From contig NZ_CP035418.1 in the NCBI RefSeq assembly GCF_004123675.1, positions 1 to 64,000 on the forward strand: a stretch of 64,000 nucleotides of DNA, written 5' to 3'. Both the position numbers and the translations under genes were made by a program. Shown here in pieces: positions 1 through 64,000 of this stretch (the stretch's first letter is position 1; every line of letters starts with the position of its first letter). The notes under the pieces are model-generated. The model saw only the letters and a program-made list of their open reading frames with translations, ran no database searches and was not told the origin of the DNA. This DNA is from Leisingera sp. NJS204 (GTDB taxonomy: Bacteria; Pseudomonadota; Alphaproteobacteria; Rhodobacterales; Rhodobacteraceae).

Positions 1-427
1 GGTCGGCGCCCCAGTCCTTGGCCGCCGCAGAGATCAGCATCTCCCGCGCTGCTGCCCCGGCCTTGCGGTACTGCATAAAGGAATTCGCCATCGCAGTAGA
101 GCCGCCGGTGCCCTGGAACGGCCCGAACATCAGGTTGTTGTAGCGCGACGGGTCGGAAGGCGCGAACTCATACTGGATGTCTTCGATCGACACGCCCAGC
201 TCTTCGGCGATCAGGGTGGTCAGGCCGGTGGCCGGTCCCTGGCCCTTCTCGAAATGCTTGACGATGGCGGTGACGGTGCCGTCAGCGTCGATTTTCACGA
301 AGGGGTTCAGCTGGGCCGGAGCGGAACCGGCTGCCAGCACGCCATCGGCGCGGGCGCCCACATAGAGAACCGCGGCGGCGGCGGCGGCACTTTTCAAAAA
401 ACCGCGGCGGGAGGTGTTCAGGGTCAT
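1..427 (-). CDS. Molybdopterin-binding subunit of xanthine dehydrogenase-family oxidoreductase (IorB-like), N-terminal part
   Basis: This is the 5' part of the large subunit of a molybdenum hydroxylase; the gene runs off the left edge. About 142 residues are visible. The N-terminus carries a twin-arginine signal (RRGFLK at residues 7-12, then an alanine-rich stretch), so the enzyme should be exported folded to the periplasm, as is usual for isoquinoline 1-oxidoreductase/aldehyde-dehydrogenase type IorB proteins. The FEKGQGPATGLTTLIAEELG stretch is characteristic of these subunits. The start ATG lies one base after the stop of the 2Fe-2S subunit gene, so the two are co-transcribed and probably co-translated. 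The substrate (N-heterocycle or aldehyde) cannot be told from this fragment. Confidence 0.88.
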   Translation of the reverse strand, partial: MTLNTSRRGFLKSAAAAAAVLYVGARADGVLAAGSAPAQLNPFVKIDADGTVTAIVKHFEKGQGPATGLTTLIAEELGVSIEDIQYEFAPSDPSRYNNLMFGPFQGTGGSTAMANSFMQYRKAGAAAREMLISAAAKDWGAD

Positions 428-428
428 A

Positions 429-890
429 TCAGGCCTCCATCATGTCGGATGCGCGCAGGATTGCGGCGCGGATGCGCTGGTAGGTGGCGCAGCGGCAGGC
501 ATTGCCGTTCATGTAATCGTCAATCTCTTCCACGGTTGGATTGGGGTTTTCGCTCAGCAAACCCACGGCGGACATGATCTGGCCCGACTGGCAATAACCG
601 CATTGCACCACATCCAGCTCGACCCAGGCGGCCTGCACTGCTTGCGAGACCTTCGATTCCAGCCCTTCGATGGTGGTGATTTCAGCGCCTTCCACGTCCT
701 CGACATAGGTCTGGCACGCGCGCACCGGCTCGCCGTCCAGATGCACGGTGCAAGCGCCGCAAGACGCAACGCCGCAGCCGAATTTGGTGCCGGTCAGCTT
801 CAGTTCATCCCGGATCACCCATAGCAGCGGGGTTCCCGGCTCGGCCTCGACCTGATGCGTCCGGCCGTTGAGTTTCAATGTTGTTGTCAT
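429..890 (-). CDS. (2Fe-2S)-binding small subunit of molybdenum hydroxylase (IorA-like)
   Basis: A 153-residue electron-transfer subunit. It has a plant-type 2Fe-2S domain (CGVASCGACTVHLDG near residues 40-54, closed by a Cys in VRACQTY) and a C-terminal all-helical 2Fe-2S domain (VQCGYCQSGQIM and NACRCATYQRI). This double-cluster layout and length are normal for IorA/CoxS proteins. It passes electrons from the molybdenum subunit encoded directly downstream. The open frame continues upstream to 1106, but ATG at 890 gives the family-typical N-terminus (MTTTLKLNGRTHQVEAEPGT). The AraC-type gene starts divergently about 215 bp away and is a likely regulator. Confidence 0.93.
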   Translation of the reverse strand: MTTTLKLNGRTHQVEAEPGTPLLWVIRDELKLTGTKFGCGVASCGACTVHLDGEPVRACQTYVEDVEGAEITTIEGLESKVSQAVQAAWVELDVVQCGYCQSGQIMSAVGLLSENPNPTVEEIDDYMNGNACRCATYQRIRAAILRASDMMEA

Positions 891-1104
891 AGCTGCGGGG
901 CCTCCCCTTGGCTGGAAAAATCCGCCCGGTGCGGACCGGGCAACGACAGGCAGTTCTGTTCTTAGTACCCGCAAGGTAGGCCGAGAGAGGCGGTTCGCCG
1001 TGCCCGATTCTCCGGAAAATCTGCCTGATCCTCCGCCGTGCCGGGTTTTGCGGTTCTTTCCTTCGGAAGGCCGCCTATATTCAACCCCAACAGGAGACAC
1101 GCCC

Positions 1105-1995
1105 ATGGTGCCGCAGGATCTGATTAATGGCGTCGCGACTTATGTGCGCGAACAAGGCGGGCTTGAGACCGGCTGCGGAACCGGGGTTGACGGGTTGTAT
1201 GCCATCTGCCGCGAGAACCCGACCCGGTTTGAAGCGATCATCTATGAGCCGATCATGTGCCTGGTCCTGCAAGGCGCCAAGGAGGCACAGCTGGAGGACC
1301 GCAGGGTCAGGTACGGCGCGGGCATGTCGCTGATTGTCAGCCATGCGCTGCCGGTCAGTGCCGGGGTGACCGATGCCACGCCGGACCAGCCCTATGTCGC
1401 GCTGGCGCTGCGGCTGGATCTGGCCACGGCGCGCAGCCTCTATGATGAAATAGGCGTGGCAGACGGGCAGGAAAAGGCCGCGCATTCGATGAGCGTGGCA
1501 GACAGCGATGCAGCGCTGATTGATGCGGTCGGGCGGTTGTTCCGCCTGTCGCAGAACCCGGTTGAGGTGCAGGCGCTGGCGCCCCTGGTGCTGCGGGAGA
1601 TCCATTTCCGCCTGCTGCGCGCCCAGCATGGCGGCATGCTGCGGCAGTTGCTGCTGCATGAAAGTCCGGCCAGCCGGATTTCCAAGGCAATTGCAATGCT
1701 CCGGGACCGGTACAAGGCGCCCCTGCCGGTGGCGGATCTGGCCGCCGCGGCGGGGATGAGCCAGTCCAGCTTTCATGAGCATTTCAAGACCCTGACCTCT
1801 ACCACGCCGTTGCAGTACCAAAAGGAGATGCGCCTGATGGAGGCCCGCCGCCTGCTGATCAGCGGCGGCACCTCGGTTGCGGCGGCGGCTTATGACGTGG
1901 GTTATGAAAGCCCGACCCAGTTCAGCCGGGAATATGCCCGCAAATTCGGGGTGCCGCCGCGGGATGAAAAACCGGTGCCGGCTGCTGTGTCCTAG
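1105..1995 (+). CDS. AraC family transcriptional regulator
   Basis: A 296-residue regulator with an N-terminal AraC_N-type ligand-sensing half (FEAIIYEPIMCLVLQGAKEA near residues 40-60) and two C-terminal helix-turn-helix segments (PVADLAAAAGMSQSSFHEHF and SVAAAAYDVGYESPTQFSREY). ATG at 1105 is chosen because AGGAG sits 9-13 bases upstream and the residues upstream of it resemble no family member. It is transcribed away from the molybdenum hydroxylase pair across a 214-bp gap, which suggests it controls that pair; the inducer is unknown. It is convergent with the CdhR-like gene, and the two 3' ends overlap by 4 bp. Confidence 0.9.
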   Translation: MVPQDLINGVATYVREQGGLETGCGTGVDGLYAICRENPTRFEAIIYEPIMCLVLQGAKEAQLEDRRVRYGAGMSLIVSHALPVSAGVTDATPDQPYVALALRLDLATARSLYDEIGVADGQEKAAHSMSVADSDAALIDAVGRLFRLSQNPVEVQALAPLVLREIHFRLLRAQHGGMLRQLLLHESPASRISKAIAMLRDRYKAPLPVADLAAAAGMSQSSFHEHFKTLTSTTPLQYQKEMRLMEARRLLISGGTSVAAAAYDVGYESPTQFSREYARKFGVPPRDEKPVPAAVS

Positions 1996-2978
1996 CGTTC
2001 CCTGCCGTTATCGCCGGATGCCGCCCAAGGCCGTTCCTGAACCCGCGCCTCGCGGAGGGTCCGGCCATAAAGCCCGCTGTACGACCGCCCCAATGAAGAC
2101 GCCGAGGAAAACCCGCAGCGCAGCGCGATTTGCTCCAGGCTCAGATGGGTTTCCTCGGAGAGGTAACGGGCGTGCTGCAACCGCAGCATCTTGTAGTATT
2201 TGCCCGGTGTCATGCCCAATTCGCGCTGAAAGGCGCGGGCCAGAGTGCGTTCGGACAGCGATACACGCTTTGCCAGCTCAGCGGTATTCAAAGGCGCCTC
2301 GATCGTCTCTGCCATCAGGTTTGCAGCTTTCAGCACCTTGGGCGAGCCTTTCTGCTCCAGCCGGGCGGCGCCGCGGTTCAGTTCCGACTGGCGTGAGGGG
2401 TCATAGACAAACATGGTCGAGGCGCCAAAGGCTGCGGCGGATCCATAAAGGTCCTGAATGAGGCTCAGCATCAAATCCAGCGCGGTGCTGGCACCGCCGC
2501 AGGTGAAGAACGGGCCGGAACGCACAAACCGCGCGGTGGAGACTTCGACCTTGGGAAAGGCCTCGGCAAAGGCGTCCAGCTCCTGCCAGTGGATTGTCGC
2601 TGCATGGCCCTCCAGGATCCCCGCTGCCGCCAGCAGCCAGGCGGCGGTGTCCAGCGCTAGAACCAGCTTTGCCTGCCGGGCGGCGGTTCTGAGTTTTGCC
2701 AGCAGCGCCGGGCTGAGCTGCCCGCGCACGCGGTAACCCGCAACCAGCACCAGGGTGCGGTTGCCCTGGCGTTCGTCAAAACCGCCGTCGGGCGTGATCT
2801 GCAGCCCGCTGGAGCTGCGTACCGGCGCCCCGTCCAGAGTGGTGACCCGCCAGCCCGCTGTTTCCTGACCTGCGTTCATCCGCACATCGCGCAGGGGTTC
2901 CATGGCGCTGGCCAGCACCATGTTCGAAAACCCGTCGAACAGCAGAAATTCAAAGATCGGCGGCACATTTGGCGACAT
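1992..2978 (-). CDS. cdhR: GlxA/CdhR-type transcriptional regulator (DJ-1/PfpI domain plus AraC HTH)
   Basis: A 328-residue regulator. Residues about 5-175 form a DJ-1/PfpI-like (class I glutamine amidotransferase-like) domain (FEFLLFDGFSNMVLASAMEP, TLVLVAGY). Residues about 215-310 form an AraC-type double HTH (LNTAELAKRVSLSERTLARAF and LSLEQIALRCGFSSASSLGRSY). This architecture belongs to the GlxA/CdhR/GbdR group that senses carnitine or betaine-type compounds. It is divergent from acetoacetate-CoA ligase and the carnitine genes, which is why CdhR is proposed. ATG at 2978 is picked by fit to the domain start; no strong ribosome site is visible and an upstream start is possible. The orthology to Pseudomonas cdhR is inferred from context. 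Confidence 0.85.
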   Translation of the reverse strand: MSPNVPPIFEFLLFDGFSNMVLASAMEPLRDVRMNAGQETAGWRVTTLDGAPVRSSSGLQITPDGGFDERQGNRTLVLVAGYRVRGQLSPALLAKLRTAARQAKLVLALDTAAWLLAAAGILEGHAATIHWQELDAFAEAFPKVEVSTARFVRSGPFFTCGGASTALDLMLSLIQDLYGSAAAFGASTMFVYDPSRQSELNRGAARLEQKGSPKVLKAANLMAETIEAPLNTAELAKRVSLSERTLARAFQRELGMTPGKYYKMLRLQHARYLSEETHLSLEQIALRCGFSSASSLGRSYSGLYGRTLREARVQERPWAASGDNGRER

Positions 2979-3030
2979 CTGTATGCTATCTGACTGAAAC
3001 TGTATAAACGCCGCGTCATTTCCTGCGCTA

Positions 3031-3057
3031 TTGACGCGGAAAGTCAAGCTTCTTGAC
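3031..3057. promoter_or_regulatory. Candidate operator between cdhR-like gene and acetoacetate-CoA ligase
   Basis: The short divergent gap holds the dyad GTCAAG-CTT-CTTGAC (3043-3057). It overlaps a second half-site pair, TTGAC (3031-3035) and GTCAA (3043-3047). Its place between a GlxA-type regulator and its presumed target operon makes it a reasonable regulator binding site. This is read by eye; no promoter was mapped. Confidence 0.35.
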
Positions 3058-3103
3058 GATCCGCCGATGACCTGACGACCGCTCTCTAACCACGAATGAT
3101 GCC

Positions 3104-5050
3104 ATGACAACCGCTCCGCTTCTTTGGCAGCCGGATCTTTCGGCGCGCCGCAAACCTCTGATGTGTGATTTCACGACGCAGGCGGCGAAAACCGCAGGCC
3201 GGGCGCTGGATACGTTCGCGGATCTGCACGCCTGGTCGGTTGCCCGGCCACAGGAATTCTGGCCGCTGGCCTGGGATTTCTGCGGGCTGGAAGGGGACAA
3301 GGGCGCGGTGCCGCTGCTGCCTGATGCCGATCCGATGCAGGTGCGGTTCTTCCCCGAGGCGCGGCTGAACATCGCGGACACCTTCCTGAAGAACGCCGAC
3401 GGCCGCGAGGCGATTGTCTTCATAGGCGAAGACGGCCGCCGCATGGCCTGGACCCGCGCCGGGCTGAAGCGCGAGGTTGAACAGCTCGCCGCTGCACTGT
3501 ACGCCGCCGGGATCACCGCAGGCGACCATGTTGCGGGTTACGTGCCGAACATGCCGCAGAGTGTGGCGGCGATGCTGGCCACGGCGTCTTTGGGGGCGGT
3601 CTGGTCCTCCTGCGCGCCGGAAAGCGGGCCGGATGTGGTGGTGGACCGGCTTGGCCAGATCGCGCCCAAGCTGATGTTTGCCGCCGACGGTTACTTCTAC
3701 AATGGCAAGACCTTCGAGACCCGCGATGCGATTACCGAGGTTGCGTCCCGGGTGCCCTCGATAGAGCAGATCGTGGTCTGGCCTTATGCAGGCGGGGCCG
3801 AGGACTTGCCCGAGGGGATGATGGCCTATGAGGCCTTCAAGCAGCCGGACGCCCCGGCGCTGGACAGCCGTGTGATGGGCTTTCGCGATCCGCTTTATGT
3901 GATGTTCTCCTCCGGCACCACCGGCAAGCCGAAATGCATCGAGCATTCGGGCGGCGGCACCCTCTTGCGGATGCTGGTGGAACAGCAGCTGCATTGCGAT
4001 CTGCGCCCCGGCGACCGGATGTTCTATTACACCACCTGCAACTGGATGATGTGGAACTGGCAGGTGGCGGCGCTGGCCTCGGGGGCCTCAATCGTGCTGT
4101 TCGACGGCAACCCGGCTCATCCCGGCATCAAGCGGCTGTTTGACGTCGTGGAAGCCGAAAAAGTCACCCATTTTGGTATTTCCGCCAAATACATAGACGC
4201 CTCGCTGAAACGCCGGAACCGGCCTGCGGACAGCCACGATCTGGCCGCGTTGCGGGTGGTTCTGTCGACCGGCTCGCCGCTCTCGCCCGAAGGCTTTGCC
4301 CATGTCTACGCCGACTGGAAAGCGGATGTGCAGCTGGCTTCGATCTGCGGCGGCACTGATATTCTGGGCTGCTTCATTGGCGGCTGCCCGGTGCTGCCGG
4401 TGCATCAGGGTGAGATCCAGGCGCCGATGCTGGGGCTGGATGCGGCGACCCTGAACGATCAGGGCGAAGTGGTTGAGGGCGTGGCGGGCGAGCTGGTCTG
4501 CCGCAACGCGCATCCGTCGATGCCGACGCGGTTTCTGGACGATCCCGGCAATGCGCGCTATCGCGCCAGTTACTATGAGACTTATCCGGATATCTGGCGG
4601 CAGGGCGATTTCACCATCCGCACCGGGCACGGCGGTTTTGTGGTGCTGGGCCGTTCGGATGCGACCCTGAACCCCGGCGGCGTACGGATCGGCACGGCGG
4701 AGATTTACCGGCAGCTCGACAAGATCAATGAGGTCGCCGACGCGGTGGTTGTCGGCCAGTCCTTTGACAACGACGTGCGGGTGGTTCTGTTTGTGCAGAC
4801 TGCCGGGGGCGCGGAGCTGGATGATGCGCTAACCACCCGTGTCAAAACGGAAATCCGCAAGAATGCCTCGGCGCGCCATGTGCCCGTGAAAATCATCGCT
4901 GTCTCTGACATCCCGCGCACCAAATCCGGCAAGACCGCCGAGCTGGCGGTGCGTGATGTGGTGAACAAACACCCTGTCCGCAACCTCTCAGGTCTCGCCA
5001 ATCCGCAGGCGCTGGAGCTGTTTGCGGATCACCCCGAATTGCAATTCTGA
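3104..5050 (+). CDS. Acetoacetate-CoA ligase (acetoacetyl-CoA synthetase)
   Basis: A 648-residue AMP-forming ligase that activates acetoacetate to acetoacetyl-CoA, which a thiolase can then split. The N-terminal ACS-type region is followed by the P-loop FSSGTTGKPKCIEHSGGGTL near residues 268-287. The adenylation core includes ICGGTDILGCFIGGCP, and the C-terminal lid has RTKSGKTAELAV near residue 605. Length and these motifs match acetoacetyl-CoA synthetase rather than acetyl-CoA synthetase. It lies 18 bp upstream of the BKACE gene. BKACE releases acetoacetate from dehydrocarnitine, so this enzyme explains how the carbon backbone enters central metabolism. The divergent CdhR-like gene is the likely regulator. 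Confidence 0.93.
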   Translation: MTTAPLLWQPDLSARRKPLMCDFTTQAAKTAGRALDTFADLHAWSVARPQEFWPLAWDFCGLEGDKGAVPLLPDADPMQVRFFPEARLNIADTFLKNADGREAIVFIGEDGRRMAWTRAGLKREVEQLAAALYAAGITAGDHVAGYVPNMPQSVAAMLATASLGAVWSSCAPESGPDVVVDRLGQIAPKLMFAADGYFYNGKTFETRDAITEVASRVPSIEQIVVWPYAGGAEDLPEGMMAYEAFKQPDAPALDSRVMGFRDPLYVMFSSGTTGKPKCIEHSGGGTLLRMLVEQQLHCDLRPGDRMFYYTTCNWMMWNWQVAALASGASIVLFDGNPAHPGIKRLFDVVEAEKVTHFGISAKYIDASLKRRNRPADSHDLAALRVVLSTGSPLSPEGFAHVYADWKADVQLASICGGTDILGCFIGGCPVLPVHQGEIQAPMLGLDAATLNDQGEVVEGVAGELVCRNAHPSMPTRFLDDPGNARYRASYYETYPDIWRQGDFTIRTGHGGFVVLGRSDATLNPGGVRIGTAEIYRQLDKINEVADAVVVGQSFDNDVRVVLFVQTAGGAELDDALTTRVKTEIRKNASARHVPVKIIAVSDIPRTKSGKTAELAVRDVVNKHPVRNLSGLANPQALELFADHPELQF

Positions 5051-5068
5051 CCTCAAAGGATCCCGATC

Positions 5069-5986
5069 ATGCCCCTGACCATGAACCGAGACGTCTTCAT
5101 CACCTGTGCCGTGACCGGCTCGGGCGGCACCCAGGATAAATCTCCCCACGTGCCGCGTTCGCCCAAGCAGATTGCCGACAGCGCAATCGCAGCCGCCAAA
5201 GCCGGCGCCGCCGTAGTTCACTGCCATGTGCGCGACCCGGAAACCGGTGCGCCGAGCCGGAAACTTGAGCTTTACCGGGAGCTGACCGACCGTATCCGCG
5301 ATTCCGAGGTGGACGTGGTGCTGAACCTGACCGCGGGCATGGGCGGCGATATTGTCTTTGGCGGGGTTGAGAGCCCGTTCCCGGTGAATGAGGCCGCCAC
5401 CGATATGATCGGCGCGACCGAACGGATGGCCCATATCGCCGAATGCCTGCCGGAAATCTGCACCCTGGACTGCGGCACCATGAACTTTGCCGAGGCCGAT
5501 TACGTGATGACCAACACGCCCGGCATGCTGCGCACGATGGGGCAGATGATGACCGATCTGGGTGTGAAGCCAGAGATCGAGGCCTTTGATACCGGTCATC
5601 TGTGGTTTGCCAAGCAACTGGTAAAAGAGGGGATTCTGGAGCCGAACGCGCTGGTGCAGCTGTGCATGGGGGTGCCGTGGGGGGCGCCCAATGACCTCAA
5701 CACCTTTATGGCGATGGTCAACAACGTGCCCGGCGATTGGACCTGGTCGGCGTTCTCCTTGGGCAGGGATCAGATGCCTTATGCCGCCGCTGCGGTGCTG
5801 GCGGGCGGCAATGTGCGGGTCGGGCTGGAGGACAACCTGTTTCTGGAAAAAGGCGTTCTGGCCACCAACGCGCAGCTGGTGGAGCGCGCGGCAGGCGTGA
5901 TCGAGGGCCTGGGCGCCCGGATCATCGGCCCGGATGCGGTGCGTGAAAAGCTGGGCCTGACCAAGCGGGCGCCGGTGGCAAAGTAG
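5069..5986 (+). CDS. cdhC: BKACE-family beta-keto acid cleavage enzyme, probable 3-dehydrocarnitine cleavage enzyme
   Basis: A 305-residue TIM-barrel enzyme of the BKACE (former DUF849) family, which condenses a beta-keto acid with acetyl-CoA and releases acetoacetate plus a new acyl-CoA. The zinc-binding HxH is seen in VVHCHVRDPETG (His51 and His53). VLNLTAGMGGD and GLEDN with a trailing hydrophobic stretch are also typical. Because it sits between acetoacetate-CoA ligase and the carnitine dehydrogenase fusion, the substrate is very likely 3-dehydrocarnitine, giving betainyl-CoA and acetoacetate. An AAAGGA ribosome site precedes the ATG. Other BKACE members act on 3-keto-5-aminohexanoate and similar acids, so the specificity rests on context. 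Confidence 0.88.
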   Translation: MPLTMNRDVFITCAVTGSGGTQDKSPHVPRSPKQIADSAIAAAKAGAAVVHCHVRDPETGAPSRKLELYRELTDRIRDSEVDVVLNLTAGMGGDIVFGGVESPFPVNEAATDMIGATERMAHIAECLPEICTLDCGTMNFAEADYVMTNTPGMLRTMGQMMTDLGVKPEIEAFDTGHLWFAKQLVKEGILEPNALVQLCMGVPWGAPNDLNTFMAMVNNVPGDWTWSAFSLGRDQMPYAAAAVLAGGNVRVGLEDNLFLEKGVLATNAQLVERAAGVIEGLGARIIGPDAVREKLGLTKRAPVAK

Positions 5987-6064
5987 GCGGCGGTGCAGGG
6001 GGTGCTTTGCGTGCGCCGCCTGTACACCGCTTATGCACCGCTGCGTTGCGGCAAAGAGGGCGGA

Positions 6065-6099
6065 TTGGGGGCTAGCCCCCAAACCCCCAGGATATTTTC
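6065..6099. repeat. Intergenic palindromic repeat, copy 1 (minus orientation)
   Basis: The 152-bp gap between the BKACE and carnitine dehydrogenase genes holds the perfect 18-bp palindrome TTGGGGGCTAGCCCCCAA (6065-6082), followed by AACCCCCAGGATATTTTCGG. Read on the minus strand, this gives AAATATCC, a G-run and a GGGGC..GCCCC hairpin. Two other spacers in this window (16991-17030 and 25641-25685) have the same architecture. It may act as a terminator or mRNA-processing hairpin between the two genes. Confidence 0.6.
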
Positions 6100-6139
6100 G
6101 GCAAGAGGAAGAACCGTGCGGTTCTAATGAGGACATCAG

Positions 6140-7561
6140 ATGAAGACAGCAGCAATTATCGGCGGCGGGGTGATCGGTGGCGGCTGGGCCGCGCGGTTCC
6201 TTCTGAACGGCTGGAACGTGCGGGTGTTCGACCCGGACCCGGAGGCAGAACGCAAGATCGGCGAGGTGCTGGCCAACGCCCGCCGCTCGCTGCCGTCGCT
6301 GTATGACAAGGCTTTGCCGCCTGAGGGCGCGCTGACCTTTCACGCGGATATGGCCGAAGCCGTGGCGGACGCGTCTTGGATCCAGGAGAGCGTGCCGGAG
6401 CGGTTGGACCTGAAGCACAGGATCCATGCGCAGATCCAGGCGCACGCGCCGGTGAACGCGGTAATCGGCTCGTCTACCAGCGGTTTTAAACCCTCGGAGC
6501 TGAATGCTGCGGGTGCCCGCGCGGTGGTGGCGCATCCGTTCAACCCGGTTTACCTGCTGCCGTTGGTCGAGCTGGTGGGCGATGCGGGCACTTGCGCGCA
6601 GGCCTCGGACCTGCTGCGCGGAGTGGGGATGTATCCGCTGACCGTGCGCAAGGAGATCGACGCCCATATCGCCGACCGGCTGCTGGAAGCGGTCTGGCGC
6701 GAGGGGCTGTGGCTGATCAAGGACGGCATCTGCACCACCGAGGAGCTGGACGAGTCGATCCGCATGGGCTTTGGCCTGCGGTGGGCGCAGATGGGCCTTT
6801 TCGAGACCTACCGGATTGCCGGCGGCGAGGCAGGCATGAAGCATTTCATGGCCCAGTTCGGCCCGGCGCTGGAATGGCCCTGGACCAAGCTGATGGATGT
6901 GCCTGAGTTCACCGAGGAACTGGTCGACCTGATCGCGGGCCAGTCGGACGCGCAATCGGGCCATATGCCGATCCGCGTACTGGAGCGGCTGCGCGATGAC
7001 AACCTGGTCGGCATGATGCGGGCGCTGAAGAAGTCCGGCAGCGGGGCAGGGGGCGTCATCAACACCCATGAGGCCACGCTGCCCGTGCCGGAGGCGGTGG
7101 AGCTGCCGGTCACCGTCAGCCGCCCCGTGCCGCAGAGCTGGACCGACTACAACGGCCATATGAACGAGGCGCATTACACCGAGGCCTCGGCCCAGGCGAC
7201 CGACCGCTTCATGGAGATGATCGGCTGCGATGCGGAATATATCGCCGCGGGCGGCAGCTATTTCACGGTCGAGAACCACGTGCGATTTCTGGATGAGCTG
7301 CACGAAGGCGATGCGCTGACTGTGACCACCCAGGTGCTGCAGGGCGACGGCAAGAAGATGCATCTGTTCCATCGCCTGCACGGCCCCGAGGGCCGGCTGG
7401 CAGCAACCGTGGAGACGCTGCTGTTGCACATGGATCTGACGGCGCGCGGCACTTCACTGCCGTCGCAGGCCGTGGCGGACAAGCTGGCGTCATATGCCGC
7501 CGCCCATGCCGGGATGCCGCTGCCCGGGGGCGCGGGGCGCCACGTCGGCCAGCGGGGCTGA
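6140..7561 (+). CDS. cdhA: L-carnitine dehydrogenase fused to betainyl-CoA thioesterase
   Basis: A 473-residue two-domain protein. Residues 1 to about 315 are a 3-hydroxyacyl-CoA dehydrogenase-like NAD enzyme with the Rossmann motif GGGVIGGGWAARF near residue 8 and the catalytic region GSSTSGFKPSEL..VAHPFNPVYLLPLVE. From about residue 320 a hot-dog thioesterase follows (WTDYNGHMNEAHYTEAS, residues about 333-349). Carnitine dehydrogenase oxidises L-carnitine to 3-dehydrocarnitine. The fused domain would release glycine betaine from betainyl-CoA made by the neighbouring BKACE. In Pseudomonas these activities are separate cdhA and cdhB genes; fusions occur in rhizobia and roseobacters. A TGAGGA ribosome site precedes the ATG. 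Two strong hairpins follow the stop. Confidence 0.92.
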   Translation: MKTAAIIGGGVIGGGWAARFLLNGWNVRVFDPDPEAERKIGEVLANARRSLPSLYDKALPPEGALTFHADMAEAVADASWIQESVPERLDLKHRIHAQIQAHAPVNAVIGSSTSGFKPSELNAAGARAVVAHPFNPVYLLPLVELVGDAGTCAQASDLLRGVGMYPLTVRKEIDAHIADRLLEAVWREGLWLIKDGICTTEELDESIRMGFGLRWAQMGLFETYRIAGGEAGMKHFMAQFGPALEWPWTKLMDVPEFTEELVDLIAGQSDAQSGHMPIRVLERLRDDNLVGMMRALKKSGSGAGGVINTHEATLPVPEAVELPVTVSRPVPQSWTDYNGHMNEAHYTEASAQATDRFMEMIGCDAEYIAAGGSYFTVENHVRFLDELHEGDALTVTTQVLQGDGKKMHLFHRLHGPEGRLAATVETLLLHMDLTARGTSLPSQAVADKLASYAAAHAGMPLPGGAGRHVGQRG

Positions 7562-7566
7562 ATTGG

Positions 7567-7634
7567 AAACCGGCGGCGTGCGGGCTGCCGGTTTTCTCTT
7601 GCGGGCCGGGCCTCCTCCCCGGTCCGGCCCGCAA
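7567..7634 (+). terminator. Tandem terminators after carnitine dehydrogenase fusion
   Basis: Two hairpins follow the stop codon. The first pairs AAACCGGC (7567-7574) with GCCGGTTT (7587-7594) and is followed by TCTCTT. The second is an 11-bp stem, TTGCGGGCCGG (7599-7609) with CCGGCCCGCAA (7624-7634), followed by TTTT. Together they should end or strongly reduce transcription before the BCCT gene, which then needs its own promoter. Confidence 0.7.
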
Positions 7635-7745
7635 TTTTGAACCATGGCCGTTGGGGAGGGCCGGAAATTTGCCGCCCGGGCAACCGGGCAGCCCCCGCGG
7701 CGGAGGAGCGCCGGGGGCAATTGTTCAGGGACAAGGGAGGACAAG

Positions 7746-9440
7746 ATGTCTGAGAGGAATTCCAACAACAGCCACCTGGTGGCAAAGTCCGGTTTCTTTA
7801 CCGGTCTGCATCCGGGGATGGGCATCGCCGCCAAGGCGATGATTGCCGCCTTTGTGATTTTCACCGTCCTGAATGTCGAATTTGCAGGCGGATTATACAA
7901 ATCCATCCGCGGCTGGATCGAAGGCGGCCTCAGCTGGTATTATATCTCGGTTCTGGCCGGGATCATGTTTTTCTGCTTCTTCCTGATGTTCTCGAAGTTT
8001 GGCAGCCTGCGGCTGGGGGACGATGACTCGCGCCCTGAATTCAGCAGCTTCAGCTGGTTTGCGATGCTGTTCTCGGCCGGGATCGGCATTGGCATCCTGT
8101 TCTTTGGCGTGGCGGAGCCGATCTTTTACTTCGATAACTCGGCGGTCTGGGGCTATCCTAACAACCCGCATGCCGAGCTTCAGGGCCATTCGGAAATGAA
8201 CATGCAGCGCGCCGTTGATGCGATGCGGGTGACTTATTTCCACTGGGGTTTCCACGGCTGGGCCTTATACGTGATCGTCGGCCTGTGCCTGGCTTATTTC
8301 GGCTTTCGCAAGAAGCTGCCGCTGACCATGCGCTCGGCGCTGTATCCGCTGATCGGTGAGCGGATCTACGGTCCCTGGGGCCACTGTGTGGACCTGCTGG
8401 CGGTGTTCGGTTCGGTGTTCGGGATTGCGACATCGCTGGGTCTGGGCACCAGCCAGATGGCCACCGGCCTTAATGTGCTGTTCGGGCTGGAGCCGACTAT
8501 GACGCTTAAGATTGTGCTGATTGTGATCGTGACAATCATTGCAACCGTGTCGACCGTTTCCGGCGTGGGCAAGGGCATCCGGCTGATTTCCGAATGGAAT
8601 ATCTGGCTGTCTATGTTCCTGCTTGCGGCCTTTGTGGTGATCGGGCCGGTCAAATGGCTGCTGGGGTTCTATGTGACGACGCTGGGCGATTACATCTGGA
8701 ACTTCATCCCGATGGGGTTCTGGACAGCCAGTTCCGAGGAAAACATCGCCTGGCAAGGCGGCTGGACTATCTTTTACTGGGGCTGGTGGATTGCCTGGGC
8801 GCCGATGGTGGGCATGTTCATTGCCCGCATCTCGCGCGGGCGCACTATCCGCGAGTTCATGGTGGGCGTGCTGTTCGTGCCGACCGCGATTGCTTTCTTC
8901 TGGCTGTGCATGTTCGGCGGCAACGCCATCTGGCAGGAGCTGAACATGGCCGGCGGTCCGGGTGCCGATGGCGGCGCAGGCGTTATTGCCACCGTGCAGG
9001 CCTGGGATCTGCCGTCGGCGCTGTACGGCACCATCGGCAATCTGGGCGCCACTTCCTGGCTGGGGGATCTGAGCTGGACCGCCTGGCCGCTGTCGGCGCT
9101 GGCGACGCTGCTGTTGTTCTCGTGGTTTGTGACCTCAGCGGATTCCGGCACGCTGGTGATCACCACCATGCTGTCGATGGGCGACGACAACCCGCCCAAG
9201 AAGTTCCGGATTATCTGGGGCGCGGGCATTGGCGCCACTGCGATTGTGCTGCTGTGGGCCGGGGGGCTTGGCGCCCTGCAGACCGCGTCGATTGCTGCGG
9301 CCTTCCCGATTTCGTTCGTGATCATCGCGATGACACTGGGGCTTTACAAGTCACTGAAAACTGATCCGTCTGCGTCGCCGATCAGTGAAGCCGGCGCTGC
9401 GCCGGATGGCACCCGTATTGTGCAGGACCTGCGCGCCTGA
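7746..9440 (+). CDS. BCCT family transporter (carnitine/betaine/choline type)
   Basis: A 564-residue inner-membrane secondary transporter of the betaine/carnitine/choline family with about twelve hydrophobic segments. The conserved core is plain: AMLFSAGIGIGILFFGVAEP near residues 105-124, and the tryptophan-rich FYWGWWIAWAPMVGMFIARI followed by SRGRT near residues 340-365. The family includes sodium-coupled uptake systems such as BetP and exchangers such as CaiT. Which coupling is used here is not settled by reading. ATG at 7746 follows an AGGGAGGACAAG ribosome site; the frame extends upstream to 7644 without family similarity. Adjacent to the carnitine enzymes, it most likely imports L-carnitine or a related quaternary amine. 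Confidence 0.93.
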   Translation: MSERNSNNSHLVAKSGFFTGLHPGMGIAAKAMIAAFVIFTVLNVEFAGGLYKSIRGWIEGGLSWYYISVLAGIMFFCFFLMFSKFGSLRLGDDDSRPEFSSFSWFAMLFSAGIGIGILFFGVAEPIFYFDNSAVWGYPNNPHAELQGHSEMNMQRAVDAMRVTYFHWGFHGWALYVIVGLCLAYFGFRKKLPLTMRSALYPLIGERIYGPWGHCVDLLAVFGSVFGIATSLGLGTSQMATGLNVLFGLEPTMTLKIVLIVIVTIIATVSTVSGVGKGIRLISEWNIWLSMFLLAAFVVIGPVKWLLGFYVTTLGDYIWNFIPMGFWTASSEENIAWQGGWTIFYWGWWIAWAPMVGMFIARISRGRTIREFMVGVLFVPTAIAFFWLCMFGGNAIWQELNMAGGPGADGGAGVIATVQAWDLPSALYGTIGNLGATSWLGDLSWTAWPLSALATLLLFSWFVTSADSGTLVITTMLSMGDDNPPKKFRIIWGAGIGATAIVLLWAGGLGALQTASIAAAFPISFVIIAMTLGLYKSLKTDPSASPISEAGAAPDGTRIVQDLRA

Positions 9441-9467
9441 GGCGGACCCCGCCGGTGATACGAAAAT

Positions 9468-9519
9468 GCGCCGGGCCTGTAGAAAGGCCCGGCGCAAAAA
9501 ATTGTCAGCTGACAATTTT
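9468..9519. terminator. Bidirectional terminator between BCCT and ridA-like genes
   Basis: An 11-bp GC stem, GCGCCGGGCCT (9468-9478) with AGGCCCGGCGC (9485-9495), is flanked by AAAA on one side and AAAAAA on the other. It is followed at once by a perfect 22-bp AT-rich palindrome centred on GTCAGCTGAC (9498-9519) that ends in TTTT. The two genes converge here, so the structures can stop transcription from both sides. Confidence 0.75.
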
Positions 9520-9521
9520 GA

Positions 9522-9866
9522 TCAGTCGCAGGCAGCGGTGACGATGATCTCAACCTTCAGGATCTCGCGCGCCAATTTGGCCTCGCCGCAGGCACGCGCC
9601 GGGGCGTGGCCCTCGGGAACCCAGGCGTTCCAAACCTCGTTCAGCTCGGCGAAGTAGGACATGTCCGACAGCCAGATCACGGTCTGCAGCAGGCGGGTCT
9701 TGTCGCTGCCGGCCTCGGCCAGCAGGGCGTCGACCTTGGCCAGGATTTCACGGGTCTGCTCGGCTGCGGTGTCTGCTTCGGACACTTGGCCGCTGAAATA
9801 GGCAACACCGTTGTGCTTGACGATTTTGCTGGAGCGGGCGGTGGTGCCGGAACGGGTGATGGTCAT
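9522..9866 (-). CDS. RidA family (YjgF/YER057c/UK114) enamine/imine deaminase-like protein
   Basis: A 114-residue small trimer-forming protein of the RidA superfamily. Family members hydrolyse reactive enamine/imine intermediates or act in catabolic modules. Typical segments are VKHNGVAYFSGQVSE near residues 15-29 and a C-terminal VEIIVTAACD. Start 9866 is chosen because AAAGG lies 9-13 bases upstream; another in-frame ATG at 9887 would add seven residues but lacks a ribosome site. It is the last gene of the minus-strand operon that starts with the glutamate-synthase-like protein, 119 bp after the aldehyde dehydrogenase. RidA subfamily and substrate are not determined. Confidence 0.88.
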   Translation of the reverse strand: MTITRSGTTARSSKIVKHNGVAYFSGQVSEADTAAEQTREILAKVDALLAEAGSDKTRLLQTVIWLSDMSYFAELNEVWNAWVPEGHAPARACGEAKLAREILKVEIIVTAACD

Positions 9867-9985
9867 GCTGTACGCCTTTTCTGTCATGAGATGCTGCGGA
9901 CATACCGGTTGGAGCTGCTGGCGGAAAGGCCGCAGATGCAAAAGACATGCCGGGCCGGGGTTTGCGGCATCCCGGCCCGCTGGTA

Positions 9986-11371
9986 TCACAGCTTGATCAC
10001 CGCCATCTTGTCCTGGGTCATGTCATGCATGGTGTAACCGATGCCGCCGGTGTTGTAGCCGGACTGGCGGCGGCCGGCAAAGGGCATCCAGTCAACGCGG
10101 AAAGCGGTGTGGTCATTGACCATGACGGCGGTGGCGTCCAGCTGGCGCACGGCCTGCATTGCGGTGTCCAGGTTTTTGGTAAAGACCGCCGCCTGAAACG
10201 CGACCGGCAGGCTGTTGGCAACCTCAATCGCTTGCGGGATGCTGGCGGAGCTGTAAACGCAGATCACCGGGCCGAAGATTTCCTGTTGCGAGACGCGGGC
10301 GTCCGCCGGCGGGTCCAGCAGCACGGTGGGAGCATAGGTGGTCTCGCCCAGGCGCTTGCCGCCGGTCAGGACCTTGGCGCCGCCGTCGACAGCTTCCTGC
10401 ACCCATTCCTCGACCCGGTCAACCTCGGCAGGGCGGATCAGCGGGCCGCAATCGACGCTCGGGTCGGTGGCGTCGCCGACCGTCAGCGCTTGTGCCGCCT
10501 CTGCCAGTTTCTGCGCGATCTCTTCGGCCTTGGCGGCGGGCGCGAACACCCGCTGGACCGAGACGCAGACCTGGCCGGAGTGATAGAAACCGCCCTTGGC
10601 CAGTGCCGGGATCATCGCGTCAATGTCCGCGTCCCCGGCCACGATCACCGGGGCGGCGCCGCCGTGTTCCAGCGCGCAGCGGGTGCCGGGGGCCAGTTTG
10701 GAACGCAGCATCCAACCCACACGGGCAGAGCCGATGAAGGAGAAGAAGCCGGCGCGGGCGTCGGTGATCATCTTCTCGGCTATGTCGTTGCTGCAGACCA
10801 CTGAACGGCACCAGTCCTGCGGCAGCCCGGCCTCATGCAGCATGGCAACAAAGGTCTGGCACGACAGCGGCGTGTCCTGCGCCGGTTTCACAATCACCGG
10901 GCAGCCGGTGGCCACGGCGGGGGCGACCTGATGCACGATCAGGTTCAGCGGGTGGTTAAAGGCGCTGGCAGCCACCACCACGCCGATCGGCTCGCGCTGG
11001 GTAAAGGCGATGCGGCCTGCGCCTGCCGCGGTCAGGTCCATCGGGATTTCCCGCCCTGTCATCTGGCCGGTCTCATGCACGCACAGTTCCACCCCGTCGA
11101 TGGCGCGTTTGACCTCGACGCGTGCGTCCACCAGCGGCTTGCCGCCTTCGCTGGCGATCAAAAGGGCCAGCTCGTCAAACCGCGCCTCCATCAATCGGGC
11201 GGTTTTCCGCAGGATTTCAATGCGCTGATAGGCGGGCAGCCAGCCATCCCGCTGGCGGAACAACCCATGCGCGGTGTCCAGCATCGCATCTATCTGCGCC
11301 CAATCACTGGTCTCGACCGTGCCGATGCGTTCCAGGCTGTAGGGGTTCACGACTTCGACGGTTTTGGTCAT
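9986..11371 (-). CDS. NAD(P)-dependent aldehyde dehydrogenase family protein
   Basis: A 461-residue aldehyde dehydrogenase. Visible family elements are the cofactor-binding FSFIGSARVGWMLRSKLAP, the general-base glutamate in ALEHGGAAPVIV and the catalytic cysteine in FYHSGQVCVSVQRVF. The latter pattern resembles the phosphonoacetaldehyde/lactaldehyde/succinate-semialdehyde side of the superfamily rather than betaine aldehyde dehydrogenase. ATG at 11371 overlaps the upstream TPP-enzyme stop as ATGA and is preceded by AAAGGTG; a GTG nine bases further upstream is also in frame. The tight overlap means the aldehyde substrate probably comes from the TPP-enzyme reaction. The true substrate is unknown. 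Confidence 0.9.
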   Translation of the reverse strand: MTKTVEVVNPYSLERIGTVETSDWAQIDAMLDTAHGLFRQRDGWLPAYQRIEILRKTARLMEARFDELALLIASEGGKPLVDARVEVKRAIDGVELCVHETGQMTGREIPMDLTAAGAGRIAFTQREPIGVVVAASAFNHPLNLIVHQVAPAVATGCPVIVKPAQDTPLSCQTFVAMLHEAGLPQDWCRSVVCSNDIAEKMITDARAGFFSFIGSARVGWMLRSKLAPGTRCALEHGGAAPVIVAGDADIDAMIPALAKGGFYHSGQVCVSVQRVFAPAAKAEEIAQKLAEAAQALTVGDATDPSVDCGPLIRPAEVDRVEEWVQEAVDGGAKVLTGGKRLGETTYAPTVLLDPPADARVSQQEIFGPVICVYSSASIPQAIEVANSLPVAFQAAVFTKNLDTAMQAVRQLDATAVMVNDHTAFRVDWMPFAGRRQSGYNTGGIGYTMHDMTQDKMAVIKL

Positions 11372-13041
11372 ATCAGGCACACCTTTGCGGCCAGCTCATC
11401 AATCAGCACGCGCTGGTTTTCGCTGTAATCAACCGGCACGTCGATCAGATGCACGCCGCCTGCGGTAAAGGCTTTCTCAAACGTGGGCACCAGATCTTCG
11501 GTGCGCGCGATCCGGTGGCCGGTAGCGCCGTAACTGTTTGCATACTGGACAAAATCCGGGTTGTTGAATTCCAGCCCCCAGTCATCAAATCCCGCGTGCG
11601 CCTGTTTCCAGCGGATCATGCCGTATGAGCTGTCGTTCAGCACTGTCACCACGAGGTTGAGGCCTAGGCGGACAGCGGTTTCCAGCTCCTGACTGTTCAT
11701 CATAAAGCCGCCGTCGCCGCAGATCGCCATCACCCGGCGGTCCGGGTTCAGCTGCGCGGCCATCATTGCCGAGGGCAGGCCCGCCCCCATGGTCGCCAGC
11801 GCGTTGTCCAAAAGCACGGTATTGGGCTGATAAGCCTTGTAGTTGCGGGCGTACCAGATCTTGTAGATGCCATTGTCGAGCGCAATGATATCGCAGTCAC
11901 CCATCACCTTGCGGGTGTCCGCGACCAGCCGCTGCGGGATGATGGGAAAGCGCGGGTCATCGGCGCCTTCGGCGATATGCTGGTCGGTCTCTTTCTTGAT
12001 GCGCTGGAAATAGCCGCGGTCAAACTCCAGCGGCCCGCCCAGTATTTCCCCCAGCCGGTTGATGGATTGTTCCAGATCGCCAACCACCTCCACCTGCGGG
12101 AAATAGACCTGATCGACCTGCGCCGCCTTATAGTTCACATGGATCACCTTGGTGCCGCCGTGCTCCATGAAGAAGGGCGGTTTTTCGACCACATCGTGGC
12201 CGACGTTGATGATCAGATCGGCACGGTCGATGGCGCAGTGCAGATAATCGCCGTCCGACAGCGCCGCTGTGCCCAGGAACAGGTCCGAGCGTTCGTCGAT
12301 CACCCCCTTGCCCATCTGGGTGTTGAAGAAGGGGATCCGGGTCAGATCCGCAAAATCACACAGGGCTGAACGCGCCTTGCGCCGGTTGGCGCCGGCCCCC
12401 AGCAGCAGCAGCGGCATCTTGGCATTGCGGATCATCTCTGCCGCCTCGTTCAGCACCGCGTCGCCGGCCACCGCGTAATGGCGGGGATGCGGCTGCAGGA
12501 CCGTGGTATCGGTGTCTTCGGCGGCGATATCCTCGGGCAGTTCCAGCAGCACGGCACCGGGGCGTTCCTCCTGCGCGGTGCGGAAGGCCTCGCGGATCAG
12601 CGCCGGGATGGTGTTGCCGTGCACGATCTGCTTGGACATCTTGCAAATCGGATCGAACAGGCTGACCACGTCAATGATCTGGAACTGGCCCTGTTTCGAT
12701 TTCTTGATCGGCTTCTGGCCGGTGATCATGATCAGCGGCATGCCGCCCAGATGGGCATAAGCGGCAGGGGTGGCCAGGTTGGTGGCGCCAGGGCCAAGCG
12801 TCGCCATGCAGACACCCGCCTTGCCGGTGAGACGGCCATAGGTTGCGGCCATGAAGGCGGCGCCCTGTTCATGCCGGGTCAGCACCAGTTCGATCGATGA
12901 GGGACGCAGGGATTCCAGCAGGTCAAGGTTTTCTTCTCCCGGAACGGCAAAGACATACTCGACACCTTCAGCCTCCAGCGCGGCGACAAGAAGGTCCGAG
13001 GCTTTGACCGGCCCATCGGGTACAGAATGAGAGTCAGGCAT
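11368..13041 (-). CDS. Thiamine-diphosphate enzyme, acetolactate synthase large-subunit-like
   Basis: A 557-residue TPP enzyme with the three canonical domains. The Pyr domain shows YVFAVPGEENLDLLESL and HEQGAAFMAATYGRLTGKAGV, the latter including the activating glutamate. The PP domain shows the cofactor motif GDGGFMMNSQELETAVRLGL and then LNDSSYGM. No small regulatory subunit gene is adjacent, as in catabolic AlsS-like enzymes rather than biosynthetic IlvB. It lies between the FMN glutamate-synthase-like gene and the aldehyde dehydrogenase, with an ATGA overlap to the latter. It could decarboxylate or ligate 2-oxo acids; the annotation acetolactate synthase is a family call only. Confidence 0.88.
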   Translation of the reverse strand: MPDSHSVPDGPVKASDLLVAALEAEGVEYVFAVPGEENLDLLESLRPSSIELVLTRHEQGAAFMAATYGRLTGKAGVCMATLGPGATNLATPAAYAHLGGMPLIMITGQKPIKKSKQGQFQIIDVVSLFDPICKMSKQIVHGNTIPALIREAFRTAQEERPGAVLLELPEDIAAEDTDTTVLQPHPRHYAVAGDAVLNEAAEMIRNAKMPLLLLGAGANRRKARSALCDFADLTRIPFFNTQMGKGVIDERSDLFLGTAALSDGDYLHCAIDRADLIINVGHDVVEKPPFFMEHGGTKVIHVNYKAAQVDQVYFPQVEVVGDLEQSINRLGEILGGPLEFDRGYFQRIKKETDQHIAEGADDPRFPIIPQRLVADTRKVMGDCDIIALDNGIYKIWYARNYKAYQPNTVLLDNALATMGAGLPSAMMAAQLNPDRRVMAICGDGGFMMNSQELETAVRLGLNLVVTVLNDSSYGMIRWKQAHAGFDDWGLEFNNPDFVQYANSYGATGHRIARTEDLVPTFEKAFTAGGVHLIDVPVDYSENQRVLIDELAAKVCLI

Positions 13042-13084
13042 GAGGGCTCCTGTTCGTTGAATGTGGTGTTGACGGCGGATGAGG

Positions 13085-14593
13085 TTATTCCGCTGCGTGT
13101 TTCTGTTCCGGCACCGGAAACAGCTCCTCCATCGAGACAGAGCGGCCGTTATCCATCACAATCCTGGCGTGATAGCGTTTCAGCAGCCGCGGTTCGGCAA
13201 CGCCGCAGCTGTGGGCGAGAATGCCGACCTCCTTAACCATGTTTTTGGCGTAATAGGCGACGCGTTCGGATTTGCTGGCAGGATCCAGGCCGAATTGCAG
13301 TTTGGGGTCATGGGTGGTGATGCCGGTGGGGCAGGTGTTCTTGTTGCACTGCAGCGCCTGGATGCAGCCAAGCGCAAACATGAAACCGCGCGCCGAGTTC
13401 ACAAAATCCGCTCCGGCGCAGAACGCCCAGGCAACCTCGGACGGGTTGATCAGCTTGCCGCTGGCGCAGACCTTGATGCGGCCGCGCAACCCGTAGCGGG
13501 TCAGGATGTCCACCGTCAGCGGCAGGCTTTCGCGCAGGGGCATGCCCATATTGTCGATCAGGCTCATCGGGGCGGCGCCGGTGCCGCCATCGGCGCTGTC
13601 GATGGTGATGAAGTCCGGCGCGCTTTCAACACCGCGCGACAGGATTTCCTGGCACAGCCCTTCGACAAACCCATAGGCGCCGACCACCGCCTTGAAGCCC
13701 ACCGGCTTGCCGGTCACGTCGCGGACATAGGCGATCATGTCCAGCAGATCGCCGACGCAGTCGACCTCGGGATGGCGGTTGGGGCTGATGGCGTCCTCGC
13801 CCGGGGTAAGGCCGCGGATGGCGGCGATTTCCTCGGTCACCTTGGCGCCGGGCAGGATGCCGCCCTTGCCCGGTTTGGCGCCCTGGCTGAGCTTGAGTTC
13901 GAACATACGCACGCAGTCATGCGCCGCGACCGCGCGCAGCTTATCCTCGTCAAAGCCGCCCCCGGGCTTGCGCACGCCGAACTTGCCGGTGCCGATCTGG
14001 AACACGATGTCGGCGCCGCCCTCCAGGTGATAGGGCGACAATCCGCCCTCGCCGGTGTTGAGCCAGATCCCGGCCTTTTTGGCGCCATGCGACAGCGCCC
14101 GCACGGCGGGAACGGAAATGGCGCCAAAGCTCATGCCGGAAATGTTGAAGATCGATGCGGTGGTATACGGCGTGCGGGCATAGGGCCCGATAGTGACAGC
14201 CGCTGGATCCCTGGCGTCCTGCTCCAGCGCCGGGAAGGGGCAGTTGGCGAAATAGACCGTGCCCGCCGGGCGCAGATCGCGGGTGGAGCCGAAGGCGACG
14301 GTGGAATCCACATTCTTGGCTGCGCGGTACGCCCAGGAGCGTTCGGCCCGGTTGAATGGCATCTCCTCGCGGTCCAGGGCAAAGAAATACTGCCGGAAAA
14401 ACTCCCCCATATGTTCGAAGAAATAACGGAAACGGGCCACCACCGGGTAATTGCGGCGCAAAGTGCTGTCGGTCTGGGTCTTGTCGCGGATGTAGATCAC
14501 CACCAGCCACAAAACGCCGGCGCCGAAGGCAAAGATAAACGCATAAGACAGGAATTCGAGCAGCGCCAGTACGGTGCTGGATATCTGGGACAT
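13085..14593 (-). CDS. FMN-binding glutamate synthase-like protein, membrane-anchored
   Basis: A 502-residue protein with one N-terminal membrane helix (about residues 10-32) followed by the FMN/synthase domain of glutamate synthase. Key stretches are YHLEGGADIVFQIGTGKFGVR without the extra frame shifts of its overlapping frames, DFITIDSADGGTGAAP, and the cysteine cluster CIQALQCNKNTCPTGITTHDP, which resembles the 3Fe-4S ligand region of GltB. It lacks the glutaminase and GltB C-terminal domains, so it cannot be a complete glutamate synthase. Such stand-alone proteins are common and mostly uncharacterised. AAGGAG lies upstream of the ATG. It is first in a four-gene operon with the TPP enzyme, aldehyde dehydrogenase and RidA. 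Confidence 0.87.
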   Translation of the reverse strand: MSQISSTVLALLEFLSYAFIFAFGAGVLWLVVIYIRDKTQTDSTLRRNYPVVARFRYFFEHMGEFFRQYFFALDREEMPFNRAERSWAYRAAKNVDSTVAFGSTRDLRPAGTVYFANCPFPALEQDARDPAAVTIGPYARTPYTTASIFNISGMSFGAISVPAVRALSHGAKKAGIWLNTGEGGLSPYHLEGGADIVFQIGTGKFGVRKPGGGFDEDKLRAVAAHDCVRMFELKLSQGAKPGKGGILPGAKVTEEIAAIRGLTPGEDAISPNRHPEVDCVGDLLDMIAYVRDVTGKPVGFKAVVGAYGFVEGLCQEILSRGVESAPDFITIDSADGGTGAAPMSLIDNMGMPLRESLPLTVDILTRYGLRGRIKVCASGKLINPSEVAWAFCAGADFVNSARGFMFALGCIQALQCNKNTCPTGITTHDPKLQFGLDPASKSERVAYYAKNMVKEVGILAHSCGVAEPRLLKRYHARIVMDNGRSVSMEELFPVPEQKHAAE

Positions 14594-14973
14594 GTTTTCC
14601 GTCGCTCCTTCAGGGGCTTGGCGGTGCGGTTGGATCCGCGTGCCTGGCTTTTGTCGTTATAGAATGCGTCCTTGTACCGGGCATTGCATTCACGGGGTGA
14701 TCACTTCCTTTGGAGCCGCAGAGACGGGCAGATTGCTGTCGCAAAGGAGAACGCGCGCTATTGCGCAAAGGTTCCGCACGAAACGGCCAATACCCGGATA
14801 GTGCGGCAATGGGGGGAACCTTGTCCAGCCTGCGGGCGCGGCGGCTGCTGCTGGGCCAGATCCGAGGCGCCGGATCAAGGGGATGCCGAGCTGCGCTTTG
14901 GCTCGGGCGGCTGGGCCGCGGCGGCGCCTTTTGGCGGGTGCCGCACATGTGTCTGGCCCGGCGCCTTCGGGCT
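14594..14973. other. Gene-free spacer between glutamate-synthase-like operon and lysR
   Basis: About 380 bp without a convincing gene. Short open frames occur on both strands but show no family features, no ribosome sites and strongly biased (Arg/Gly/Ala) composition. It should contain the promoter for the minus-strand operon starting at 14593; a TTCTATAACG stretch lies about 75 bp upstream of that start on the minus strand. I see no RNA gene. Confidence 0.5.
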
Positions 14974-15867
14974 TTACAGGGCCGCGCTGCAGGCGTCGCG
15001 CATATCCTGGCCAAACAGTTCCACCGCGCGCCGCTGGACCTGACTGCGCCGGACGGCAAGCGAAAAGGCGGACTGCCAGCGCAACTGCGGGTGTGCCAGC
15101 TCCCGGAACCGGCCTGCCTTGACCCGGCTTTCCGCGAAATGCACCGGCAGCGGACCCAGATATTGCCCGGTCTCGATCAGCATCGCCATCGCTTCCATAT
15201 TGGCGGCCACTGCAGTTGGATCCGGGCGGTCAAGACCGGGAGAGACAGGCCTGTCATAAGAACGCTGGCAGTGCGGATACCTGGCGATCTCCTGCGGGTT
15301 GATCAACGCATCCGGCGCTGTGAACAAAGGGTGGTCCCGGCCGCAATAAAGCCGGTGCTCTTCGCGGCACAGCGGCTCATATGACAGGTCCGTGACCTGG
15401 TTGCGAAACGGCGCAATGGCCAGATTCAGCGCGCCTGAGATCAGCTGCTGGGTCAAACCAGCAGGAGAGGCGACAACGATTTCCAGCCGCACCTCGTTCG
15501 GGCGGGCCAGAAAACGCTGCAGGGCCTGGGCCAGATTGAGGCCGGGCAGGCTGCTCACGGCATCGACCACGCCGATGCGCAGATCGCCGGTGACCGCATC
15601 GCGCAGCTCCAGCAGTTCGGCGTCGAAATCGCGGGCGCTGCGCAGGATGCTGCGGGCCTTCTGATAGGCGATGGCGCCGCGTTCCGTCAGCCGGAACCCG
15701 CCGCGGCCGCGCTCGCACACCCGGTAGCCGAGCGCGGTTTCCAGATCGCGGATGCGGATGCTGATGGCGGATTGGGTGATCCCCAACGCATATTGCGCAT
15801 CGGAGAACCCGCCGCAGTCGGTCACGGTGACAAAAGTTTCCAGCAGCGTGTTGCGCAGCAGTTTCAC
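14974..15867 (-). CDS. LysR family transcriptional regulator
   Basis: A 297-residue LysR-type regulator. The winged HTH is at residues about 5-63 (LETFVTVTDCGGFSDAQYAL, ITQSAISIRIRDLETALGYR), followed by a periplasmic-binding-like effector domain. The frame is open far upstream, but GTG at 15867 with GGGGAGGAA just before it gives a normal LysR N-terminus (VKLLRNTLLETF). It is divergent from the ureohydrolase gene with a 129-bp gap containing a LysR-like dyad, so it most likely controls that gene. The inducer could be the guanidino substrate or its product. Confidence 0.9.
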   Translation of the reverse strand: MKLLRNTLLETFVTVTDCGGFSDAQYALGITQSAISIRIRDLETALGYRVCERGRGGFRLTERGAIAYQKARSILRSARDFDAELLELRDAVTGDLRIGVVDAVSSLPGLNLAQALQRFLARPNEVRLEIVVASPAGLTQQLISGALNLAIAPFRNQVTDLSYEPLCREEHRLYCGRDHPLFTAPDALINPQEIARYPHCQRSYDRPVSPGLDRPDPTAVAANMEAMAMLIETGQYLGPLPVHFAESRVKAGRFRELAHPQLRWQSAFSLAVRRSQVQRRAVELFGQDMRDACSAAL

Positions 15868-15909
15868 GTGCCTGTTCCTCCCCGGCGGTCCTGCAGGCAT
15901 TGCATGATA

Positions 15910-15926
15910 ATCTTTCATGTGAAGAT
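15910..15926. promoter_or_regulatory. Candidate LysR box between lysR and ureohydrolase gene
   Basis: In the AT-rich divergent spacer, ATCTT (15910-15914) and AAGAT (15922-15926) form an interrupted dyad of the T-N11-A style that LysR proteins favour. An AT-rich stretch with AATATTTTTTCATA follows 12-25 bp later. Seen by eye only. Confidence 0.4.
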
Positions 15927-15996
15927 AAACAGCATAATATTTTTTCATACAGTGATCTGTGCTGAGGTGCTGCCGGACCCGCAAATGGAGACACAT

Positions 15997-16962
15997 ATGT
16001 CTGGACACGGTTACGAAGCCGGCCGCCTGAACCTGCCCTTTGTCGGCATCGCCACCTTCGGCAAGAAACCCTATGTCGAGGATTGGGACAGCATAAACGC
16101 TGACGTTGCCATCCTTGGCGCGCCGTTTGATTCCGGCTGCCAGTTCCGCCCAGGCGCGCGTTTCGGCCCGCGCGCAGTGCGCGAGGCCTCGACGCTGTTC
16201 AGCTTCGGCCATGCCGGCGCTTACGACCACGAAGATGACGCCACCTACCTGGGCGAAGATGTGCGGATCGTCGATCTGGGCGATGCTGACATCATCCACA
16301 CCAAGACTGAGGAAAGCCACGCCAATATCGAATACGGCGTGAAGAAGATCCTGGCAGCCGGCGCCTTGCCTGTCACGATCGGCGGCGATCATTCGATCAA
16401 CATTCCCTGCATCAGCGCCTACGCCGCAGACTGCGCCGGAAACGGCCCGATCCATGTGGTGCAGATTGACGCGCATCTGGATTTTGTCGATGTACGTCAT
16501 GGGGTTACGGACGGGCACGGCAACCCGATGCGCCGTGCGATCGAAAAGGATTATGTCTCCGGAATGACCCAGCTGGGCATTCGCAATGTGTCCTCCACCG
16601 CCCGCGAAGGGTATACTGACGCACGGGCGCGCGGCTCGGACATTCTGTCGGTTCGCCAGGTGCGCAAGCTGGGGACGGATGCGGTGCTGGCGCGCATCCC
16701 TAAAGGTGCCCGCTATTACGTCACCATTGACATCGACGCCTTCTGCCCGTCGATCGCGCCGGGCACCGGCACGCCGAGCCATGGCGGTTTCCAGTATTAC
16801 GACGTGCTGGAGATCCTGCAGGGTCTCAGCAAACGCGGCGATGTTGCCGGTATCGACCTGGTGGAAGTGGCCCCAGCCTATGACCCTTCGGAAAGCACTC
16901 AGATTCTGGCTGCACAGCTCTTGTTGAATTTCATCGGCTTCATCTTCCACAACCGGCGCTGA
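15997..16962 (+). CDS. Ureohydrolase (agmatinase/guanidinobutyrase family)
   Basis: A 321-residue manganese ureohydrolase that would release urea from a guanidino compound such as agmatine. The metal-binding motifs are present: GGDHSINIP near residues 129-137, QIDAHLDFVD near 156-165 and TIDIDAFCPSIAPGTGTP near 243-260. ATG at 15997 is preceded by GGAG; an in-frame ATG four codons earlier is possible. It is divergent from a LysR gene. A second, distinct ureohydrolase is encoded at 56603-57574, so the two probably differ in substrate (agmatine, guanidinobutyrate, guanidinopropionate). Reading alone does not settle which is which. Confidence 0.88.
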   Translation: MSGHGYEAGRLNLPFVGIATFGKKPYVEDWDSINADVAILGAPFDSGCQFRPGARFGPRAVREASTLFSFGHAGAYDHEDDATYLGEDVRIVDLGDADIIHTKTEESHANIEYGVKKILAAGALPVTIGGDHSINIPCISAYAADCAGNGPIHVVQIDAHLDFVDVRHGVTDGHGNPMRRAIEKDYVSGMTQLGIRNVSSTAREGYTDARARGSDILSVRQVRKLGTDAVLARIPKGARYYVTIDIDAFCPSIAPGTGTPSHGGFQYYDVLEILQGLSKRGDVAGIDLVEVAPAYDPSESTQILAAQLLLNFIGFIFHNRR

Positions 16963-16990
16963 CACTTCAGGGGCTGCTTCTTTCTGGTTG

Positions 16991-17030
16991 GAAATACCCC
17001 GGGGAGCGCGAGGGGCCGGCCCCTCGCTCC
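16991..17030. repeat. Intergenic palindromic repeat, copy 2
   Basis: AAATACCCCGGGGAGCG runs into the perfect 18-bp palindrome CGAGGGGCCGGCCCCTCG (17009-17026). It lies between the convergent ends of the ureohydrolase and tetR genes and can act as a terminator. It is closely similar to copy 3 at 25641-25685 (AAATAC, CC, GGGGAGCG, then the same hairpin) and shares its architecture with copy 1 at 6065-6099. Confidence 0.65.
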
Positions 17031-17055
17031 TGCCATTGCCGCAGGCGCCGGGGTG

Positions 17056-17727
17056 TCAGGAGGCCATCTTACCCTCGGCAAAGGCCCGGGCGGCTGCGAC
17101 CGCCTCCGGATCAGGCTCTGCCCCGGTGAATCCCAGCAAATACCCTTCCAGCCGCGCGGTGCGGGCCTGCATCGGTTCGCGCACCTCCAGCGCGTGGTAG
17201 CCGCATTGCATGAAATACAGGATCCGGGCGCGGGAATCGGCCTCATACGGCGCATACCCGTGGCGCATGAACATGGCGGTGACCGCCTCCAGCCGCAGTG
17301 CATCCGCCGCATCGATCCGGTTGCGCACGTTGCCGTCGCGCCGCGACCATTCGCGGACTGCAAAGTCCAGCGACGCGTCGAACAGCTCCGGATCGACAAA
17401 ACAGCGGAAGAAATTGCAGACCGCCCAGGAAACATTGCCGGCCGGCAATTCGCAATGGGTAAGGATCGGATCGGTGTTGCGGGTCTCCCAATCGTCCAGC
17501 AGCGCCTCCAGCAGGTGCTTGCGGCTTTTGAAATACCAGTAGAAGCTGGAGCGCGAGACGCCCAGCCGCTCGCCGATGGCCAGCACCTTGACGCCTGCCA
17601 CCCCGTCGCTGATCAGCAGGTCGCGGGCCACGTTCAGCCAGTCCTCGGGCGTCACTTTGACATGGCCGCTAAGGGGTTCCTTGTCCGGGTTATCCCGGTG
17701 CAACACCGGGGCGGCGCGTTTGGCCAT
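17056..17727 (-). CDS. TetR family transcriptional regulator
   Basis: A 223-residue TetR-type repressor. The HTH covers residues about 30-75 (LLISDGVAGVKVLAIGERLG, VSRSSFYWYFKSRKHLLEAL), and the remainder is a helical effector domain. It starts one base after the stop of the mttB-like gene and is therefore the last member of that minus-strand operon. Likely it controls the methyltransferase/flavoprotein genes in response to a quaternary amine or a breakdown product; the ligand is unknown. Confidence 0.9.
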   Translation of the reverse strand: MAKRAAPVLHRDNPDKEPLSGHVKVTPEDWLNVARDLLISDGVAGVKVLAIGERLGVSRSSFYWYFKSRKHLLEALLDDWETRNTDPILTHCELPAGNVSWAVCNFFRCFVDPELFDASLDFAVREWSRRDGNVRNRIDAADALRLEAVTAMFMRHGYAPYEADSRARILYFMQCGYHALEVREPMQARTARLEGYLLGFTGAEPDPEAVAAARAFAEGKMAS

Positions 17728-17728
17728 G

Positions 17729-19282
17729 TCAGCTCTCCGGCGGTGCGCCGCCCTGGGCGGTGCGCTTGGCGATGAAGCTCTTCAAAGCCTCAACGCGGGT
17801 GTCGTCAGTCTTGGGCCGGTTATCATGGGCCAGGATGTCCTTCCAGACCCGGGTTGCGCGCTGGTTGGCGTCCAACGCCCCGCGCTCGCTCCAGGTGCCG
17901 AAATTGGCATAGTCATGCACCACGGGTTCGTAGAATTCTGTATTATAGCGCGCCATGGTCTGGGGAGTGGCAAAGAAATGGCCGCTTGGCTCCACCTCCT
18001 TGATCGCAGTGTCGTAGCCGATCTCGTCCGTGCCGGCCTGGGCTCCGGCGCACAGCTCGGCAATCATGTTCAGCACTTCGGCGTCGGTGATCAGCTTTTC
18101 ATAAGACACTGACAGCCCGCCCTCCAGCCAGCCGGCCGAGTGGATGATTACCGTGGCGCCTGCCATCAGGCAGCCCCAAAGGCCCATCTGGTTCTCATTT
18201 GCCGCCTGCACGTCATTGCTGTTTGACGCCGACCCCGCAGCCGACCGCCAGGGCAGACCGAGGAAGCGCGCCAGCTGGCCTGCCGCCAAGGACGCCTGGA
18301 AATGCGACGGGGTGCCGAACGCAGGCGCGCCGGACTTCATGTCCACGTTGGAGGTAAAAGTGCCATAACAGACCGGCGCGCCGGGATTGGTCAGCTGGGT
18401 CAGCGTCAGGGCCGCCAGCACCTCGGCATGGCTAAGGGTGATGGCGCCCGCAACGGTGATCGGTGCCATGGCCCCCATCAGCGTGAAGGGCGTGATGATC
18501 GAAACCTGGCCGTGCCGTGCAAAGTCGATCAGCCCCTGCGCCATCGGAATATCCAGCGTGCGCGGGCTGTTGGTGTTTATGATGGTGTAGCAGCGCGGCT
18601 CAGACCGGAAATCCGCATCCGACAGCCCGCGGAAATCGCGGATCATCTCGAAACAATCCATCACCTGCGGCGTCCCGCGTGAGAAGATGAAGGGGAACTT
18701 ATCGGTGCGCGTCATTTGCGCCTCGGTGGTGAAATAGTGGCGCAGATGCATCGGCACGTCCTGCGGCTCCACCTGGGGGGAGATCATGTGAAAGACGTCG
18801 AAGTGATGGGTAAGCTGCAGATATTCCAGGTAATCCTGCGCTGATCCGGGGCGGCGTCCGCGCTCCAGATCGGTGGCATTGGGCGCGCCTGCACCGGCCT
18901 GAAACACCAGGCTGCCCAGCTCCAGCGTGATGTCGCGCTCCCGCGCCCCGGCCCGGCAGATGATTGAGCGGGGCGCGGTGGCCAGCGCCGCCTCGATGAT
19001 GTCGCGGCCAATATAGACCATCTGGCTGTCTTCATCGACGCGGGCACCGCCCTTGGCATAGATCCGGCGCGCCTCGGGCAACAGCACCTTCATGCCCAGT
19101 TCCTCGAGCATCTTCAGCGCGGTTTCGTGCATGTCCGCGATCTGATGCTCCGGGAATACCTCCATCAGCGGAAATGGGTTTTTCAGCTGGCGGTAATTCA
19201 CATTGCGCTGCGGCGCGGCCCCGGCTGCGGATTTGCGGGTCCGGCGGCGCCCGCGGGAATTGCCTTCGTTCTCAAGGGTCAT
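17729..19282 (-). CDS. MttB superfamily (trimethylamine methyltransferase family) protein, non-pyrrolysine
   Basis: A 517-residue corrinoid-methyltransferase-family protein. Family signatures include LYEYLQLTHHF-like segments near residue 160, ITLSHAEVLAALTLTQL near 280 and PVCYGTFTSNVDMKSGAPAF. The frame has no in-frame TAG, so it lacks the pyrrolysine of methanogen MttB and belongs to the broad non-Pyl branch, whose studied members (MtgB type) demethylate glycine betaine, proline betaine or carnitine. It follows the dimethylglycine-dehydrogenase-like gene after 4 bp and precedes tetR by 1 bp. With carnitine-derived betaine made by the neighbouring cluster, betaine is a reasonable substrate guess. 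No corrinoid protein gene is visible nearby. Confidence 0.88.
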   Translation of the reverse strand: MTLENEGNSRGRRRTRKSAAGAAPQRNVNYRQLKNPFPLMEVFPEHQIADMHETALKMLEELGMKVLLPEARRIYAKGGARVDEDSQMVYIGRDIIEAALATAPRSIICRAGARERDITLELGSLVFQAGAGAPNATDLERGRRPGSAQDYLEYLQLTHHFDVFHMISPQVEPQDVPMHLRHYFTTEAQMTRTDKFPFIFSRGTPQVMDCFEMIRDFRGLSDADFRSEPRCYTIINTNSPRTLDIPMAQGLIDFARHGQVSIITPFTLMGAMAPITVAGAITLSHAEVLAALTLTQLTNPGAPVCYGTFTSNVDMKSGAPAFGTPSHFQASLAAGQLARFLGLPWRSAAGSASNSNDVQAANENQMGLWGCLMAGATVIIHSAGWLEGGLSVSYEKLITDAEVLNMIAELCAGAQAGTDEIGYDTAIKEVEPSGHFFATPQTMARYNTEFYEPVVHDYANFGTWSERGALDANQRATRVWKDILAHDNRPKTDDTRVEALKSFIAKRTAQGGAPPES

Positions 19283-19286
19283 CGGG

Positions 19287-21692
19287 TCAGCCTCTCATCG
19301 CTGTGCCGGAGGGGTCATAGGGGGAAGGGGCAATCACCCGCGCGGCGCGTTCCTGGCCGACGATGTGCAGGGTCAAGCCAGTGCCTTCAACGGCTGCGTC
19401 GCGGTCCACCATTGCCATTGCCAGCGATTTTCCGGTGCTGTGGCCATAGCCGCCGGAGGTGACAAATCCGACGCGGGTTCCGCCTTGCCAGACCGGTTCG
19501 TAGCCGCTGGCGTCTGCGTCCGTCGCCTCGACTTCCAGCGTCACAACGACCTGTGCGGGGCCGCCTGCCTCGCGTTCCTTCTGCGCGGCCTCGCGGCCGA
19601 TGAAGTCCTTTTGCCAGTCGATCCAGCGGTCCATGCCGGTCTGCGCCGCTGTATAGCCTTGGGTGAATTCGGCGCTCCAGATGCCAAAGCTTTTCTCCAG
19701 CCGCAGGCTAAGGAGCGCATTGAAGCCGATTTCGCGCAGCCCCAGGTCCGCGTCAGCCTTCAGCAGGGTCTCGCGCAGGGTGATGTGTTCGGCGGCGGAA
19801 CAGTGAAGTTCGTATCCCAGTTCGCCCGCGACAGAGAGGCGGCCAACCTTGAGGCGCAGCATGCCGATGTCGAAGGTGCCGCAGCCCATGAAGGGCAGGT
19901 CTGCGATGGGGCCGTCTGTCAGCTTTTCCAATATCTTGCGGCTGTTCGGGCCGGAGAGGCTGAAGCCGGTAACGGCATCGGTCACATCGCGCAACTCGAC
20001 CCCTTCGCCCATGTGATCCTGGAACCAGCGCATGTGCCATTCGCGCAAGTAGTAACTGCCCATGATCCACCATGTTCCGCCGCCCCAGTTGAACACCGTG
20101 AGGTCGCCCTTGAGGCGGCCCTCGGATGACAGCATCGGCGCCAGTTTGGCGCGGCCCGGCTTGGGCAGTTTTGACGCCATGATGCGGTTGAGCCAGGCCT
20201 CGGCGCCCGTACCCGAGACCTCGAACCGGGAGAAGGCGGAGATGTCCAAGAGTCCCACGGCCTCGCGCACCGCCTTGCATTCCTCGGCGACGATGCCGAA
20301 GGCATTGGAGCGTTTCAGGGTCGGGGTTTCGGTGAAGTCCTCCGACGGAGCAAAGTACAGCGGGATTTCCAGCCCGTAGCTGGCGCCCCAGCGGCAGCCT
20401 GCGCGGGTCATGTCCGAATAGGCGGGGGCCTTCTTCAGCGGGCGGCCTGCGGGCAATTGCTCGTTCGGATAGGTCATCACGAAGCGGCGGGTGTAGAACT
20501 GGCCGGTGGTCTCCTTGATGAACCGCTTGTTCTGGGCGTAGTCGCCGAAACGCGCCACATCCATGCCGAAAACATCCGCCTCCGGCTCGCCATGGATCAT
20601 CCACTCAGCCAGCGATTTGCCGACGCCGCCGCCCTGCAGGAAGCCCGCCATCACGCCACAGGCGCACCAGTAGCCGGGCTTGCCGCGCACCGGGCCGACC
20701 AGCGGGTTGCCGTCGGGGGCAAAGGTGAAGGCGCCGTTGACCCAGGTCTTGACGCCGGTGGTTTGCAGCGCCGGGTAGCGTTCGAACCCCAGCGTCAGTT
20801 CACGTTCAATCCGGTCAGGGTCTTCCTGCTGCAGCTCAAAGCCATACTCCCAAGGCGCGCCGTCCATCATCCAATGCTGATGGTCGATCTCGTAGATACC
20901 CAAGAGGATGCCCTTTTGGTCCTGCCGCATATAGGTGAAGCCTTCGAGGTCGACGGTCATCGGCACCTCGAAATCGAGCTGTTCCAGTGCGGGAATGGTG
21001 TCGGAAATCAGGTAGTGGTGGTTCAGCGGCGAGACCGGCAGGTCTACGCCCGCCATGCGCCCCACCTGTTTGGCCCAAAGACCGGCGGCGTTGACCACAT
21101 GTTCGGCGTGAATGGTGCCTTTTTCGGTGACGATCTGCCAGCCATCGTCCACCTGATGCAGTTCCAGCACCCGGTTGTTCTCAATCACTTCCGCGCCGCG
21201 TTTCTTGGCAGCACCCGCATAGGCGTGCACGGTGCCGGTGGTGTCGACGTACCCCTCGCGGTCGGCCCACATGCCGCCGAGGATGCCTTCGGTGGACATG
21301 ATCGGACACAGCTCACCCGCTTCCTGCGGGGTGATCAGGCGGCAATCGTCAATGCCGATGGATTGGAAGGTGCGGTAGGCCGATTGCAGCCATTCCCAGC
21401 GGTCCGGGGTGCCTGCCAGGGTCATGCCGCCGGTCATATGCATGCCGACGGATTGGCCGGATTCCTGTTCGATTTCGGACAACAGGTCAATTGTGTAGGC
21501 CTGCAACGAGGCGATGTTCGGGTCGGCGTTCAACGCATGAAACCCGCCCGCGGCGTGCCAGCTGGACCCGGCGGTCAGCACCGAACGCTCGATCAGGCAG
21601 ACGTCGGTCCAGCCGAATTTCGCCAAGTGATAAAGGACGGAGGCGCCGACAACGCCGCCCCCGATAACAACGGCACGATAGTGCGATTTCAT
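19287..21692 (-). CDS. FAD-dependent oxidoreductase with GcvT domain (dimethylglycine/sarcosine dehydrogenase-like)
   Basis: An 801-residue flavoprotein that oxidatively demethylates an N-methyl amine and passes the one-carbon unit to tetrahydrofolate. The N-terminal DAO-type FAD domain has GGGVVGASVLYHL near residues 9-21 and SSWHAAGGFH near 44-53, where the histidine is the usual covalent flavin site in this family. A FAO_M-type linker follows, then a GcvT folate-binding domain from about residue 430 (FGIVAEECKAVREAVGLLDI, SGPNSRKILEKL, GELGYELH). ATG at 21692 is chosen; the longer open frame upstream lacks similarity. It is the first gene of the unit with mttB-like and tetR. Dimethylglycine dehydrogenase is the likeliest specific activity, but sarcosine or another methylamine is possible. 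Confidence 0.88.
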   Translation of the reverse strand: MKSHYRAVVIGGGVVGASVLYHLAKFGWTDVCLIERSVLTAGSSWHAAGGFHALNADPNIASLQAYTIDLLSEIEQESGQSVGMHMTGGMTLAGTPDRWEWLQSAYRTFQSIGIDDCRLITPQEAGELCPIMSTEGILGGMWADREGYVDTTGTVHAYAGAAKKRGAEVIENNRVLELHQVDDGWQIVTEKGTIHAEHVVNAAGLWAKQVGRMAGVDLPVSPLNHHYLISDTIPALEQLDFEVPMTVDLEGFTYMRQDQKGILLGIYEIDHQHWMMDGAPWEYGFELQQEDPDRIERELTLGFERYPALQTTGVKTWVNGAFTFAPDGNPLVGPVRGKPGYWCACGVMAGFLQGGGVGKSLAEWMIHGEPEADVFGMDVARFGDYAQNKRFIKETTGQFYTRRFVMTYPNEQLPAGRPLKKAPAYSDMTRAGCRWGASYGLEIPLYFAPSEDFTETPTLKRSNAFGIVAEECKAVREAVGLLDISAFSRFEVSGTGAEAWLNRIMASKLPKPGRAKLAPMLSSEGRLKGDLTVFNWGGGTWWIMGSYYLREWHMRWFQDHMGEGVELRDVTDAVTGFSLSGPNSRKILEKLTDGPIADLPFMGCGTFDIGMLRLKVGRLSVAGELGYELHCSAAEHITLRETLLKADADLGLREIGFNALLSLRLEKSFGIWSAEFTQGYTAAQTGMDRWIDWQKDFIGREAAQKEREAGGPAQVVVTLEVEATDADASGYEPVWQGGTRVGFVTSGGYGHSTGKSLAMAMVDRDAAVEGTGLTLHIVGQERAARVIAPSPYDPSGTAMRG

Positions 21693-21830
21693 GGGCTTGC
21701 TCCCTGTCTGCTGCCGCGGGGCCGGGCCCCCCCGAATCCGCCTTTTGGACATTCCTGTCCAATTGATCGGCGATCCTGGACAGTCTTGTCCAGAAAAATC
21801 GTGCGCAGTGGGGTCAGGAGCGGGGCCGGG

Positions 21831-23882
21831 TCACAAATCCAGTTCGATTGCACCAGTGGCAGGGACGGCACAGCAGATCAGAGCTTCACCCTCCACAGGT
21901 TCGGCAGAAGGCGGGGTTCGGTAGGCGAGCTTGCCTGCCAGCAGCCGGGTGCTGCAGCTGCCGCACTTGCCGGATCGGCAGCTGAATTCGGGCGTCAGGC
22001 CATGGTTTTCGGCCAGTTCCAGCAGGGTGCCGTCTGCAGGGGTCCATGGTTGTTCAAATCCGGATCTGGTGAAGCGGACAATGGCGGTTTCCGTTTCTGG
22101 CACGGTTTCATGGACAGGCGGGGCATCTGCGGTGCGCGCCAAGGCGGACGGCCCGAACGCCTCGGCGTGGATGTCCGCGTCATCAACCCCAAGACTGAGG
22201 AGGCCGTCATAGGCAGCTTGCATAAACCCGCCGGGACCGCAGAGATAGATATCAGCCCCTTCCTGCGGCAGCAGCTGTTGCAGGATTTCAGCATTGACCC
22301 GGCCTTCCAGATCGAAATCCCGACCCTCGGTTTCGCCCTTTGCAGGCGTGCTGATCAGGGAGAAATAGCGGATCTGCCCGCCAGAGGCCTGCTCCAATGC
22401 ACGGAATTCGCGGGCAAAGGCGCGGTCCTGCACTGTGCGGGCTGCGTGCAGGATGGTGAGCGGGCGCAGATGCCGGATGCGCAGCCTCTCGCGGAGAACA
22501 TGCCGGGCCATGGCGATCATCGGGGTGACGCCGACGCCGCCTGCGACCAGAAGTGCAGGACGCCGGTCTGAGGCATCCAGAAAGAACGCGCCCCGCGGGG
22601 CTTTGGCCTCGATCACCGAACCCGGCTGCAGGGCGTCATGCAGCAGGCGGGACACGGTGCCGTTTTCCTCGCGTTTGACCGAGATACGATAGTGGCCTTC
22701 GCCTGGTGCAGAAGACACGGTGTAAGTCCGCAACAGCGGTTTTTGAGCGCCGGGCGGCGTGGCGCGGAGGGTCAGGAACTGGCCAGCCTCAAACGGCAGC
22801 AGCGGGCCGCCATCCTCCGGTTGCAGATAAAAGGAGCGGATTGAGGTGCTTTCCTGTTCGACACGCGCAATCCGGAAGCGGCGCCAGGTGCTGCGCTGTG
22901 TTTCCAGGGTTTTGCGGGCCTCGGCCTCGGCCCAGGTATCCGTCAAACCTGAGTTGGGTGACAAATCACCGCGTTCGGCGCGGAATGGCAGAGCGCCCTC
23001 CAGCCAGACGCCTTGGCGCAGGGTGAAGCGCCAGCCGCGCTCGGCGCCGTGAAAGGCGGTGACATCCGGGTGGTCTTCGCCCAGCAGTTCAACCGTGCCG
23101 GTCAGCAGCAGCAGGCTGCCGGTGGTAAAATCCGCAAACGCCAGGCCCGCGCGCGGGTTCAGCAGGAAGTTTCCCAGCGTGTTGAAATGGTTGTTACCGG
23201 GAAAGTCGGGGATGGTGAGGGTGTTGCCGTCGATGCGGACAAAGCCGGGCCGCCCGCCCCGGTGCGAGACATCGACGCCTTCGCGTTCAGGGTGATCCGC
23301 TGCAGGCACATGGCTGGCGGCAAAGAACATGTCGGCATCGGAAATCAGCGCAGTATGGGCGCTGTCAAACCTGTCAAAGCGCTGCGGCTTGGCAGGCGGC
23401 TGCGGCTCAGCCGGCTTCAAGTCCCGCAGCTGGATGTATTGCGGGCAATTGCCAAAGGACTGATCGACCCGCAGGGTAAACCCGTTGCGCGCGGCAGCAA
23501 TGACCCGGCCGTTGACCCGGTTGCGGCGGCGGCTGTGCAGCTCGATCCCCAACAGCCCCAAGGGGGCACCTTTGCGGATGGCGGCATGGACAGGATCCCC
23601 TGTGCCGTCGCTCAGCGAAACATGCAGATGCCGCGCATCCGGCGTTGCGGCAAAGCCGGGCGGGCCGCTCAGCAGGCTTGCCCAGGGCCAGCCCTGATGA
23701 TCCACCGCGCCTGCCGCAAGAAACGGCAGCTGCGCATAAAATTCCCGGTGCTGATCGGGCATAAAGGGGCGGATCACCCGGCGGGCGAAGGCTTCCATTG
23801 CGTCGCGCTTGCCTGCGCGGCGCTGCATTTCCTGCTCGCCCTCATGAAAGGGAGAGGGGCTGTCTGCGTCAAAGGGAGTCAT
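21831..23882 (-). CDS. Fusion of PNPOx-like flavin domain with ferredoxin-NAD reductase and 2Fe-2S domain
   Basis: A 683-residue fusion. Residues about 1-300 form a pyridoxamine-phosphate-oxidase-like split-barrel flavin domain (FAHEG-type start, GWPWASLLSGPPGF, then LTIPDFPGNNHFNTLGNFLLN and PRAGLAFADF). Residues about 335-580 are a ferredoxin-reductase module with FAD motif RTYTVSSAP and NAD motif GGVGVTPMIAMARH. The C-terminus is a plant-type 2Fe-2S domain with cysteines at 635, 640, 643 and near 670. The reductase part resembles GbcB, which feeds the Rieske betaine demethylase GbcA. A GGAGG site precedes the ATG. It lies 138 bp upstream of the dimethylglycine-dehydrogenase-like gene on the same strand. 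A partner oxygenase is not seen. Confidence 0.87.
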   Translation of the reverse strand: MTPFDADSPSPFHEGEQEMQRRAGKRDAMEAFARRVIRPFMPDQHREFYAQLPFLAAGAVDHQGWPWASLLSGPPGFAATPDARHLHVSLSDGTGDPVHAAIRKGAPLGLLGIELHSRRRNRVNGRVIAAARNGFTLRVDQSFGNCPQYIQLRDLKPAEPQPPAKPQRFDRFDSAHTALISDADMFFAASHVPAADHPEREGVDVSHRGGRPGFVRIDGNTLTIPDFPGNNHFNTLGNFLLNPRAGLAFADFTTGSLLLLTGTVELLGEDHPDVTAFHGAERGWRFTLRQGVWLEGALPFRAERGDLSPNSGLTDTWAEAEARKTLETQRSTWRRFRIARVEQESTSIRSFYLQPEDGGPLLPFEAGQFLTLRATPPGAQKPLLRTYTVSSAPGEGHYRISVKREENGTVSRLLHDALQPGSVIEAKAPRGAFFLDASDRRPALLVAGGVGVTPMIAMARHVLRERLRIRHLRPLTILHAARTVQDRAFAREFRALEQASGGQIRYFSLISTPAKGETEGRDFDLEGRVNAEILQQLLPQEGADIYLCGPGGFMQAAYDGLLSLGVDDADIHAEAFGPSALARTADAPPVHETVPETETAIVRFTRSGFEQPWTPADGTLLELAENHGLTPEFSCRSGKCGSCSTRLLAGKLAYRTPPSAEPVEGEALICCAVPATGAIELDL

Positions 23883-23945
23883 GGAAACCTCCTGTTTGCT
23901 GAAAGAAAGAGGCGGCAGCCGCCAAAGGAGCCGCCGCGCAAGGGG

Positions 23946-24566
23946 TCAGGCCGCGAGGCCAACCTTGGTGGCGGGCATCGGCTTGAAACCGTTCAGGCCT
24001 TCGATGCGGGCCAGATGGGCGCGCACATTCGGGTAGGGTTCCAGCGAGATACCGCCCTCGGGCGCGTGTGCCACATAAGAGTAGACCGCCACGTCGGCGA
24101 TTGTGGGGGCGTCGCCGGCCAGGAAGCTGCGGCCCTCCATATGGGCATCGATCTTGCCCAGCACACGGGCGGCGACGGTGGCGCAGAACTCCGCGTCCAG
24201 GGCTGCGTTGAAGACGGTGATCAGCCGCGCTGCAGCGGGCCCAAAGGCAATTTCGCCTGCGGCCAAGGTCAGGAACTTCTGCACTTCCGCTTCCAGAACC
24301 GGATCGGACGGCAGCCAGGACGGCGCGTATTTGCGGGCGAGATAGACCAGAATGGCGTTGGAATCGGTGATGACGGTGCTGCCGTCCTCAATCACCGGGA
24401 CCTGGCCGGCAGGATTCAGCGCCAGGAAGGCGGGCTGCTTGTGTTCGCCGCCTGCGAGGTCGACGTTGATCACCTCGTGGGCGATGCCGGCAAGATTGGC
24501 GAACAGCTCCACCCGGTGGGCGTGGCCGGAGAGGGGGAAGCTGTGAATGCGGATGGAATGCGACAT
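23946..24566 (-). CDS. Glutathione S-transferase family protein
   Basis: A 206-residue cytosolic GST. The N-terminal thioredoxin-like domain shows IHSFPLSGHAHRVELFANLA near residues 7-26 and the glutathione-binding NPAGQVPVIEDGSTVITDSN near 51-70. A helical C-terminal domain follows. Start 24566 gives the normal N-terminus; the open frame upstream is not family-like. It is divergent from the LysR gene at 24712 and just upstream of the PNPOx-reductase fusion on the same strand. The substrate is unknown; detoxification or a catabolic glutathione transfer are both possible. Confidence 0.9.
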   Translation of the reverse strand: MSHSIRIHSFPLSGHAHRVELFANLAGIAHEVINVDLAGGEHKQPAFLALNPAGQVPVIEDGSTVITDSNAILVYLARKYAPSWLPSDPVLEAEVQKFLTLAAGEIAFGPAAARLITVFNAALDAEFCATVAARVLGKIDAHMEGRSFLAGDAPTIADVAVYSYVAHAPEGGISLEPYPNVRAHLARIEGLNGFKPMPATKVGLAA

Positions 24567-24711
24567 GTTTCGGGGTCCTTTTCTGTGGCATGTGCCATGA
24601 GGTGTTGAAGACACAGGCAAGATAGCGGCCGCAGGCATAGGCGATAATATTCTCTTTTGGCGATTGATTGTGTATGCAGGGTTCATAAAACGCCGCGCCG
24701 GGGGAGACGTG

Positions 24712-25599
24712 ATGGACAAATTGGACTGCATGCGCACCTTTGCCGCCGTTGCGGCGCAAAGCTCCTTTACCAGCGGTGCCTTGCAGCTGGGGATCAGCAC
24801 CAAACTGGCCAGCAAATATGTCGCCCGGCTGGAGGAGCAGCTGGGTGCGCAGCTGCTGAACCGCACCACCCGCAAGGTGACGCTGACCGACACGGGCCGC
24901 GCCTATCTGGAGCGCTGCCTGCCGCTGCTGGATCAGTTCGACGAGCTGGAGGATGTGGTGCAGCTGCGCCAGCAAGAGCTGGCAGGCCCGGTCCGGATCA
25001 CCGCCCCCACCGGCTTTGGCAGCCGCGAGCTGGTCGAAGCCCTGCAGCCGTTCCAGCAGATGCACCCCAATGTGACGGTTGAGCTGGTTCTGTCCGACCG
25101 CCATCTGCCTATCTTGGAGGAGGGGGTGGATCTGGCGGTCCGTTTTGGAACCCTCAAGGATTCGACGCTGGTAGCCCGAAAACTCTGCGCCATGCGGCTG
25201 GTGGTGGTGGCGTCGCCGGCCTATCTGGCGGCACAGGGCACCCCCGCCGAACCTGAAACACTGGCCACCCACAACTGCCTGCTGCAGATGACCTCGCCGC
25301 AGCCGGATGCCTGGACCTTTGGCCGCAAGGACCGGCAGCGTACCATAATTGTCGGCGGCAGCTTTCGCGCCAATTCACCGCGTGCGGTGGCCCATATGGC
25401 GTCCAGCGGCCTGGGGATTGCCCGTTGCCCGCACTATACTGCACTGCCGTTTCTGCAGGACGGCAGACTGCAAGTGCTGTTCGAAAAACAGGAAACCGAC
25501 CCGATCACGCTCTACGCTGTTTACCCGCCCAGCCGCCATCTGACGGCGCGGATCCGCGCCTTGATCGACCATTTGGCGGCCTACTTTGGACCGGGCTGA
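24712..25599 (+). CDS. LysR family transcriptional regulator
   Basis: A 295-residue LysR regulator of the CrgA/DmlR-like subgroup. The HTH is at residues about 4-62 (MRTFAAVAAQSSFTSGALQL, LNRTTRKVTLTDTGRAYLER), and the effector domain begins GPVRITAPTGFGSRELVEAL. ATG at 24712 is preceded by GGGGAG. It is divergent from the GST gene and 323 bp upstream of the ABC transporter operon, so it could regulate either; GST is the closer divergent partner. The frame extends upstream to 24664 without similarity. Confidence 0.9.
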   Translation: MDKLDCMRTFAAVAAQSSFTSGALQLGISTKLASKYVARLEEQLGAQLLNRTTRKVTLTDTGRAYLERCLPLLDQFDELEDVVQLRQQELAGPVRITAPTGFGSRELVEALQPFQQMHPNVTVELVLSDRHLPILEEGVDLAVRFGTLKDSTLVARKLCAMRLVVVASPAYLAAQGTPAEPETLATHNCLLQMTSPQPDAWTFGRKDRQRTIIVGGSFRANSPRAVAHMASSGLGIARCPHYTALPFLQDGRLQVLFEKQETDPITLYAVYPPSRHLTARIRALIDHLAAYFGPG

Positions 25600-25922
25600 C
25601 CTAGGCGCGCAGCACGGTCCTGCCGGCCCTTCTTCATCTTTCTCCAAATACTCCGGGGAGCGCGAGGGGCTGGCCCCTCGCAGCCCGGGTCCGGTTTTCG
25701 GAACGGTTCCGGACCGGTAGGCAACATTGTTGCCCTATATATTTTATACTTGAAATAAATCTTCAAGCCTGCGTAGGCTCGTATCAAGGGCTGGCGGAAG
25801 ATCAGCCGGGGAGATGCAGGCTGCAGCGGGTCTTGGCTTCTGCCGGGGCGGCGTTAAAGTCGCAAGCATTTGATCCAAAACCCTGGCTTCGGTCCAGGGT
25901 ATGTTCTGGGAGGAAAGACGTA
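25600..25922 (+). promoter_or_regulatory. Promoter/operator region of the Liv-type transporter operon
   Basis: The 323-bp spacer has three visible elements. First is the intergenic repeat described separately (25641-25685). Second is the near-perfect palindrome GGCAACA-T-TGTTGCC (25720-25734), a candidate operator. Third is the AT-rich CTATATATTTTATACTTGAAA (25735-25754 and just beyond), which should hold promoter elements. No gene is seen; the ORF antisense across it lacks support. Confidence 0.45.
25641..25685. repeat. Intergenic palindromic repeat, copy 3
   Basis: CAAATACTCCGGGGAGCG runs into the hairpin CGAGGGGC-TG-GCCCCTCG (25663-25680). It is nearly the same sequence as copy 2 at 16991-17030. 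It lies just downstream of the lysR stop and may terminate that gene. Confidence 0.65.
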
Positions 25923-27059
25923 ATGAAGACCATTCGGATGCTCGCCATGGCAGCAGCAGTCCCGGCGCTGGCGGCTGCGGCCCAGGCTGACACCAAGATC
26001 GGCATGATCACCACATTGTCCGGCGGCGGCGCGGGGCTGGGTGTGGACGTGCGCGACGGCTTTATGCTGGCAATCGAACAGGACGGCCGCGACGGTGTCG
26101 AGGTGGTGATCGAGGACGATCAGCGCAAACCCGATGCCGCGGTTCAGATCGCTGACCGGATGATCCAGTCCGAAAAGGTGGATATCCTGACCGGCATCAT
26201 CTGGTCCAACCTGGCGATGGCGGTGGTGCCCGCTGCCACTGCGCAGGGTGTGTTCTACCTGTCGCCGAACGCCGGACCGTCGGCGCTGGCGGGCAAGCGC
26301 TGCCATCCGAACTACTTCAACGTTGCCTGGCAGAACGACAACCTGCACGAGGCCGCGGGTGCCTATGCCAATGAGGTAGATCTGAAAAACAGCTTCATTC
26401 TGGCGCCGAACTACCCGGCGGGCAAGGACGCGCTGACCGGCTACAAACGGATGTACGGCGGTGAACTGGCCGGTGAGATTTATACCAAGCTGGGTCAGAC
26501 CGACTATGCTGCTGAGATCGCGCAGATCCGCGCCTCCGGTGCCGACTCGGTCTATTTCTTCCTGCCCGGCGGCATGGGGATTTCCTTCCTGAAACAATAC
26601 GCTGGCAGCGGTGTGGACCTGCCGGTGGTTGGTCCTGCGTTCTCGTTCGATCAGGGCATCCTGCAGGCAGTGGGCGACGCCGCGCTGGGGGTCAAAAACA
26701 CCTCGCAGTGGAACAAGGACATCGACAACGCGGCCAATGCCGGTTTTGTCGCGTCTTTTCAGGAAAAATACGGCCGTCTTCCCTCGCTTTATGCCAGCCA
26801 GGGCTTTGATACCGCCAACCTGATCCTGAGCGCATTGAACAAGGCTGAGGCCTCCGATGCGGATGCCTTCCGTGCAGCACTGAAGGCGGCAGAGTTCGCA
26901 TCGGTCCGCGGCGATTTCAAATTCGGTGACAACCATCACCCGGTGCAGGACATCTATGTCCGCGAAGTGATCAAGGAAGGTGACGTCTTTACCAACAAGA
27001 TCATCGCCACCGGGCTGAGCGACCACGCCGACGCTTACGCCGGCGAGTGCAAGATGTAA
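25923..27059 (+). CDS. ABC transporter substrate-binding protein (branched-chain amino acid/amide type)
   Basis: A 378-residue periplasmic binding protein of the LivJ/Peripla_BP_6 type. A Sec signal peptide covers residues 1 to about 22 (MKTIRMLAMAAAVPALAAAA, cleavage near AQA-DT). The mature part starts KIGMITTLSGGGAGLG, the usual beginning of this family. The gene opens a five-gene Liv operon. A GGAGG sequence precedes the ATG. The ligand may be an amino acid, urea, amide or a choline-type compound; the neighbouring methylamine genes do not settle it. A stable hairpin follows the gene. Confidence 0.92.
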   Translation: MKTIRMLAMAAAVPALAAAAQADTKIGMITTLSGGGAGLGVDVRDGFMLAIEQDGRDGVEVVIEDDQRKPDAAVQIADRMIQSEKVDILTGIIWSNLAMAVVPAATAQGVFYLSPNAGPSALAGKRCHPNYFNVAWQNDNLHEAAGAYANEVDLKNSFILAPNYPAGKDALTGYKRMYGGELAGEIYTKLGQTDYAAEIAQIRASGADSVYFFLPGGMGISFLKQYAGSGVDLPVVGPAFSFDQGILQAVGDAALGVKNTSQWNKDIDNAANAGFVASFQEKYGRLPSLYASQGFDTANLILSALNKAEASDADAFRAALKAAEFASVRGDFKFGDNHHPVQDIYVREVIKEGDVFTNKIIATGLSDHADAYAGECKM

Positions 27060-27073
27060 GACAGACCGTCAAA

Positions 27074-27095
27074 CGGAGGCGCCACAGCGCCTCCG
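27074..27095 (+). promoter_or_regulatory. Intercistronic hairpin after substrate-binding protein gene (ABC)
   Basis: CGGAGGCGC (27074-27082) and GCGCCTCCG (27087-27095) form a 9-bp GC-rich stem with a CACA loop, 14 bases after the stop. There is no T-run. Such hairpins can protect the upstream mRNA from 3' exonucleases or lower read-through, giving more binding protein than permease. Confidence 0.6.
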
Positions 27096-27126
27096 CCGCG
27101 GCAAAATTACCCCTTCGGAAATTCAA

Positions 27127-28047
27127 ATGACCTATATTCTAGTTCTGGAGCAGATCCTGAACGGGCTGCAGTTCGGCGTCATGCTGTTTCTGATGGCCGC
27201 CGGGCTGACGCTGGTGTTCGGGGTGATGGGGCTGATCAATCTGGCCCATGGCTCGCTCTATATGGTGGGCGCCTTTGCAGCTGCCGCGGTGGCGGGCTGG
27301 ACCGGCTCGTTCCTGCTGGCGCTGATCGCCAGCCTTGCCGCCGCCGCCGCAGCCGGGGCGCTGATGGAGCTGGTGGTGATCCGCCGCCTGTACCGGCGCG
27401 ACCATCTGGACCAGGTGCTGGCGACATTTGCGCTGATCCTGATCTTTTCCGAAGGCACCCGCTGGCTGTTCGGATCTTTCCCGCTGTTTCTGGATGTTCC
27501 GTCTTATCTGTCGGGGCCGGTTACCCTGCCGGGCGGCATTGAATACCCGCTGTACCGGCTGGCGATCATCCTGATTGGGCTGGCCATCGCCGCGGGCCTG
27601 TTCCTGCTGATCGCCCGCACGCGAATTGGCATCCAGATCCGCGCAGGCGAAGCCGACCGCGAGATGATTGCCGCCCTTGGTGTCGATATCTCCAAACTCT
27701 ACACGCTGGTGTTTGCCCTTGGCGCCGCACTGGCCGGTCTGGCCGGCGCGCTGGTGGGCGCGATCCAATCGGTGCAGGTCGGCATGGGCGAGCCGGTGCT
27801 GATCCTGGCCTTTGTGGTGATCGTCATCGGCGGCATCGGTTCGATCAAGGGCGCATTGGCCGGCGCGCTGCTGGTGGGGATGACCGACACGCTGGGCGGG
27901 GTGTTCCTGCCGCGGCTTTTCACCCTGTTCATGGAGCCTGCCAGTGCGGCCTCGGCGGGTGCGTCGCTGGCCTCGATGCTGATCTACATTCTGATGGCGG
28001 CGGTTCTGCTGGTGCGCCCCTCGGGCCTTTATGGAGGGAGCGCATGA
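27127..28047 (+). CDS. Branched-chain amino acid-type ABC transporter permease (LivH-like)
   Basis: A 306-residue inner-membrane permease of the LivH type with about eight hydrophobic segments. It starts LEQILNGLQFGVMLFLMAAG and contains VFGVMGLINLAHGSLYMVGA, the hallmark loop of the family. The stop overlaps the next start as ATGATG, so it is translationally coupled to the LivM-like gene. It forms the transmembrane pore together with that protein. Confidence 0.93.
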   Translation: MTYILVLEQILNGLQFGVMLFLMAAGLTLVFGVMGLINLAHGSLYMVGAFAAAAVAGWTGSFLLALIASLAAAAAAGALMELVVIRRLYRRDHLDQVLATFALILIFSEGTRWLFGSFPLFLDVPSYLSGPVTLPGGIEYPLYRLAIILIGLAIAAGLFLLIARTRIGIQIRAGEADREMIAALGVDISKLYTLVFALGAALAGLAGALVGAIQSVQVGMGEPVLILAFVVIVIGGIGSIKGALAGALLVGMTDTLGGVFLPRLFTLFMEPASAASAGASLASMLIYILMAAVLLVRPSGLYGGSA

Positions 28048-29033
28048 TGCTGACCCGCGAAACCCTGCTGAACTGGGCAATGATTGCGGCGCTGCTGATT
28101 GTTCCGCTGGCAGCGTGGAGCCTGGATGAGCCGTTCATCATCACCCTGGCAACCAAGGCTGCGATCCTGGCGCTGGCCGGGGTGGGGCTGAACATCGCGC
28201 TGGGGCAGGGCGGGCTGATCAGCCTGGGCCATGCGGCGTTTTTCGGCATTGGCGGCTATGCCATGGGCATCCTTGCCGCCCATGCGCAGAACTATGAGCC
28301 GCTGTTTGACTGGCCGTTCCTGTTTGAAGGCAGCAACCAGATGCCGCTGATCTGGCTGGTGGCGGTGGTGTTCAGCGCGCTTGCGGCGCTGGTGATCGGC
28401 GCACTGTCCTTGCGCACTTCGGGCGTCTATTTCATCATGATCACCTTGGCGTTCGGCCAAATGCTGTATTACTTCGCGATCAGCTGGAGCGCCTATGGCG
28501 GCGAGGACGGGCTGTCGATCTGGGTCAGGAATGACTTCCCGGGCCTGAACACATTGGACCCGATCCAGTTCTTTGCCATAGCCTATGTGATCCTGTGCGG
28601 CGCGCTGTTTTTTGCCGCCCGGCTTGCGCGCTCACCCTTTGGGCTGGCACTGGCCGCCGCGCGCCAGAACGAGGACCGGGTGGAGGCAGTGGGCCTTACG
28701 CCTTTTACCCTGCGGCTGACCGCCTTTGTGATTTCCGGTGCTGTCACCGGGCTGGCAGGGGCGCTGTTTGCCGATCTGAACCGGTTCGTCAGCCCCACCA
28801 TGCTCAGCTGGCACACCAGCGGCGAGATCATGATTTTTGTAATCCTTGGCGGTGTCGGGCGGCTGTACGGGCCGGTGGCGGGCGCTGCGCTGTACATCCT
28901 CTTGGAGCATCTTCTGGGCGGGATCAGTGATTACTGGCAGATCTTCCTGGGCGTTTTGCTGCTTCTGATCGTGCTGTTTGCCCGCGGCGGGCTGATCGGA
29001 GCCATTGCCGGACGGGAGAAGGCGCATGGCTGA
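28044..29033 (+). CDS. Branched-chain amino acid-type ABC transporter permease (LivM-like)
   Basis: A 329-residue permease. The conserved region GLNIALGQGGLISLGHAAFF near residues 50-69 and ALSLRTSGVYFIMITLAFGQ near 120-139 are typical of LivM. It overlaps livH by 4 bp and the following ATPase gene by 8 bp. It pairs with the LivH-like protein in the membrane complex. Confidence 0.93.
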   Translation: MMLTRETLLNWAMIAALLIVPLAAWSLDEPFIITLATKAAILALAGVGLNIALGQGGLISLGHAAFFGIGGYAMGILAAHAQNYEPLFDWPFLFEGSNQMPLIWLVAVVFSALAALVIGALSLRTSGVYFIMITLAFGQMLYYFAISWSAYGGEDGLSIWVRNDFPGLNTLDPIQFFAIAYVILCGALFFAARLARSPFGLALAAARQNEDRVEAVGLTPFTLRLTAFVISGAVTGLAGALFADLNRFVSPTMLSWHTSGEIMIFVILGGVGRLYGPVAGAALYILLEHLLGGISDYWQIFLGVLLLLIVLFARGGLIGAIAGREKAHG

Positions 29034-29781
29034 AACGGTTCTGAAAACCAAGTGCCTGAACAAGAGCTTTGGCGCGCTGCAGGCGAGCCGCGATGTGTCG
29101 CTGGACCTGCGGGCGGGCGAAATCCACGCGCTGATCGGCCCCAATGGCGCGGGAAAATCCACCCTGATCAAGCAGATCGCGGGCAATCTGGCGCCCGACA
29201 GCGGCTCGGTTGAGCTGCTGGAGCGTGATGTGACTGGGCTGAATACCGTTGCGCGGGCGCGGATGGGGCTGGGGCGGACGTTCCAGATCTCGGCGCTGGC
29301 GATGGACTACAGCGTCCTGCAGAACGCTGTGCTGGGCGCTTTGGGGGGCAGGGGCGGCCCGTTCCGGTTTTTCCGCAACGTGATGAAGGATCCGGAACTG
29401 CTGGAGCAGGCAGGCGACGCGCTGGAGCGGGTCGGGCTGGCACAGGACGCGCATCGCCGCACTGCCGACCTGTCGCACGGCCAGCGCCGCCAGTTGGAGG
29501 TCGCCGTGGCGCTGACGCTGCAGCCAAAATTGTTCCTGATGGATGAGCCGATGGCCGGGCTTGGGTCCGCAGGCTCCAAGGCGCTGACGGGCTTCCTTGA
29601 CGGCTTGCGTCAGGAGGCGCCGATCCTTTTGGTGGAGCACGACATGGACGCGGTTTTTGCCCTGGCCGACCGGATCAGCGTACTGGTTTACGGCCAGATC
29701 ATCGCAACCGGCACCGCGGACGAGATCCGCGCCAATTCCGATGTGCGCCGTGCCTATCTGGGAGAGGAGGACGCCGCATGA
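29026..29781 (+). CDS. ABC transporter ATP-binding protein (LivG-like)
   Basis: A 251-residue ATPase. Walker A GPNGAGKST is at residues about 38-46, the signature LSHGQRRQLE near 149, and Walker B LFLMDEPMAGLG near 170. ATG at 29026 lies inside the end of the LivM-like gene and is chosen over the upstream in-frame ATG because it gives the normal N-terminus (MAETVLKTKCLNKSFG). It overlaps the LivF-like gene by ATGA. Confidence 0.93.
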   Translation: MAETVLKTKCLNKSFGALQASRDVSLDLRAGEIHALIGPNGAGKSTLIKQIAGNLAPDSGSVELLERDVTGLNTVARARMGLGRTFQISALAMDYSVLQNAVLGALGGRGGPFRFFRNVMKDPELLEQAGDALERVGLAQDAHRRTADLSHGQRRQLEVAVALTLQPKLFLMDEPMAGLGSAGSKALTGFLDGLRQEAPILLVEHDMDAVFALADRISVLVYGQIIATGTADEIRANSDVRRAYLGEEDAA

Positions 29782-30467
29782 GCCTGCTGTCTTTACAAGG
29801 GGTTGAAGCCGCCTACGGCCCGGCGCAGGCGCTGTTCGGGGTCGATCTGGACATCGCCGAGGGCGAAGTGGTGGCGTTGATGGGCCGCAACGGCATGGGC
29901 AAATCCACCACCATCAAGACCATTTGCGGCATGCTTGCAGCCACCAAGGGAGAGCTGCGGTTTGACGGCCACGACCTGCGCCGGCTGCCCTCTTACAAGA
30001 TTGCCCGGCTGGGTATCGGGCTGGTGCCCGAAGGACGGCGCTGCTTTGCGCCGCTGACGGTTGAGGAAAACCTGACGGCTGCAGCACGCCCTGGCCCGTG
30101 GGATTTCAAGAAAGCAGCAGAGCTGTTTCCGCGGCTGGAGGAACGGCGAAGCCAGAAAGCCGGATCGTTGTCGGGCGGCGAGCAGCAGATGCTGACCATA
30201 AGCCGCGCCTTGATGACCAACCCGCGTCTGCTGATCCTGGACGAGGCAACCGAAGGTTTGGCGCCTGTGGTCCGGCAAGAGATCTGGGCCGCGATTGGGC
30301 GCCTCAAGCGTGAGGCGGGGCTGGCCATTCTGGTGGTGGACAAGTCGCTGAAGGAGCTGTCGGCTATTGCAGACCGTGCGGTGATCCTGAACAAGGGCAG
30401 CAATGCTTGGGGCGGTGGCATCGGCCAACTGCCGGCAGAAGTGGCGGACCGGTTTCTAGGGGTTTAG
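29778..30467 (+). CDS. ABC transporter ATP-binding protein (LivF-like)
   Basis: A 229-residue ATPase, the last gene of the Liv-type operon. Walker A GRNGMGKST is at residues about 36-44, the signature LSGGEQQMLTISRAL near 131 and Walker B LLILDEATEGLAP near 151. It works with the LivG-like subunit to power uptake. No clear terminator is visible after the stop. Confidence 0.93.
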   Translation: MSLLSLQGVEAAYGPAQALFGVDLDIAEGEVVALMGRNGMGKSTTIKTICGMLAATKGELRFDGHDLRRLPSYKIARLGIGLVPEGRRCFAPLTVEENLTAAARPGPWDFKKAAELFPRLEERRSQKAGSLSGGEQQMLTISRALMTNPRLLILDEATEGLAPVVRQEIWAAIGRLKREAGLAILVVDKSLKELSAIADRAVILNKGSNAWGGGIGQLPAEVADRFLGV

Positions 30468-30710
30468 ATTGCAAACCCCATTCAGAAATGCCACTGGCCG
30501 CGCAAAGCAGGACTGTCACCGCCTAGCGCAACAGGAACAAGGCTTGGCAGCCCGGAGACCTCAAATACCGAAGGGCTGAAAAGCCTTACGGGTGAGAAGT
30601 GACGCGGTGGTATGCATTCAATCTCGAATTGCCGGCTTGAGCTCAAATTGGATGGCCTCAGGATATGGGCATATGTTAGCTTCGAAAGCTGTGATGCAAC
30701 GAGCAGGTAG

Positions 30711-31144
30711 ATGACTGTGCGACTTCTTCAGGTTTGGTCAGTTAGGTTGCTATTTTTCCTGGCTGGCCTTGCCTTTTCGCCTGCGTATGGAGAGCAAAAC
30801 TCTCCGAACGAAACCGTCATCAGGTGCTACTTAAAGGGCTCAGAAGGTGAAGAGGTTCACGCAGTTCTTAGAACCATCGGAGAGGATATTAAGCTAAAAA
30901 TCAATGAGTTGGAGATCCACAGAGTAACCCCTCTCTGGGACCATAGTCATTCTCCGAGCATTGCTGTTTCGAGTAATATGGATACTAGAGGTGTGTATAC
31001 TCTAGCCATTCATAGAAACTTTTCCGACCGCACCCTATAGGCTTTGATCCAGACAATCCTCCAGCCACTCTGACGGTGCAACAAGCCGATGACGACGTTA
31101 TCCCTACAGTTAAGTCGTTCCAAGGAACTTGCAGTTTCGACTAA
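30711..31144 (+). pseudogene. Small secreted hypothetical protein, apparently frameshifted
   Basis: A lower-GC gene unlike its surroundings. A signal peptide is visible (VRLLFFLAGLAFSPAYGEQN, residues about 11-30). The open frame stops after 109 residues at 31040. Adding one T in the TTTT run near 31021 would let it read on through FRPHPIGFDPDNPPATLTVQ to a stop at 31142-31144. I do not recognise a family. The preceding gap (30468-30710) holds no gene. The 3' end abuts, within a few bases, the end of the ISNCY transposase remnant on the other strand, so the IS may have cut into it. It could also be an intact 109-residue protein. Confidence 0.45.
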
Positions 31145-31435
31145 ATCTGAGAAGTCCGCGTTGCCGTCATTCGCTTGCCGGTCACCGCCTCCGACAATTC
31201 CTTTTTACGAGGCCTGGGCTTATACCCCATCTTCTCGGAATTGGTCCGCACCTTGGGCTTTGGCGGTGCTTTCTCCTGCATCTCTTTGACAAGGGCCAGA
31301 CGGCAGCATGAGTGACCCGCTGTTCCATATCAAAGACCCTGTAGGGCAGGGTCGGCCTATCCAGCTAACCTCAAACCGGACATCGGTATCCACGTATTTG
31401 CCGACCAAAGCGCGTTAAAGCTCGTTCGCTTCCAG
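31141..31435 (-). pseudogene. ISNCY transposase, 3' fragment
   Basis: On the minus strand this stretch translates in pieces as LEANEL, stop, RALVGKYVDT, then after shifts RFEVSWIGRP, LPYRVFDMEQRVTHAAV and finally VRTNSEKMGYKPRPRKKELS ending at a TAG at 31141-31143. These pieces continue the transposase exactly where the 5' fragment at 34265 stops. One nonsense codon and at least two frameshifts make it non-functional. Confidence 0.75.
31429..31435. repeat. Target-site duplication of IS66, left copy
   Basis: CTTCCAG lies directly before the IS66 end (GTAAGCGGCGCC). The same seven bases lie directly after the other end at 34265-34271. IS66 elements usually make 8-bp duplications; here seven are identical and the eighth differs. 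Confidence 0.75.
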
Positions 31436-31692
31436 GTAAGCGGCGCCTGGAGGGCACCGGGCTTTCAGCTTGACAGCTGGAAGTTCCAGGGGAGGAGTTC
31501 ATCGAGCCGGCTGGCAGGGTGACCTGCAGCGATGGCTTCGAGGGTGACCTTGAGGTAGGCGAAGGGCTCGACGCCATTGATCTTCGCCGTGGCAATGAGC
31601 GAAGCGATGCGGCCCCAAGCGCGGCCGCCTTCATCATGGCCGGCGAATAGCGCGTTCTTTCTTGTCAGGGCGATTGGGCGGATCAGGTTCTC

Positions 31693-31737
31693 GCACCACT
31701 GCCCGGCAGGCGATTGCGAAGCAATCTGCCGAAAGGG
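31693..31737. repeat. Hairpin insert H1 in tnpC (type II)
   Basis: Lies between the codons for SNA and ENLIRP. Plus strand: outer CCCGGCA (31702-31708), inner stem GATTGC (31712-31717), loop GAA, GCAATC (31721-31726), then TGCCG. It replaces one codon with 45 nt and keeps the frame, adding PFRQIASQSPAGQWC. Confidence 0.75.
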
Positions 31738-32002
31738 GGCATTAGAGTCGATCTCGACGCGGCCGTCGTGGAGGAAAGTCTGCAGCCCGTCCCACTGGCG
31801 GTGGATGTAGGCCAGCTTCTCCCCGAGACGCGACTTTGAGGAGATCCGGCGGCGCTGGCTTTGCAGCCACTCTCCGAACCCGGCAACCAGCGGCGCGGTG
31901 CGGGCTTGCCGGGCCGACAGCCGCTGGCCGGGGCCCATGCCGCGGATCTCACCCTCGATACGGTAGAGCTCCGCGATCCGGCGCAGCCCCTCGGCGGCGA
32001 TC

Positions 32003-32032
32003 GTCATGCCGGAGGCGTGCTTCCAGCACGAC
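32003..32032. repeat. Hairpin insert H2 in tnpC (type I)
   Basis: Lies between codons for VFARDG and IAAEGLRR. Plus strand stem CGTGCT (32016-32021), loop TCC, AGCACG (32025-32030). Nearly the same 30 nt recur as H6. It shifts the frame. Confidence 0.72.
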
Positions 32033-32155
32033 GCCGTCGCGGGCGAAGACCTCCTTCAGCTTCCTGCGGGCATGCGCCCAGCAATGCGCGAAGGTGACCG
32101 GCGCGCCGCCTTTCCGCGAGGGGCGCGTCAGCCGGTTGTAGCCGGTATAGCCGTC

Positions 32156-32199
32156 TGTCACCCGGCAGGCGCATCCGCAGGATGCTGCCGGGAGGGCAG
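32156..32199. repeat. Hairpin insert H3 in tnpC (type II)
   Basis: Lies between codons for GILQ and DGYTGY. Outer stem CCCGGCA (32161-32167) with TGCCGGG (32186-32192); inner stem GCATCC (32171-32176), loop GCA, GGATGC (32180-32185). Read on the minus strand it introduces an in-frame TGA. Confidence 0.75.
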
Positions 32200-32388
32200 C
32201 TGCAGGATGCCGTCGAAGCCCTGCAGGATCAGTTCCGCGTTCTGCCCGGCGCGGCCGGGAGCATAGGTGAAGACCACGCCGGGCGGGTCATCGCCGCCCC
32301 ATCCGCGGTCGTCCCGGGCCAGCGCCCAGAGATACCCGGTCTTTGTCCGGCCGCGGCCCGGGTCCAGGACCGGCGCCGTGGTCTCGTC

Positions 32389-32428
32389 TATTACCCGGCA
32401 GGCGCATGCGAAGCATGCTGCCGAGAGG
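32389..32428. repeat. Hairpin insert H4 in tnpC (type II)
   Basis: A clean 40-nt insertion between the ATG (Met) and GACGAG codons of KLFM-DETTAP. Inner stem GCATGC (32404-32409), loop GAA, GCATGC (32413-32418); outer CCCGGCA with TGCCGAG. Shifts the frame. Confidence 0.75.
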
Positions 32429-32723
32429 CATGAACAGCTTGCCCGATCTTTTCAGGTGTTCGGCGAGCCGGTCGACTACGGGACCGAGGTGGAAGGCAGC
32501 TGTCCTCACCCAATCGGCGAGCGTGCTGCGGTGCAGATCGATCCCGGAGCGGGCCAGGATCTGGCTCTGGCGGTATAACGGCAGATGATCCGAGAACTTG
32601 CTGACCAGCACATGCGCGATGGCGCCCTCGGTCGGCAAACCGCCCTCGATCAGGTACGCGGGGGCTGGTGCCTGGGTGACGCCCTCTGCGCAGGCGCGGC
32701 AGGCATACTTGGGCCGGACAGTG

Positions 32724-32762
32724 CCCCCTCTCGTGCATGTAAACATGCACTGCCGGGCAGTG
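32724..32762. repeat. Hairpin insert H5 in tnpC (type II, opposite orientation)
   Basis: Lies between codons for QLRVI and VRPKYAC. Stem GTGCATGT (32733-32740), loop AA, ACATGCAC (32743-32750), flanked by CTCTC and TGCCGGG in the order expected for an inverted copy of H3/H4. CACTG occurs at both insert edges on the minus strand, a possible small duplication. Confidence 0.68.
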
Positions 32763-32810
32763 GATGACGCGGAGCTGCGCGGGAATAATATCCAGCCGCT
32801 CGGTGCGATC

Positions 32811-32840
32811 GTCACGCCGAAGGCGTGCCTGCGGCACGAC
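32811..32840. repeat. Hairpin insert H6 in tnpC (type I)
   Basis: Lies between codons for EMHRIG and DRTERLD. Stem CGTGCC (32824-32829), loop TGC, GGCACG (32833-32838); an alternative stem CACGCC/GGCGTG with loop GAA on the plus strand overlaps it. Net 27 nt in frame, adding VVPQARLRR. Confidence 0.72.
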
Positions 32841-33044
32841 GCCGATCCGGTGCATCTCGCCGCACCCGCATGGGCAGTCCAGGCTGGCCGGTTCGATCAC
32901 CTTCTCGATCCGCGGCAGATCCTTGGGCAGATTGCCCCGGTTGCGGCGGGCTGCCTTGCGCGGCGCCGGACCGGTGGACGTCTGCGCGCCCTGCTGCGTC
33001 TCGGCCTCGGCCACTGCTGTCTCGAGATCCTCGAAAGCCAGCTG

Positions 33045-33085
33045 CCGGCCGCCATTGTTGCTCGGACCAATGGCGCATCAATGAC
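33045..33085. repeat. Hairpin insert H7 in tnpC (type III)
   Basis: Lies between codons for SEEQ and QLAFEDLE. Stem CGCCATTG (33050-33057) with CAATGGCG (33068-33075). Similar in stem and loop to H9 in tnpB. Shifts the frame. Confidence 0.7.
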
Positions 33086-33501
33086 TTGCTCCTCGCTCAG
33101 CCTCTCCGACCGCTTGCCATGCACGGCCTGGTTCAGCTCGGCGACGAGGTGCTCCAGGCGTTTGTTGGCCTCCCGAAGCACATCCCGCCCGCGCAACACT
33201 GCCAGAACAGCATCACGCTGGTCTTCTGGAATGACCGAGAGGTCGATGGGCGGGGTGTTGGACATGGCTGGACCATACCCTGATCGGCCCCTCTGGGAGC
33301 AGTCATTCCGCTGCCCGAGTCACTCTGCCACAGCCGGGCGGCGCTCTTCCAGGGACCGCACCCGCCGCCAGTCCGGCCCGGCAAGCAGCGCCTCGAATTG
33401 GGCACGGTTCAAGGTCATCGCCCCGTCGCGGATCGCGGGCCAGGTGAACGTGCTTTCCTCCAGCCGTTTGTATGCCATGACAAGCCCGCTGGGCTCCGCC
33501 C

Positions 33502-33564
33502 GTTCTTGCCTCAAACTGTCCCCCGGACAGTTTGCTGCGTTTCACGCAGGCCGGCGCAAACTCT
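33502..33564. repeat. Hairpin insert H8 in tnpB (type IV, double hairpin)
   Basis: A 63-nt insert with two neighbouring stems: CAAACTGTCC (33512-33521), loop CCC, GGACAGTTTG (33525-33534), and CTGCGT (33535-33540), loop TTC, ACGCAG (33544-33549). It lies between tnpB codons for MKILF and SGLVMAY. Confidence 0.7.
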
Positions 33565-33686
33565 CAGAACAGGATCTTCATCCTGTCCGCCCGTTTGGCG
33601 CGGAACACGAAGACCGTGCCCGTGAACGGATCTTCCGCCAGCGCTGACTGCACGAGCGCCGCCAGGCCGTCATGGCCTTTGCGGAG

Positions 33687-33725
33687 CGAGCCTTGGACGC
33701 CATTGGTTCGAGCCCAATGGCGAGC
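33687..33725. repeat. Hairpin insert H9 in tnpB (type III)
   Basis: A 39-nt in-frame insert between codons for ATKPV and LRKGHDG. Stem CGCCATTGG (33698-33706) with CCAATGGCG (33714-33722), loop TTCGAGC. Shares the CGCCATTG stem with H7. Confidence 0.72.
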
Positions 33726-33769
33726 CACCGGCTTCGTTGCCACCAGTATCCGGACGCCCTGTGAGGGCA

Positions 33770-34179
33770 TCAGCATGGCGTGGCCCCGAGCGCATGCACA
33801 ATCTCGGCGATCCGCGCTGCGGGCGTGCCTGGCGCCAGCTCGATCCTGACTTCGCCCGAGACGATCCGGATCACCTCATCGGATGCCGCAATGTCCGGCT
33901 CCGGCTGCTCCTCCGGAACATCACAAACCACCAGCGGGCGAAGACCGGTTCGTCCGGCTCCGCCGCTGGCAACACCAGCTTCCCCTGCTTCGCCAGCCGG
34001 CGCCAAGCCGACAGCTGGTTTGGCAAGACTCCATACCGCGCCGCCACGCCATTCACAGTCGCACCCGGCTGGAGCGTGTCCGCCACTGCCTGGGCCTTGG
34101 CTTCATCCGGCCACCGCCGGTGGCCCGACGCGTAGATCTCCACGCCCAACGATTTGAGAAACGAATTTGTAGCGCACAT
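33770..34179 (-). pseudogene. tnpA: IS66 accessory gene tnpA, frameshifted
   Basis: The IS66 Orf1 HTH protein. The N-terminal part reads [40 protein letters not shown] and [17 protein letters not shown]. It then leaves frame; the rest ([35 protein letters not shown]) is in the next frame to the stop at 33770. Adding one C in the CCC run near 33950 restores it. No hairpin insert is visible here. The exact start is uncertain. Confidence 0.75.
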
Positions 34180-34264
34180 TGCGAAACGCACTCCCCACTG
34201 TGAGATGTGCAAGATCTCGCAGCACGGGATGGGCGCTACAACGTGGGGCGCAAACGACGGTTAC

Positions 34265-34271
34265 CTTCCAG
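34265..34271. repeat. Target-site duplication of IS66, right copy
   Basis: CTTCCAG directly after the IS66 end GGTTAC, matching 31429-31435. Confidence 0.75.
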
Positions 34272-35288
34272 CATGATCCGCTTGCGGTCATAGGAAAATG
34301 TGAGCTGCTTGCCGACATAGCGGTTCTCACGCCAGCACAGCACTTCCGCCAGCCGGTCCGGCTCGACATTCAGTGCCCGGTGCAGGTTGTCCGGTTTGGC
34401 CGGGGCCTTGGAAAATTTGGCGTTGTAGCGGGTTTTGAAGCCTTCAAGAAAGGCGTTTCCGGCCTCCATATCCGAAACACCGGCCAGTCTCAGTTCTTTG
34501 ACTAGCCGATCCTGAAGCGTGCGGTTCGCACGTTCAACCCGGCCTTTGGCCTGAGAGCTGTTTGCGCAGAGGATCTCGATGTTCAGCTCATTCAGCGCGC
34601 GCCCGGACCGGGTCATGCCTGCGCCGTTCCTGGCATCGGTTTTAGCCACCCGGAACACAGTGTGCTTGTCGCTGTAAAAGGCCACCGGACGGCCATGCTG
34701 AACCAGATAACTTTCCAGTGCCTCGAAATAGCTGAAGGTGCTTTCCGACTTCACAAAACGCAATTCCATCAAGGTGCTGGTGGCATCATCAATGAAGACG
34801 AGCAGGGTGCAGGGCAGCGCGCGATCCTCAAACCAGCGATGATCGGAACCGTCGATCTGGATCAGCTCGCCATAACATTCCCGGCGCAGGCGCGGCTGGT
34901 GGAACTGGCGCCGCTGTTTGCGGGACAGCCAAAGGCCGTCTTTGATCATCCATTTGCGCAAGGTCTCGCGGGACACCTTGATCCCGTGATGCTCACCCAG
35001 CATCTCAGCCGCCAGCGCCGGGCCGAAATCAGAATAATTTTCTTTGATCAGGCTCAGAGCATAGTCACGCTTCGCTTTGTGAAACCGGTTGTTCGGAGGC
35101 TTGCCGCGCGCCTTGTGACGGATCGCGGATGCGCCGTCCTGGCGGCACCGCTTCAACAGCCGGAATATTTGCCGCCGTGTCAGATCCAGCAGGTTCGCCG
35201 CGTTATCAACTGTCAACCGGCCGTCATCGACCTGCGCCAGAACCTCAACGCGGTTCAACTCGCGCTCGCTCATCATCACCCATCCCAT
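34265..35288 (-). pseudogene. ISNCY (IS1202-like) transposase, 5' fragment
   Basis: About 340 residues of a DDE transposase. An N-terminal HTH (LTVDNAANLLDLTRRQIFRL LKRC) is followed by an integrase core with ELIQIDGSDHRWFEDR, LLVFIDDATSTLMELRFVKS and SQAKGRVERANRTLQDRLVK. It runs into IS66 after KRIMLE, and the reading then ends within the IS. The continuation is at 31141-31435. ATG at 35288 is the likely start (MGWVMMSERELNRVEV). Confidence 0.85.
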
Positions 35289-35321
35289 GTCCGCTCGTCC
35301 TCGCTGCCTTATGCGAGGAGA

Positions 35322-35362
35322 GTGACACTTCTGCTTTGCCAAAGGGTGACATTACTGCTTTG
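35322..35362. repeat. Tandem terminal repeats of ISNCY element
   Basis: GTGACACTTCTGCTTTG (35322-35338) and GTGACATTACTGCTTTG (35346-35362), 24 bp apart, upstream of the transposase. They are probably transposase binding sites at the element end. Confidence 0.65.
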
Positions 35363-35469
35363 CGGCTGCAATGAAAAAGCCTGTAAACATGATTATGTTG
35401 AAAGAGCAGCCGGTTTACAGGTTGTCTTCTGACTGGCGGAGGCGGAACATCAGCCAGTCAGGTTTGGTA

Positions 35470-37728
35470 TTAGGCACTCAGGCGGCCGGGGGCGTTGTTG
35501 ACCTCGTGGCTGGCCGCGGGGGCGGCGCTGCCGCTGCCCAGATCAAACCGGCCAATGATACCAGTCAAGCTGTGCGATTCATTTTGCAGCAGCTGGCTGG
35601 CAGCCGCGGCTTCCTCGGACATGGCGGCATTCTGCTGAGTCATATTGTCCAGCTGGTGCATGGCGCCGTCGATTTTTTCCAGCCCGCGCGATTGGGTGCG
35701 CACACCGTCGGCAATGTCGGTGACCAGCCCGGATACCGCCGAGACCTGTTCGATGATGCTGGTCAGCGCGTCCCCCGCACGGCCCACCATCGCGACGCCA
35801 TTTGCCACGTGTTCCTCGCTGGCGGAGGTCAGTCCCTTGATCTGTCCGGCCGCATTTGAGGCCCGTTGCGCCAGGGCGCGCACTTCGGAGGCGACCACGG
35901 CAAAGCCTGCGCCGGCGGGGCCTGCGCGGGCGGCCTCCACCCCGGCATTGAGGGCCAGCAGGTTGGTCTGGAAGGCAATGTCGTCGATCATGTTGATAAT
36001 TTTGGAAATCTCTGAAGAGGCTTCCTGAATCTGGTCCATCGCGGCCACCGCAGAGGTCACCACATCCGTGCTTTGTTCCGCTTCACTGCGGGCGCCGCGC
36101 ATGGTTTCATCCATCCGGCCCGCTTGGTCAGCGGTGTCGCGGATACCGCCGGTCAGCTCGCGGATGGCGCCGGCGGTTTCTTCCAGCGTCGCTGCCTGGC
36201 TTTCGGTGCGATGGGCCATTTCGGTAGCCGCGCCCCGTTGTTCCTCGGAGAACCGCCCGACGTTTTCCGCCGCCTCCACCACGTCGCCCATAGACCCGCG
36301 CAGCCGGTCAAGGCTGCGGTTGAAGTTTTCCCGCAAGGTCTCGTAATGCCCGTCAAAAGGCGCCTGAATGTCACAGGTCAGGTTGCCGCGCTGCAGCTCG
36401 GACAAGGCTGCGCTCATACTGTCGACCACAGCAGCGGTGTGGCGGGCGGCCTCGACTTCGCGCGCCGCTGCGGCGTCGGCCTCCTTCAGCTTGCCGCGGA
36501 AACTGTCAAGGCTGCGGGCCAGGTCGCCCAGTTCGTCACCGCGGTCGCGGCCCAGTATGTCGGTGTCATAGTTGTTGTCCGCCAGCGCATTTGTGGCCTC
36601 GCGCAGGGCATGGATCGGGCGGGTGACGCTGCGCGCCGCCAGCCAGGACACGGCGATGGCTGCCAGCAGAGCGGCGCCGATCAGCCCGGCGGCAATCAGC
36701 CGGATGCGTTCAACCACGGCAAAGGCAGTGTGTTCGTCGGTTTCCAGCACCAGCGACCAGTCAAAGCCGGGCAGCTCCAGCGGCATCACCAGAGCTATGG
36801 CACGTTCGCCCAGAGAGGAGGCAACCGCCTCAAACTGGCCGGCTTCGCGCGCCTTGGCGGCCTGGATCTGCGGGGTGTCCGGCATTTTCTGCAGCACCGG
36901 GAACAATCCCTCAACCGAGGACGGGCTGCGGGCCAGGCCGTCGCTGCTGGCAACAAAAATGTTCTGATGCGTGCCGCCCGACAGATTGCTGGTCAGCGCA
37001 GTGACGACGCCCTTGGTGCCCAGCTGCACGGCGATAACGCCGACTATCTGTTTGCGTTTGGAGAAGACGGGCGCGGCCAGGAAGGCTGCAACGCCATCGG
37101 GACTGTGGCTGTAGGCGGCAAAGTCTGCGGCGACCACCGTGCCGGCCTCTGCCTGCAGTGCGGCTTTGAATGCTTGGGCCAGTCCGCTGTCCGCATCCGG
37201 CGCGATACCGGTCAGAAAGTCATCCTGCTTTTTGACCGAGTAGACCACCTGCCCTTTGGCGCTGATCAGATAAAGGTCCTGATAGCCGTTCAGGCGCAGG
37301 CTTTGCAGGAAAGTGGGGTGATAGGTGACATGCGACTGGTTGTAATAGCTGCCGTCGCCCGCGTCTGTCAGCTCCTCGCGCTGCTGCGCTGGATGCGGGT
37401 TTTCTGCGGCATAGGTCTGTTTCAGATAGGCGATCGGGTCGTCTTCTTCGACCATGCCGATCACCCGTTCGAAGTTGCCGATCGCCCGGAATACTGCGGG
37501 CTGGCCGGCCAGGCTGGAAACATCGGACCGGGCTGCCCTGATCAGGAATTCCAGCGCCTGAGCGCCGGATTTGGCTTCTATCTTTTGCGCGGCAAAGGCG
37601 TTTTCCCGGATGCTGCGCTCAGCCATTGAATAAACCAGCAGTGACACGGTAACGAGGAAGGCCCCGGTCAGCGCTACCATGATCAGCGGCAGCTTCAGCT
37701 TGAGCGGCAATTTCGTGGTCCGGGGCAT
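35470..37728 (-). CDS. Methyl-accepting chemotaxis protein
   Basis: A 752-residue chemoreceptor. A membrane helix lies at residues about 13-33, then a large Cache-like periplasmic sensor to about 335, a second helix ([20 protein letters not shown]), a HAMP domain ([20 protein letters not shown]) and a second HAMP-like stretch. The cytoplasmic signalling domain has the hairpin tip [20 protein letters not shown] near residues 620-640. No C-terminal CheR-binding pentapeptide is visible. The chemoeffector is unknown. The dyad CTGACTGGC/GCCAGTCAG at 35429-35461 lies just after the stop and may be its terminator, though it lacks a T-run. Confidence 0.93.
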
Positions 37729-37881
37729 TGGCGAAGGTCTCCTGCTAGCGGCGGCGCACCGGTTGCAGCCGGGGCCTATAGGAGTGTTAATCAGGAAAGT
37801 CCTGAAAAAGTGTGTACCGCAAGCCTATCGCAAATGAAGTTTTCCGGAATTCCGGGAAACTTGATGCCGCAAATTTGAATT

Positions 37882-39466
37882 TCAGGTCCCATCGGTGGCA
37901 GCCGCGGGTTTTCTCTTATTATTCTTGTGTTTGCCACCGTATGTGTTCCAAAAATACAAGCCTGGGTGGCGCAAACCGTCATGTAGGAACACATTCGAAT
38001 TTGGGGATCTTGCAGGGAGTGCCCCGGCCTCAAGCTGCCCCTGGGTTAAGCGCCCGCAAAGGCCGGGTAACTTTCTGCGAGGCGTTTTTGCGGGTGCGCG
38101 GGCCGCGGAGAATCGTTCCCCTGGCCGTCCGAAGGCGGCAGCCGGGAACGCGGCACCATCGGGTGCGGTGCTGTCAAGGCGGCGCTGGAATTCCTGCCAG
38201 AGATTACGGGCGGCATTTCCGCGGCCGGTTTCGGGAGCCGCGCAAGGCGCCGGGCTGGTCTCGGTTTCCCAGTAATCATCACTATGCGCAGAAGGCCCCG
38301 GCTGGAGAGCAGCGATGGCCGGAGCGGGGGCAGCACTGCCGCCGGATACCCGGGAATGCGCCACCAGTTCCGAGAGTTTGCCGGCATCAGTGTTCAGCAT
38401 GTGGCCGGCTGCGGTGGCCTCTTCCACCATCGCTGCGTTCTGCTGGGTGACTTGGTCCAACTGGATGACACCTGTGTTGATCTCGTTCAGTCCGGTCGAT
38501 TGCCCGGCCGCACCTTCGGCAATGCCGGATACCAGCTGAGAAGTAAGGGTGACCTGCTCGACAATGCTTTGCAGCGCCTCGCCTGCCTTGCCGATCAGAT
38601 CGACGCCGCGCTCTACTTATCTTGAACTGTCGCCGATCAGCGTCTTGATCTCCATCGCCGCGTCTGATGAGCGCTGCGCCAGCGCCCGCACCTTGGAGGC
38701 GAGCACCGCAAAACCCTTGCCGGCCTCGCCCGCGCGTGCTGCCTCGACACCGGCGTTCAACGCCAAAAGGTTGGTCGGGAAAGCGGTGTCGTCGATCACG
38801 CTGAGGATTTGCGAAATGTGTTTCGAGCTTTGTTCGATCTCCGCCATGGCGGTGACGGCATTTTGCACAATGGTGCGGTTGGATTCGGCCTGCAAGCGTG
38901 CCTCCGCAATGGTGGTTTCAACGCTGCTGGCGCCTTCGGAAGCGGAAATGACCGAAGCGGTCAGCTCATCCAGCGCCGCCATTGCGGATGCTGCCTGCCG
39001 CCCCAATCACCTGGGCGACAGTAGAACTCAGCGTTTCGGAGGTCAGGTTGAAGTCCTGGCGCAGTTCTTCATGTTCTTCCGGAAAGGTCCCGGTCAGATG
39101 GAAGGCAAAGTCGCCCTTGGACAGGCGCGACAACCCGGTGCGCAAGCTGTCCACCACCTTTTGTTGCTGGCGCTGTTTTCCGCACGTTCCTGGTCGGCGT
39201 TGCGGGCCTTTTTCAGGTCCCCCCTGCATTTCCACAAGTGTTCTGCCAATTGCGCCGATTTCATCCTGCCGGTCCGCCTCGGCAATGGCGATGTCCAGAC
39301 CGCCTGCTGCCAATCGGTTTTCGGGGAGGCGGCATGGCTGTTGTGGCAGCTGACGCAGACCTCAGACACCATCCGGTCGGCGACGGCCACCCGCCGCAAA
39401 TTCCCCGTTAAATCAGGGTTCTCGCGCGCGTCTTTGAGCGCGATGGCTGCAGATCCTCCAGCCCCG
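37882..39466 (-). pseudogene. Degraded methyl-accepting chemotaxis protein with heme-sensor domain
   Basis: Pieces of a second chemoreceptor. The 5' remnant reads LRRVAVADRMVSEVCVSCHN with a CxxCH heme motif, as in DUF3365/Tll0287-like sensors. Later pieces read DEIGAIGRTLVEM, TGTFPEEHEELRQDFNLTSE and, in another frame, [22 protein letters not shown] (signalling tip). An in-frame TAA (38617-38619) follows GDSSR, after which VERGVDLIGKAGEAL and DQVTQQNAAMVEEATAAG continue in the same frame. At least two frameshifts, one nonsense codon and loss of the 5' end make it dead. It neighbours the intact receptor and may be an old duplicate relative. Confidence 0.85.
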
Positions 39467-39527
39467 TGCGTCCGCGGTCTTGCGGATTCGAGTTGTCATT
39501 CCTGCCGAAGCAGGGGAAAAATCAGCT

Positions 39528-39977
39528 ATGGATGAAAAAGACCACGATATCCTCCGGCTGATACAGTCCAACGCGCAACTGACCGCCGAAGCCATCAGCC
39601 ATGAGATCGGCCTGTCGGCACCGGCGGTGCAGAAACGGTTGAAAAAGCTCCGCGATACCGGTGTGATCGAAAAGGAAATCGCCATTCTGTCCCCGGCCCG
39701 GCTGGGGCGGGAGATGACGGTGATCGTGCAAGTGGTTCTGGAGCGCGAAAGCCGGATGCATCTGGACGCCTTCAAGCGCAAGATGCGCCAGGCCAGTCAG
39801 GTGCAGCAATGCTATTACACCACTGGCGAGGCTGATTTCATCCTTGTGATCATCGTGGGCGATATCAAGGAATATGAGGCCTTCACCCAGGAGTATTTCT
39901 TTGATGAATCCAATGTCAGCCGCTTTACCTCGTCGGTTGTAATGGACCGGGTCAAGGTGTCGCTGGACATCATTTAG
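39528..39977 (+). CDS. Lrp/AsnC family transcriptional regulator
   Basis: A 149-residue regulator with the AsnC-type HTH (DILRLIQSNAQLTAEAISHE, APAVQKRLKKLRDTGVI) and a C-terminal RAM domain (CYYTTGEADFILVIIVGDIK). ATG at 39528 with AGGGG upstream is chosen; the frame extends 16 codons upstream without similarity. It responds to an amino acid or related ligand. No obvious structural gene is paired with it: the MCP remnant is divergent and the next gene is an opposing lysR. Confidence 0.9.
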   Translation: MDEKDHDILRLIQSNAQLTAEAISHEIGLSAPAVQKRLKKLRDTGVIEKEIAILSPARLGREMTVIVQVVLERESRMHLDAFKRKMRQASQVQQCYYTTGEADFILVIIVGDIKEYEAFTQEYFFDESNVSRFTSSVVMDRVKVSLDII

Positions 39978-40062
39978 GCCCGGGGTCAGCGGCCGGAACT
40001 GGCCGGTTCGGGTTGATCTGCGTCGGATTTTGCCGGAGCAGCTGCGCGGCGGCTGAGCGGCA

Positions 40063-40998
40063 TCAAACCTCTGCTGCCTGCCCCGAGTGCGCCGCAACCA
40101 GCGTGTCCAGAAACAGTTTGGTGATACGGTTTACCGCGGGCCGCTTGCGGGTGACGGCGGCAAACTGGCTGCGGTAAAAGACGTCTCTGGGCAGGACTTT
40201 GCGCATCAGGCCGCTGCCGACAAAACCGGCGGCCAGGTGATCCGGCAGAAATCCCAGATAGCTGCCCGACATGATCAGGATCGCCAGCGCCTGTTCGTTC
40301 TGCACCTTGGCAGAGCGGCGGAAGCCCAGCTTCTGCCCCACATGCAGGTTGGGTGAATTTACCCGGATGCCTGCATAATTCATCGCCTGCACATCCCGCA
40401 GGCCCAGGCTGGTGTGGTCGCAGTCAAAGAACGGATGCCCCTTGCCGCAATAAAGAAACATGTTTTCTCCATACAGGGGCATGTAGTCCAGGCTGGGAGA
40501 AGGCCGGTGCAGCGCCAGGATGCCGATATCCAGCTGGCCGCTGATCACCTTGGTTTCAATCAGGTTCGGCGGCTCCAGCGACAGTTCGATCTCCACCGCA
40601 GGCGCGGCCTTGTTAAAGACCCGGATCCCGCCCGGCACAAAGGCTTCGGGATTGGAAGCGCATTGGTCGAACAGGGCAATCCGGATGGTGCCGGCCATCT
40701 GCTGCTTGATCTCGTTCACTTCGGCGCGGAAATCCGACACCGAGGTCAGCAGTCCCTCAGCGGATTTCAGCACTTTGCTGCCGTCGTCCGTCAGCGAGAA
40801 CCCCGCCGGGCCGCGGTTGCACAGCTTCAGATCCAGCCGCAGCTCCAGGTCGGCGATGTATTTTGAAATGGTCGATTTGCCGATGTTCAGCTCGGTCTCG
40901 GCGGCGGCCAGCCCGCCGCTTTCGGCCACGGCCCTGAACACCCTGAGCAGTTTCAGATCGGCATCGGCGACATGTTTGACGTGTGTTTTGCGGCTCAT
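40063..40998 (-). CDS. LysR family transcriptional regulator
   Basis: A 311-residue LysR regulator. The HTH lies at residues about 13-70 (LLRVFRAVAESGGLAAAETE, LNIGKSTISKYIADLELRLD), followed by an effector-binding domain (GTIRIALFDQCASNPEAFVP). It is divergent from the TRAP operon with a 166-bp gap. An interrupted dyad GATAT..ATATC lies around 41007-41029 in that gap. It most likely controls the TRAP genes. Confidence 0.9.
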   Translation of the reverse strand: MSRKTHVKHVADADLKLLRVFRAVAESGGLAAAETELNIGKSTISKYIADLELRLDLKLCNRGPAGFSLTDDGSKVLKSAEGLLTSVSDFRAEVNEIKQQMAGTIRIALFDQCASNPEAFVPGGIRVFNKAAPAVEIELSLEPPNLIETKVISGQLDIGILALHRPSPSLDYMPLYGENMFLYCGKGHPFFDCDHTSLGLRDVQAMNYAGIRVNSPNLHVGQKLGFRRSAKVQNEQALAILIMSGSYLGFLPDHLAAGFVGSGLMRKVLPRDVFYRSQFAAVTRKRPAVNRITKLFLDTLVAAHSGQAAEV

Positions 40999-41164
40999 CT
41001 TAAAGTTCGATATTTGTGAAACCTTGATATCATAAGTTTACATTCTAGAAACATGAAACGCAATGTAGCCTCTCGCCAGCAAGGCAGGATCGGACTGGTG
41101 CAAGCGCTATGGAGGGCGTGCCAGCGCGCGCCTTGTCTTCAAGATGACAATACGGGAGGAAGTT

Positions 41165-42178
41165 ATGTCATTTCTCAAAAAGGTCTGCACGCTGACCGCA
41201 GCCGTTTCTGCCGCCGCGATGCTGACCACCGGCGCTGTATCCGCCAAAAACTTTAAGATTGCGGTGGGCGACGGCGCCGGCAGCTCGCAGGAAGGCACCG
41301 GCAAGTTTTTCATTGAAGCGCTGGAAGCAAAATCCGGCGGTGCGCATACCGGCACCATGTTCCTCAACGGTCAGCTGGGCTCGGAGCAGGACACCGTGAA
41401 CGAGGCCGCAATCGGCACCTTGGACATGTCCCTGCTGGCAATCAACAACGTCACACCGTTTTCGCCGTCGGTTGGCGTTTTCACCCTGCCGTATGTGATC
41501 CTGTCGCTGGAAGATGCGGAAAAACTGACCCAGGGTCCGATCGGCCAGGAACTGACCGAAAACACCATCCGCGATGCCGGCGTGCGCATCCTGGCCTGGA
41601 CCTACACCGGGTTCCGCCGCCTGACCAACTCCAAGAAACCGGTCACCAATGTTGCCGACCTGCAGGATCTGGTCATCCGCGTTCCCAAGAACGAAATCAT
41701 GATCGAGACCTACAAGTCCTGGGGCATCAACCCGACCCCGATGGCCTGGTCCGAGACCTTTACCGGTCTGCAGACCAAAGTTGTCGATGGCCAGGACAAC
41801 CCCTACACCACCATCAACGCGATGAAGTTCTATGAAGTGCAGGAATATGTGACCAACCTGCGCTACATCTTCTCGATCGAGCCGCTGATCGTCTCCGAGG
41901 CGGTGTTCCAGGATCTGTCCGAAGAAGACCAGCAGATCCTGATCGAAGCGGGCAAGGAAGCCACCGTGAAATCGGCGCAGTATCTGCGCGACATCGAAGC
42001 CGAGATCAAAGAAGGCCTGCTGGCCAAGGGCATGCAGATTGACGATCCGGCAAATGATGAGGCCGAGTTCATCAAGCTGGCAACCGAAGCTGTGTGGCCG
42101 CAGTTCTATGACTCCATCGGCGGCGTCGAGAAGCTGAACACGGTGCTGACCACCATCGGCCGTGATCCGGTTCAGTAA
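41165..42178 (+). CDS. TRAP transporter substrate-binding protein (DctP family)
   Basis: A 337-residue periplasmic solute receptor. The Sec signal is MSFLKKVCTLTAAVSAAAML with cleavage near VSA-KN. The mature start KIAVGDGAGSSQEGTG and the family arginine region LQDLVIRVPKNEIMIETYKS (Arg contacting a carboxylate) fit DctP. The substrate is probably an organic acid or zwitterion. GGGAGG precedes the ATG. A hairpin lies directly downstream. Confidence 0.93.
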   Translation: MSFLKKVCTLTAAVSAAAMLTTGAVSAKNFKIAVGDGAGSSQEGTGKFFIEALEAKSGGAHTGTMFLNGQLGSEQDTVNEAAIGTLDMSLLAINNVTPFSPSVGVFTLPYVILSLEDAEKLTQGPIGQELTENTIRDAGVRILAWTYTGFRRLTNSKKPVTNVADLQDLVIRVPKNEIMIETYKSWGINPTPMAWSETFTGLQTKVVDGQDNPYTTINAMKFYEVQEYVTNLRYIFSIEPLIVSEAVFQDLSEEDQQILIEAGKEATVKSAQYLRDIEAEIKEGLLAKGMQIDDPANDEAEFIKLATEAVWPQFYDSIGGVEKLNTVLTTIGRDPVQ

Positions 42179-42205
42179 GCCTCTGGTAAATATATAAAAA
42201 ATAAC

Positions 42206-42230
42206 AAAGCAGCGCCACGTGCGCTGCTTT
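42206..42230 (+). promoter_or_regulatory. Intercistronic hairpin after substrate-binding protein gene (TRAP)
   Basis: AAAGCAGCGC (42206-42215) and GCGCTGCTTT (42221-42230) form a 10-bp perfect stem with loop CACGT, 28 bases after the dctP-like stop. It resembles an attenuator or mRNA-protecting structure that favours the binding protein over the membrane subunits. Confidence 0.65.
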
Positions 42231-42250
42231 GCACAGGGGAGGAGTACACA

Positions 42251-42787
42251 ATGTTCTGGAAATTTCTGGACAATATAGAAAGCTATATCTGCCGCCTATT
42301 GCTGTCCGGCTTTGTCATTCTGCTGTTTGTGCAGATCGTCTCGCGCGAGGTGTTCGGCCATTCATTTTCATGGATCGAAGAACTGTCGGTCTACATGTTC
42401 GTCTGGTTTGTCTTTTTCGGTGCCAGCTATGCAGCCCTGAAAAGCGCGCACAACCGGGTGACGTTTCAATTCAAATTCCTGCCCGAACGCTACATCAAAT
42501 ACATCGAAGCTTTTGCAGATCTGTTCTGGATTTTCTTCAATGTGTATTTCATCTGGCTGGCCTACGACTTTGTCTTCAACAAGATGAACAAGTTCTGGAA
42601 ATCCCAGACTTTGGGCGTCGAGATGAAATACGTCTACATGGTGCTGCCAATCGCCTTCACCCTGATGACCATCCGTATTCTGCAGGTGAACTACAAGAAG
42701 CTGATCAAGGGCGAGGAAATCCACGACCCCGATCAGATCGACCTTGATGAAATCAAGGCTGCCACCGAAGCAGAGCGCGGCAAGTAA
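42251..42787 (+). CDS. TRAP transporter small permease (DctQ family)
   Basis: A 178-residue four-helix membrane protein (LLLSGFVILLFVQIVSREVF near residues 18-37, SWIEELSVYMFVWFVFFGAS near 41-60). It supports the large permease. GGGGAGGAG precedes the ATG. A charged C-terminal tail is rich in Asp/Glu. It is followed after 21 bp by the DctM gene. Confidence 0.92.
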   Translation: MFWKFLDNIESYICRLLLSGFVILLFVQIVSREVFGHSFSWIEELSVYMFVWFVFFGASYAALKSAHNRVTFQFKFLPERYIKYIEAFADLFWIFFNVYFIWLAYDFVFNKMNKFWKSQTLGVEMKYVYMVLPIAFTLMTIRILQVNYKKLIKGEEIHDPDQIDLDEIKAATEAERGK

Positions 42788-42808
42788 GCGCCGGACAGGG
42801 AGAAAAAC

Positions 42809-44149
42809 ATGGAAACTCAAATCGTCTCAATTCTGTTCGGATCGTTCCTGGTGCTGTTGCTGATGGGCGCTCCGATCACGGTGGCGCTTGGCGTCGCCTC
42901 GCTGGTGTCGTTCCTGTACTTGGATGAGAACCCGATCAAATTTGTGCAGATCGCCTTTACCTCGGTCGGATCGTTCCCGCTGATGGCCCTGCCTGCCTTC
43001 ATCCTGGCCGGCGCGCTGATGGAGGCTGCGGGGATCTCGAAACGCCTGATCAATGTCGCTGAAAGCCTGGCCGGGCCGTTCACCGGCGGTATTTCTGCCG
43101 CCACCGTGATGGCCTGCCTGTTCTTTGGCGCCATTTCCGGCTCCGGCCCGGCCACCACGGCGGCTGTTGGCATGCTGATGATCCCGGCAATGATCGACCG
43201 CGGCTATGAAAAAGGCTATGCCTCGGCAGTCACCGCATCGTCGGGCGGCCTCGGCATCATCATCCCGCCGTCTATTCCGATGGTGATTTTCGGCATTGCC
43301 GCCCTTGGCATGGCGCCGCCGCCGGAAGCGGTCGAGAAATTCGGCACCTTCCAGTCGGTCTCGATCTCGAAACTGTTCATTGCCGGCTTTATGCCTGCCT
43401 TCCTGATTGCCACCAGCCTTCTGATCCTGAACTACTTCATGTCGAAAAAGCGCGGCTACAAAGGCATGGCTGAGGGCTGGTCGTTCCGCAATGTCGGCTG
43501 CGAGATGTACCGGGGCTTTTGGTCGCTGATGGCACCGCTGGTAATTCTGGGCGGTATCTACACCGGCTTCTTCACCCCGACCGAGGCCGCCATTGTCGCG
43601 ATCTTCTATACGCTGGCGGTTGGTGTCTTCATCTACCGCGAGCTGACCTGGTCGTCGCTGTTCCAATCGCTGGAGGCCACCACCTGGCTGACGGGCCGTG
43701 TTCTCTTGATCCTGTTCACTGCCACTGTGTTCGGCCGGCTGCTGGTGGAAAACCAGATCCCGGCAATCATCGCCGACAGCATGCTGAGCTTTACCCAGAA
43801 CCTCTATGTGATCTGGGCGCTGATCATCTTCTTTTTGCTGTTTGTCGGCATGTTCATGGAAACCCTGGCAACCATCCTGATCCTGGTTCCGGTGATGCTG
43901 CCGGTGGCCTATTCGGTCGGCATCGACCCGATCCATTTCGGCGTGGTGATGGTCTGTACGCTGGGTATCGGTTTCCAGACACCGCCGTTGGGGGAAAACC
44001 TGTTCATTGCCTCGGGCATATCGAACATCTCGATCGAGCAGATATCGTTGCGCGCCCTGCCCTTTGCTGCGGTGAACACGATTGCGATTTTCGTTATCGC
44101 GTTCTTCCCGGAAATCTCGCTATGGCTGCCGCGGCTGTTTGGCTATTGA
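42809..44149 (+). CDS. TRAP transporter large permease (DctM family)
   Basis: A 446-residue membrane protein of about twelve helices forming the sodium-coupled transport path. Family stretches include LMALPAFILAGALMEAAGIS near residues 52-71, FFGAISGSGPATTAAVGMLM near 107-126 and GLGIIIPPSIPMVIFGIAAL near 147-166. It is the third gene of the operon; the universal stress protein follows after 16 bp. Confidence 0.94.
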   Translation: METQIVSILFGSFLVLLLMGAPITVALGVASLVSFLYLDENPIKFVQIAFTSVGSFPLMALPAFILAGALMEAAGISKRLINVAESLAGPFTGGISAATVMACLFFGAISGSGPATTAAVGMLMIPAMIDRGYEKGYASAVTASSGGLGIIIPPSIPMVIFGIAALGMAPPPEAVEKFGTFQSVSISKLFIAGFMPAFLIATSLLILNYFMSKKRGYKGMAEGWSFRNVGCEMYRGFWSLMAPLVILGGIYTGFFTPTEAAIVAIFYTLAVGVFIYRELTWSSLFQSLEATTWLTGRVLLILFTATVFGRLLVENQIPAIIADSMLSFTQNLYVIWALIIFFLLFVGMFMETLATILILVPVMLPVAYSVGIDPIHFGVVMVCTLGIGFQTPPLGENLFIASGISNISIEQISLRALPFAAVNTIAIFVIAFFPEISLWLPRLFGY

Positions 44150-44165
44150 TGTGAAAGGATCTGAT

Positions 44166-44669
44166 ATGAAACCGATGATCACCAACATCCTGTTTGCCAC
44201 CGATCTGTCGCAGAACTCGCCCTACGCATTGCGCCATGCGGCCAGTCTGGCGCAGGCGACGGGGGCGGAAATCCACGTGCTGCACGTGAATGAGCCGATC
44301 TCGGATGATGCCAGGATCACCTTCGAGATGTTTGTGCTGAACGACGAAACCCGCAAATCAGCGGCCAAACGGCGGCACGAGATGGTGAAAAAGGTGCTGG
44401 CCGAACGGCAGGCCCGGTTCTGGGCTGCATTGGAAGGCGATGATGCCAAGATCCGCGATCAGGTCACCTCGGTCGAGGTGACCGACGGCCACCCGGCAGA
44501 GGTGATCCTGCGCCGGTCGGTTGAGCTGGGCTGCGATCTGATTGTGCTGGGCGCCCATGATCACGGGTTCTCCCATACCTTCCTGGGCACTGTTGCCAAA
44601 CGGGTGCTGCGCCGCTCGCAGATCCCGACGCTGGTGGTGCCCTACCAGAACGGCGAAGACGACGACTGA
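44166..44669 (+). CDS. Universal stress protein, TRAP-associated (TeaD-like)
   Basis: A 167-residue UspA-domain protein. It begins ITNILFATDLSQNSPYALRH and ends with the nucleotide-binding signature GAHDHGFSHTFLGTVAKRVL RR followed by SQIPTLVVPY. It is the last gene of the TRAP operon. In Halomonas the equivalent TeaD binds ATP and restrains the ectoine TRAP transporter TeaABC, so this protein may tune the transporter. That role is inferred from position. Confidence 0.9.
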   Translation: MKPMITNILFATDLSQNSPYALRHAASLAQATGAEIHVLHVNEPISDDARITFEMFVLNDETRKSAAKRRHEMVKKVLAERQARFWAALEGDDAKIRDQVTSVEVTDGHPAEVILRRSVELGCDLIVLGAHDHGFSHTFLGTVAKRVLRRSQIPTLVVPYQNGEDDD

Positions 44670-44678
44670 TCCTCCCCC

Positions 44679-44703
44679 GCAAGCGGTGTCTATGACCGCT
44701 TGC
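44679..44703. terminator. Hairpin between convergent usp and M81 genes
   Basis: GCAAGCGGT (44679-44687) and ACCGCTTGC (44695-44703) form a 9-bp stem with a 7-nt loop between two convergent genes. There is no clear T-run, so termination would be weak or factor-assisted. Confidence 0.5.
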
Positions 44704-44726
44704 AAACTCCGCCCGTGCAATAAGCC

Positions 44727-46232
44727 TCAGACTTTTGCAGGGGCGGCTTTTACGTTCGGATGCAGGTTTTTGTAGGGAAACGAGCCCAGATCGCAGGGGA
44801 ACACACCTGGTGCGGCAACCGGATAGACCGCACTCGCCACCGGCTCGAAATCGGCGCGGAAATGGGCGGTGCTTTTGACGCAAATGGTGCGGAAACCCTT
44901 TGGCTGCAGCCCGATATGGGTGAAATGCGCCAGATCCAGGCATTGATTGCGGACGCTGGTGACCACAAGGGTGATATCCGCGTCGGCCCCATGCAGCCGG
45001 ATTGCGGCCGTGAGGCCGAGCGTGGCCACCCCGCCGCCATACATTTCGCCGGTGTAACGGCACATGCCATCGCCAAGCGCCACCACTTGAAACTCTGCCT
45101 CATAGGGCTGATCGCCAGGGGTGCCTGACCGCCCGCCAAGGGCGGCGCGGAAGATGCCCCCCTGCCCGGCCTCATGCGCCGCCTCTGCTGTAAGCGGATC
45201 ATGAAACAGCCCCATCAGCACGCCTTGCGCACCTGCACCTGCCAGTGCTGCCAGCAGCCCTGTGGTATCCGAAGTTCCGCCGGCACCCGGATTGTCCTGC
45301 ACATCCGCCAGCACCACCGGCTTGCCCGCGCGCGGCTGACAGGCAAGCGCCGCGGCCTGCTGCGGCGTCAGCATCGGGTGTTCCGATTGCGATTCCAACT
45401 CGGCGAACAGCATCGCGATATGGTCAGCCGCTTGTTCTGCCGCCGCAGCTGTTGGGCCATATGCAACGCATGAGGGCCGTGTGTCCGGGAAATCCGCCGC
45501 GGTGAACCCCAGAGCAATATCCGCAACAACCCCGCCCTGCTCCAGCGGCGGCAGAGATGCATAAAGCTGTTTGCCGGGTGTTGCGCCGGTGTATTGCGCA
45601 TGCAGGGGGATCAGATAATCCATCTGCCGGAACGCCTTACACAGCCGCTCCCCCGCCAGCAGCCGCTGCAGCACCGGCACGCAGCGCGCGCCGGTCTCTG
45701 CCATGTCCAAATGCGGATAGGTCCGGAAGATCGCAATGTAAGAGGCCAGATCGGCCGACGCCGCCGAGATATTGGCGTGCAGGTCCAGGCTGACCACGAT
45801 GGGCAGGTCCGGCCCTACCAGGGCACGCACCCGGCGCAGGATCTCGCCCTCGCCGTCCGCATGTGTTTCCGTGACCATTGCCCCATGCAGGTCCAGGAAT
45901 ATTCCGTCCAGCGGCCCGGCAGCGCGCAAACCATCCAGCAGCTTGCCGCATATGGTCTCAAAGGCGTGGTCCGTCACATGTGCGGACGGTTCCGCCGAAG
46001 CCCACAAAACCGGCAGCAGCGCCATGCCCGCCGCCTCAGCCGCTGCTGCAAATCCCGCGACGGGCAGGTTCATGCCGCAGGTCTCAGAGATCACCTCGGC
46101 CCCATGCAGCATGGCAGGCCAGGAATCCGCCATCTCAAACTCCGCCAGCCCGGCCTTGGTGGTGCCAAAGCAATTGGTTTCATGCTGGAAACCGGCGATG
46201 GCAATGCGCGGTTGTTTTTGCAAGCCTGTCAT
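44727..46232 (-). CDS. M81 family metallopeptidase (MlrC-like)
   Basis: A 501-residue protein of the MlrC/M81 family. It begins RIAIAGFQHETNCFG, the conserved start, with likely metal ligands there and in FLDLHGAMVTETHADGEGEI near residues 110-129 and VSLDLHANIS near 147. The named member degrades linearised microcystin peptides, but most relatives lie in ABC/amidohydrolase operons and act on unknown small amides or peptides. The start overlaps the amidohydrolase stop as ATGA. It ends the peptide-type ABC operon. Confidence 0.88.
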   Translation of the reverse strand: MTGLQKQPRIAIAGFQHETNCFGTTKAGLAEFEMADSWPAMLHGAEVISETCGMNLPVAGFAAAAEAAGMALLPVLWASAEPSAHVTDHAFETICGKLLDGLRAAGPLDGIFLDLHGAMVTETHADGEGEILRRVRALVGPDLPIVVSLDLHANISAASADLASYIAIFRTYPHLDMAETGARCVPVLQRLLAGERLCKAFRQMDYLIPLHAQYTGATPGKQLYASLPPLEQGGVVADIALGFTAADFPDTRPSCVAYGPTAAAAEQAADHIAMLFAELESQSEHPMLTPQQAAALACQPRAGKPVVLADVQDNPGAGGTSDTTGLLAALAGAGAQGVLMGLFHDPLTAEAAHEAGQGGIFRAALGGRSGTPGDQPYEAEFQVVALGDGMCRYTGEMYGGGVATLGLTAAIRLHGADADITLVVTSVRNQCLDLAHFTHIGLQPKGFRTICVKSTAHFRADFEPVASAVYPVAAPGVFPCDLGSFPYKNLHPNVKAAPAKV

Positions 46233-47851
46233 TTCCCCTGCATCCAGACTGTTTTGCCGCGGCGGATGGTCTGCGTTACTTTGGTGCTCTCAATGCTGTC
46301 AGGGTCTTCCAGCGGATTGCGGTTCAGCACTGCAAAATCCGCCAGCTTGCCAGCCTCGATGGAGCCGCGGCTGTCCTCCTTGAAAACCTGCCAGGCGGCA
46401 TCGATGGTCTGTGCGCGCAGGGCGGACAACACGCTGATCCGCTGATCCTCGCCCAGCCGCCGCCCGCTGGCGGTCAGCCGGTTCACCGCGCAATGGGCCA
46501 GATGGATCGGCCGGGTCGGCGTCACCGAGGCATCATTGTGGATGGTGTAGCGCACGCCGAACCGCTCAGCCGAGGCACAGGGAGAGATCCGCCCGGCACG
46601 GTCCGGCCCCAGGAAAGTGTCGTAATGCCGGTCGCCCCAGAAATGCACATGTGCCGGAAAAAAGCTGACGGTGATCCCCAGTTTGGCCATCTGCTGCAAC
46701 TGGTCGTCCCGCAGGGCCTGGCCGTGAATGATCGTGTGGCGGTGATCACCCCGCGGGTTGGCCTCCAGCGCTGCGGCGACCGCATCAATGAACATCTGCG
46801 CGCCGGCATCGCCGTTGCAATGGCAATGGATCTGGTGGCCCAGATCATGCAGTTTCTTCACGTCGCGGCGGTGGTCCGTTTCGGCTGCATAGGGCATCCC
46901 GCAGGGGTGCTCCGGGTCCGCAGGCCGGTGATAGGGCGCGCTGAGGTATGCGGTCTGCAGCTGAAACGCCCCGTCGGTGAACAGCTTGCGCGGGCCAAGG
47001 GTGAAATGCGGATTGCCGGGCCAGTCCAGCGCATCGGGACCATCCGTCAGCGCAGGTTCCAGCTCGCCGATGGGCAGCAGCATCAGGTCATAGCCCGGGT
47101 CCTGACCGACAGGCAGCGAGGCGAAATGTTCCAGCATCTTGCGCGTGGCCCAGGCGTTTTGCGCATAGGTCACACCATAAGACAGGTATTCATCGCGGCA
47201 GCTGTTGAAACCCGCCCAGAACCGTTCGCGGCTGATCAGGAAATCGGTGTCGCCCATCTCGCGCATTGCTGACAATCCCTCGATCAGACCGGTCAGCGCG
47301 CCGGTTTCCGGATCGCGCCCGAACCGCCCGCCCAAAGGGTCGGGCGTGCCGCGGTTCACACCGTGAAGGTGCAATGCCAGTGAATTGGCTGATCCATTGT
47401 GGCCTGAGGCATGGATGACCCAAATGGGATGGTCCGTGGACACGCTGTCCAGCTCGGCCCGGGTCGGCATCCGGCCCTCTGCGATGGCGGTATTGTCGAA
47501 CAGCACCCCCATCACCCATTCCCCGGCAGGTGTTTCCGCCGCCCTTGCCCGCAGCCGGGCCAGCGCGGTCGGGATGTCGGGGCAATCGCCGCTGGGGGCC
47601 GAGGCAAGATTGACCCGGAACAGCCGGATAAAGCCGGGATCGGGGAAATGCCCGTGCGGGTCGATGAAGGCGGGGATCAGGGTCTGGCCTTGCAGATCAA
47701 CCTCTTGCGTGCCTGCTGGCATTTGCGCGCGCAGCTCGGACGCAGGTCCAGTCATGCGGATCGTTTCGCCGTCGGTCAGTACCGCCTCGGGTGTGGAATT
47801 GGCCGCATCCATCGTCAGGATCGAGCCATTGAAGTACAATGTGCGCGTCAT
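46229..47851 (-). CDS. Amidohydrolase family protein (YtcJ-like, Amidohydro_3)
   Basis: A 540-residue metal-dependent hydrolase. The N-terminal small beta domain is followed by the metal motif FIDPHGHFPD near residues 68-77 and later HCHCNGDAGAQMFID, HTIIHGQALRD and a C-terminal RRGKTVW segment. ATG at 47851 is taken because it gives the usual TLYFNGSILTMD start. It is 23 bp after the ATPase gene and coupled to the M81 gene. The transported compound is probably its substrate or that of M81. Confidence 0.88.
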   Translation of the reverse strand: MTRTLYFNGSILTMDAANSTPEAVLTDGETIRMTGPASELRAQMPAGTQEVDLQGQTLIPAFIDPHGHFPDPGFIRLFRVNLASAPSGDCPDIPTALARLRARAAETPAGEWVMGVLFDNTAIAEGRMPTRAELDSVSTDHPIWVIHASGHNGSANSLALHLHGVNRGTPDPLGGRFGRDPETGALTGLIEGLSAMREMGDTDFLISRERFWAGFNSCRDEYLSYGVTYAQNAWATRKMLEHFASLPVGQDPGYDLMLLPIGELEPALTDGPDALDWPGNPHFTLGPRKLFTDGAFQLQTAYLSAPYHRPADPEHPCGMPYAAETDHRRDVKKLHDLGHQIHCHCNGDAGAQMFIDAVAAALEANPRGDHRHTIIHGQALRDDQLQQMAKLGITVSFFPAHVHFWGDRHYDTFLGPDRAGRISPCASAERFGVRYTIHNDASVTPTRPIHLAHCAVNRLTASGRRLGEDQRISVLSALRAQTIDAAWQVFKEDSRGSIEAGKLADFAVLNRNPLEDPDSIESTKVTQTIRRGKTVWMQGK

Positions 47852-47874
47852 GGTCTTCTTTTCTTTGCAGGATG

Positions 47875-48798
47875 TCAGCCGAGAGGCGCCAGGCAGCGCA
47901 GTCCGTGGCCGTTTTCGACCTCCCATTGCGGGGTCTGGATGCAGAACTCCTGGGCAAACGGACAGCGTTCGCGGAACTCGCAGCCCGAGGGGCGTTTGAG
48001 CAGGCTGGGCGGCTCGCCTTTCAGGGCGATGCGTTCCAGCCGGGCGTCGGGATCGGGTTCCGGGTTCGCGCTCAGCAGGCAGCGGGTGTAGGGGTGGCGC
48101 GGGTGCTTAAAGATCGCCTCGGTGGTGCCTTCCTCGACCAGGCGGCCCAGATAGAGGATGCCCATCCGGTCCGCCACATGACGCACCACGTTCAGGTTAT
48201 GGGTGATGATCACCATCGCCAGTCCCAGCCGCTCCCGCAGGTCGTTCATCAGGTTCAGCAGTTCCCCTTGCACCGACACGTCAAGCCCTGCGGTGGGTTC
48301 ATCCGCCAGGATCAGTTTGGGTTCCAGCGCCAGCGCGCGGGCGACGCCCACCCGCCGTGCCTGCCCGCCCGACAGCTGATAGGGATAACGGTCGGCAAAA
48401 TGCGCGGGCAGGTTCACCATTTCCAAAAGGCGCTTGGCCTCAGCGTCCAGATCGCGGTCCTTCATGCCCTGGATGCGGTAGGGTTCGGTGATCAGGCTGC
48501 GGATGGTCAGGCGCGGCGACAGGCTGCCGACCGGGTCCTGGAACATCATCGCGATGTCCTTGCGCAGGGGGCGCAGTTCCCGTTCCGAGGCACCGCGGAT
48601 TTCCTGGCCGTCGAATTTGACGGACCCCTCCTGTGCCGGCGCCATCCCGGCAATCGCCCGGATCACGGTGGTCTTGCCGGAGCCGCTTTCACCAACCAGC
48701 GCATAAGTTTCGCCGGGTTCAACGGTAAAGCTGACACCGGCCAGCACATTGACCGGCCCATAGCTGGTCTTGAGGTTTTTGACATCCAGCAGGCTCAT
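47875..48798 (-). CDS. Peptide-type ABC transporter ATP-binding protein (DppF/OppF-like)
   Basis: A 307-residue ATPase with Walker A GESGSGKTT near residues 37-45, signature LSGGQARRVGVARAL near 140, Walker B LILADEPTAGLD near 163 and the oligopeptide-type C-terminus GCEFRERCPFAQEFC. It overlaps the preceding ATPase gene as ATGA. It powers uptake through the two permeases of the operon. Confidence 0.93.
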   Translation of the reverse strand: MSLLDVKNLKTSYGPVNVLAGVSFTVEPGETYALVGESGSGKTTVIRAIAGMAPAQEGSVKFDGQEIRGASERELRPLRKDIAMMFQDPVGSLSPRLTIRSLITEPYRIQGMKDRDLDAEAKRLLEMVNLPAHFADRYPYQLSGGQARRVGVARALALEPKLILADEPTAGLDVSVQGELLNLMNDLRERLGLAMVIITHNLNVVRHVADRMGILYLGRLVEEGTTEAIFKHPRHPYTRCLLSANPEPDPDARLERIALKGEPPSLLKRPSGCEFRERCPFAQEFCIQTPQWEVENGHGLRCLAPLG

Positions 48799-49775
48799 GT
48801 CGCGGCCTCCTTATGGTTCAGCCAGCAGGCCGCGTGGTGGCCTTCTTTCAGTTGCGCCAGCGGCGGCACCTCGGCGGCACAGCGCGGCATTGCCTGGTCG
48901 CAGCGGTCGCGGAAAATGCAGCCGCCGGGCAGGTTGGCCAGATCCGGCACCTCGCCGGGGATGGTGGGCAGAACCCGGGCGCGTTCCTTGATGTGGCCGG
49001 GGTCGCAGTCGATCAGACGGCGGGTGTAGGGATGCTTGGGATCGTGGAAGATCTCGCGCACGTCGCCGCTTTCAATCACCGCGCCGGCGTACATCACCAC
49101 CACCCGGTCGCAGAGCTCGGCAATCACCCCCAGATGATGCGAGATGAACAGGATGGCGCAGTCGAATTCCTGCTGCAGCTCTTGCAGGCGCTCGATGATC
49201 TGCACCTCCAGCGTGGCATCCAGCGCTGTTGTCGGCTCATCCGCGATCAGCAGATCGGGCTCCGACATCAGCGCCATGGCGATGGCAATCCGCTGGCGCA
49301 TGCCGCCGGAGAATTCATGCGGGAACTGATCCAGCCGGGCCTCCGGATCCGGGATGCCAACGGCGCCCAGCATCTGCGCGGCGCGCGCCCGTTTGTCGGG
49401 TTTTGACGCCTTGGAGCGGTGCTGGATATCCAGCATCTGCTGGCCGATCGACAGCACCGGATTGTGGGTCTGCATCGGGTCCTGGAACACGATGGAGATA
49501 TCGGCACCGCGCAGATCCCGCATCTTGCGCTCCGGCAGTTGCAACAGGTCTTCGCCCTTGAACCGCACCTCGCCTTGACGGAACCGGGTGTTCGGCGCGG
49601 TCAGCCGCAGAATGGACGAGATCAGGGTGGATTTGCCGCATCCCGACTCGCCGACGATGCCGACAATCTCGCCTTTGCGCACATCAAAGCTGATATCGCG
49701 CAAGGCGCGCAGGTCGCCGCGGGCGGTCTCATAGTCGACGCTGAGACGGTCGATTTCCAGAAGAGTATCAGTCAT
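48795..49775 (-). CDS. Peptide-type ABC transporter ATP-binding protein (DppD/OppD-like)
   Basis: A 326-residue ATPase with Walker A GESGCGKST near residues 41-49, signature FSGGMRQRIAIA near 154, Walker B LLIADEPTTALD near 178 and the C-terminal cysteine-containing GGCIFRDRCDQAMPRC. It overlaps both neighbours as ATGA and is translated as part of a tight block. Confidence 0.93.
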   Translation of the reverse strand: MTDTLLEIDRLSVDYETARGDLRALRDISFDVRKGEIVGIVGESGCGKSTLISSILRLTAPNTRFRQGEVRFKGEDLLQLPERKMRDLRGADISIVFQDPMQTHNPVLSIGQQMLDIQHRSKASKPDKRARAAQMLGAVGIPDPEARLDQFPHEFSGGMRQRIAIAMALMSEPDLLIADEPTTALDATLEVQIIERLQELQQEFDCAILFISHHLGVIAELCDRVVVMYAGAVIESGDVREIFHDPKHPYTRRLIDCDPGHIKERARVLPTIPGEVPDLANLPGGCIFRDRCDQAMPRCAAEVPPLAQLKEGHHAACWLNHKEAAT

Positions 49776-50629
49776 CGCTGTTTCCTCAGTTTCGGGTCAA
49801 CCACGTCGCGCAGGCTCTCGCCCAGAAAGGTGAAGCCAAGCGTTGCCAGAATGATCGGCAAGCCCCCGCCCACCACCAGCCACGGCGTCTGGCGGATCAG
49901 CGAATAGCCGTCTTTCAGCAGCGCGCCCCAGCTGGGCGTCGGCGGTTTCACCCCAAGGCCAAGGAAGGACAGCCCGGCCTCCAGCGCGATCACGGTGGGG
50001 ATATCCATCGCCGCCAGCACCGCCAGCACGCCGACGATATTGGGCAGCATATGCACGCCCAGAATGCGCTTCATGCTGGCCCCCATCGAGCGTTCGGCCA
50101 GAATGAATTCGGAATTGCGCAGGGTCAGCGTCTGGGTCCGCGCCACCCGGCCATAGGTCGGGATCGACGTCGCCATGACCACCACAACCACCGTCTGCAG
50201 GCTTGGCCCCACCAGCGCCACCACGGCCAGGGCAAACATCACGGTGGGAAAGGACCGGATGGTGTCAAAGAACAGCATCAGCAGGTTGTCGAGCCATTTC
50301 GGCCCGTAGCCTGCGATCATCCCCAGCGTCAGGCCGATGGCCATGGCGCCGAATACCGCGGGCAGCGCCACTTTCAGCGCCACTTGGCCGCCCATGACGA
50401 CGCGCGAGAACGTATCGCGGCCCAGCTGGTCGGTGCCCAGGATATGGGCGGCGGACGGGCCTTGCAGGCGGTCCTTGATGTTCATCGCCACTGGATCATA
50501 GGGCACGATCCAGATGGCAAAGACGGCGCAGAACACAATGGTGCCGACAATGATCAGCCCCATCAGCCCCAGCGGGTCGCGGGCGACGCCGTGGATGATC
50601 TGGCCCAGTTCGGAACGGGATTTGGTCAT
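49772..50629 (-). CDS. Peptide-type ABC transporter permease (DppC-like)
   Basis: A 285-residue inner-membrane permease. It has the usual start with a cytoplasmic lead, then a long first helix (LIIVGTIVFCAVFAIWIVPY), HILGTDQLGRDTFSRVVMGG and, near the end, the coupling region ALEAGLSFLGLGVKPPTPSW. It partners the DppB-like protein 10 bp upstream. Confidence 0.93.
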   Translation of the reverse strand: MTKSRSELGQIIHGVARDPLGLMGLIIVGTIVFCAVFAIWIVPYDPVAMNIKDRLQGPSAAHILGTDQLGRDTFSRVVMGGQVALKVALPAVFGAMAIGLTLGMIAGYGPKWLDNLLMLFFDTIRSFPTVMFALAVVALVGPSLQTVVVVVMATSIPTYGRVARTQTLTLRNSEFILAERSMGASMKRILGVHMLPNIVGVLAVLAAMDIPTVIALEAGLSFLGLGVKPPTPSWGALLKDGYSLIRQTPWLVVGGGLPIILATLGFTFLGESLRDVVDPKLRKQR

Positions 50630-50639
50630 AACGCCCTCC

Positions 50640-51578
50640 TTAATGCGCTGTGCGGGCGCGGGGATCGAGCCAGGCGTTGATCAGATCAGCCAGCGCGGTG
50701 GAAACCACAAACAGGCCGGTTGAGATCAGCACCGATCCCATCACGATCGGGTAATTGCGGGTGGTGATGCTGTCGATCACCAGCTTGCCCAGCCCGGGCC
50801 GGGCAAAGACGATCTCGGCAAAGACGGCGGAAGACAAAAGGAACCCCATGCCGACGCCGATCACCGTGACCACCGGCAGAATGGCGATGCGCAGCGCATA
50901 GACCAGCACCACCCGGCGTTCGTTGATGCCAAAGGCGCGGGCGGTGCGGATGTGGCTTTCGCCCATCACCTCCAGCATTGAGGCGCGCACCAGCCGGGCG
51001 ATATAGCCGACCCAGCTAAGGCCGATGGCAAAGGCCGGCAGCACCAGGTGGTTGAGGCGGTCCCAGAACCCTTCTCCGGCACCGATGGCGGGAAACCACT
51101 GCAGATGCACTGCAAAGACCAGCAGCGACAGCAGCGCCACAACAAAGGCAGGCGCGGCAACAAAACTGACGGAAATCGCGGCGGTGATCCGGTCGATCAG
51201 CGTGTTGGGATGCGCCGCCGCATAGGCCCCCAGCCCGATGCCCAGGGTGGCGGACCAGATGATCGATCCCAGGATCAGCCACAGGGTATGGGGCAATTGC
51301 TGGAACACAATGTCGGTCACCGAGCGCCCCGAGAACACATCTATTCCCAGATCGCCCTGCAAAAGGTTGCCGTAAAAGATGACGAGCTGTTTCCAGATCG
51401 GCTGGTCCAGCGCCAGCTCGGCCGTCAGGCGCGCCTGCAATTCTGGCGTGGCGCGCGGGCCGAGCATGATCTGGACCGGATCGCCGGGCACGGCGCGGAT
51501 CATCAGGAACATGACGGTGACCGCCACGATCAGGATCAGCAGTGCCAGCCCGAAGCGCCGGAGTGCATAAAGTAACAT
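50640..51578 (-). CDS. Peptide-type ABC transporter permease (DppB-like)
   Basis: A 312-residue permease. The N-terminus MLLYALRRFGLALLILIVAV is the family-normal helix; the open frame upstream is ignored. PGDPVQIMLGPRATPELQAR and LDQPIWKQLVIFYGNLLQGD LG are typical of DppB. It follows the binding-protein gene across a hairpin-bearing spacer. Confidence 0.92.
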   Translation of the reverse strand: MLLYALRRFGLALLILIVAVTVMFLMIRAVPGDPVQIMLGPRATPELQARLTAELALDQPIWKQLVIFYGNLLQGDLGIDVFSGRSVTDIVFQQLPHTLWLILGSIIWSATLGIGLGAYAAAHPNTLIDRITAAISVSFVAAPAFVVALLSLLVFAVHLQWFPAIGAGEGFWDRLNHLVLPAFAIGLSWVGYIARLVRASMLEVMGESHIRTARAFGINERRVVLVYALRIAILPVVTVIGVGMGFLLSSAVFAEIVFARPGLGKLVIDSITTRNYPIVMGSVLISTGLFVVSTALADLINAWLDPRARTAH

Positions 51579-51618
51579 GGCCGCATGGCTCCCTTGTTCT
51601 CGCTGTGCGGAGGAAATC

Positions 51619-51650
51619 GGCACGGCTGCACCGCGAATTGCAGCCGTGCC
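51619..51650 (-). promoter_or_regulatory. Intercistronic hairpin after substrate-binding protein gene (peptide ABC)
   Basis: GGCACGGCTGCA (51619-51630) and TGCAGCCGTGCC (51639-51650) form a perfect 12-bp stem with an 8-nt loop, about 24 bases after the binding-protein stop. There is no T-run. As in the other two transporter operons, it separates the binding protein from the permease genes. Confidence 0.65.
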
Positions 51651-51673
51651 AGTCGGTCAGGCCCTGGGGAGGA

Positions 51674-53236
51674 TCAGGCCTTGCCGAAGTAGCGCAGCAG
51701 TGCAAGCCCGTCGGGCCGCAGTGCCGGCACAACACCCGCCGAATGCACCACCGGTGTCGCCTCATGGGTCAGGAAGCGGTAGGCGCCGCTTTCCTCCATT
51801 ACGTCCTGCGCCCGCCGGTACAACTCGTCCCGCTTGGCCTGGTCGGTCAGCTGCGAGGCTTCGGTGTGGATCTTGTCGAATTCCTCATTGCTGAACTGTT
51901 CCCAGTTCCAGTGGCCGATCTGGTCAGTAATGAACCACGAGGTTGCGTAATACGGGTCCGGTGTCATTGAGTAGCGGTTCAGCACCAGCTGCAGGTCTTC
52001 GTTGTCTGCACTGGCCCAGAAGGCGCCGGATTCCAGCACGTTGACCTCAACCGTGATGCCGATCTGCGCCAGCGTTGCCTGAATGACCTGCGCCGCGGTG
52101 GTGAAGGTGGTCTTGTTCAGCGTGTCGAGCTTCAGCGTCACGTTGGTCTCGCCGGATTCGGCCAGTAGCTCTGCTGCTTTTGCAAAATCCGCCTGCGGCG
52201 GCACCAGCGACTGCGGGCGGTTGCCCGCAAGGCCCGGCGCGATGATGCCGGTGGAGGGGTCCACAGCGCCGAAATAGGCGGCCTCCAGCACCGAGGGCAC
52301 ATCAATCGCGTGCTGGATTGCCTGCCGCAGTTTCTTATTCTGCAGCTTGGGGTGATCCAGGTTCATGCCCAGCCAGGTGTAATACAGCGACGGGTATTCC
52401 AGCAGCGTGCCGCCATTCGGCACCCCGTCGCGGTAACGCTGTACCGACCCCAATGAGACGCGGGTAAAGTCCAGCTCACCCGCCTCAAAGGCGATCTCGG
52501 CTGTGTTTTCGTCGTCAATCGGCAGGATCTCAATGGTATCCCAGGCGGGCGCGTCACCTTTCCAGTCCGGATTGCGCTTCAGCACGGTTTTTTCCTTGGG
52601 CGACCAGCTGTCACGCAGGTAGGGACCGGATTCCGCCAGCGGATCAGTGGTTGCCTTGCCGCCTGCGGCCTCCCAGGCCTTTTTCGATACGATGTTGCCG
52701 GTGATATAGGGCAGCGCAATGCTCCACAGCGGCGCAAAGGGTTCCTTCAGCACGATGGTGCCCTCACGCTCGCCGGTCACTTCGACGTGGCTCAGCGGGC
52801 CCATGTCGGGCTTGTTCGGGCTTTCCGTCTCATCCGCGACGATGCGTTCAAAGCTGTATTTCACGTCTTCCGCGGTCATCGCGCCAAAGCCGTTTGTGAA
52901 CCCGATATCATCGCGCAGCGCGAATTTGATATGGGTCTCGTCGCCCTGTTCGATCATCGCGGCGGCGTCCATCTGCCAGTCCCATTCGCGGCCGGGCTTG
53001 TACTGGATCAGCTTGTTGTAGATCGAGGCGTGGATTTCCTCGTCGATCACACCCTTGGAAAACGCCGGGTCGATGCTTTGCAAATCACCGTAGGAGCGCA
53101 CCCGCAGCGTGCCGCCCTCTGCCGCCATGGCGCGGCCGCCCAGGCCCATCGGCAGCGCAGCCGCCGCCCCTAGCGCGGTTGCGCCTTTCAGAAAATTGCG
53201 GCGCCCCACCGGCGCTTTGGTCCATTCGATCTTCAT
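51674..53236 (-). CDS. Peptide-type ABC transporter substrate-binding protein (SBP_bac_5)
   Basis: A 520-residue periplasmic binding protein. A Tat-type signal is visible (RRNFLKGATALGAAAALPMG, residues about 12-31; cleavage near AMA-AE). Mature family stretches include LRVRSYGDLQSIDPAFSKGV near 45 and YGAM-type TAEDVKYSFERIVADETESP near 140. A GGAGG site precedes the ATG. Ligands of this family range from peptides to glutathione, nickel and opines, so the substrate is open. Confidence 0.92.
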   Translation of the reverse strand: MKIEWTKAPVGRRNFLKGATALGAAAALPMGLGGRAMAAEGGTLRVRSYGDLQSIDPAFSKGVIDEEIHASIYNKLIQYKPGREWDWQMDAAAMIEQGDETHIKFALRDDIGFTNGFGAMTAEDVKYSFERIVADETESPNKPDMGPLSHVEVTGEREGTIVLKEPFAPLWSIALPYITGNIVSKKAWEAAGGKATTDPLAESGPYLRDSWSPKEKTVLKRNPDWKGDAPAWDTIEILPIDDENTAEIAFEAGELDFTRVSLGSVQRYRDGVPNGGTLLEYPSLYYTWLGMNLDHPKLQNKKLRQAIQHAIDVPSVLEAAYFGAVDPSTGIIAPGLAGNRPQSLVPPQADFAKAAELLAESGETNVTLKLDTLNKTTFTTAAQVIQATLAQIGITVEVNVLESGAFWASADNEDLQLVLNRYSMTPDPYYATSWFITDQIGHWNWEQFSNEEFDKIHTEASQLTDQAKRDELYRRAQDVMEESGAYRFLTHEATPVVHSAGVVPALRPDGLALLRYFGKA

Positions 53237-53258
53237 GGTTTCCTCCCTTAAGATCAGA

Positions 53259-53619
53259 TCAAAGAAGCCCGCGCGGAAGGGTTTCAGCCCATTCCTTTGT
53301 CAGGACTTCCGTTTCATCCGCGCCTTCGGTGGCGCGCAATTTGCGGGTCAGATAGAAACTCTGCCCGTCGCAAAACATGGTGCTTTCTGTATCGATGGCG
53401 ACCTGCCTGCTTGGACAGATGCGGATAGCGGCGCTCCCACGTGCCGGCCCGGCCGGTGATGGCCAGCACGGCCTTGCCGTCGCACAATTCCTGTTCGGAA
53501 AATTCGTCATCAAAATCGCCTTCGCTGTCACCGGTGCCCTCCGGCAGCCACAGGCGTGCCGCAAGACGGCGCCCATCCGGCATCGGGATCCAGTGATGAA
53601 GGGTGCTTGCAGCGGGCAT
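53259..53619 (-). pseudogene. CocE/NonD family hydrolase, internal-deletion remnant
   Basis: Three separate pieces of a normally ~650-residue hydrolase are squeezed into about 360 bp. The N-terminal piece is MPAASTLHHWIPMPDGRRLA ARLWLPEG. A middle piece is GDSEGDFDDEFSEQELCDGK AV, from the alpha/beta-hydrolase core. The C-terminal piece, in another frame, is VAIDTESTMFCDGQSFYLTR followed by KLRATEG and EWAETLPRGLL. At least two internal deletions and a frameshift explain this. It lies directly upstream of the ABC operon on the same strand and was probably its first gene. Confidence 0.75.
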
Positions 53620-53746
53620 TGCGGTCTCTGGCTGGGTTGCGGTCCTTCTAGAAAACCCGGTTTCTTCAAATACGGAACTGTGCAAACATGCGCGAACTGA
53701 CGCTTTAAGATACTAACCAGCGTCAATTTGCGAAGGATACTGGGCA

Positions 53747-54550
53747 TTGCCGGAAAGTTTTTCAGAAAACCTGCGCTCGCTTTGCGCCGAACATGGCAGC
53801 ATCGCGCAGATCTGCCGCGAGATCGGAATCAACCGCCAGCAATTCAACCGCTACCTTAATGGCAGCAGCCTGCCCGCCGCCCACAACCTGCGCCGGATCG
53901 CCCGGTATTTCTCGATCCCGGAAGCGCAGCTGTTCACCGCGAACGCTGAATTCGAAACCCGGCTGGAGGCAGCCGCAGGCCCGGTGCAGCACAGCCCGGC
54001 AGACCGGTTCCTGTCGCCGTTCCGCGGCCAGCAGCGCAATCTCAAGCGCTACCTGGGCTTTTACCACGCCTATTTCCGCACCCCGTCCTGGGACGAGGGG
54101 ATCTTCTGCTCGCTGACCCGGTTTATTGAGCAGGACGGGTATATCCTGTCCCGCAACCTGGAAATCGCCCATGATCCCGAGCAAAGCATCCGGCAGATTT
54201 CGCGGTACGAAGGCATGGTCACCCTGCGCGGCAACCGGCTGTTCATCACCGAGCATGAGCGCGCCCGCGAAGGCAGCGTGGCGCAGACCATCCTGTTTTC
54301 GGCCCACCGTCAGCAGCTTAAGTACCTGCGCGGCATGACCATGGGGGTGGCCTGGCGGCCGTTTCCGCGCCCCTATGCGGCGCGGGCGATCTGGAAGCGC
54401 CTGGATGAGCGGGTCTCGGCGCGCGAGGCGATTGCCGCCTGCGGTGTCTACCCGGTCCGCAGCCCGCGGATCGACCCCACCGTGCGCAACTACTTGGAGA
54501 CCCCGGATAAAGAGGATCTTCCAGAAGCGCCGGGCAGCGTATTGTTCTAA
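53747..54550 (+). CDS. Helix-turn-helix (XRE-like) transcriptional regulator
   Basis: A 267-residue protein. An XRE-type HTH is at residues about 5-60 (LRSLCAEHGSIAQICREIGI, NRQQFNRYLNGSSLPAAHNL), followed by a ~200-residue domain I do not assign. TTG at 53747 is the start, with GAAGG about 11-15 bases upstream. It is divergent from the hydrolase remnant and peptide-type ABC operon and is their probable regulator. Similar long XRE-like proteins often control uptake operons in roseobacters. Confidence 0.8.
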   Translation: MPESFSENLRSLCAEHGSIAQICREIGINRQQFNRYLNGSSLPAAHNLRRIARYFSIPEAQLFTANAEFETRLEAAAGPVQHSPADRFLSPFRGQQRNLKRYLGFYHAYFRTPSWDEGIFCSLTRFIEQDGYILSRNLEIAHDPEQSIRQISRYEGMVTLRGNRLFITEHERAREGSVAQTILFSAHRQQLKYLRGMTMGVAWRPFPRPYAARAIWKRLDERVSAREAIAACGVYPVRSPRIDPTVRNYLETPDKEDLPEAPGSVLF

Positions 54551-54613
54551 GCAAAGCTTCGGTCTTTTGACCGGCATAGAGGCACGCGGCCCGTTCAGGC
54601 AGCCGCCACCGGG

Positions 54614-55387
54614 TTAGCCTTTGATCAGCGCCAGCATTTCACCGTGCAGTTCCGGAGTCGCTGCCGAAATCACCCGGCCGTCCGAGTTCAGCCCCAGCGG
54701 CAGGCCGTCCCAATCGGTGATCACCCCGCCTGCGGCTTCGATGACCGCTGACACCGGCAGGTAATCATAGGGCTGCAGGTCATAGTCGATCACCGCATCC
54801 GCATGGCCTGCTGCCAGCAGTGCGTGCGGATAGCAGTCATAGGCAAAGCGGCGGGTCTGGCCGGCCTGCATCAGCCGCTCGAACAAATGCGGATAGTCGC
54901 GGTGGATCTTGTCGCCCTCGTTGACGAACAGGATCGACCGGTCCAACCGGGTCTGTTCCGACACGCGGATCGGGGCGCCGTTCAGCGTCGCACCTTCACC
55001 GCGCACCCCCAGAAAGGTCTCCCCCAGGGCAGGCATGCCGATCACCCCGGCCTGAGGGACGCCGCCCTGCAAATACCCCAGCAGAAAGCCGAACAGCGGG
55101 TGGCCCGCCAGAAACGACCGGGTGCCGTCGATCGGGTCGATGATCCAGACATCGTTGCGGTCCTCACCGTCAAAGCCATGTTCCTCGCCAAAGATGCCGT
55201 GGCCGGGGAAATGCTGCGTCAGATAGGCGCGCACCTTGTCCTCGATCGCCTTGTCGGCCTGGGTGACCGGGCTTTCATCCGCCTTGAATTCAACCCCAAG
55301 CCGGCCGCGGAAATAACAGCGGGCGGCATCAGATGCGATTTCTGCAATCCGAACGGCGTGACCGGCGTAATCCTGTGTCGTCAGCAT
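54614..55387 (-). CDS. Inositol monophosphatase family protein (histidinol-phosphatase-like)
   Basis: A 257-residue Mg-dependent phosphatase. The metal-binding motifs are FGEEHG near residues 66-71 and WIIDPIDGTRSFLAGHPLFG near 82-101, with a C-terminal YDLQPYDYLPVSAVIEAAGG in place of the usual WDxAA. This pattern fits the HisN-type histidinol-phosphatase branch, though inositol or sugar phosphates are possible. It stands alone: no other histidine genes are nearby. Confidence 0.87.
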   Translation of the reverse strand: MLTTQDYAGHAVRIAEIASDAARCYFRGRLGVEFKADESPVTQADKAIEDKVRAYLTQHFPGHGIFGEEHGFDGEDRNDVWIIDPIDGTRSFLAGHPLFGFLLGYLQGGVPQAGVIGMPALGETFLGVRGEGATLNGAPIRVSEQTRLDRSILFVNEGDKIHRDYPHLFERLMQAGQTRRFAYDCYPHALLAAGHADAVIDYDLQPYDYLPVSAVIEAAGGVITDWDGLPLGLNSDGRVISAATPELHGEMLALIKG

Positions 55388-55703
55388 CGGTTTGATTTCA
55401 CTCCCATGATCTTTTGCTCCGAAGGCAATCCGGCGGTCTCCTGTTTCCGGATTGCTGGCAATGATTACCGTCCAGTAGACTTGCGGCTGCCCGCGCAGCA
55501 GCCTGCCTAAAGCCCTGGCTTGAGAGCAGACTTTCGCGAATGTGTGGAAATGGTCAACAGTTTTTGTGGCAAAATGACCGTTTTAAGGTCATTCATGGCG
55601 CTAATTTGTCATCCTGCACGATTTTACCGTCTCAATTGACCGTTTTTCATGCGGGCGGCCTGGTCCGGTTAAACTGCAGAATGCCGCCGCACTGCTTTCG
55701 AAG
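55388..55703. other. Gene-free spacer with AT-rich dyad
   Basis: About 316 bp without a gene. It contains the dyad AATGACC (55573-55579) and GGTCATT (55587-55593) around GTTTTAA, plus further TGACC/GGTCA-like half sites nearby (ATTGACCG near 55635). It could hold the promoter and an operator for the phosphatase gene, and the end of the luxR transcript. Nothing else is recognised. Confidence 0.4.
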
Positions 55704-56504
55704 CTAATGCGCCCCGGCAAGATGCCGGGTGGCCATGGAGAACAGCTCTGCCTGCGATGCAATTCCCAGTTTTGAATAGGCGTGATGCCGGTGGACTTTG
55801 ACAGTGCCCTCTGCAATCCCAAGATACGCGGCGGCCGAGGGTGTCGAATGCCCCTGCAGGACCAGCTGCACCACCTCGCGTTCCCGCGGGCTAAGGACGC
55901 CGGTGCCGAATGTCTGCATCCGGTCCTCCCAATCGGGCCTCTGGAAACCTTGTGCTGCCGTCTCTGCCTGTCCCCATTGCCGCAGAACCGCAGCTGAGAT
56001 CAATTGGAACACTGCATTCAGCCGCGCGTTATCCGCCGCCTCAAACCGTTGCCGGCGGGAAAAACGGGCCAGCGAGACGACGATCCAGCGCTCTGCCCCG
56101 TCTTGTACCAGCACGCCGATCTCGTCGCTGATGCTGATCTTGCGGTAAAAGGCGCGGTAGTATTCCGACCGGTAGAACGCCTCTGGTGCCAGATCCATCA
56201 ACCGGTAGGCCCCCGGAGTGCAGCCGTTGCGGCAGGCCTGATACAGCGGATCCAGAAGATAGGGGCCGCTGGCATAGAACTCCACGGTAATCGCCGCCTG
56301 CAGTTCATCCAGATCCTGATACAAGGAGACAGGCGGCAGCGCGCCCTCATAGCGTGAGATGACCATCGAATCAAAGCTGCAGCACTGCGACAGAATTTGC
56401 CGCAGCGCACCGGGAAAGCGGTCGGTGCCAAGTGTTTCTGCCATAGCAGCCAGGGCGGTCACCCAGCTGGCGGCCAACGGAGGGTGGGGAAATTCAGCGT
56501 TCAA
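55704..56504 (-). CDS. LuxR family transcriptional regulator
   Basis: A 266-residue regulator with a C-terminal LuxR/FixJ HTH (LSPREREVVQLVLQGHSTPS, AAAYLGIAEGTVKVHRHHAY, residues about 195-240). The N-terminal ~180 residues do not show clear autoinducer-binding or receiver motifs. There is no luxI gene in the window. TTG at 56504 is the start in the reading used; the first ATG would remove about 20 residues. It is divergent from a ureohydrolase gene and probably controls it. Confidence 0.85.
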   Translation of the reverse strand: MNAEFPHPPLAASWVTALAAMAETLGTDRFPGALRQILSQCCSFDSMVISRYEGALPPVSLYQDLDELQAAITVEFYASGPYLLDPLYQACRNGCTPGAYRLMDLAPEAFYRSEYYRAFYRKISISDEIGVLVQDGAERWIVVSLARFSRRQRFEAADNARLNAVFQLISAAVLRQWGQAETAAQGFQRPDWEDRMQTFGTGVLSPREREVVQLVLQGHSTPSAAAYLGIAEGTVKVHRHHAYSKLGIASQAELFSMATRHLAGAH

Positions 56505-56520
56505 ATCTATACCTATAGAT
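56505..56520. promoter_or_regulatory. Candidate operator at the luxR start
   Basis: ATCTATA-CC-TATAGAT is a perfect 7+2+7 palindrome touching the luxR TTG start. It lies in the 98-bp gap shared with the ureohydrolase gene. Binding there would block luxR translation or transcription and could also influence the divergent gene. Confidence 0.45.
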
Positions 56521-56602
56521 ATATGTCCTTTGCCAAGTTTACCGGCATAAGAACGGATTTCAAACTGGGGCCGACCGGAATTTCAACCTAACGGAGCCCC
56601 AG

Positions 56603-57574
56603 ATGACCGAAACCTCCAGCGTGAACCCCGTACAGGGCGACCTGGCTTTCACCCGCAGCAATGACCGCGGCGTGATTGCCGAGGCCAGCTATGCCGGCGC
56701 GCTCAGCTTTATGCGCCGCCGCTATACACGCGACCTCAGCAGCGCGGATGTGGCGGTGATGGGCGTGCCCTTTGACCTCTCGGTCTCCAGCCGCTCCGGC
56801 ACCCGTCTGGGGCCGCGCGCTGTACGCTCAGGCTCCAGTCATATCGCCTGGTCGAAACCCTGGCCCTGGAAGGCGGACCCATACGAGGCGCTGCGGGTGG
56901 TCGATTATGGCGATTGCGAGTTCGATTACGGCTATCCGCACAAGGTGCCGGGCCAGATCACCCAGGCCGCCCGTGATGTGCTGGCCAGTGATACCGCGCT
57001 GCTGTCGATCGGCGGCGATCATTTCATAACCTATCCGCTGCTAAAGGCGCATGCGGAGAAACACGGGCCCCTCAGCCTGATCCAGTTCGACGCCCACTCC
57101 GACACCTGGGCGGACGAGGAAGGCCGTATCGATCACGGCACCATGCTGTGGCACGCCATCCGCGAAGGGCTTGTGGATCCCGCCCGCTCGGTCCAGGTCG
57201 GCATCCGCACCCACAACCCCGACCCGATGGGCATGAACATCATCGACGCCATCGAGGTTCAGAAAACCGGCCCCGAGGCGGTGGCAGAGAAAATCCGCGC
57301 CATCACCGGCGACAGCAAAACTTATGTCACCTTCGACATCGACGCGCTGGAGCCTGCCTCGGCCCCCGGAACCGGCACGCCGGTGATTGGCGGTCTCAGC
57401 CCCTATCAGGCACAGGAGATCATCCGCGGGCTGGCGGGCATCGACGTGGTCGGCATGGACGTGGTCGAGGTCGCGCCGGCCTATGACATCTCTGAGATCA
57501 CCGCCATCGCCGCGGCCACCATCGCCAATGATCTGCTCTGTCTCTACGCCGCCGGACCCTCCGGCCAGCGGTGA
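56603..57574 (+). CDS. Ureohydrolase (agmatinase family), second copy
   Basis: A 323-residue manganese ureohydrolase. Motifs are GGDHFITYP near residues 137-145, QFDAHSDTWAD near 160-170 and FDIDALEPASAPGTGTPVIG near 243-262. These match the classical agmatinase pattern (xDAHxD, DIDxLxPxxAPGTGTP) more closely than the first copy, so this one is the better agmatinase candidate. It is divergent from luxR and followed by a terminator. Confidence 0.9.
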   Translation: MTETSSVNPVQGDLAFTRSNDRGVIAEASYAGALSFMRRRYTRDLSSADVAVMGVPFDLSVSSRSGTRLGPRAVRSGSSHIAWSKPWPWKADPYEALRVVDYGDCEFDYGYPHKVPGQITQAARDVLASDTALLSIGGDHFITYPLLKAHAEKHGPLSLIQFDAHSDTWADEEGRIDHGTMLWHAIREGLVDPARSVQVGIRTHNPDPMGMNIIDAIEVQKTGPEAVAEKIRAITGDSKTYVTFDIDALEPASAPGTGTPVIGGLSPYQAQEIIRGLAGIDVVGMDVVEVAPAYDISEITAIAAATIANDLLCLYAAGPSGQR

Positions 57575-57601
57575 GGCGGTTGTTAACGCCAAAGCGGTAG
57601 A

Positions 57602-57630
57602 CGCCCCGGCTTCTGCAGCCGGGGCGGTCT
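57602..57630 (+). terminator. Rho-independent terminator after ureohydrolase gene
   Basis: CGCCCCGGCT (57602-57611) and AGCCGGGGCG (57617-57626) form a 10-bp stem with loop TCTGC, followed by GTCTTT. It lies 28 bp after the stop. Confidence 0.75.
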
Positions 57631-57738
57631 TTGCGGCGGACAGGCTGCCGCCGCCAGGGCAGTCATACCCGCCCGGCGGGCACCGCTGCTGATCCGGTGC
57701 CAGTCAACGGCGCTGTCAGCGTTAGGGGGCAGGACCCC

Positions 57739-58947
57739 TTATTGCACCACCGGCTCCTGCGCCAGTTCCAGATGCAATTCGTTGCCGGTGTAAGGGCTAG
57801 CGGCAATTGCGGCCTCGTCCAGTTCGACGCCCAGCCCTGGCTCAGCCGACGGGATCACATAGCCGTCTTCCCAGGTGATCGAGGATTTGAGACAGGACAT
57901 ATACGGTCCCTCAAAGGTGCCGATCGACTCCAGGATCAGAAAATTCGGACTGCAGGTTGCAATCTGGATGTTCGCCGCCGCCACCACCGGCCCGCAATAG
58001 AGATGCGGCGCGATCTGCGCCTGCCGTGTTTCGGCCATGCTGGCGATTTTCTTGGCCTCCAGCAGGCCGCCAACGCGCCCCAGGTCCATCTGCAGGATTG
58101 ACGCAGCACCGGCCTCCAGCACGCGGGCGAATTCATGTTTGGTGCACAGCCGCTCGCCGGTGGATATCGGCACCGAAGTAAACCGCGCCACCTCGGCCAT
58201 ATCGGCGGGGTTTTCCGGCGTGGTCGGCTCCTCGAACCACAGCGGCTCATAGGGTTCCAGCCGCCGCGCCATGCGTTTGGCGCCAGAGACAGTGAATTGA
58301 CCGTGGGTACCGAACAACAGATCGGCGCGGGTGCCGACCGCCTCGCGGATGCGTTTGACGAACAGCTCGCTGCGCTCCAGATCCTCCAGCCGCGGCTGAT
58401 GCCCGTCATAGATCGTATACGGCCCGGCAGGGTCGAACTTCACCGCGGTGAAGCCCTTGTCCACCTGTATCAGGGCCGCCTCTGCCGCCATGTCCGGGTC
58501 GTTGTAGACATTGGGCGTGTCCGGGTCCGGGTAGACGTCGCCGTCCGCTGGGTACAAATAGGTATAGCTGCGCAGTTTCTCGTGCACCTGGCCGCCCATC
58601 AGCTCATAAACCGGCTTGCCGGCTGCCTTGCCGATGATGTCCCAGCAGGCCATTTCCAAACCGCTGAGCACACCCATCACGGTCACGTCAGGCCGCAGCG
58701 TGTATCCCGCGCCATAAGATTTGCGCCACAGCTTCTCGATATGATGCGGATCACAGCCTGCGAACTGGCGCGCAAACATCTCCTCGGCCATCGCACAGCA
58801 CAGATCGGGGCCGAATGTGGCGTTGTAAATCTCCCCCGCTCCGGTGATGCCGCAAGCGGTGGTCAGACGCACAAAGATGAAATACCGCCCGCCGTGGCGC
58901 GGCGGCGGATTGCCGAACACAAAGGTTTCGATCTTGTCGAGTTTCAT
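57739..58947 (-). CDS. Mandelate racemase/muconate lactonizing enzyme family protein
   Basis: A 402-residue enolase-superfamily enzyme, most likely an acid-sugar dehydratase or similar. The N-terminal capping domain is followed by the barrel with AVKFDPAGPYTIYDG near residues 178-192, LLFGTHGQFTVSGAKRMARR and the metal-binding WFEEPTTPENPADMAEVARF near 246. Metal and base residues beyond these were not resolved, so the substrate is left open. ATG at 58947 (start MKLDKIETFVFGN) is chosen over one six codons upstream. It is 14 bp after the GMC oxidoreductase gene. Confidence 0.87.
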   Translation of the reverse strand: MKLDKIETFVFGNPPPRHGGRYFIFVRLTTACGITGAGEIYNATFGPDLCCAMAEEMFARQFAGCDPHHIEKLWRKSYGAGYTLRPDVTVMGVLSGLEMACWDIIGKAAGKPVYELMGGQVHEKLRSYTYLYPADGDVYPDPDTPNVYNDPDMAAEAALIQVDKGFTAVKFDPAGPYTIYDGHQPRLEDLERSELFVKRIREAVGTRADLLFGTHGQFTVSGAKRMARRLEPYEPLWFEEPTTPENPADMAEVARFTSVPISTGERLCTKHEFARVLEAGAASILQMDLGRVGGLLEAKKIASMAETRQAQIAPHLYCGPVVAAANIQIATCSPNFLILESIGTFEGPYMSCLKSSITWEDGYVIPSAEPGLGVELDEAAIAASPYTGNELHLELAQEPVVQ

Positions 58948-58961
58948 CACGGGGTTCCCTG

Positions 58962-60620
58962 TCATTCAGCCGCCAACGGCCTGTTTTCATTGTCTTCCAG
59001 AACCAGTTCCGCGCCACGCGCCGCCAGCATCATGGTAGGCGCATTGGTGTTGCCCGAGGTCACATTCGGGAACGCGGACGCGTCAATCACCCGCAGTCCG
59101 TCCATGCCATGCACCCTTAGCCGCGCGTCCAGCACCGAGCCGGCGGCATCCCTGCCCATCCGGCAGGTGCAGGCCGCATGGAACACGCTGCCGGCGCGTT
59201 CCCGGAAATTCTCCAGCAGCGCCGCATCGTCCATTTCCAGAATATCCGGCGCCCGCCGCTCCCGCGTCACCGCCTTGATGGCCGGGGTCTGCGCCAATGC
59301 TTGCAGCAGATGGCTGGCACGCACCGCGGTTGCCTTATCCTCGTCGGTAGACAGCGCGTTCGGCTCGATCCGCGGCGCCTGCGCCGGGTCGGCGGATTGG
59401 ATTGTGATCTGCCCCCGGCTGGTCGGCCGGCTTGGCTGCACGCACAGCAGGAACCCGTTGTCCTTGTCGATCTGCGGCTTGCCGCTGGCGCGTGTCGAAT
59501 AAGACGCCGGGTTGCAGTAGACCTGCACATCCGGCAGTGCTGCGCCTTTGGTGCGGACAAAACCGCTGCACTGGTTCACCGGAACGCTTAAGGGTCCGTT
59601 ACGGGTCAGCACATAGCGCAGCCCGGCCTTCATCTGGCCGGCAAAGCTGCCCAGCCTGTCGTTCAAAGTTGCCGTATTTGCCCAAAAGAAATGCGACACC
59701 GCCAGATGATCCTGCAGTCCCTGCCCCACTTGCGGCAGATCATGGGCGACCTCGATGCCATGGCGCTGAAGCAGATTAGCCGGGCCGATGCCGGACAATT
59801 GCAGGAGCTGCGGCGAGTTCACCGCGCCAGCGCTCAGGATCACCTCCCGCGCGGCCTTTGCCTGTATCACCCGGCCCTTCACCCGGTAGGCGACGCCAGT
59901 CGCCCGCCCGCCCGCTGTCAGCACCTTTTCCACCAGCGCGCCGCTGACCACGGTCAGATTGCCGCGCTTCATTGCGGGCCTTAGGAAGGCGTCAGCCGAG
60001 GACCAGCGCCGCCCGTCTTTCACCGTGCTGCGCACATAGCCCATGCCTTCACCCGGCAGCGTATTGGCCCCGGCTTCAGCGCGCGCGTTCATATCCGGCA
60101 GGAACGGCCAGCCCATTTCCCGGGCACCGGCCAGAAAGTTCCGGGCAAAAGGATGCATCCGCTCGCTCAGATCGGTGACCCGCACCGGGCCTTTGCCCCG
60201 CAGCCGTCGATTGCCGCCCTGCCACTCATCATGGCATTCCAGCGCCTCATAGCTGCGGCGGACATTTTTCCAGCCCCAGCCCTTGGCGCCAGCCGCTTCC
60301 CAGTCGTCAAAATCATGCGGCAACCCGCGCACATAGGCCATCGCGTTGATCGAGCTGGAACCGCCCAGGACCTTGCCCCGCGGCCAATAGGCCTGACGCC
60401 CGTTCAGGCCCGGATCCGGTGCCGCCGAATAGCGCCAGTTCACTGCTGGATCCGAAAAGGTGAACCCGTAACCCACTGGAACCTTGATCCAAAACCGCCG
60501 GTCTGTACCGCCTGCTTCAATTAGCAGCACAGTGTAGCGGCCATTCGCTGTCAGCTTGTCTGCCAGCACACAGCCCGCCGAACCGGCCCCTGCGATAATG
60601 AAGTCATATGTTTGTGCCAT
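58962..60620 (-). CDS. GMC family oxidoreductase (choline dehydrogenase-like)
   Basis: A 552-residue FAD enzyme oxidising an alcohol or sugar hydroxyl. It has the FAD-binding IIAGAGSAGCVLADKL near residues 8-23 and E-containing LLIEAGG, the GMC signature RGKVLGGSSSINAMAYVRGL near 86-105, the second signature GAVNSPQLLQLSGIGP near 265 and the C-terminal catalytic HAACTCRMG. It resembles BetA, but in this context (enolase-superfamily neighbour) the alcohol may be another polyol. It is divergent from LysR. Confidence 0.9.
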   Translation of the reverse strand: MAQTYDFIIAGAGSAGCVLADKLTANGRYTVLLIEAGGTDRRFWIKVPVGYGFTFSDPAVNWRYSAAPDPGLNGRQAYWPRGKVLGGSSSINAMAYVRGLPHDFDDWEAAGAKGWGWKNVRRSYEALECHDEWQGGNRRLRGKGPVRVTDLSERMHPFARNFLAGAREMGWPFLPDMNARAEAGANTLPGEGMGYVRSTVKDGRRWSSADAFLRPAMKRGNLTVVSGALVEKVLTAGGRATGVAYRVKGRVIQAKAAREVILSAGAVNSPQLLQLSGIGPANLLQRHGIEVAHDLPQVGQGLQDHLAVSHFFWANTATLNDRLGSFAGQMKAGLRYVLTRNGPLSVPVNQCSGFVRTKGAALPDVQVYCNPASYSTRASGKPQIDKDNGFLLCVQPSRPTSRGQITIQSADPAQAPRIEPNALSTDEDKATAVRASHLLQALAQTPAIKAVTRERRAPDILEMDDAALLENFRERAGSVFHAACTCRMGRDAAGSVLDARLRVHGMDGLRVIDASAFPNVTSGNTNAPTMMLAARGAELVLEDNENRPLAAE

Positions 60621-60722
60621 GGCGAACCCGGGTCCCTTGATGCCGCCAGCTTGCGCATTGGCGTACAGTTAATTCAAACAATGGGTTTTGCCCCTAAGGC
60701 TAAGCTGTGCTTAAAGGTATGA

Positions 60723-61613
60723 ATGACCGATCTGCCCCATGTCACTTGGCTGAAAGCTTTTGAGGCCGCCGCGCGGCTCAGCAGTTTTTCTGCCGCCGCC
60801 GAGGAGCTGGGCCTGACCCCCGCTGCCATCAGCCAGCAGATCCGGCTGCTGGAAAAACACCTGGACACCCAGCTGTTCAAACGCCTGCCCCGCGGCGTCG
60901 CGCTTACGGATACCGGCCAGGCCTATGCCCAGCCGATCCGCAAATCCTTTGACGAAATGCTGCGCGCCACCACCGGGCTGTTCAGCAAGAAACGCAAGCG
61001 GGTGGTGCGCCTGCGTGCGACGATCTCCTGCGCCGCACTGGTGATCGCGCCGCAACTGGCGCGGTTCCAGGCTGAACACCCGGATATTCACGTGCAGCTG
61101 TCCTCCACCGTCTGGTCCAGCCGCTTTGACGAGGAGGCGCTGGACATTGACATCCGCTATGGATCGGGCGACTGGCAAGAGGCCCGGATCCTGCATCTGG
61201 GCCACGAAAACGCCATCCCGGTCTGCAGCCCCGCCTATGCAGCGACCCTGGGCAGGACGCCCTCAATCGAAGATCTGGCCCGCGCCGATGTGGTGCAGAT
61301 CATTGGATCTGAAACCGACTGGGGCCGCTTGGCAGACCTGCACGGGCTGACCCTGCAGGTCACTGCCGGCTGGCTCAAGGCTGACTCCTCGCTGCTGGCC
61401 CTGCAGACGGTGGCCGCGGGGCACGGGGTAACAATGGTGCTGGAAAGCTTTGCCCGGCAATACGTCGAGCAGGGGCTGGTGACCGCGCCGGCCGCATACA
61501 AACTGCCCAAACGCCGGTCCCACTACATGGTGATCAACGACCGCGCAGGCCAGCGGGACGAGGTGAAAGCGGTCAGCAACTGGATCACGTCGCTTTATCA
61601 GTCTCTGACCTGA
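60723..61613 (+). CDS. LysR family transcriptional regulator (GcvA-like)
   Basis: A 296-residue LysR protein. The HTH is at residues about 8-66 (LKAFEAAARLSSFSAAAEEL, GLTPAAISQQIRLLEKHLDT), and the effector domain follows. The GcvA-like wording LFKRLPRGVALTDTGQAY is typical. It is divergent from the GMC/enolase-superfamily pair across 102 bp and likely regulates it. Confidence 0.9.
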   Translation: MTDLPHVTWLKAFEAAARLSSFSAAAEELGLTPAAISQQIRLLEKHLDTQLFKRLPRGVALTDTGQAYAQPIRKSFDEMLRATTGLFSKKRKRVVRLRATISCAALVIAPQLARFQAEHPDIHVQLSSTVWSSRFDEEALDIDIRYGSGDWQEARILHLGHENAIPVCSPAYAATLGRTPSIEDLARADVVQIIGSETDWGRLADLHGLTLQVTAGWLKADSSLLALQTVAAGHGVTMVLESFARQYVEQGLVTAPAAYKLPKRRSHYMVINDRAGQRDEVKAVSNWITSLYQSLT

Positions 61614-61738
61614 AACCCTCCTGCAATGCCAAACACTTGCGCGCCGCCGGGTTTTGCGCGCCAAAGCCGCGCCCCGCTTGCCCCAGCCTCTCCCCCAAGC
61701 GCAAGCAGAGAGAGCCGGGATGCCGGACTGCACCCGCC

Positions 61739-61772
61739 AGCTGTCCCCGCGGGGACAGCTTGTCTTTTTCGC
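61739..61772 (+). terminator. Terminator downstream of lysR
   Basis: AGCTGTCCCC (61739-61748) and GGGGACAGCT (61751-61760) form a perfect 10-bp stem around GC, followed by TTGTCTTTTTC. It lies about 125 bp after the lysR stop and 20 bp before the convergent trans-sulfuration gene end. The GCTGTCC core resembles the stem in insert H8. Confidence 0.65.
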
Positions 61773-61779
61773 GTGCCCC

Positions 61780-62895
61780 CTAGCCGTCAAGCGCCTCCAA
61801 CGAAGCCTTCATGGCGCTCCACAGTTCCTCGGCCGGTTCGGTGCCAACCGAGATACGGATGAACCCCGGCGCTACCGCATCGCCCCAGCGGGCGCGGCGT
61901 TCTGCCGAGGTATGCACCCCGCCAAACGACGTCGCCGCGCGGATCAGCGGGCAGTTGTTGATGAATGCATCCGCCTGTCCGGCGCAGTCCAGTGTGACCG
62001 AGATCAGGAAGCCGGACCGGGACATCTGTTGCTTGGCGAGGGCGTGAGAGGGGTCGGACGCCAGCCCCGGAAACCGGATTTCCTGCACCCGCGGGTGCGC
62101 CGCCAGCCGTTCGGCCAGAACCTCCGCCGTGCTGCACATCCGGTCAAAGCGCACCTCCAACGTCTCTAAACCCCGGTGCGCCAGCCAGGCCTCCTGCGGG
62201 CCGGGAATGCCGCCGCCGAACTGGCGCCATTCGCGTGCAGCCTGAAGGATCCCGGCGTTGCGGGTGGCCAGATGCCCCATCAGTACATCCGAATGGCCGC
62301 CCGGCGCCTTGGTGTCGGAGGCCACAACCACATCCGCCCCCAGCTCCAGCGGGCGCTGGCCCAGCGGGGTCATGGTGGTGTTGTCAACGATCAGCAGCCC
62401 GCCCGCCGCGTGGACCGCACCAGCAATCGCGCGCAGATCGCAGAGATCCAGGCCGGGGTTCGAAGGCGTCTCTGCAAAAACAACGTCAATGCCCTCAAAT
62501 CCGCCCTCGGCAAATCCGGTGGTGGGGCGCTGTTCGACCTCCACGCCAAGGTTCTGTAAAAACCGCTCGCTCAGCCGCCGGGTGACATAATATCCGTCAG
62601 ACGGGATCAGCAGTTTCGAACCTGCTTTCAAGGTGGCAAACAGCGCCGCCGAAATCGCCGCCATGCCCGACGGAAACGCCAGCGCAGGCGCGTCCTCCAG
62701 ATAGGCCAGCATATGCTCCAGCTGCTCCCAGGTGGCATTGTCCGCCCGGCCATAGCTGGGGCCGCCGGTCCAGTCGCCGGGCAGGTGGTACATTGAGCTT
62801 TGCGTGAGCGGCAGCGCCACCGGCTCGCCTTCGGACAGCATGTTGCCGCGCAGGTGCAGCATGGCGCCGGCTTTGGGGGCGGTGGGGGTGTCCAT
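61780..62895 (-). CDS. Trans-sulfuration enzyme family protein (cystathionine gamma-lyase/synthase-like)
   Basis: A 371-residue PLP enzyme of the Cys/Met metabolism family. YGRADNATWEQLEHMLAYLE near residues 49-68 and the catalytic lysine in VVVASDTKAPGGHSDVLMGH near 191-210 are the family landmarks. The motif around the lysine is SDTK rather than the common SATK. Possible roles are cystathionine lyase or methionine gamma-lyase; the specificity is not readable. It is a single gene between lysR and the TPP enzyme. Confidence 0.88.
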   Translation of the reverse strand: MDTPTAPKAGAMLHLRGNMLSEGEPVALPLTQSSMYHLPGDWTGGPSYGRADNATWEQLEHMLAYLEDAPALAFPSGMAAISAALFATLKAGSKLLIPSDGYYVTRRLSERFLQNLGVEVEQRPTTGFAEGGFEGIDVVFAETPSNPGLDLCDLRAIAGAVHAAGGLLIVDNTTMTPLGQRPLELGADVVVASDTKAPGGHSDVLMGHLATRNAGILQAAREWRQFGGGIPGPQEAWLAHRGLETLEVRFDRMCSTAEVLAERLAAHPRVQEIRFPGLASDPSHALAKQQMSRSGFLISVTLDCAGQADAFINNCPLIRAATSFGGVHTSAERRARWGDAVAPGFIRISVGTEPAEELWSAMKASLEALDG

Positions 62896-62950
62896 GGGAT
62901 GGCGCCTTTCGTGAATTCGGGTATCACGAATTCATAGCGGGCAGCGTGTG

Positions 62951-62987
62951 AAAGAAACAAGGCCGGGAGCGCATGTTTCCCGGCCTT
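62951..62987 (-). terminator. Terminator after the TPP enzyme gene
   Basis: On the minus strand AAGGCCGGGA (62987-62978) pairs with TCCCGGCCTT (62968-62959), followed by GTTTCTTTC. It lies 25 bp after the stop of the TPP enzyme. Confidence 0.75.
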
Positions 62988-63011
62988 CCGATTTCCCGGT
63001 TTAAGAACGGA

Positions 63012-64000
63012 TTACCCCATCCAGCGGCGGACAGGCGCGGCGGCCTCTTCCAGCGCCTGGCAGACCACGTCAATCAGGGTCGGGCCGTCATGGGCAAAGG
63101 CTTCTTTGATGGCTGGGTCCAGATCCTCAGGGTGTTCCACCCGCCAGGTCTTGACGCCGAACGCTTCGGCCACGGCGGCGTGGTTGGTGCGGTTGAAGTC
63201 GACATTGTAATACCGCTTATCGCAGTCGTCGCGCTGGCTGGCCTTGATCCAGCCGAAGTTGGCGTTGGAGAACACCACATAGGTGATCGGTGCATTGCAG
63301 CGCACCACGGTTTCCAGCTCGCCGCAGGTGAAGTTGAAGGAGCCGTCGCCCATCATCCCGACAACCTTGGAGCCGGGACGCCCGAACCAGGCACCCAGCG
63401 ACGCCGACAAGGAATAGCCCAAGGCGCCATGCGCCCGGTTGGTGATATACTGCCGCCCCGAATGCTGCTGCTGTGAATAGGCGTTGAAATAGGGGCAGCT
63501 GGTGCCGGGGTCGGAGACCACGATGGCGTCATCGGGCAGGTTCCGGTTCAGCGCGTGGATGATCTGCTCCGGCAGGACCTGATCGGTTGCGCTGTTTGCC
63601 AGCGCCTCGAACTTGGCGAACTTGCGCTGTTTGATGTCCGCGGTTTTCGCGGCCCCGCTGAACGTTGGCACTTCGCCCTTGCGTCCGTCCAGATAGGCAT
63701 TGACCGCCTGCAGCGCCAGTTTCAGGTCGGCCACCACGCCGACCTCTGTCGGGTAATTGGCGCCGATGGTCATCGGGTCGTTGTCAAAATGCACGATGCG
63801 GCGGCCAGGCTTGGGCGCCTCCCAGCGCGAGGTGGTGGTGGAGCCTGCCCGGCAGCCCATGAAGATGACCAGATCGGCACCCTCCATCATCTCCCAGGTC
63901 TCATCTGTGCCGCCGTTGGAGCCGACCACGCCCAGCGATTGCGGATGCGTATCAGCCAGCGAACCCTTGCCGGAGATAGAGGTGCCCACGGCGATGTCAA
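63012..64000 (-). CDS. Thiamine-pyrophosphate enzyme (acetolactate synthase-like), C-terminal part
   Basis: About 329 residues of a TPP enzyme; its start lies beyond the right edge. The visible middle domain has DLVIFMGCRAGSTTTSRWEA, and the PP domain has the cofactor motif GMMGDGSFNFTCGELETVVR followed by NANFGW. It differs clearly from the TPP enzyme at 11368-13041. Substrate is unknown; the missing Pyr domain would help. The frame stays open to the window end, so 64000 is not a true start. Confidence 0.87.
   Translation of the reverse strand, partial: DIAVGTSISGKGSLADTHPQSLGVVGSNGGTDETWEMMEGADLVIFMGCRAGSTTTSRWEAPKPGRRIVHFDNDPMTIGANYPTEVGVVADLKLALQAVNAYLDGRKGEVPTFSGAAKTADIKQRKFAKFEALANSATDQVLPEQIIHALNRNLPDDAIVVSDPGTSCPYFNAYSQQQHSGRQYITNRAHGALGYSLSASLGAWFGRPGSKVVGMMGDGSFNFTCGELETVVRCNAPITYVVFSNANFGWIKASQRDDCDKRYYNVDFNRTNHAAVAEAFGVKTWRVEHPEDLDPAIKEAFAHDGPTLIDVVCQALEEAAAPVRRWMG

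Follow-up and report, generated by a model that had tools for sequence, protein, structure and literature searches.

The closest described counterpart of the genes considered here is the ogdA-ssaD operon of PCC 7002 (SYNPCC7002_A2770-A2771), which encodes a 2-oxoglutarate decarboxylase and a succinic semialdehyde dehydrogenase and provides the precedent for a two-step route around a stage of the TCA cycle (PMC5160925). A second report describes the decarboxylase MaKGD as active with 2-oxoglutarate but with none of the five other 2-oxo acids tried (PMC10418658). A third source attributes both acetolactate synthase and the decarboxylase to the cyanobacterial gene A2770 (PMC7281201).

The locus described here lies on a plasmid of the marine bacterium Leisingera sp. 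NJS204, in a stretch of 64,000 nucleotides that was analysed as a whole (the window), and consists of four neighbouring open reading frames on the minus strand that encode a GltB-like flavoprotein, a TPP enzyme, an aldehyde dehydrogenase (ALDH) and a RidA-family protein (Table 1). Their sequences lead us to propose, tentatively, that they form a single transcription unit for a bypass from glutamate or 2-oxoglutarate to succinate. The membrane-anchored FMN/3Fe-4S protein would interconvert glutamate and 2-iminoglutarate/2-oxoglutarate, and RidA would hydrolyse the imine; the TPP enzyme, judging by its ALDH partnership and its pocket residues, would decarboxylate 2-oxoglutarate to succinic semialdehyde, which the ALDH would oxidise to succinate. 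The first-pass annotation had found no standard pathway for this gene set. That statement does not extend to the pairing of a TPP-dependent 2-oxo-acid decarboxylase with an ALDH, which is known as the cyanobacterial 2-oxoglutarate bypass (PMC5160925, PMC10418658); for the four genes together, a search limited to openly licensed PMC papers found no studies.

Layout of the locus

Table 1. Features of the Leisingera sp. NJS204 locus (positions in the window)
Feature	Coordinates	Strand	Remarks
GltB-like flavoprotein	13085..14593	-	502 aa; Pfam Glu_synthase; FMN/3Fe-4S domain; one strongly hydrophobic N-terminal stretch; without amidotransferase domain
TPP enzyme	11368..13041	-	557 aa; NCBIfam PRK08322; named acetolactate synthase in the annotation; predicted to decarboxylate a 2-oxo acid (2-oxoglutarate)
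Aldehyde dehydrogenase (ALDH)	9986..11371	-	Pfam Aldedh; predicted succinic-semialdehyde-type dehydrogenase
RidA-family imine deaminase	9522..9866	-	Pfam Ribonuc_L-PSP; start uncertain
Terminator-like hairpin	9467..9496	-	12 pairs; follows RidA, in the gap that separates it from the convergent BCCT gene

The open reading frames confirm the earlier description of four same-strand genes with a 4-bp overlap (ATGA) between the TPP and ALDH genes, the overlap being true if the ALDH starts at ATG 11371; the alternative start at GTG 11380, which gives the longest open reading frame, lengthens it to 13 bp. The GltB-like and TPP genes are separated by 43 bp, and the ALDH and RidA genes by about 120 bp counted from 9866. 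The listed RidA start (GTG 9989) is probably too early and ATG 9866 the likelier one: an ATG open reading frame begins at the equivalent of 9866 in one relative (114 aa) and five residues earlier in another, and in tblastn matches to relatives the first matched residue ranges from 13 to 41. Terminator-like matches number six, against 4.2 ± 1.8 expected from shuffles, so that their count is about that of chance; the longest of them stands directly after RidA, and none of the six lies between the four genes. A scan for sigma-70-like promoters found none, with 1.3 expected.

The TPP enzyme and its aldehyde dehydrogenase partner

The TPP enzyme passes the NCBIfam model PRK08322, "acetolactate synthase large subunit" (865.6 bits, cut-off 509), and its nearest solved structures, of which 13bb_A is the closest, also carry the name acetolactate synthase. 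These names favour the reading that the protein is a catabolic acetolactate synthase or a pyruvate decarboxylase, with the ALDH converting acetaldehyde to acetate, as do pyruvate kinase or malic enzyme genes near the TPP gene in three loci (L136, L155, L142) and the two activities attributed to A2770 (PMC7281201). Several observations make that reading improbable: the protein falls below both AlsS cut-offs (TIGR02418, 404.1 of 551.1; PRK08617, 440 of 510); acetolactate decarboxylase (PF03306) is absent from 51 of the 53 TPP-bearing genomes, the host among them, and was matched in 3 of 14 control genomes; a lysine occupies the position where a biosynthetic-looking paralogue has tryptophan; and the ALDH, as described below, carries arginines that suggest an anionic aldehyde.

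The catalytic glutamate (E58), the GDG motif (G442-D443-G444) and two lysines, K394 and K479, are invariant in 10/10 homologues gathered without motif selection and in 97/97 relatives, many of them close kin, 80 of which were picked by the motifs GDGGFMM and GMIRWKQ, so that conservation within these motifs, including GDG and K479, is partly by construction. The two lysines are the equivalents of MaKGD K386 and K471, which are reported contacts of 2-oxoglutarate. The corresponding residues are Ala and Gln in AlsS, Gln and Trp in the biosynthetic-looking paralogue, Met and Lys in 13bb_A, and Lys and Arg in a paralogue from the same genome (L003). With a constant offset of +8, found by scanning on residue numbers alone, 12 of the 17 named MaKGD residues are identical in the TPP enzyme, a degree of identity that is not special to its clade, since other PRK08322 members match at 14 (L167), 13 (L166) and 11 (L168). 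Four of the MaKGD contacts, which come from docking on a model, are changed (V382 to N390, A384 to I392, H385 to Y393 and L467 to M475), and Q254 is also mismatched, at a place where the offset may not hold. Among the relatives, N390 is invariant (97/97) and Y393 nearly so (96/97).

The ALDH keeps its catalytic residues (C272 and E238) and passes none of 25 listed NCBIfam cut-offs. The succinic semialdehyde dehydrogenase (SSADH) model TIGR01780 gives 270.4 of the 646.35 bits needed, and is outscored by the models for lactaldehyde (353 bits), phosphonoacetaldehyde (294) and sulfoacetaldehyde (287) dehydrogenases; an identity as either of the last two was considered and rejected, the scores lying under the cut-offs. 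By sequence, the closest solved structure is ALDH21. R92 and R428 align with two ALDH21 arginines, whose numbering and carboxylate-binding role we take as given, and are conserved in 61/61 and 59/61 (2 gaps) of the window-type ALDHs, a group that takes in sequences at least 50% identical to the ALDH of the locus. This pattern suggests an anionic aldehyde substrate.

In 60 of 80 related loci, spread over many phyla, an ALDH gene adjoins the TPP gene on the same strand (59 by open reading frames, plus L092 by tblastn, its ALDH having been missed by the picking of reading frames). When assigned by best match to four chosen representatives, these partners comprise 53 of the window type plus that of L092, three of the L144 type, two of the Sad type and one of the L157 type; the ALDH of L143 is a fragment at a contig end. 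Since the partner is conserved and is of four different types, the product of the TPP enzyme is probably an aldehyde. This supports the earlier suggestion that TPP chemistry splits a 2-oxo acid to give an aldehyde, which is then oxidised, the partner being both retained and exchanged between types. The Sad/SSADH-type partners belong to L140 and L141. That of L140 is closest in the PDB to the succinate-semialdehyde dehydrogenases 4it9/3vz1 (492.8 bits), presumably SsaD of PCC 7002, and it too passes none of the NCBIfam cut-offs (best, 574 of 730).

The partnership would be conserved whatever the substrate. It is thus possible, if doubtful, that the TPP enzyme cleaves a different 2-oxo acid (either an anionic one, for instance oxaloacetate, 2-oxoadipate or sulfopyruvate, or a neutral one), that the ALDH oxidises the resulting aldehyde and that the GltB-like protein takes the matching amino acid. 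Residues 390, 392, 393 and 475, at which the enzyme is unlike MaKGD, are consistent with such a substrate, as are the three dehydrogenase models that outscore SSADH; the Sad/SSADH-type partners argue against it, as do the glutamate-synthase pocket residues that the TPP-linked GltB-like proteins keep, although unlinked ones keep them as well. A route from arginine, by a 2-ketoarginine decarboxylase with a guanidinobutyrase-like neighbour, was rejected: PRK07524 scores 256 of 500, and an agmatinase-family gene was found in just 6 of the 17 stretches from the genus (one of the six partial).

Conservation of the gene neighbourhood

The GltB-like protein reaches 283 bits with Pfam Glu_synthase and has the 3Fe-4S cysteines C410, C416 and C421, and covers just positions 861-1160 of the 1490-position GltB model. 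In the 29 unlinked ("free") proteins, a set assembled with the motifs GEGG and AKPG, the conservation of E182 and K240 is by construction; in the linked set K240 was read from alignment strings. RidA has the PF01042 domain (80.2 bits) and misses the stricter TIGR00004 (50.7 of 106.25).

Within the genus, to which the genomes with G numbers were assigned by near-identity to named Leisingera plasmids, the GltB-like gene is directly upstream of the TPP gene in 17/17 TPP loci. The first-pass annotation had raised the free variation of neighbours among relatives: this pair is constant, while the ALDH (present in 10/17, missing in 7/17) and RidA (13/17) do vary. A close RidA gene is a Leisingera feature. 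Three genus genomes that lack the TPP gene keep the GltB-like and RidA genes on one strand, so the deamination aided by RidA that was originally envisaged stays plausible. Among the 80 related loci, 14 have a GltB-like gene no more than 2.5 kb from the TPP gene, and in Streptomyces one adjoins a TPP homologue of 41% identity. At family level, the TPP enzyme occurs in 8 of 198 genomes (E≤1e-150) and adjoins a GltB-like gene in just 3 of these 8, or 3 of the 122 that have a GltB-like gene; most GltB-like genes of the family sit away from a TPP gene. Given the 17/17 association in the genus and the recurrence of the TPP-ALDH pair far beyond it, the arrangement of the gene set is more than chance.

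The substrate had also been suggested to derive from a methylated amine. A carnitine dehydrogenase gene is found on the same stretch in most genus loci that were read, and BCCT genes lie near the TPP gene in L082 and L157, the latter also with a Rieske-type oxygenase pair recognised by eye. Membership of the four genes in the neighbouring carnitine/betaine/methylamine catabolism is nevertheless very improbable: transcription is convergent with the terminator-like hairpin in between, carnitine dehydrogenase is present in 144/198 family genomes (E≤1e-120) against 8/198 for the TPP enzyme, and in the genus either can be found alone (G198 and G202 have the TPP gene and no close carnitine copy; G203, G209 and G213 have the reverse). 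Because these neighbours are separable from the TPP unit, the methylated-amine idea is not supported.

As regards the proposed bypass to succinate, the host encodes an ordinary SucA, and the route would therefore be dispensable there for closing the TCA cycle. ALDH adjacency was found in 13 of 14 genomes that lack SucA and 22 of 34 others, which is suggestive only and not significantly higher (p=0.07, kinship uncorrected); some absences may be mere gaps, several of the genomes being MAGs, and L092 and L142 (ALDH 1.6 kb away) were counted as adjacent by hand. A glutamate-fed succinic-semialdehyde bypass, made of a membrane-anchored stand-alone GltB-like protein, a 2-oxoglutarate decarboxylase misnamed "acetolactate synthase" and an ALDH, might exist across several phyla and close the cycle in some bacteria that lack SucA, a generalisation that we consider rather unlikely. 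If true, many genes that now bear the name acetolactate synthase would in fact encode 2-oxoglutarate decarboxylases, and the TCA bypass of cyanobacteria would be found in bacteria far outside that group. A role in glutamate oxidation, open to testing, could then be assigned to some of the stand-alone GltB-like flavoproteins, which are a large group.

Comparison with known systems

Like ogdA-ssaD, the Leisingera locus places an ALS-like TPP gene beside an ALDH gene and keeps the catalytic Glu, the GDG motif and the two contact lysines reported for MaKGD. It differs at four docking-contact residues, in an ALDH of another type than the Sad-type enzymes, in the additional GltB-like and RidA genes, and in a host with an ordinary SucA. 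With the catabolic acetolactate synthases AlsS/BudB, the next best of the named NCBIfam functions, the TPP enzyme shares the family and the TPP-binding residues, whereas its scores lie under the AlsS cut-offs, its pocket residues are different and its host is without acetolactate decarboxylase. Compared with ALDH21 and the Sad-type SSADH, the ALDH has ALDH21 as its closest solved structure and keeps both arginines, but stays below all 25 listed cut-offs. The GltB-like protein resembles the large subunit of glutamate synthase (GltB, Fd-GOGAT) in its FMN-barrel region, its three 3Fe-4S cysteines and the pocket Glu/Lys/Lys/Arg, whose roles in glutamate synthase we assume, and departs from it in the missing amidotransferase domain, the N-terminal hydrophobic helix and an Ile in place of the pocket Gln; the N-methylglutamate synthase MgsC is presumably a further relative.

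The four-gene unit and its conservation in Leisingera

The four same-strand genes described in the first-pass annotation, with a 4-bp overlap between the genes for the TPP enzyme and the aldehyde dehydrogenase (ALDH), are confirmed, counting ALDH from the ATG at 11371. The family calls for all four genes are concordant between Pfam and NCBIfam; the start of RidA is uncertain, 9866 being likely. A scan for terminator-like hairpins, with a total close to expectation (6 hits vs 4.2 in shuffled sequence), placed a 12-pair hairpin 3' of RidA and none between the four genes. A Leisingera plasmid is 98.6% identical over the operon region of the window, which is part of host contig C2, and the genus is called Leisingera here on that basis.

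Features of the window and of related loci
Feature	Location	Strand	Content
Four-gene unit (ORFs)	14593-9522	minus	GltB-like flavoprotein, TPP enzyme, ALDH, RidA-family protein
Carnitine cluster	3104-9440	plus	Acetoacetate-CoA ligase, BKACE-like cleavage enzyme, carnitine 3-dehydrogenase (PRK07531), BCCT transporter
Upstream block	14974-23882		LysR, agmatinase-family gene, TetR, MttB-family methyltransferase (by profile), DMGDH-like protein and oxidoreductase (both by eye)
Right edge	63057-64000 (continues to C2:64688)		Another TPP enzyme, about 26% identity
Leisingera G209, G210	L189:10918-12749; L193:9841-11714		Intervals between GltB-like and RidA, at the TPP position of other genus members
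Leisingera G206	L182:5688-7680		DMT-type transporter and LysR gene (by eye) separating ALDH from RidA
Ruegeria conchae	L016:13181-13558		Just a GltB-like fragment (residues 24-149, 45%) upstream of TPP-ALDH
Sinorhizobium meliloti plasmid	L169:5001-6580		TPP relative matching as two pieces, annotated as hypothetical proteins

The TPP enzyme is present in 17 of the 21 genomes of the genus, and the GltB-like gene lies directly upstream of it in all 17 loci, whereas ALDH is found in 10 and RidA in 13 (RidA and ALDH are 2.0 kb apart in G206 and 6.8 kb in G207). Among the four genomes that lack the TPP enzyme, G203 has the GltB-like gene followed directly by RidA, and G209 and G210 have both on the same strand about 2 kb apart; the stretch read in G213 contains the carnitine genes and lacks both GltB-like and RidA. 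A close RidA copy (at least 94%) occurs in 16 of the 21 genomes, each time with a GltB-like gene on the same stretch (16/16). Because of this pattern of presence and absence, RidA can be said to travel with the GltB-like gene, and the TPP-ALDH pair behaves like a removable cassette between the two. In G209 one of the ORFs between GltB-like and RidA looks, by eye, like an ECF sigma factor, and the gap in G210 is of similar size.

The origin of the substrate in a methylated amine, as had been proposed, or in carnitine is unsupported. Among the genes flanking the unit, the BKACE-like enzyme of the carnitine cluster falls below named cut-offs, carnitine dehydrogenase has a second copy (69% identity) on another host contig (C1), and the upstream block is present in only part of the genus loci.

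Distribution beyond the genus

In the family, the TPP enzyme is found in 8 of 198 genomes (E≤1e-150) and the GltB-like protein in 122 of 198 (E≤1e-60); since the two adjoin in only three of those eight (G000, G013, G075), most family GltB-like genes have other neighbours. A collection scan gave 583 confirmed relatives, of which the 80 best were retained. ALDH is a same-strand neighbour (≤400 bp) in 60 of those 80 (59 by ORF neighbourhood, plus L092 from a separate reading; at least 1 kb of downstream sequence was available in 74), and by this measure no adjacent ALDH was found in 20, for example Marinobacter L110 and L120. Of the same best 80 loci, 14 have a GltB-like gene no more than 2.5 kb from TPP (10 of the 60 loci with 2.5 kb on both sides), upstream, downstream or opposed to it; in L142 the distance is 3.1 kb. 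Besides two Leisingera, these 14 are Alphaproteobacteria, Hyphomicrobiales/Rhizobiales (3), Pseudomonadota, Nitrosomonas, a gammaproteobacterial symbiont, a Deltaproteobacterium, SAR324, Pelagicoccus, Vicingaceae and Cyclobacteriaceae. Assuming one or two GltB-like genes per 4 Mb, a rough estimate of such proximity by chance is well under one case per 80 loci. Outside the scan, a Streptomyces plasmid carries a 41%-identical TPP relative next to a gene of the FMN-binding glutamate synthase family. Beyond the genus, no RidA turned up beside TPP, except for a weak match near L087 and a Vibrio case, in which an annotated RidA is near a 39%-identical relative.

Among 16 hand-picked plasmid neighbourhoods with incomplete gene tables, ALDH adjoins TPP in six (L016-L019, L166, L167), a GltB-like gene in one (L168) and neither in nine, of which L175 and L177 fall in the 58-62% identity range; L173 has a gene annotated as succinate-semialdehyde dehydrogenase some 5 kb away. 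The S. meliloti relative has phaC and the gene for an iron-containing alcohol dehydrogenase in its vicinity. In Croceicoccus and Aurantiacibacter/Erythrobacter (L017, L092, L094, L095, L096) metal-efflux genes are near the TPP-ALDH pair, with a multicopper-oxidase gene in four of the five, and in Candidatus Anammoxibacter (L124) the TPP gene occurs twice, at a spacing of about 2.9 kb.

Co-conservation of the four genes, proposed as a check, is mixed: the GltB-TPP pair is constant within the genus, the TPP-ALDH pair recurs well outside it, and ALDH and RidA vary among the genus loci. The TPP-ALDH core, sometimes with a GltB-like gene, is real and deeply conserved, and RidA is a genus-level association.

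The partner proteins

Four types of ALDH partner were distinguished: the window type, the L144 type (L114, L130, L144), the Sad type (L140, L141) and the L157 type. The partner switches type yet stays an ALDH, an indication that the product of the TPP enzyme is an aldehyde; this chemistry, already proposed for the unit, is likely on sequence grounds. The best solved relative of the window ALDH is ALDH21, in which two arginines bind the carboxylate; R92 and R428 of the window enzyme fall at these positions in the alignment. Among window-type ALDHs, R92 is kept in 61/61 and R428 in 59/61 (the other two being gaps), and both equivalents are kept in 4/4 L144-type enzymes and in 0/3 unrelated ALDHs from the same loci. 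The L157 ALDH has the first arginine only and that of L140 neither. Among solved structures, the L140 partner, of Sad type, comes closest to succinate-semialdehyde dehydrogenases, though it scores below the NCBIfam cut-off (574 vs 730). A cyanobacterial succinic semialdehyde dehydrogenase is described as using Arg139 and Ser420 (PMC7510979).

The GltB-like protein matches only the FMN/3Fe-4S region of glutamate synthase and has one strongly hydrophobic stretch, which is N-terminal. The three cluster cysteines, E182, K234, K240 and R260 are kept in 26 of 27 linked proteins (the 27th is a fragment, and one cysteine is X in one MAG); the glutamine in the 2-oxoglutarate site of glutamate synthase is replaced by Ile246. 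Free-standing copies look alike at these residues, partly by construction, so that the conserved residues indicate glutamate-like chemistry in general and not the TPP link. A gamma-glutamyltranspeptidase gene, which flanks TPP in L105 and L091, also fits glutamate.

Substrate of the TPP enzyme and comparison with known decarboxylases

Conversion of 2-oxoglutarate to succinate is predicted, tentatively, as the best single reading. Of 50 genomes that carry the TPP enzyme, 15 lack SucA (E≤1e-50), which is present in the host; ALDH adjacency was seen in 13 of 14 SucA-lacking genomes vs 22 of 34, a difference short of significance (p=0.07, kinship ignored). Pyruvate kinase near TPP in L136 (and, by clustering, L155), and malic enzyme with 2-oxoacid:ferredoxin oxidoreductase subunits in L142, are compatible with pyruvate or 2-oxoglutarate alike. 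That the enzyme is instead an acetolactate synthase agrees with its passing the cut-off of the NCBI family of that name; however, it fails the AlsS models, and acetolactate decarboxylase was not found in 51 of 53 genomes searched, host included. The L124 genome (G243) does hold that decarboxylase.

The 2-oxoglutarate reading has its known counterpart in the cyanobacterial bypass, in which ogdA, coding for 2-oxoglutarate decarboxylase, and ssaD share one operon (PMC5160925); one description of the decarboxylase gene calls it an acetolactate synthase gene (PMC4224347), and another says that it codes for both activities (PMC7281201). The decarboxylase MaKGD formed an aldehyde from 2-oxoglutarate, whereas five other 2-oxo acids gave none (PMC10418658). 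The 17 MaKGD residues named there all map to the window enzyme with the same shift of +8, 12 being identical. Scores of 14, 13 and 11 in other members of its NCBIfam family (L167, counted as a member without its own NCBIfam scan, L166 and L168) mean that this match supports the whole family more than the window's clade.

MaKGD K386 and K471, reported as 2-oxoglutarate contacts, are K394 and K479 in the window enzyme, invariant in 10/10 homologues gathered without motifs and in 97/97 overall. Against the comparison, N390 (97/97) and Y393 (96/97) stand where MaKGD has V382 and H385. The four paralogues of the host have Q/R/C/P and W/K/S/S at the two lysine columns; in alignments these columns read A and Q in AlsS, and M and K in 13bb_A, a solved chain that bears the name acetolactate synthase. 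L166, a Leisingera plasmid member of the same NCBIfam family, keeps MaKGD V382, A384, H385 and L467 but has His for K471. Because the window enzyme keeps both lysines and replaces those four other residues named for MaKGD, the pocket of its clade resembles that of MaKGD without being the same: the enzyme may work like an OgdA, which is not to say that it is one.
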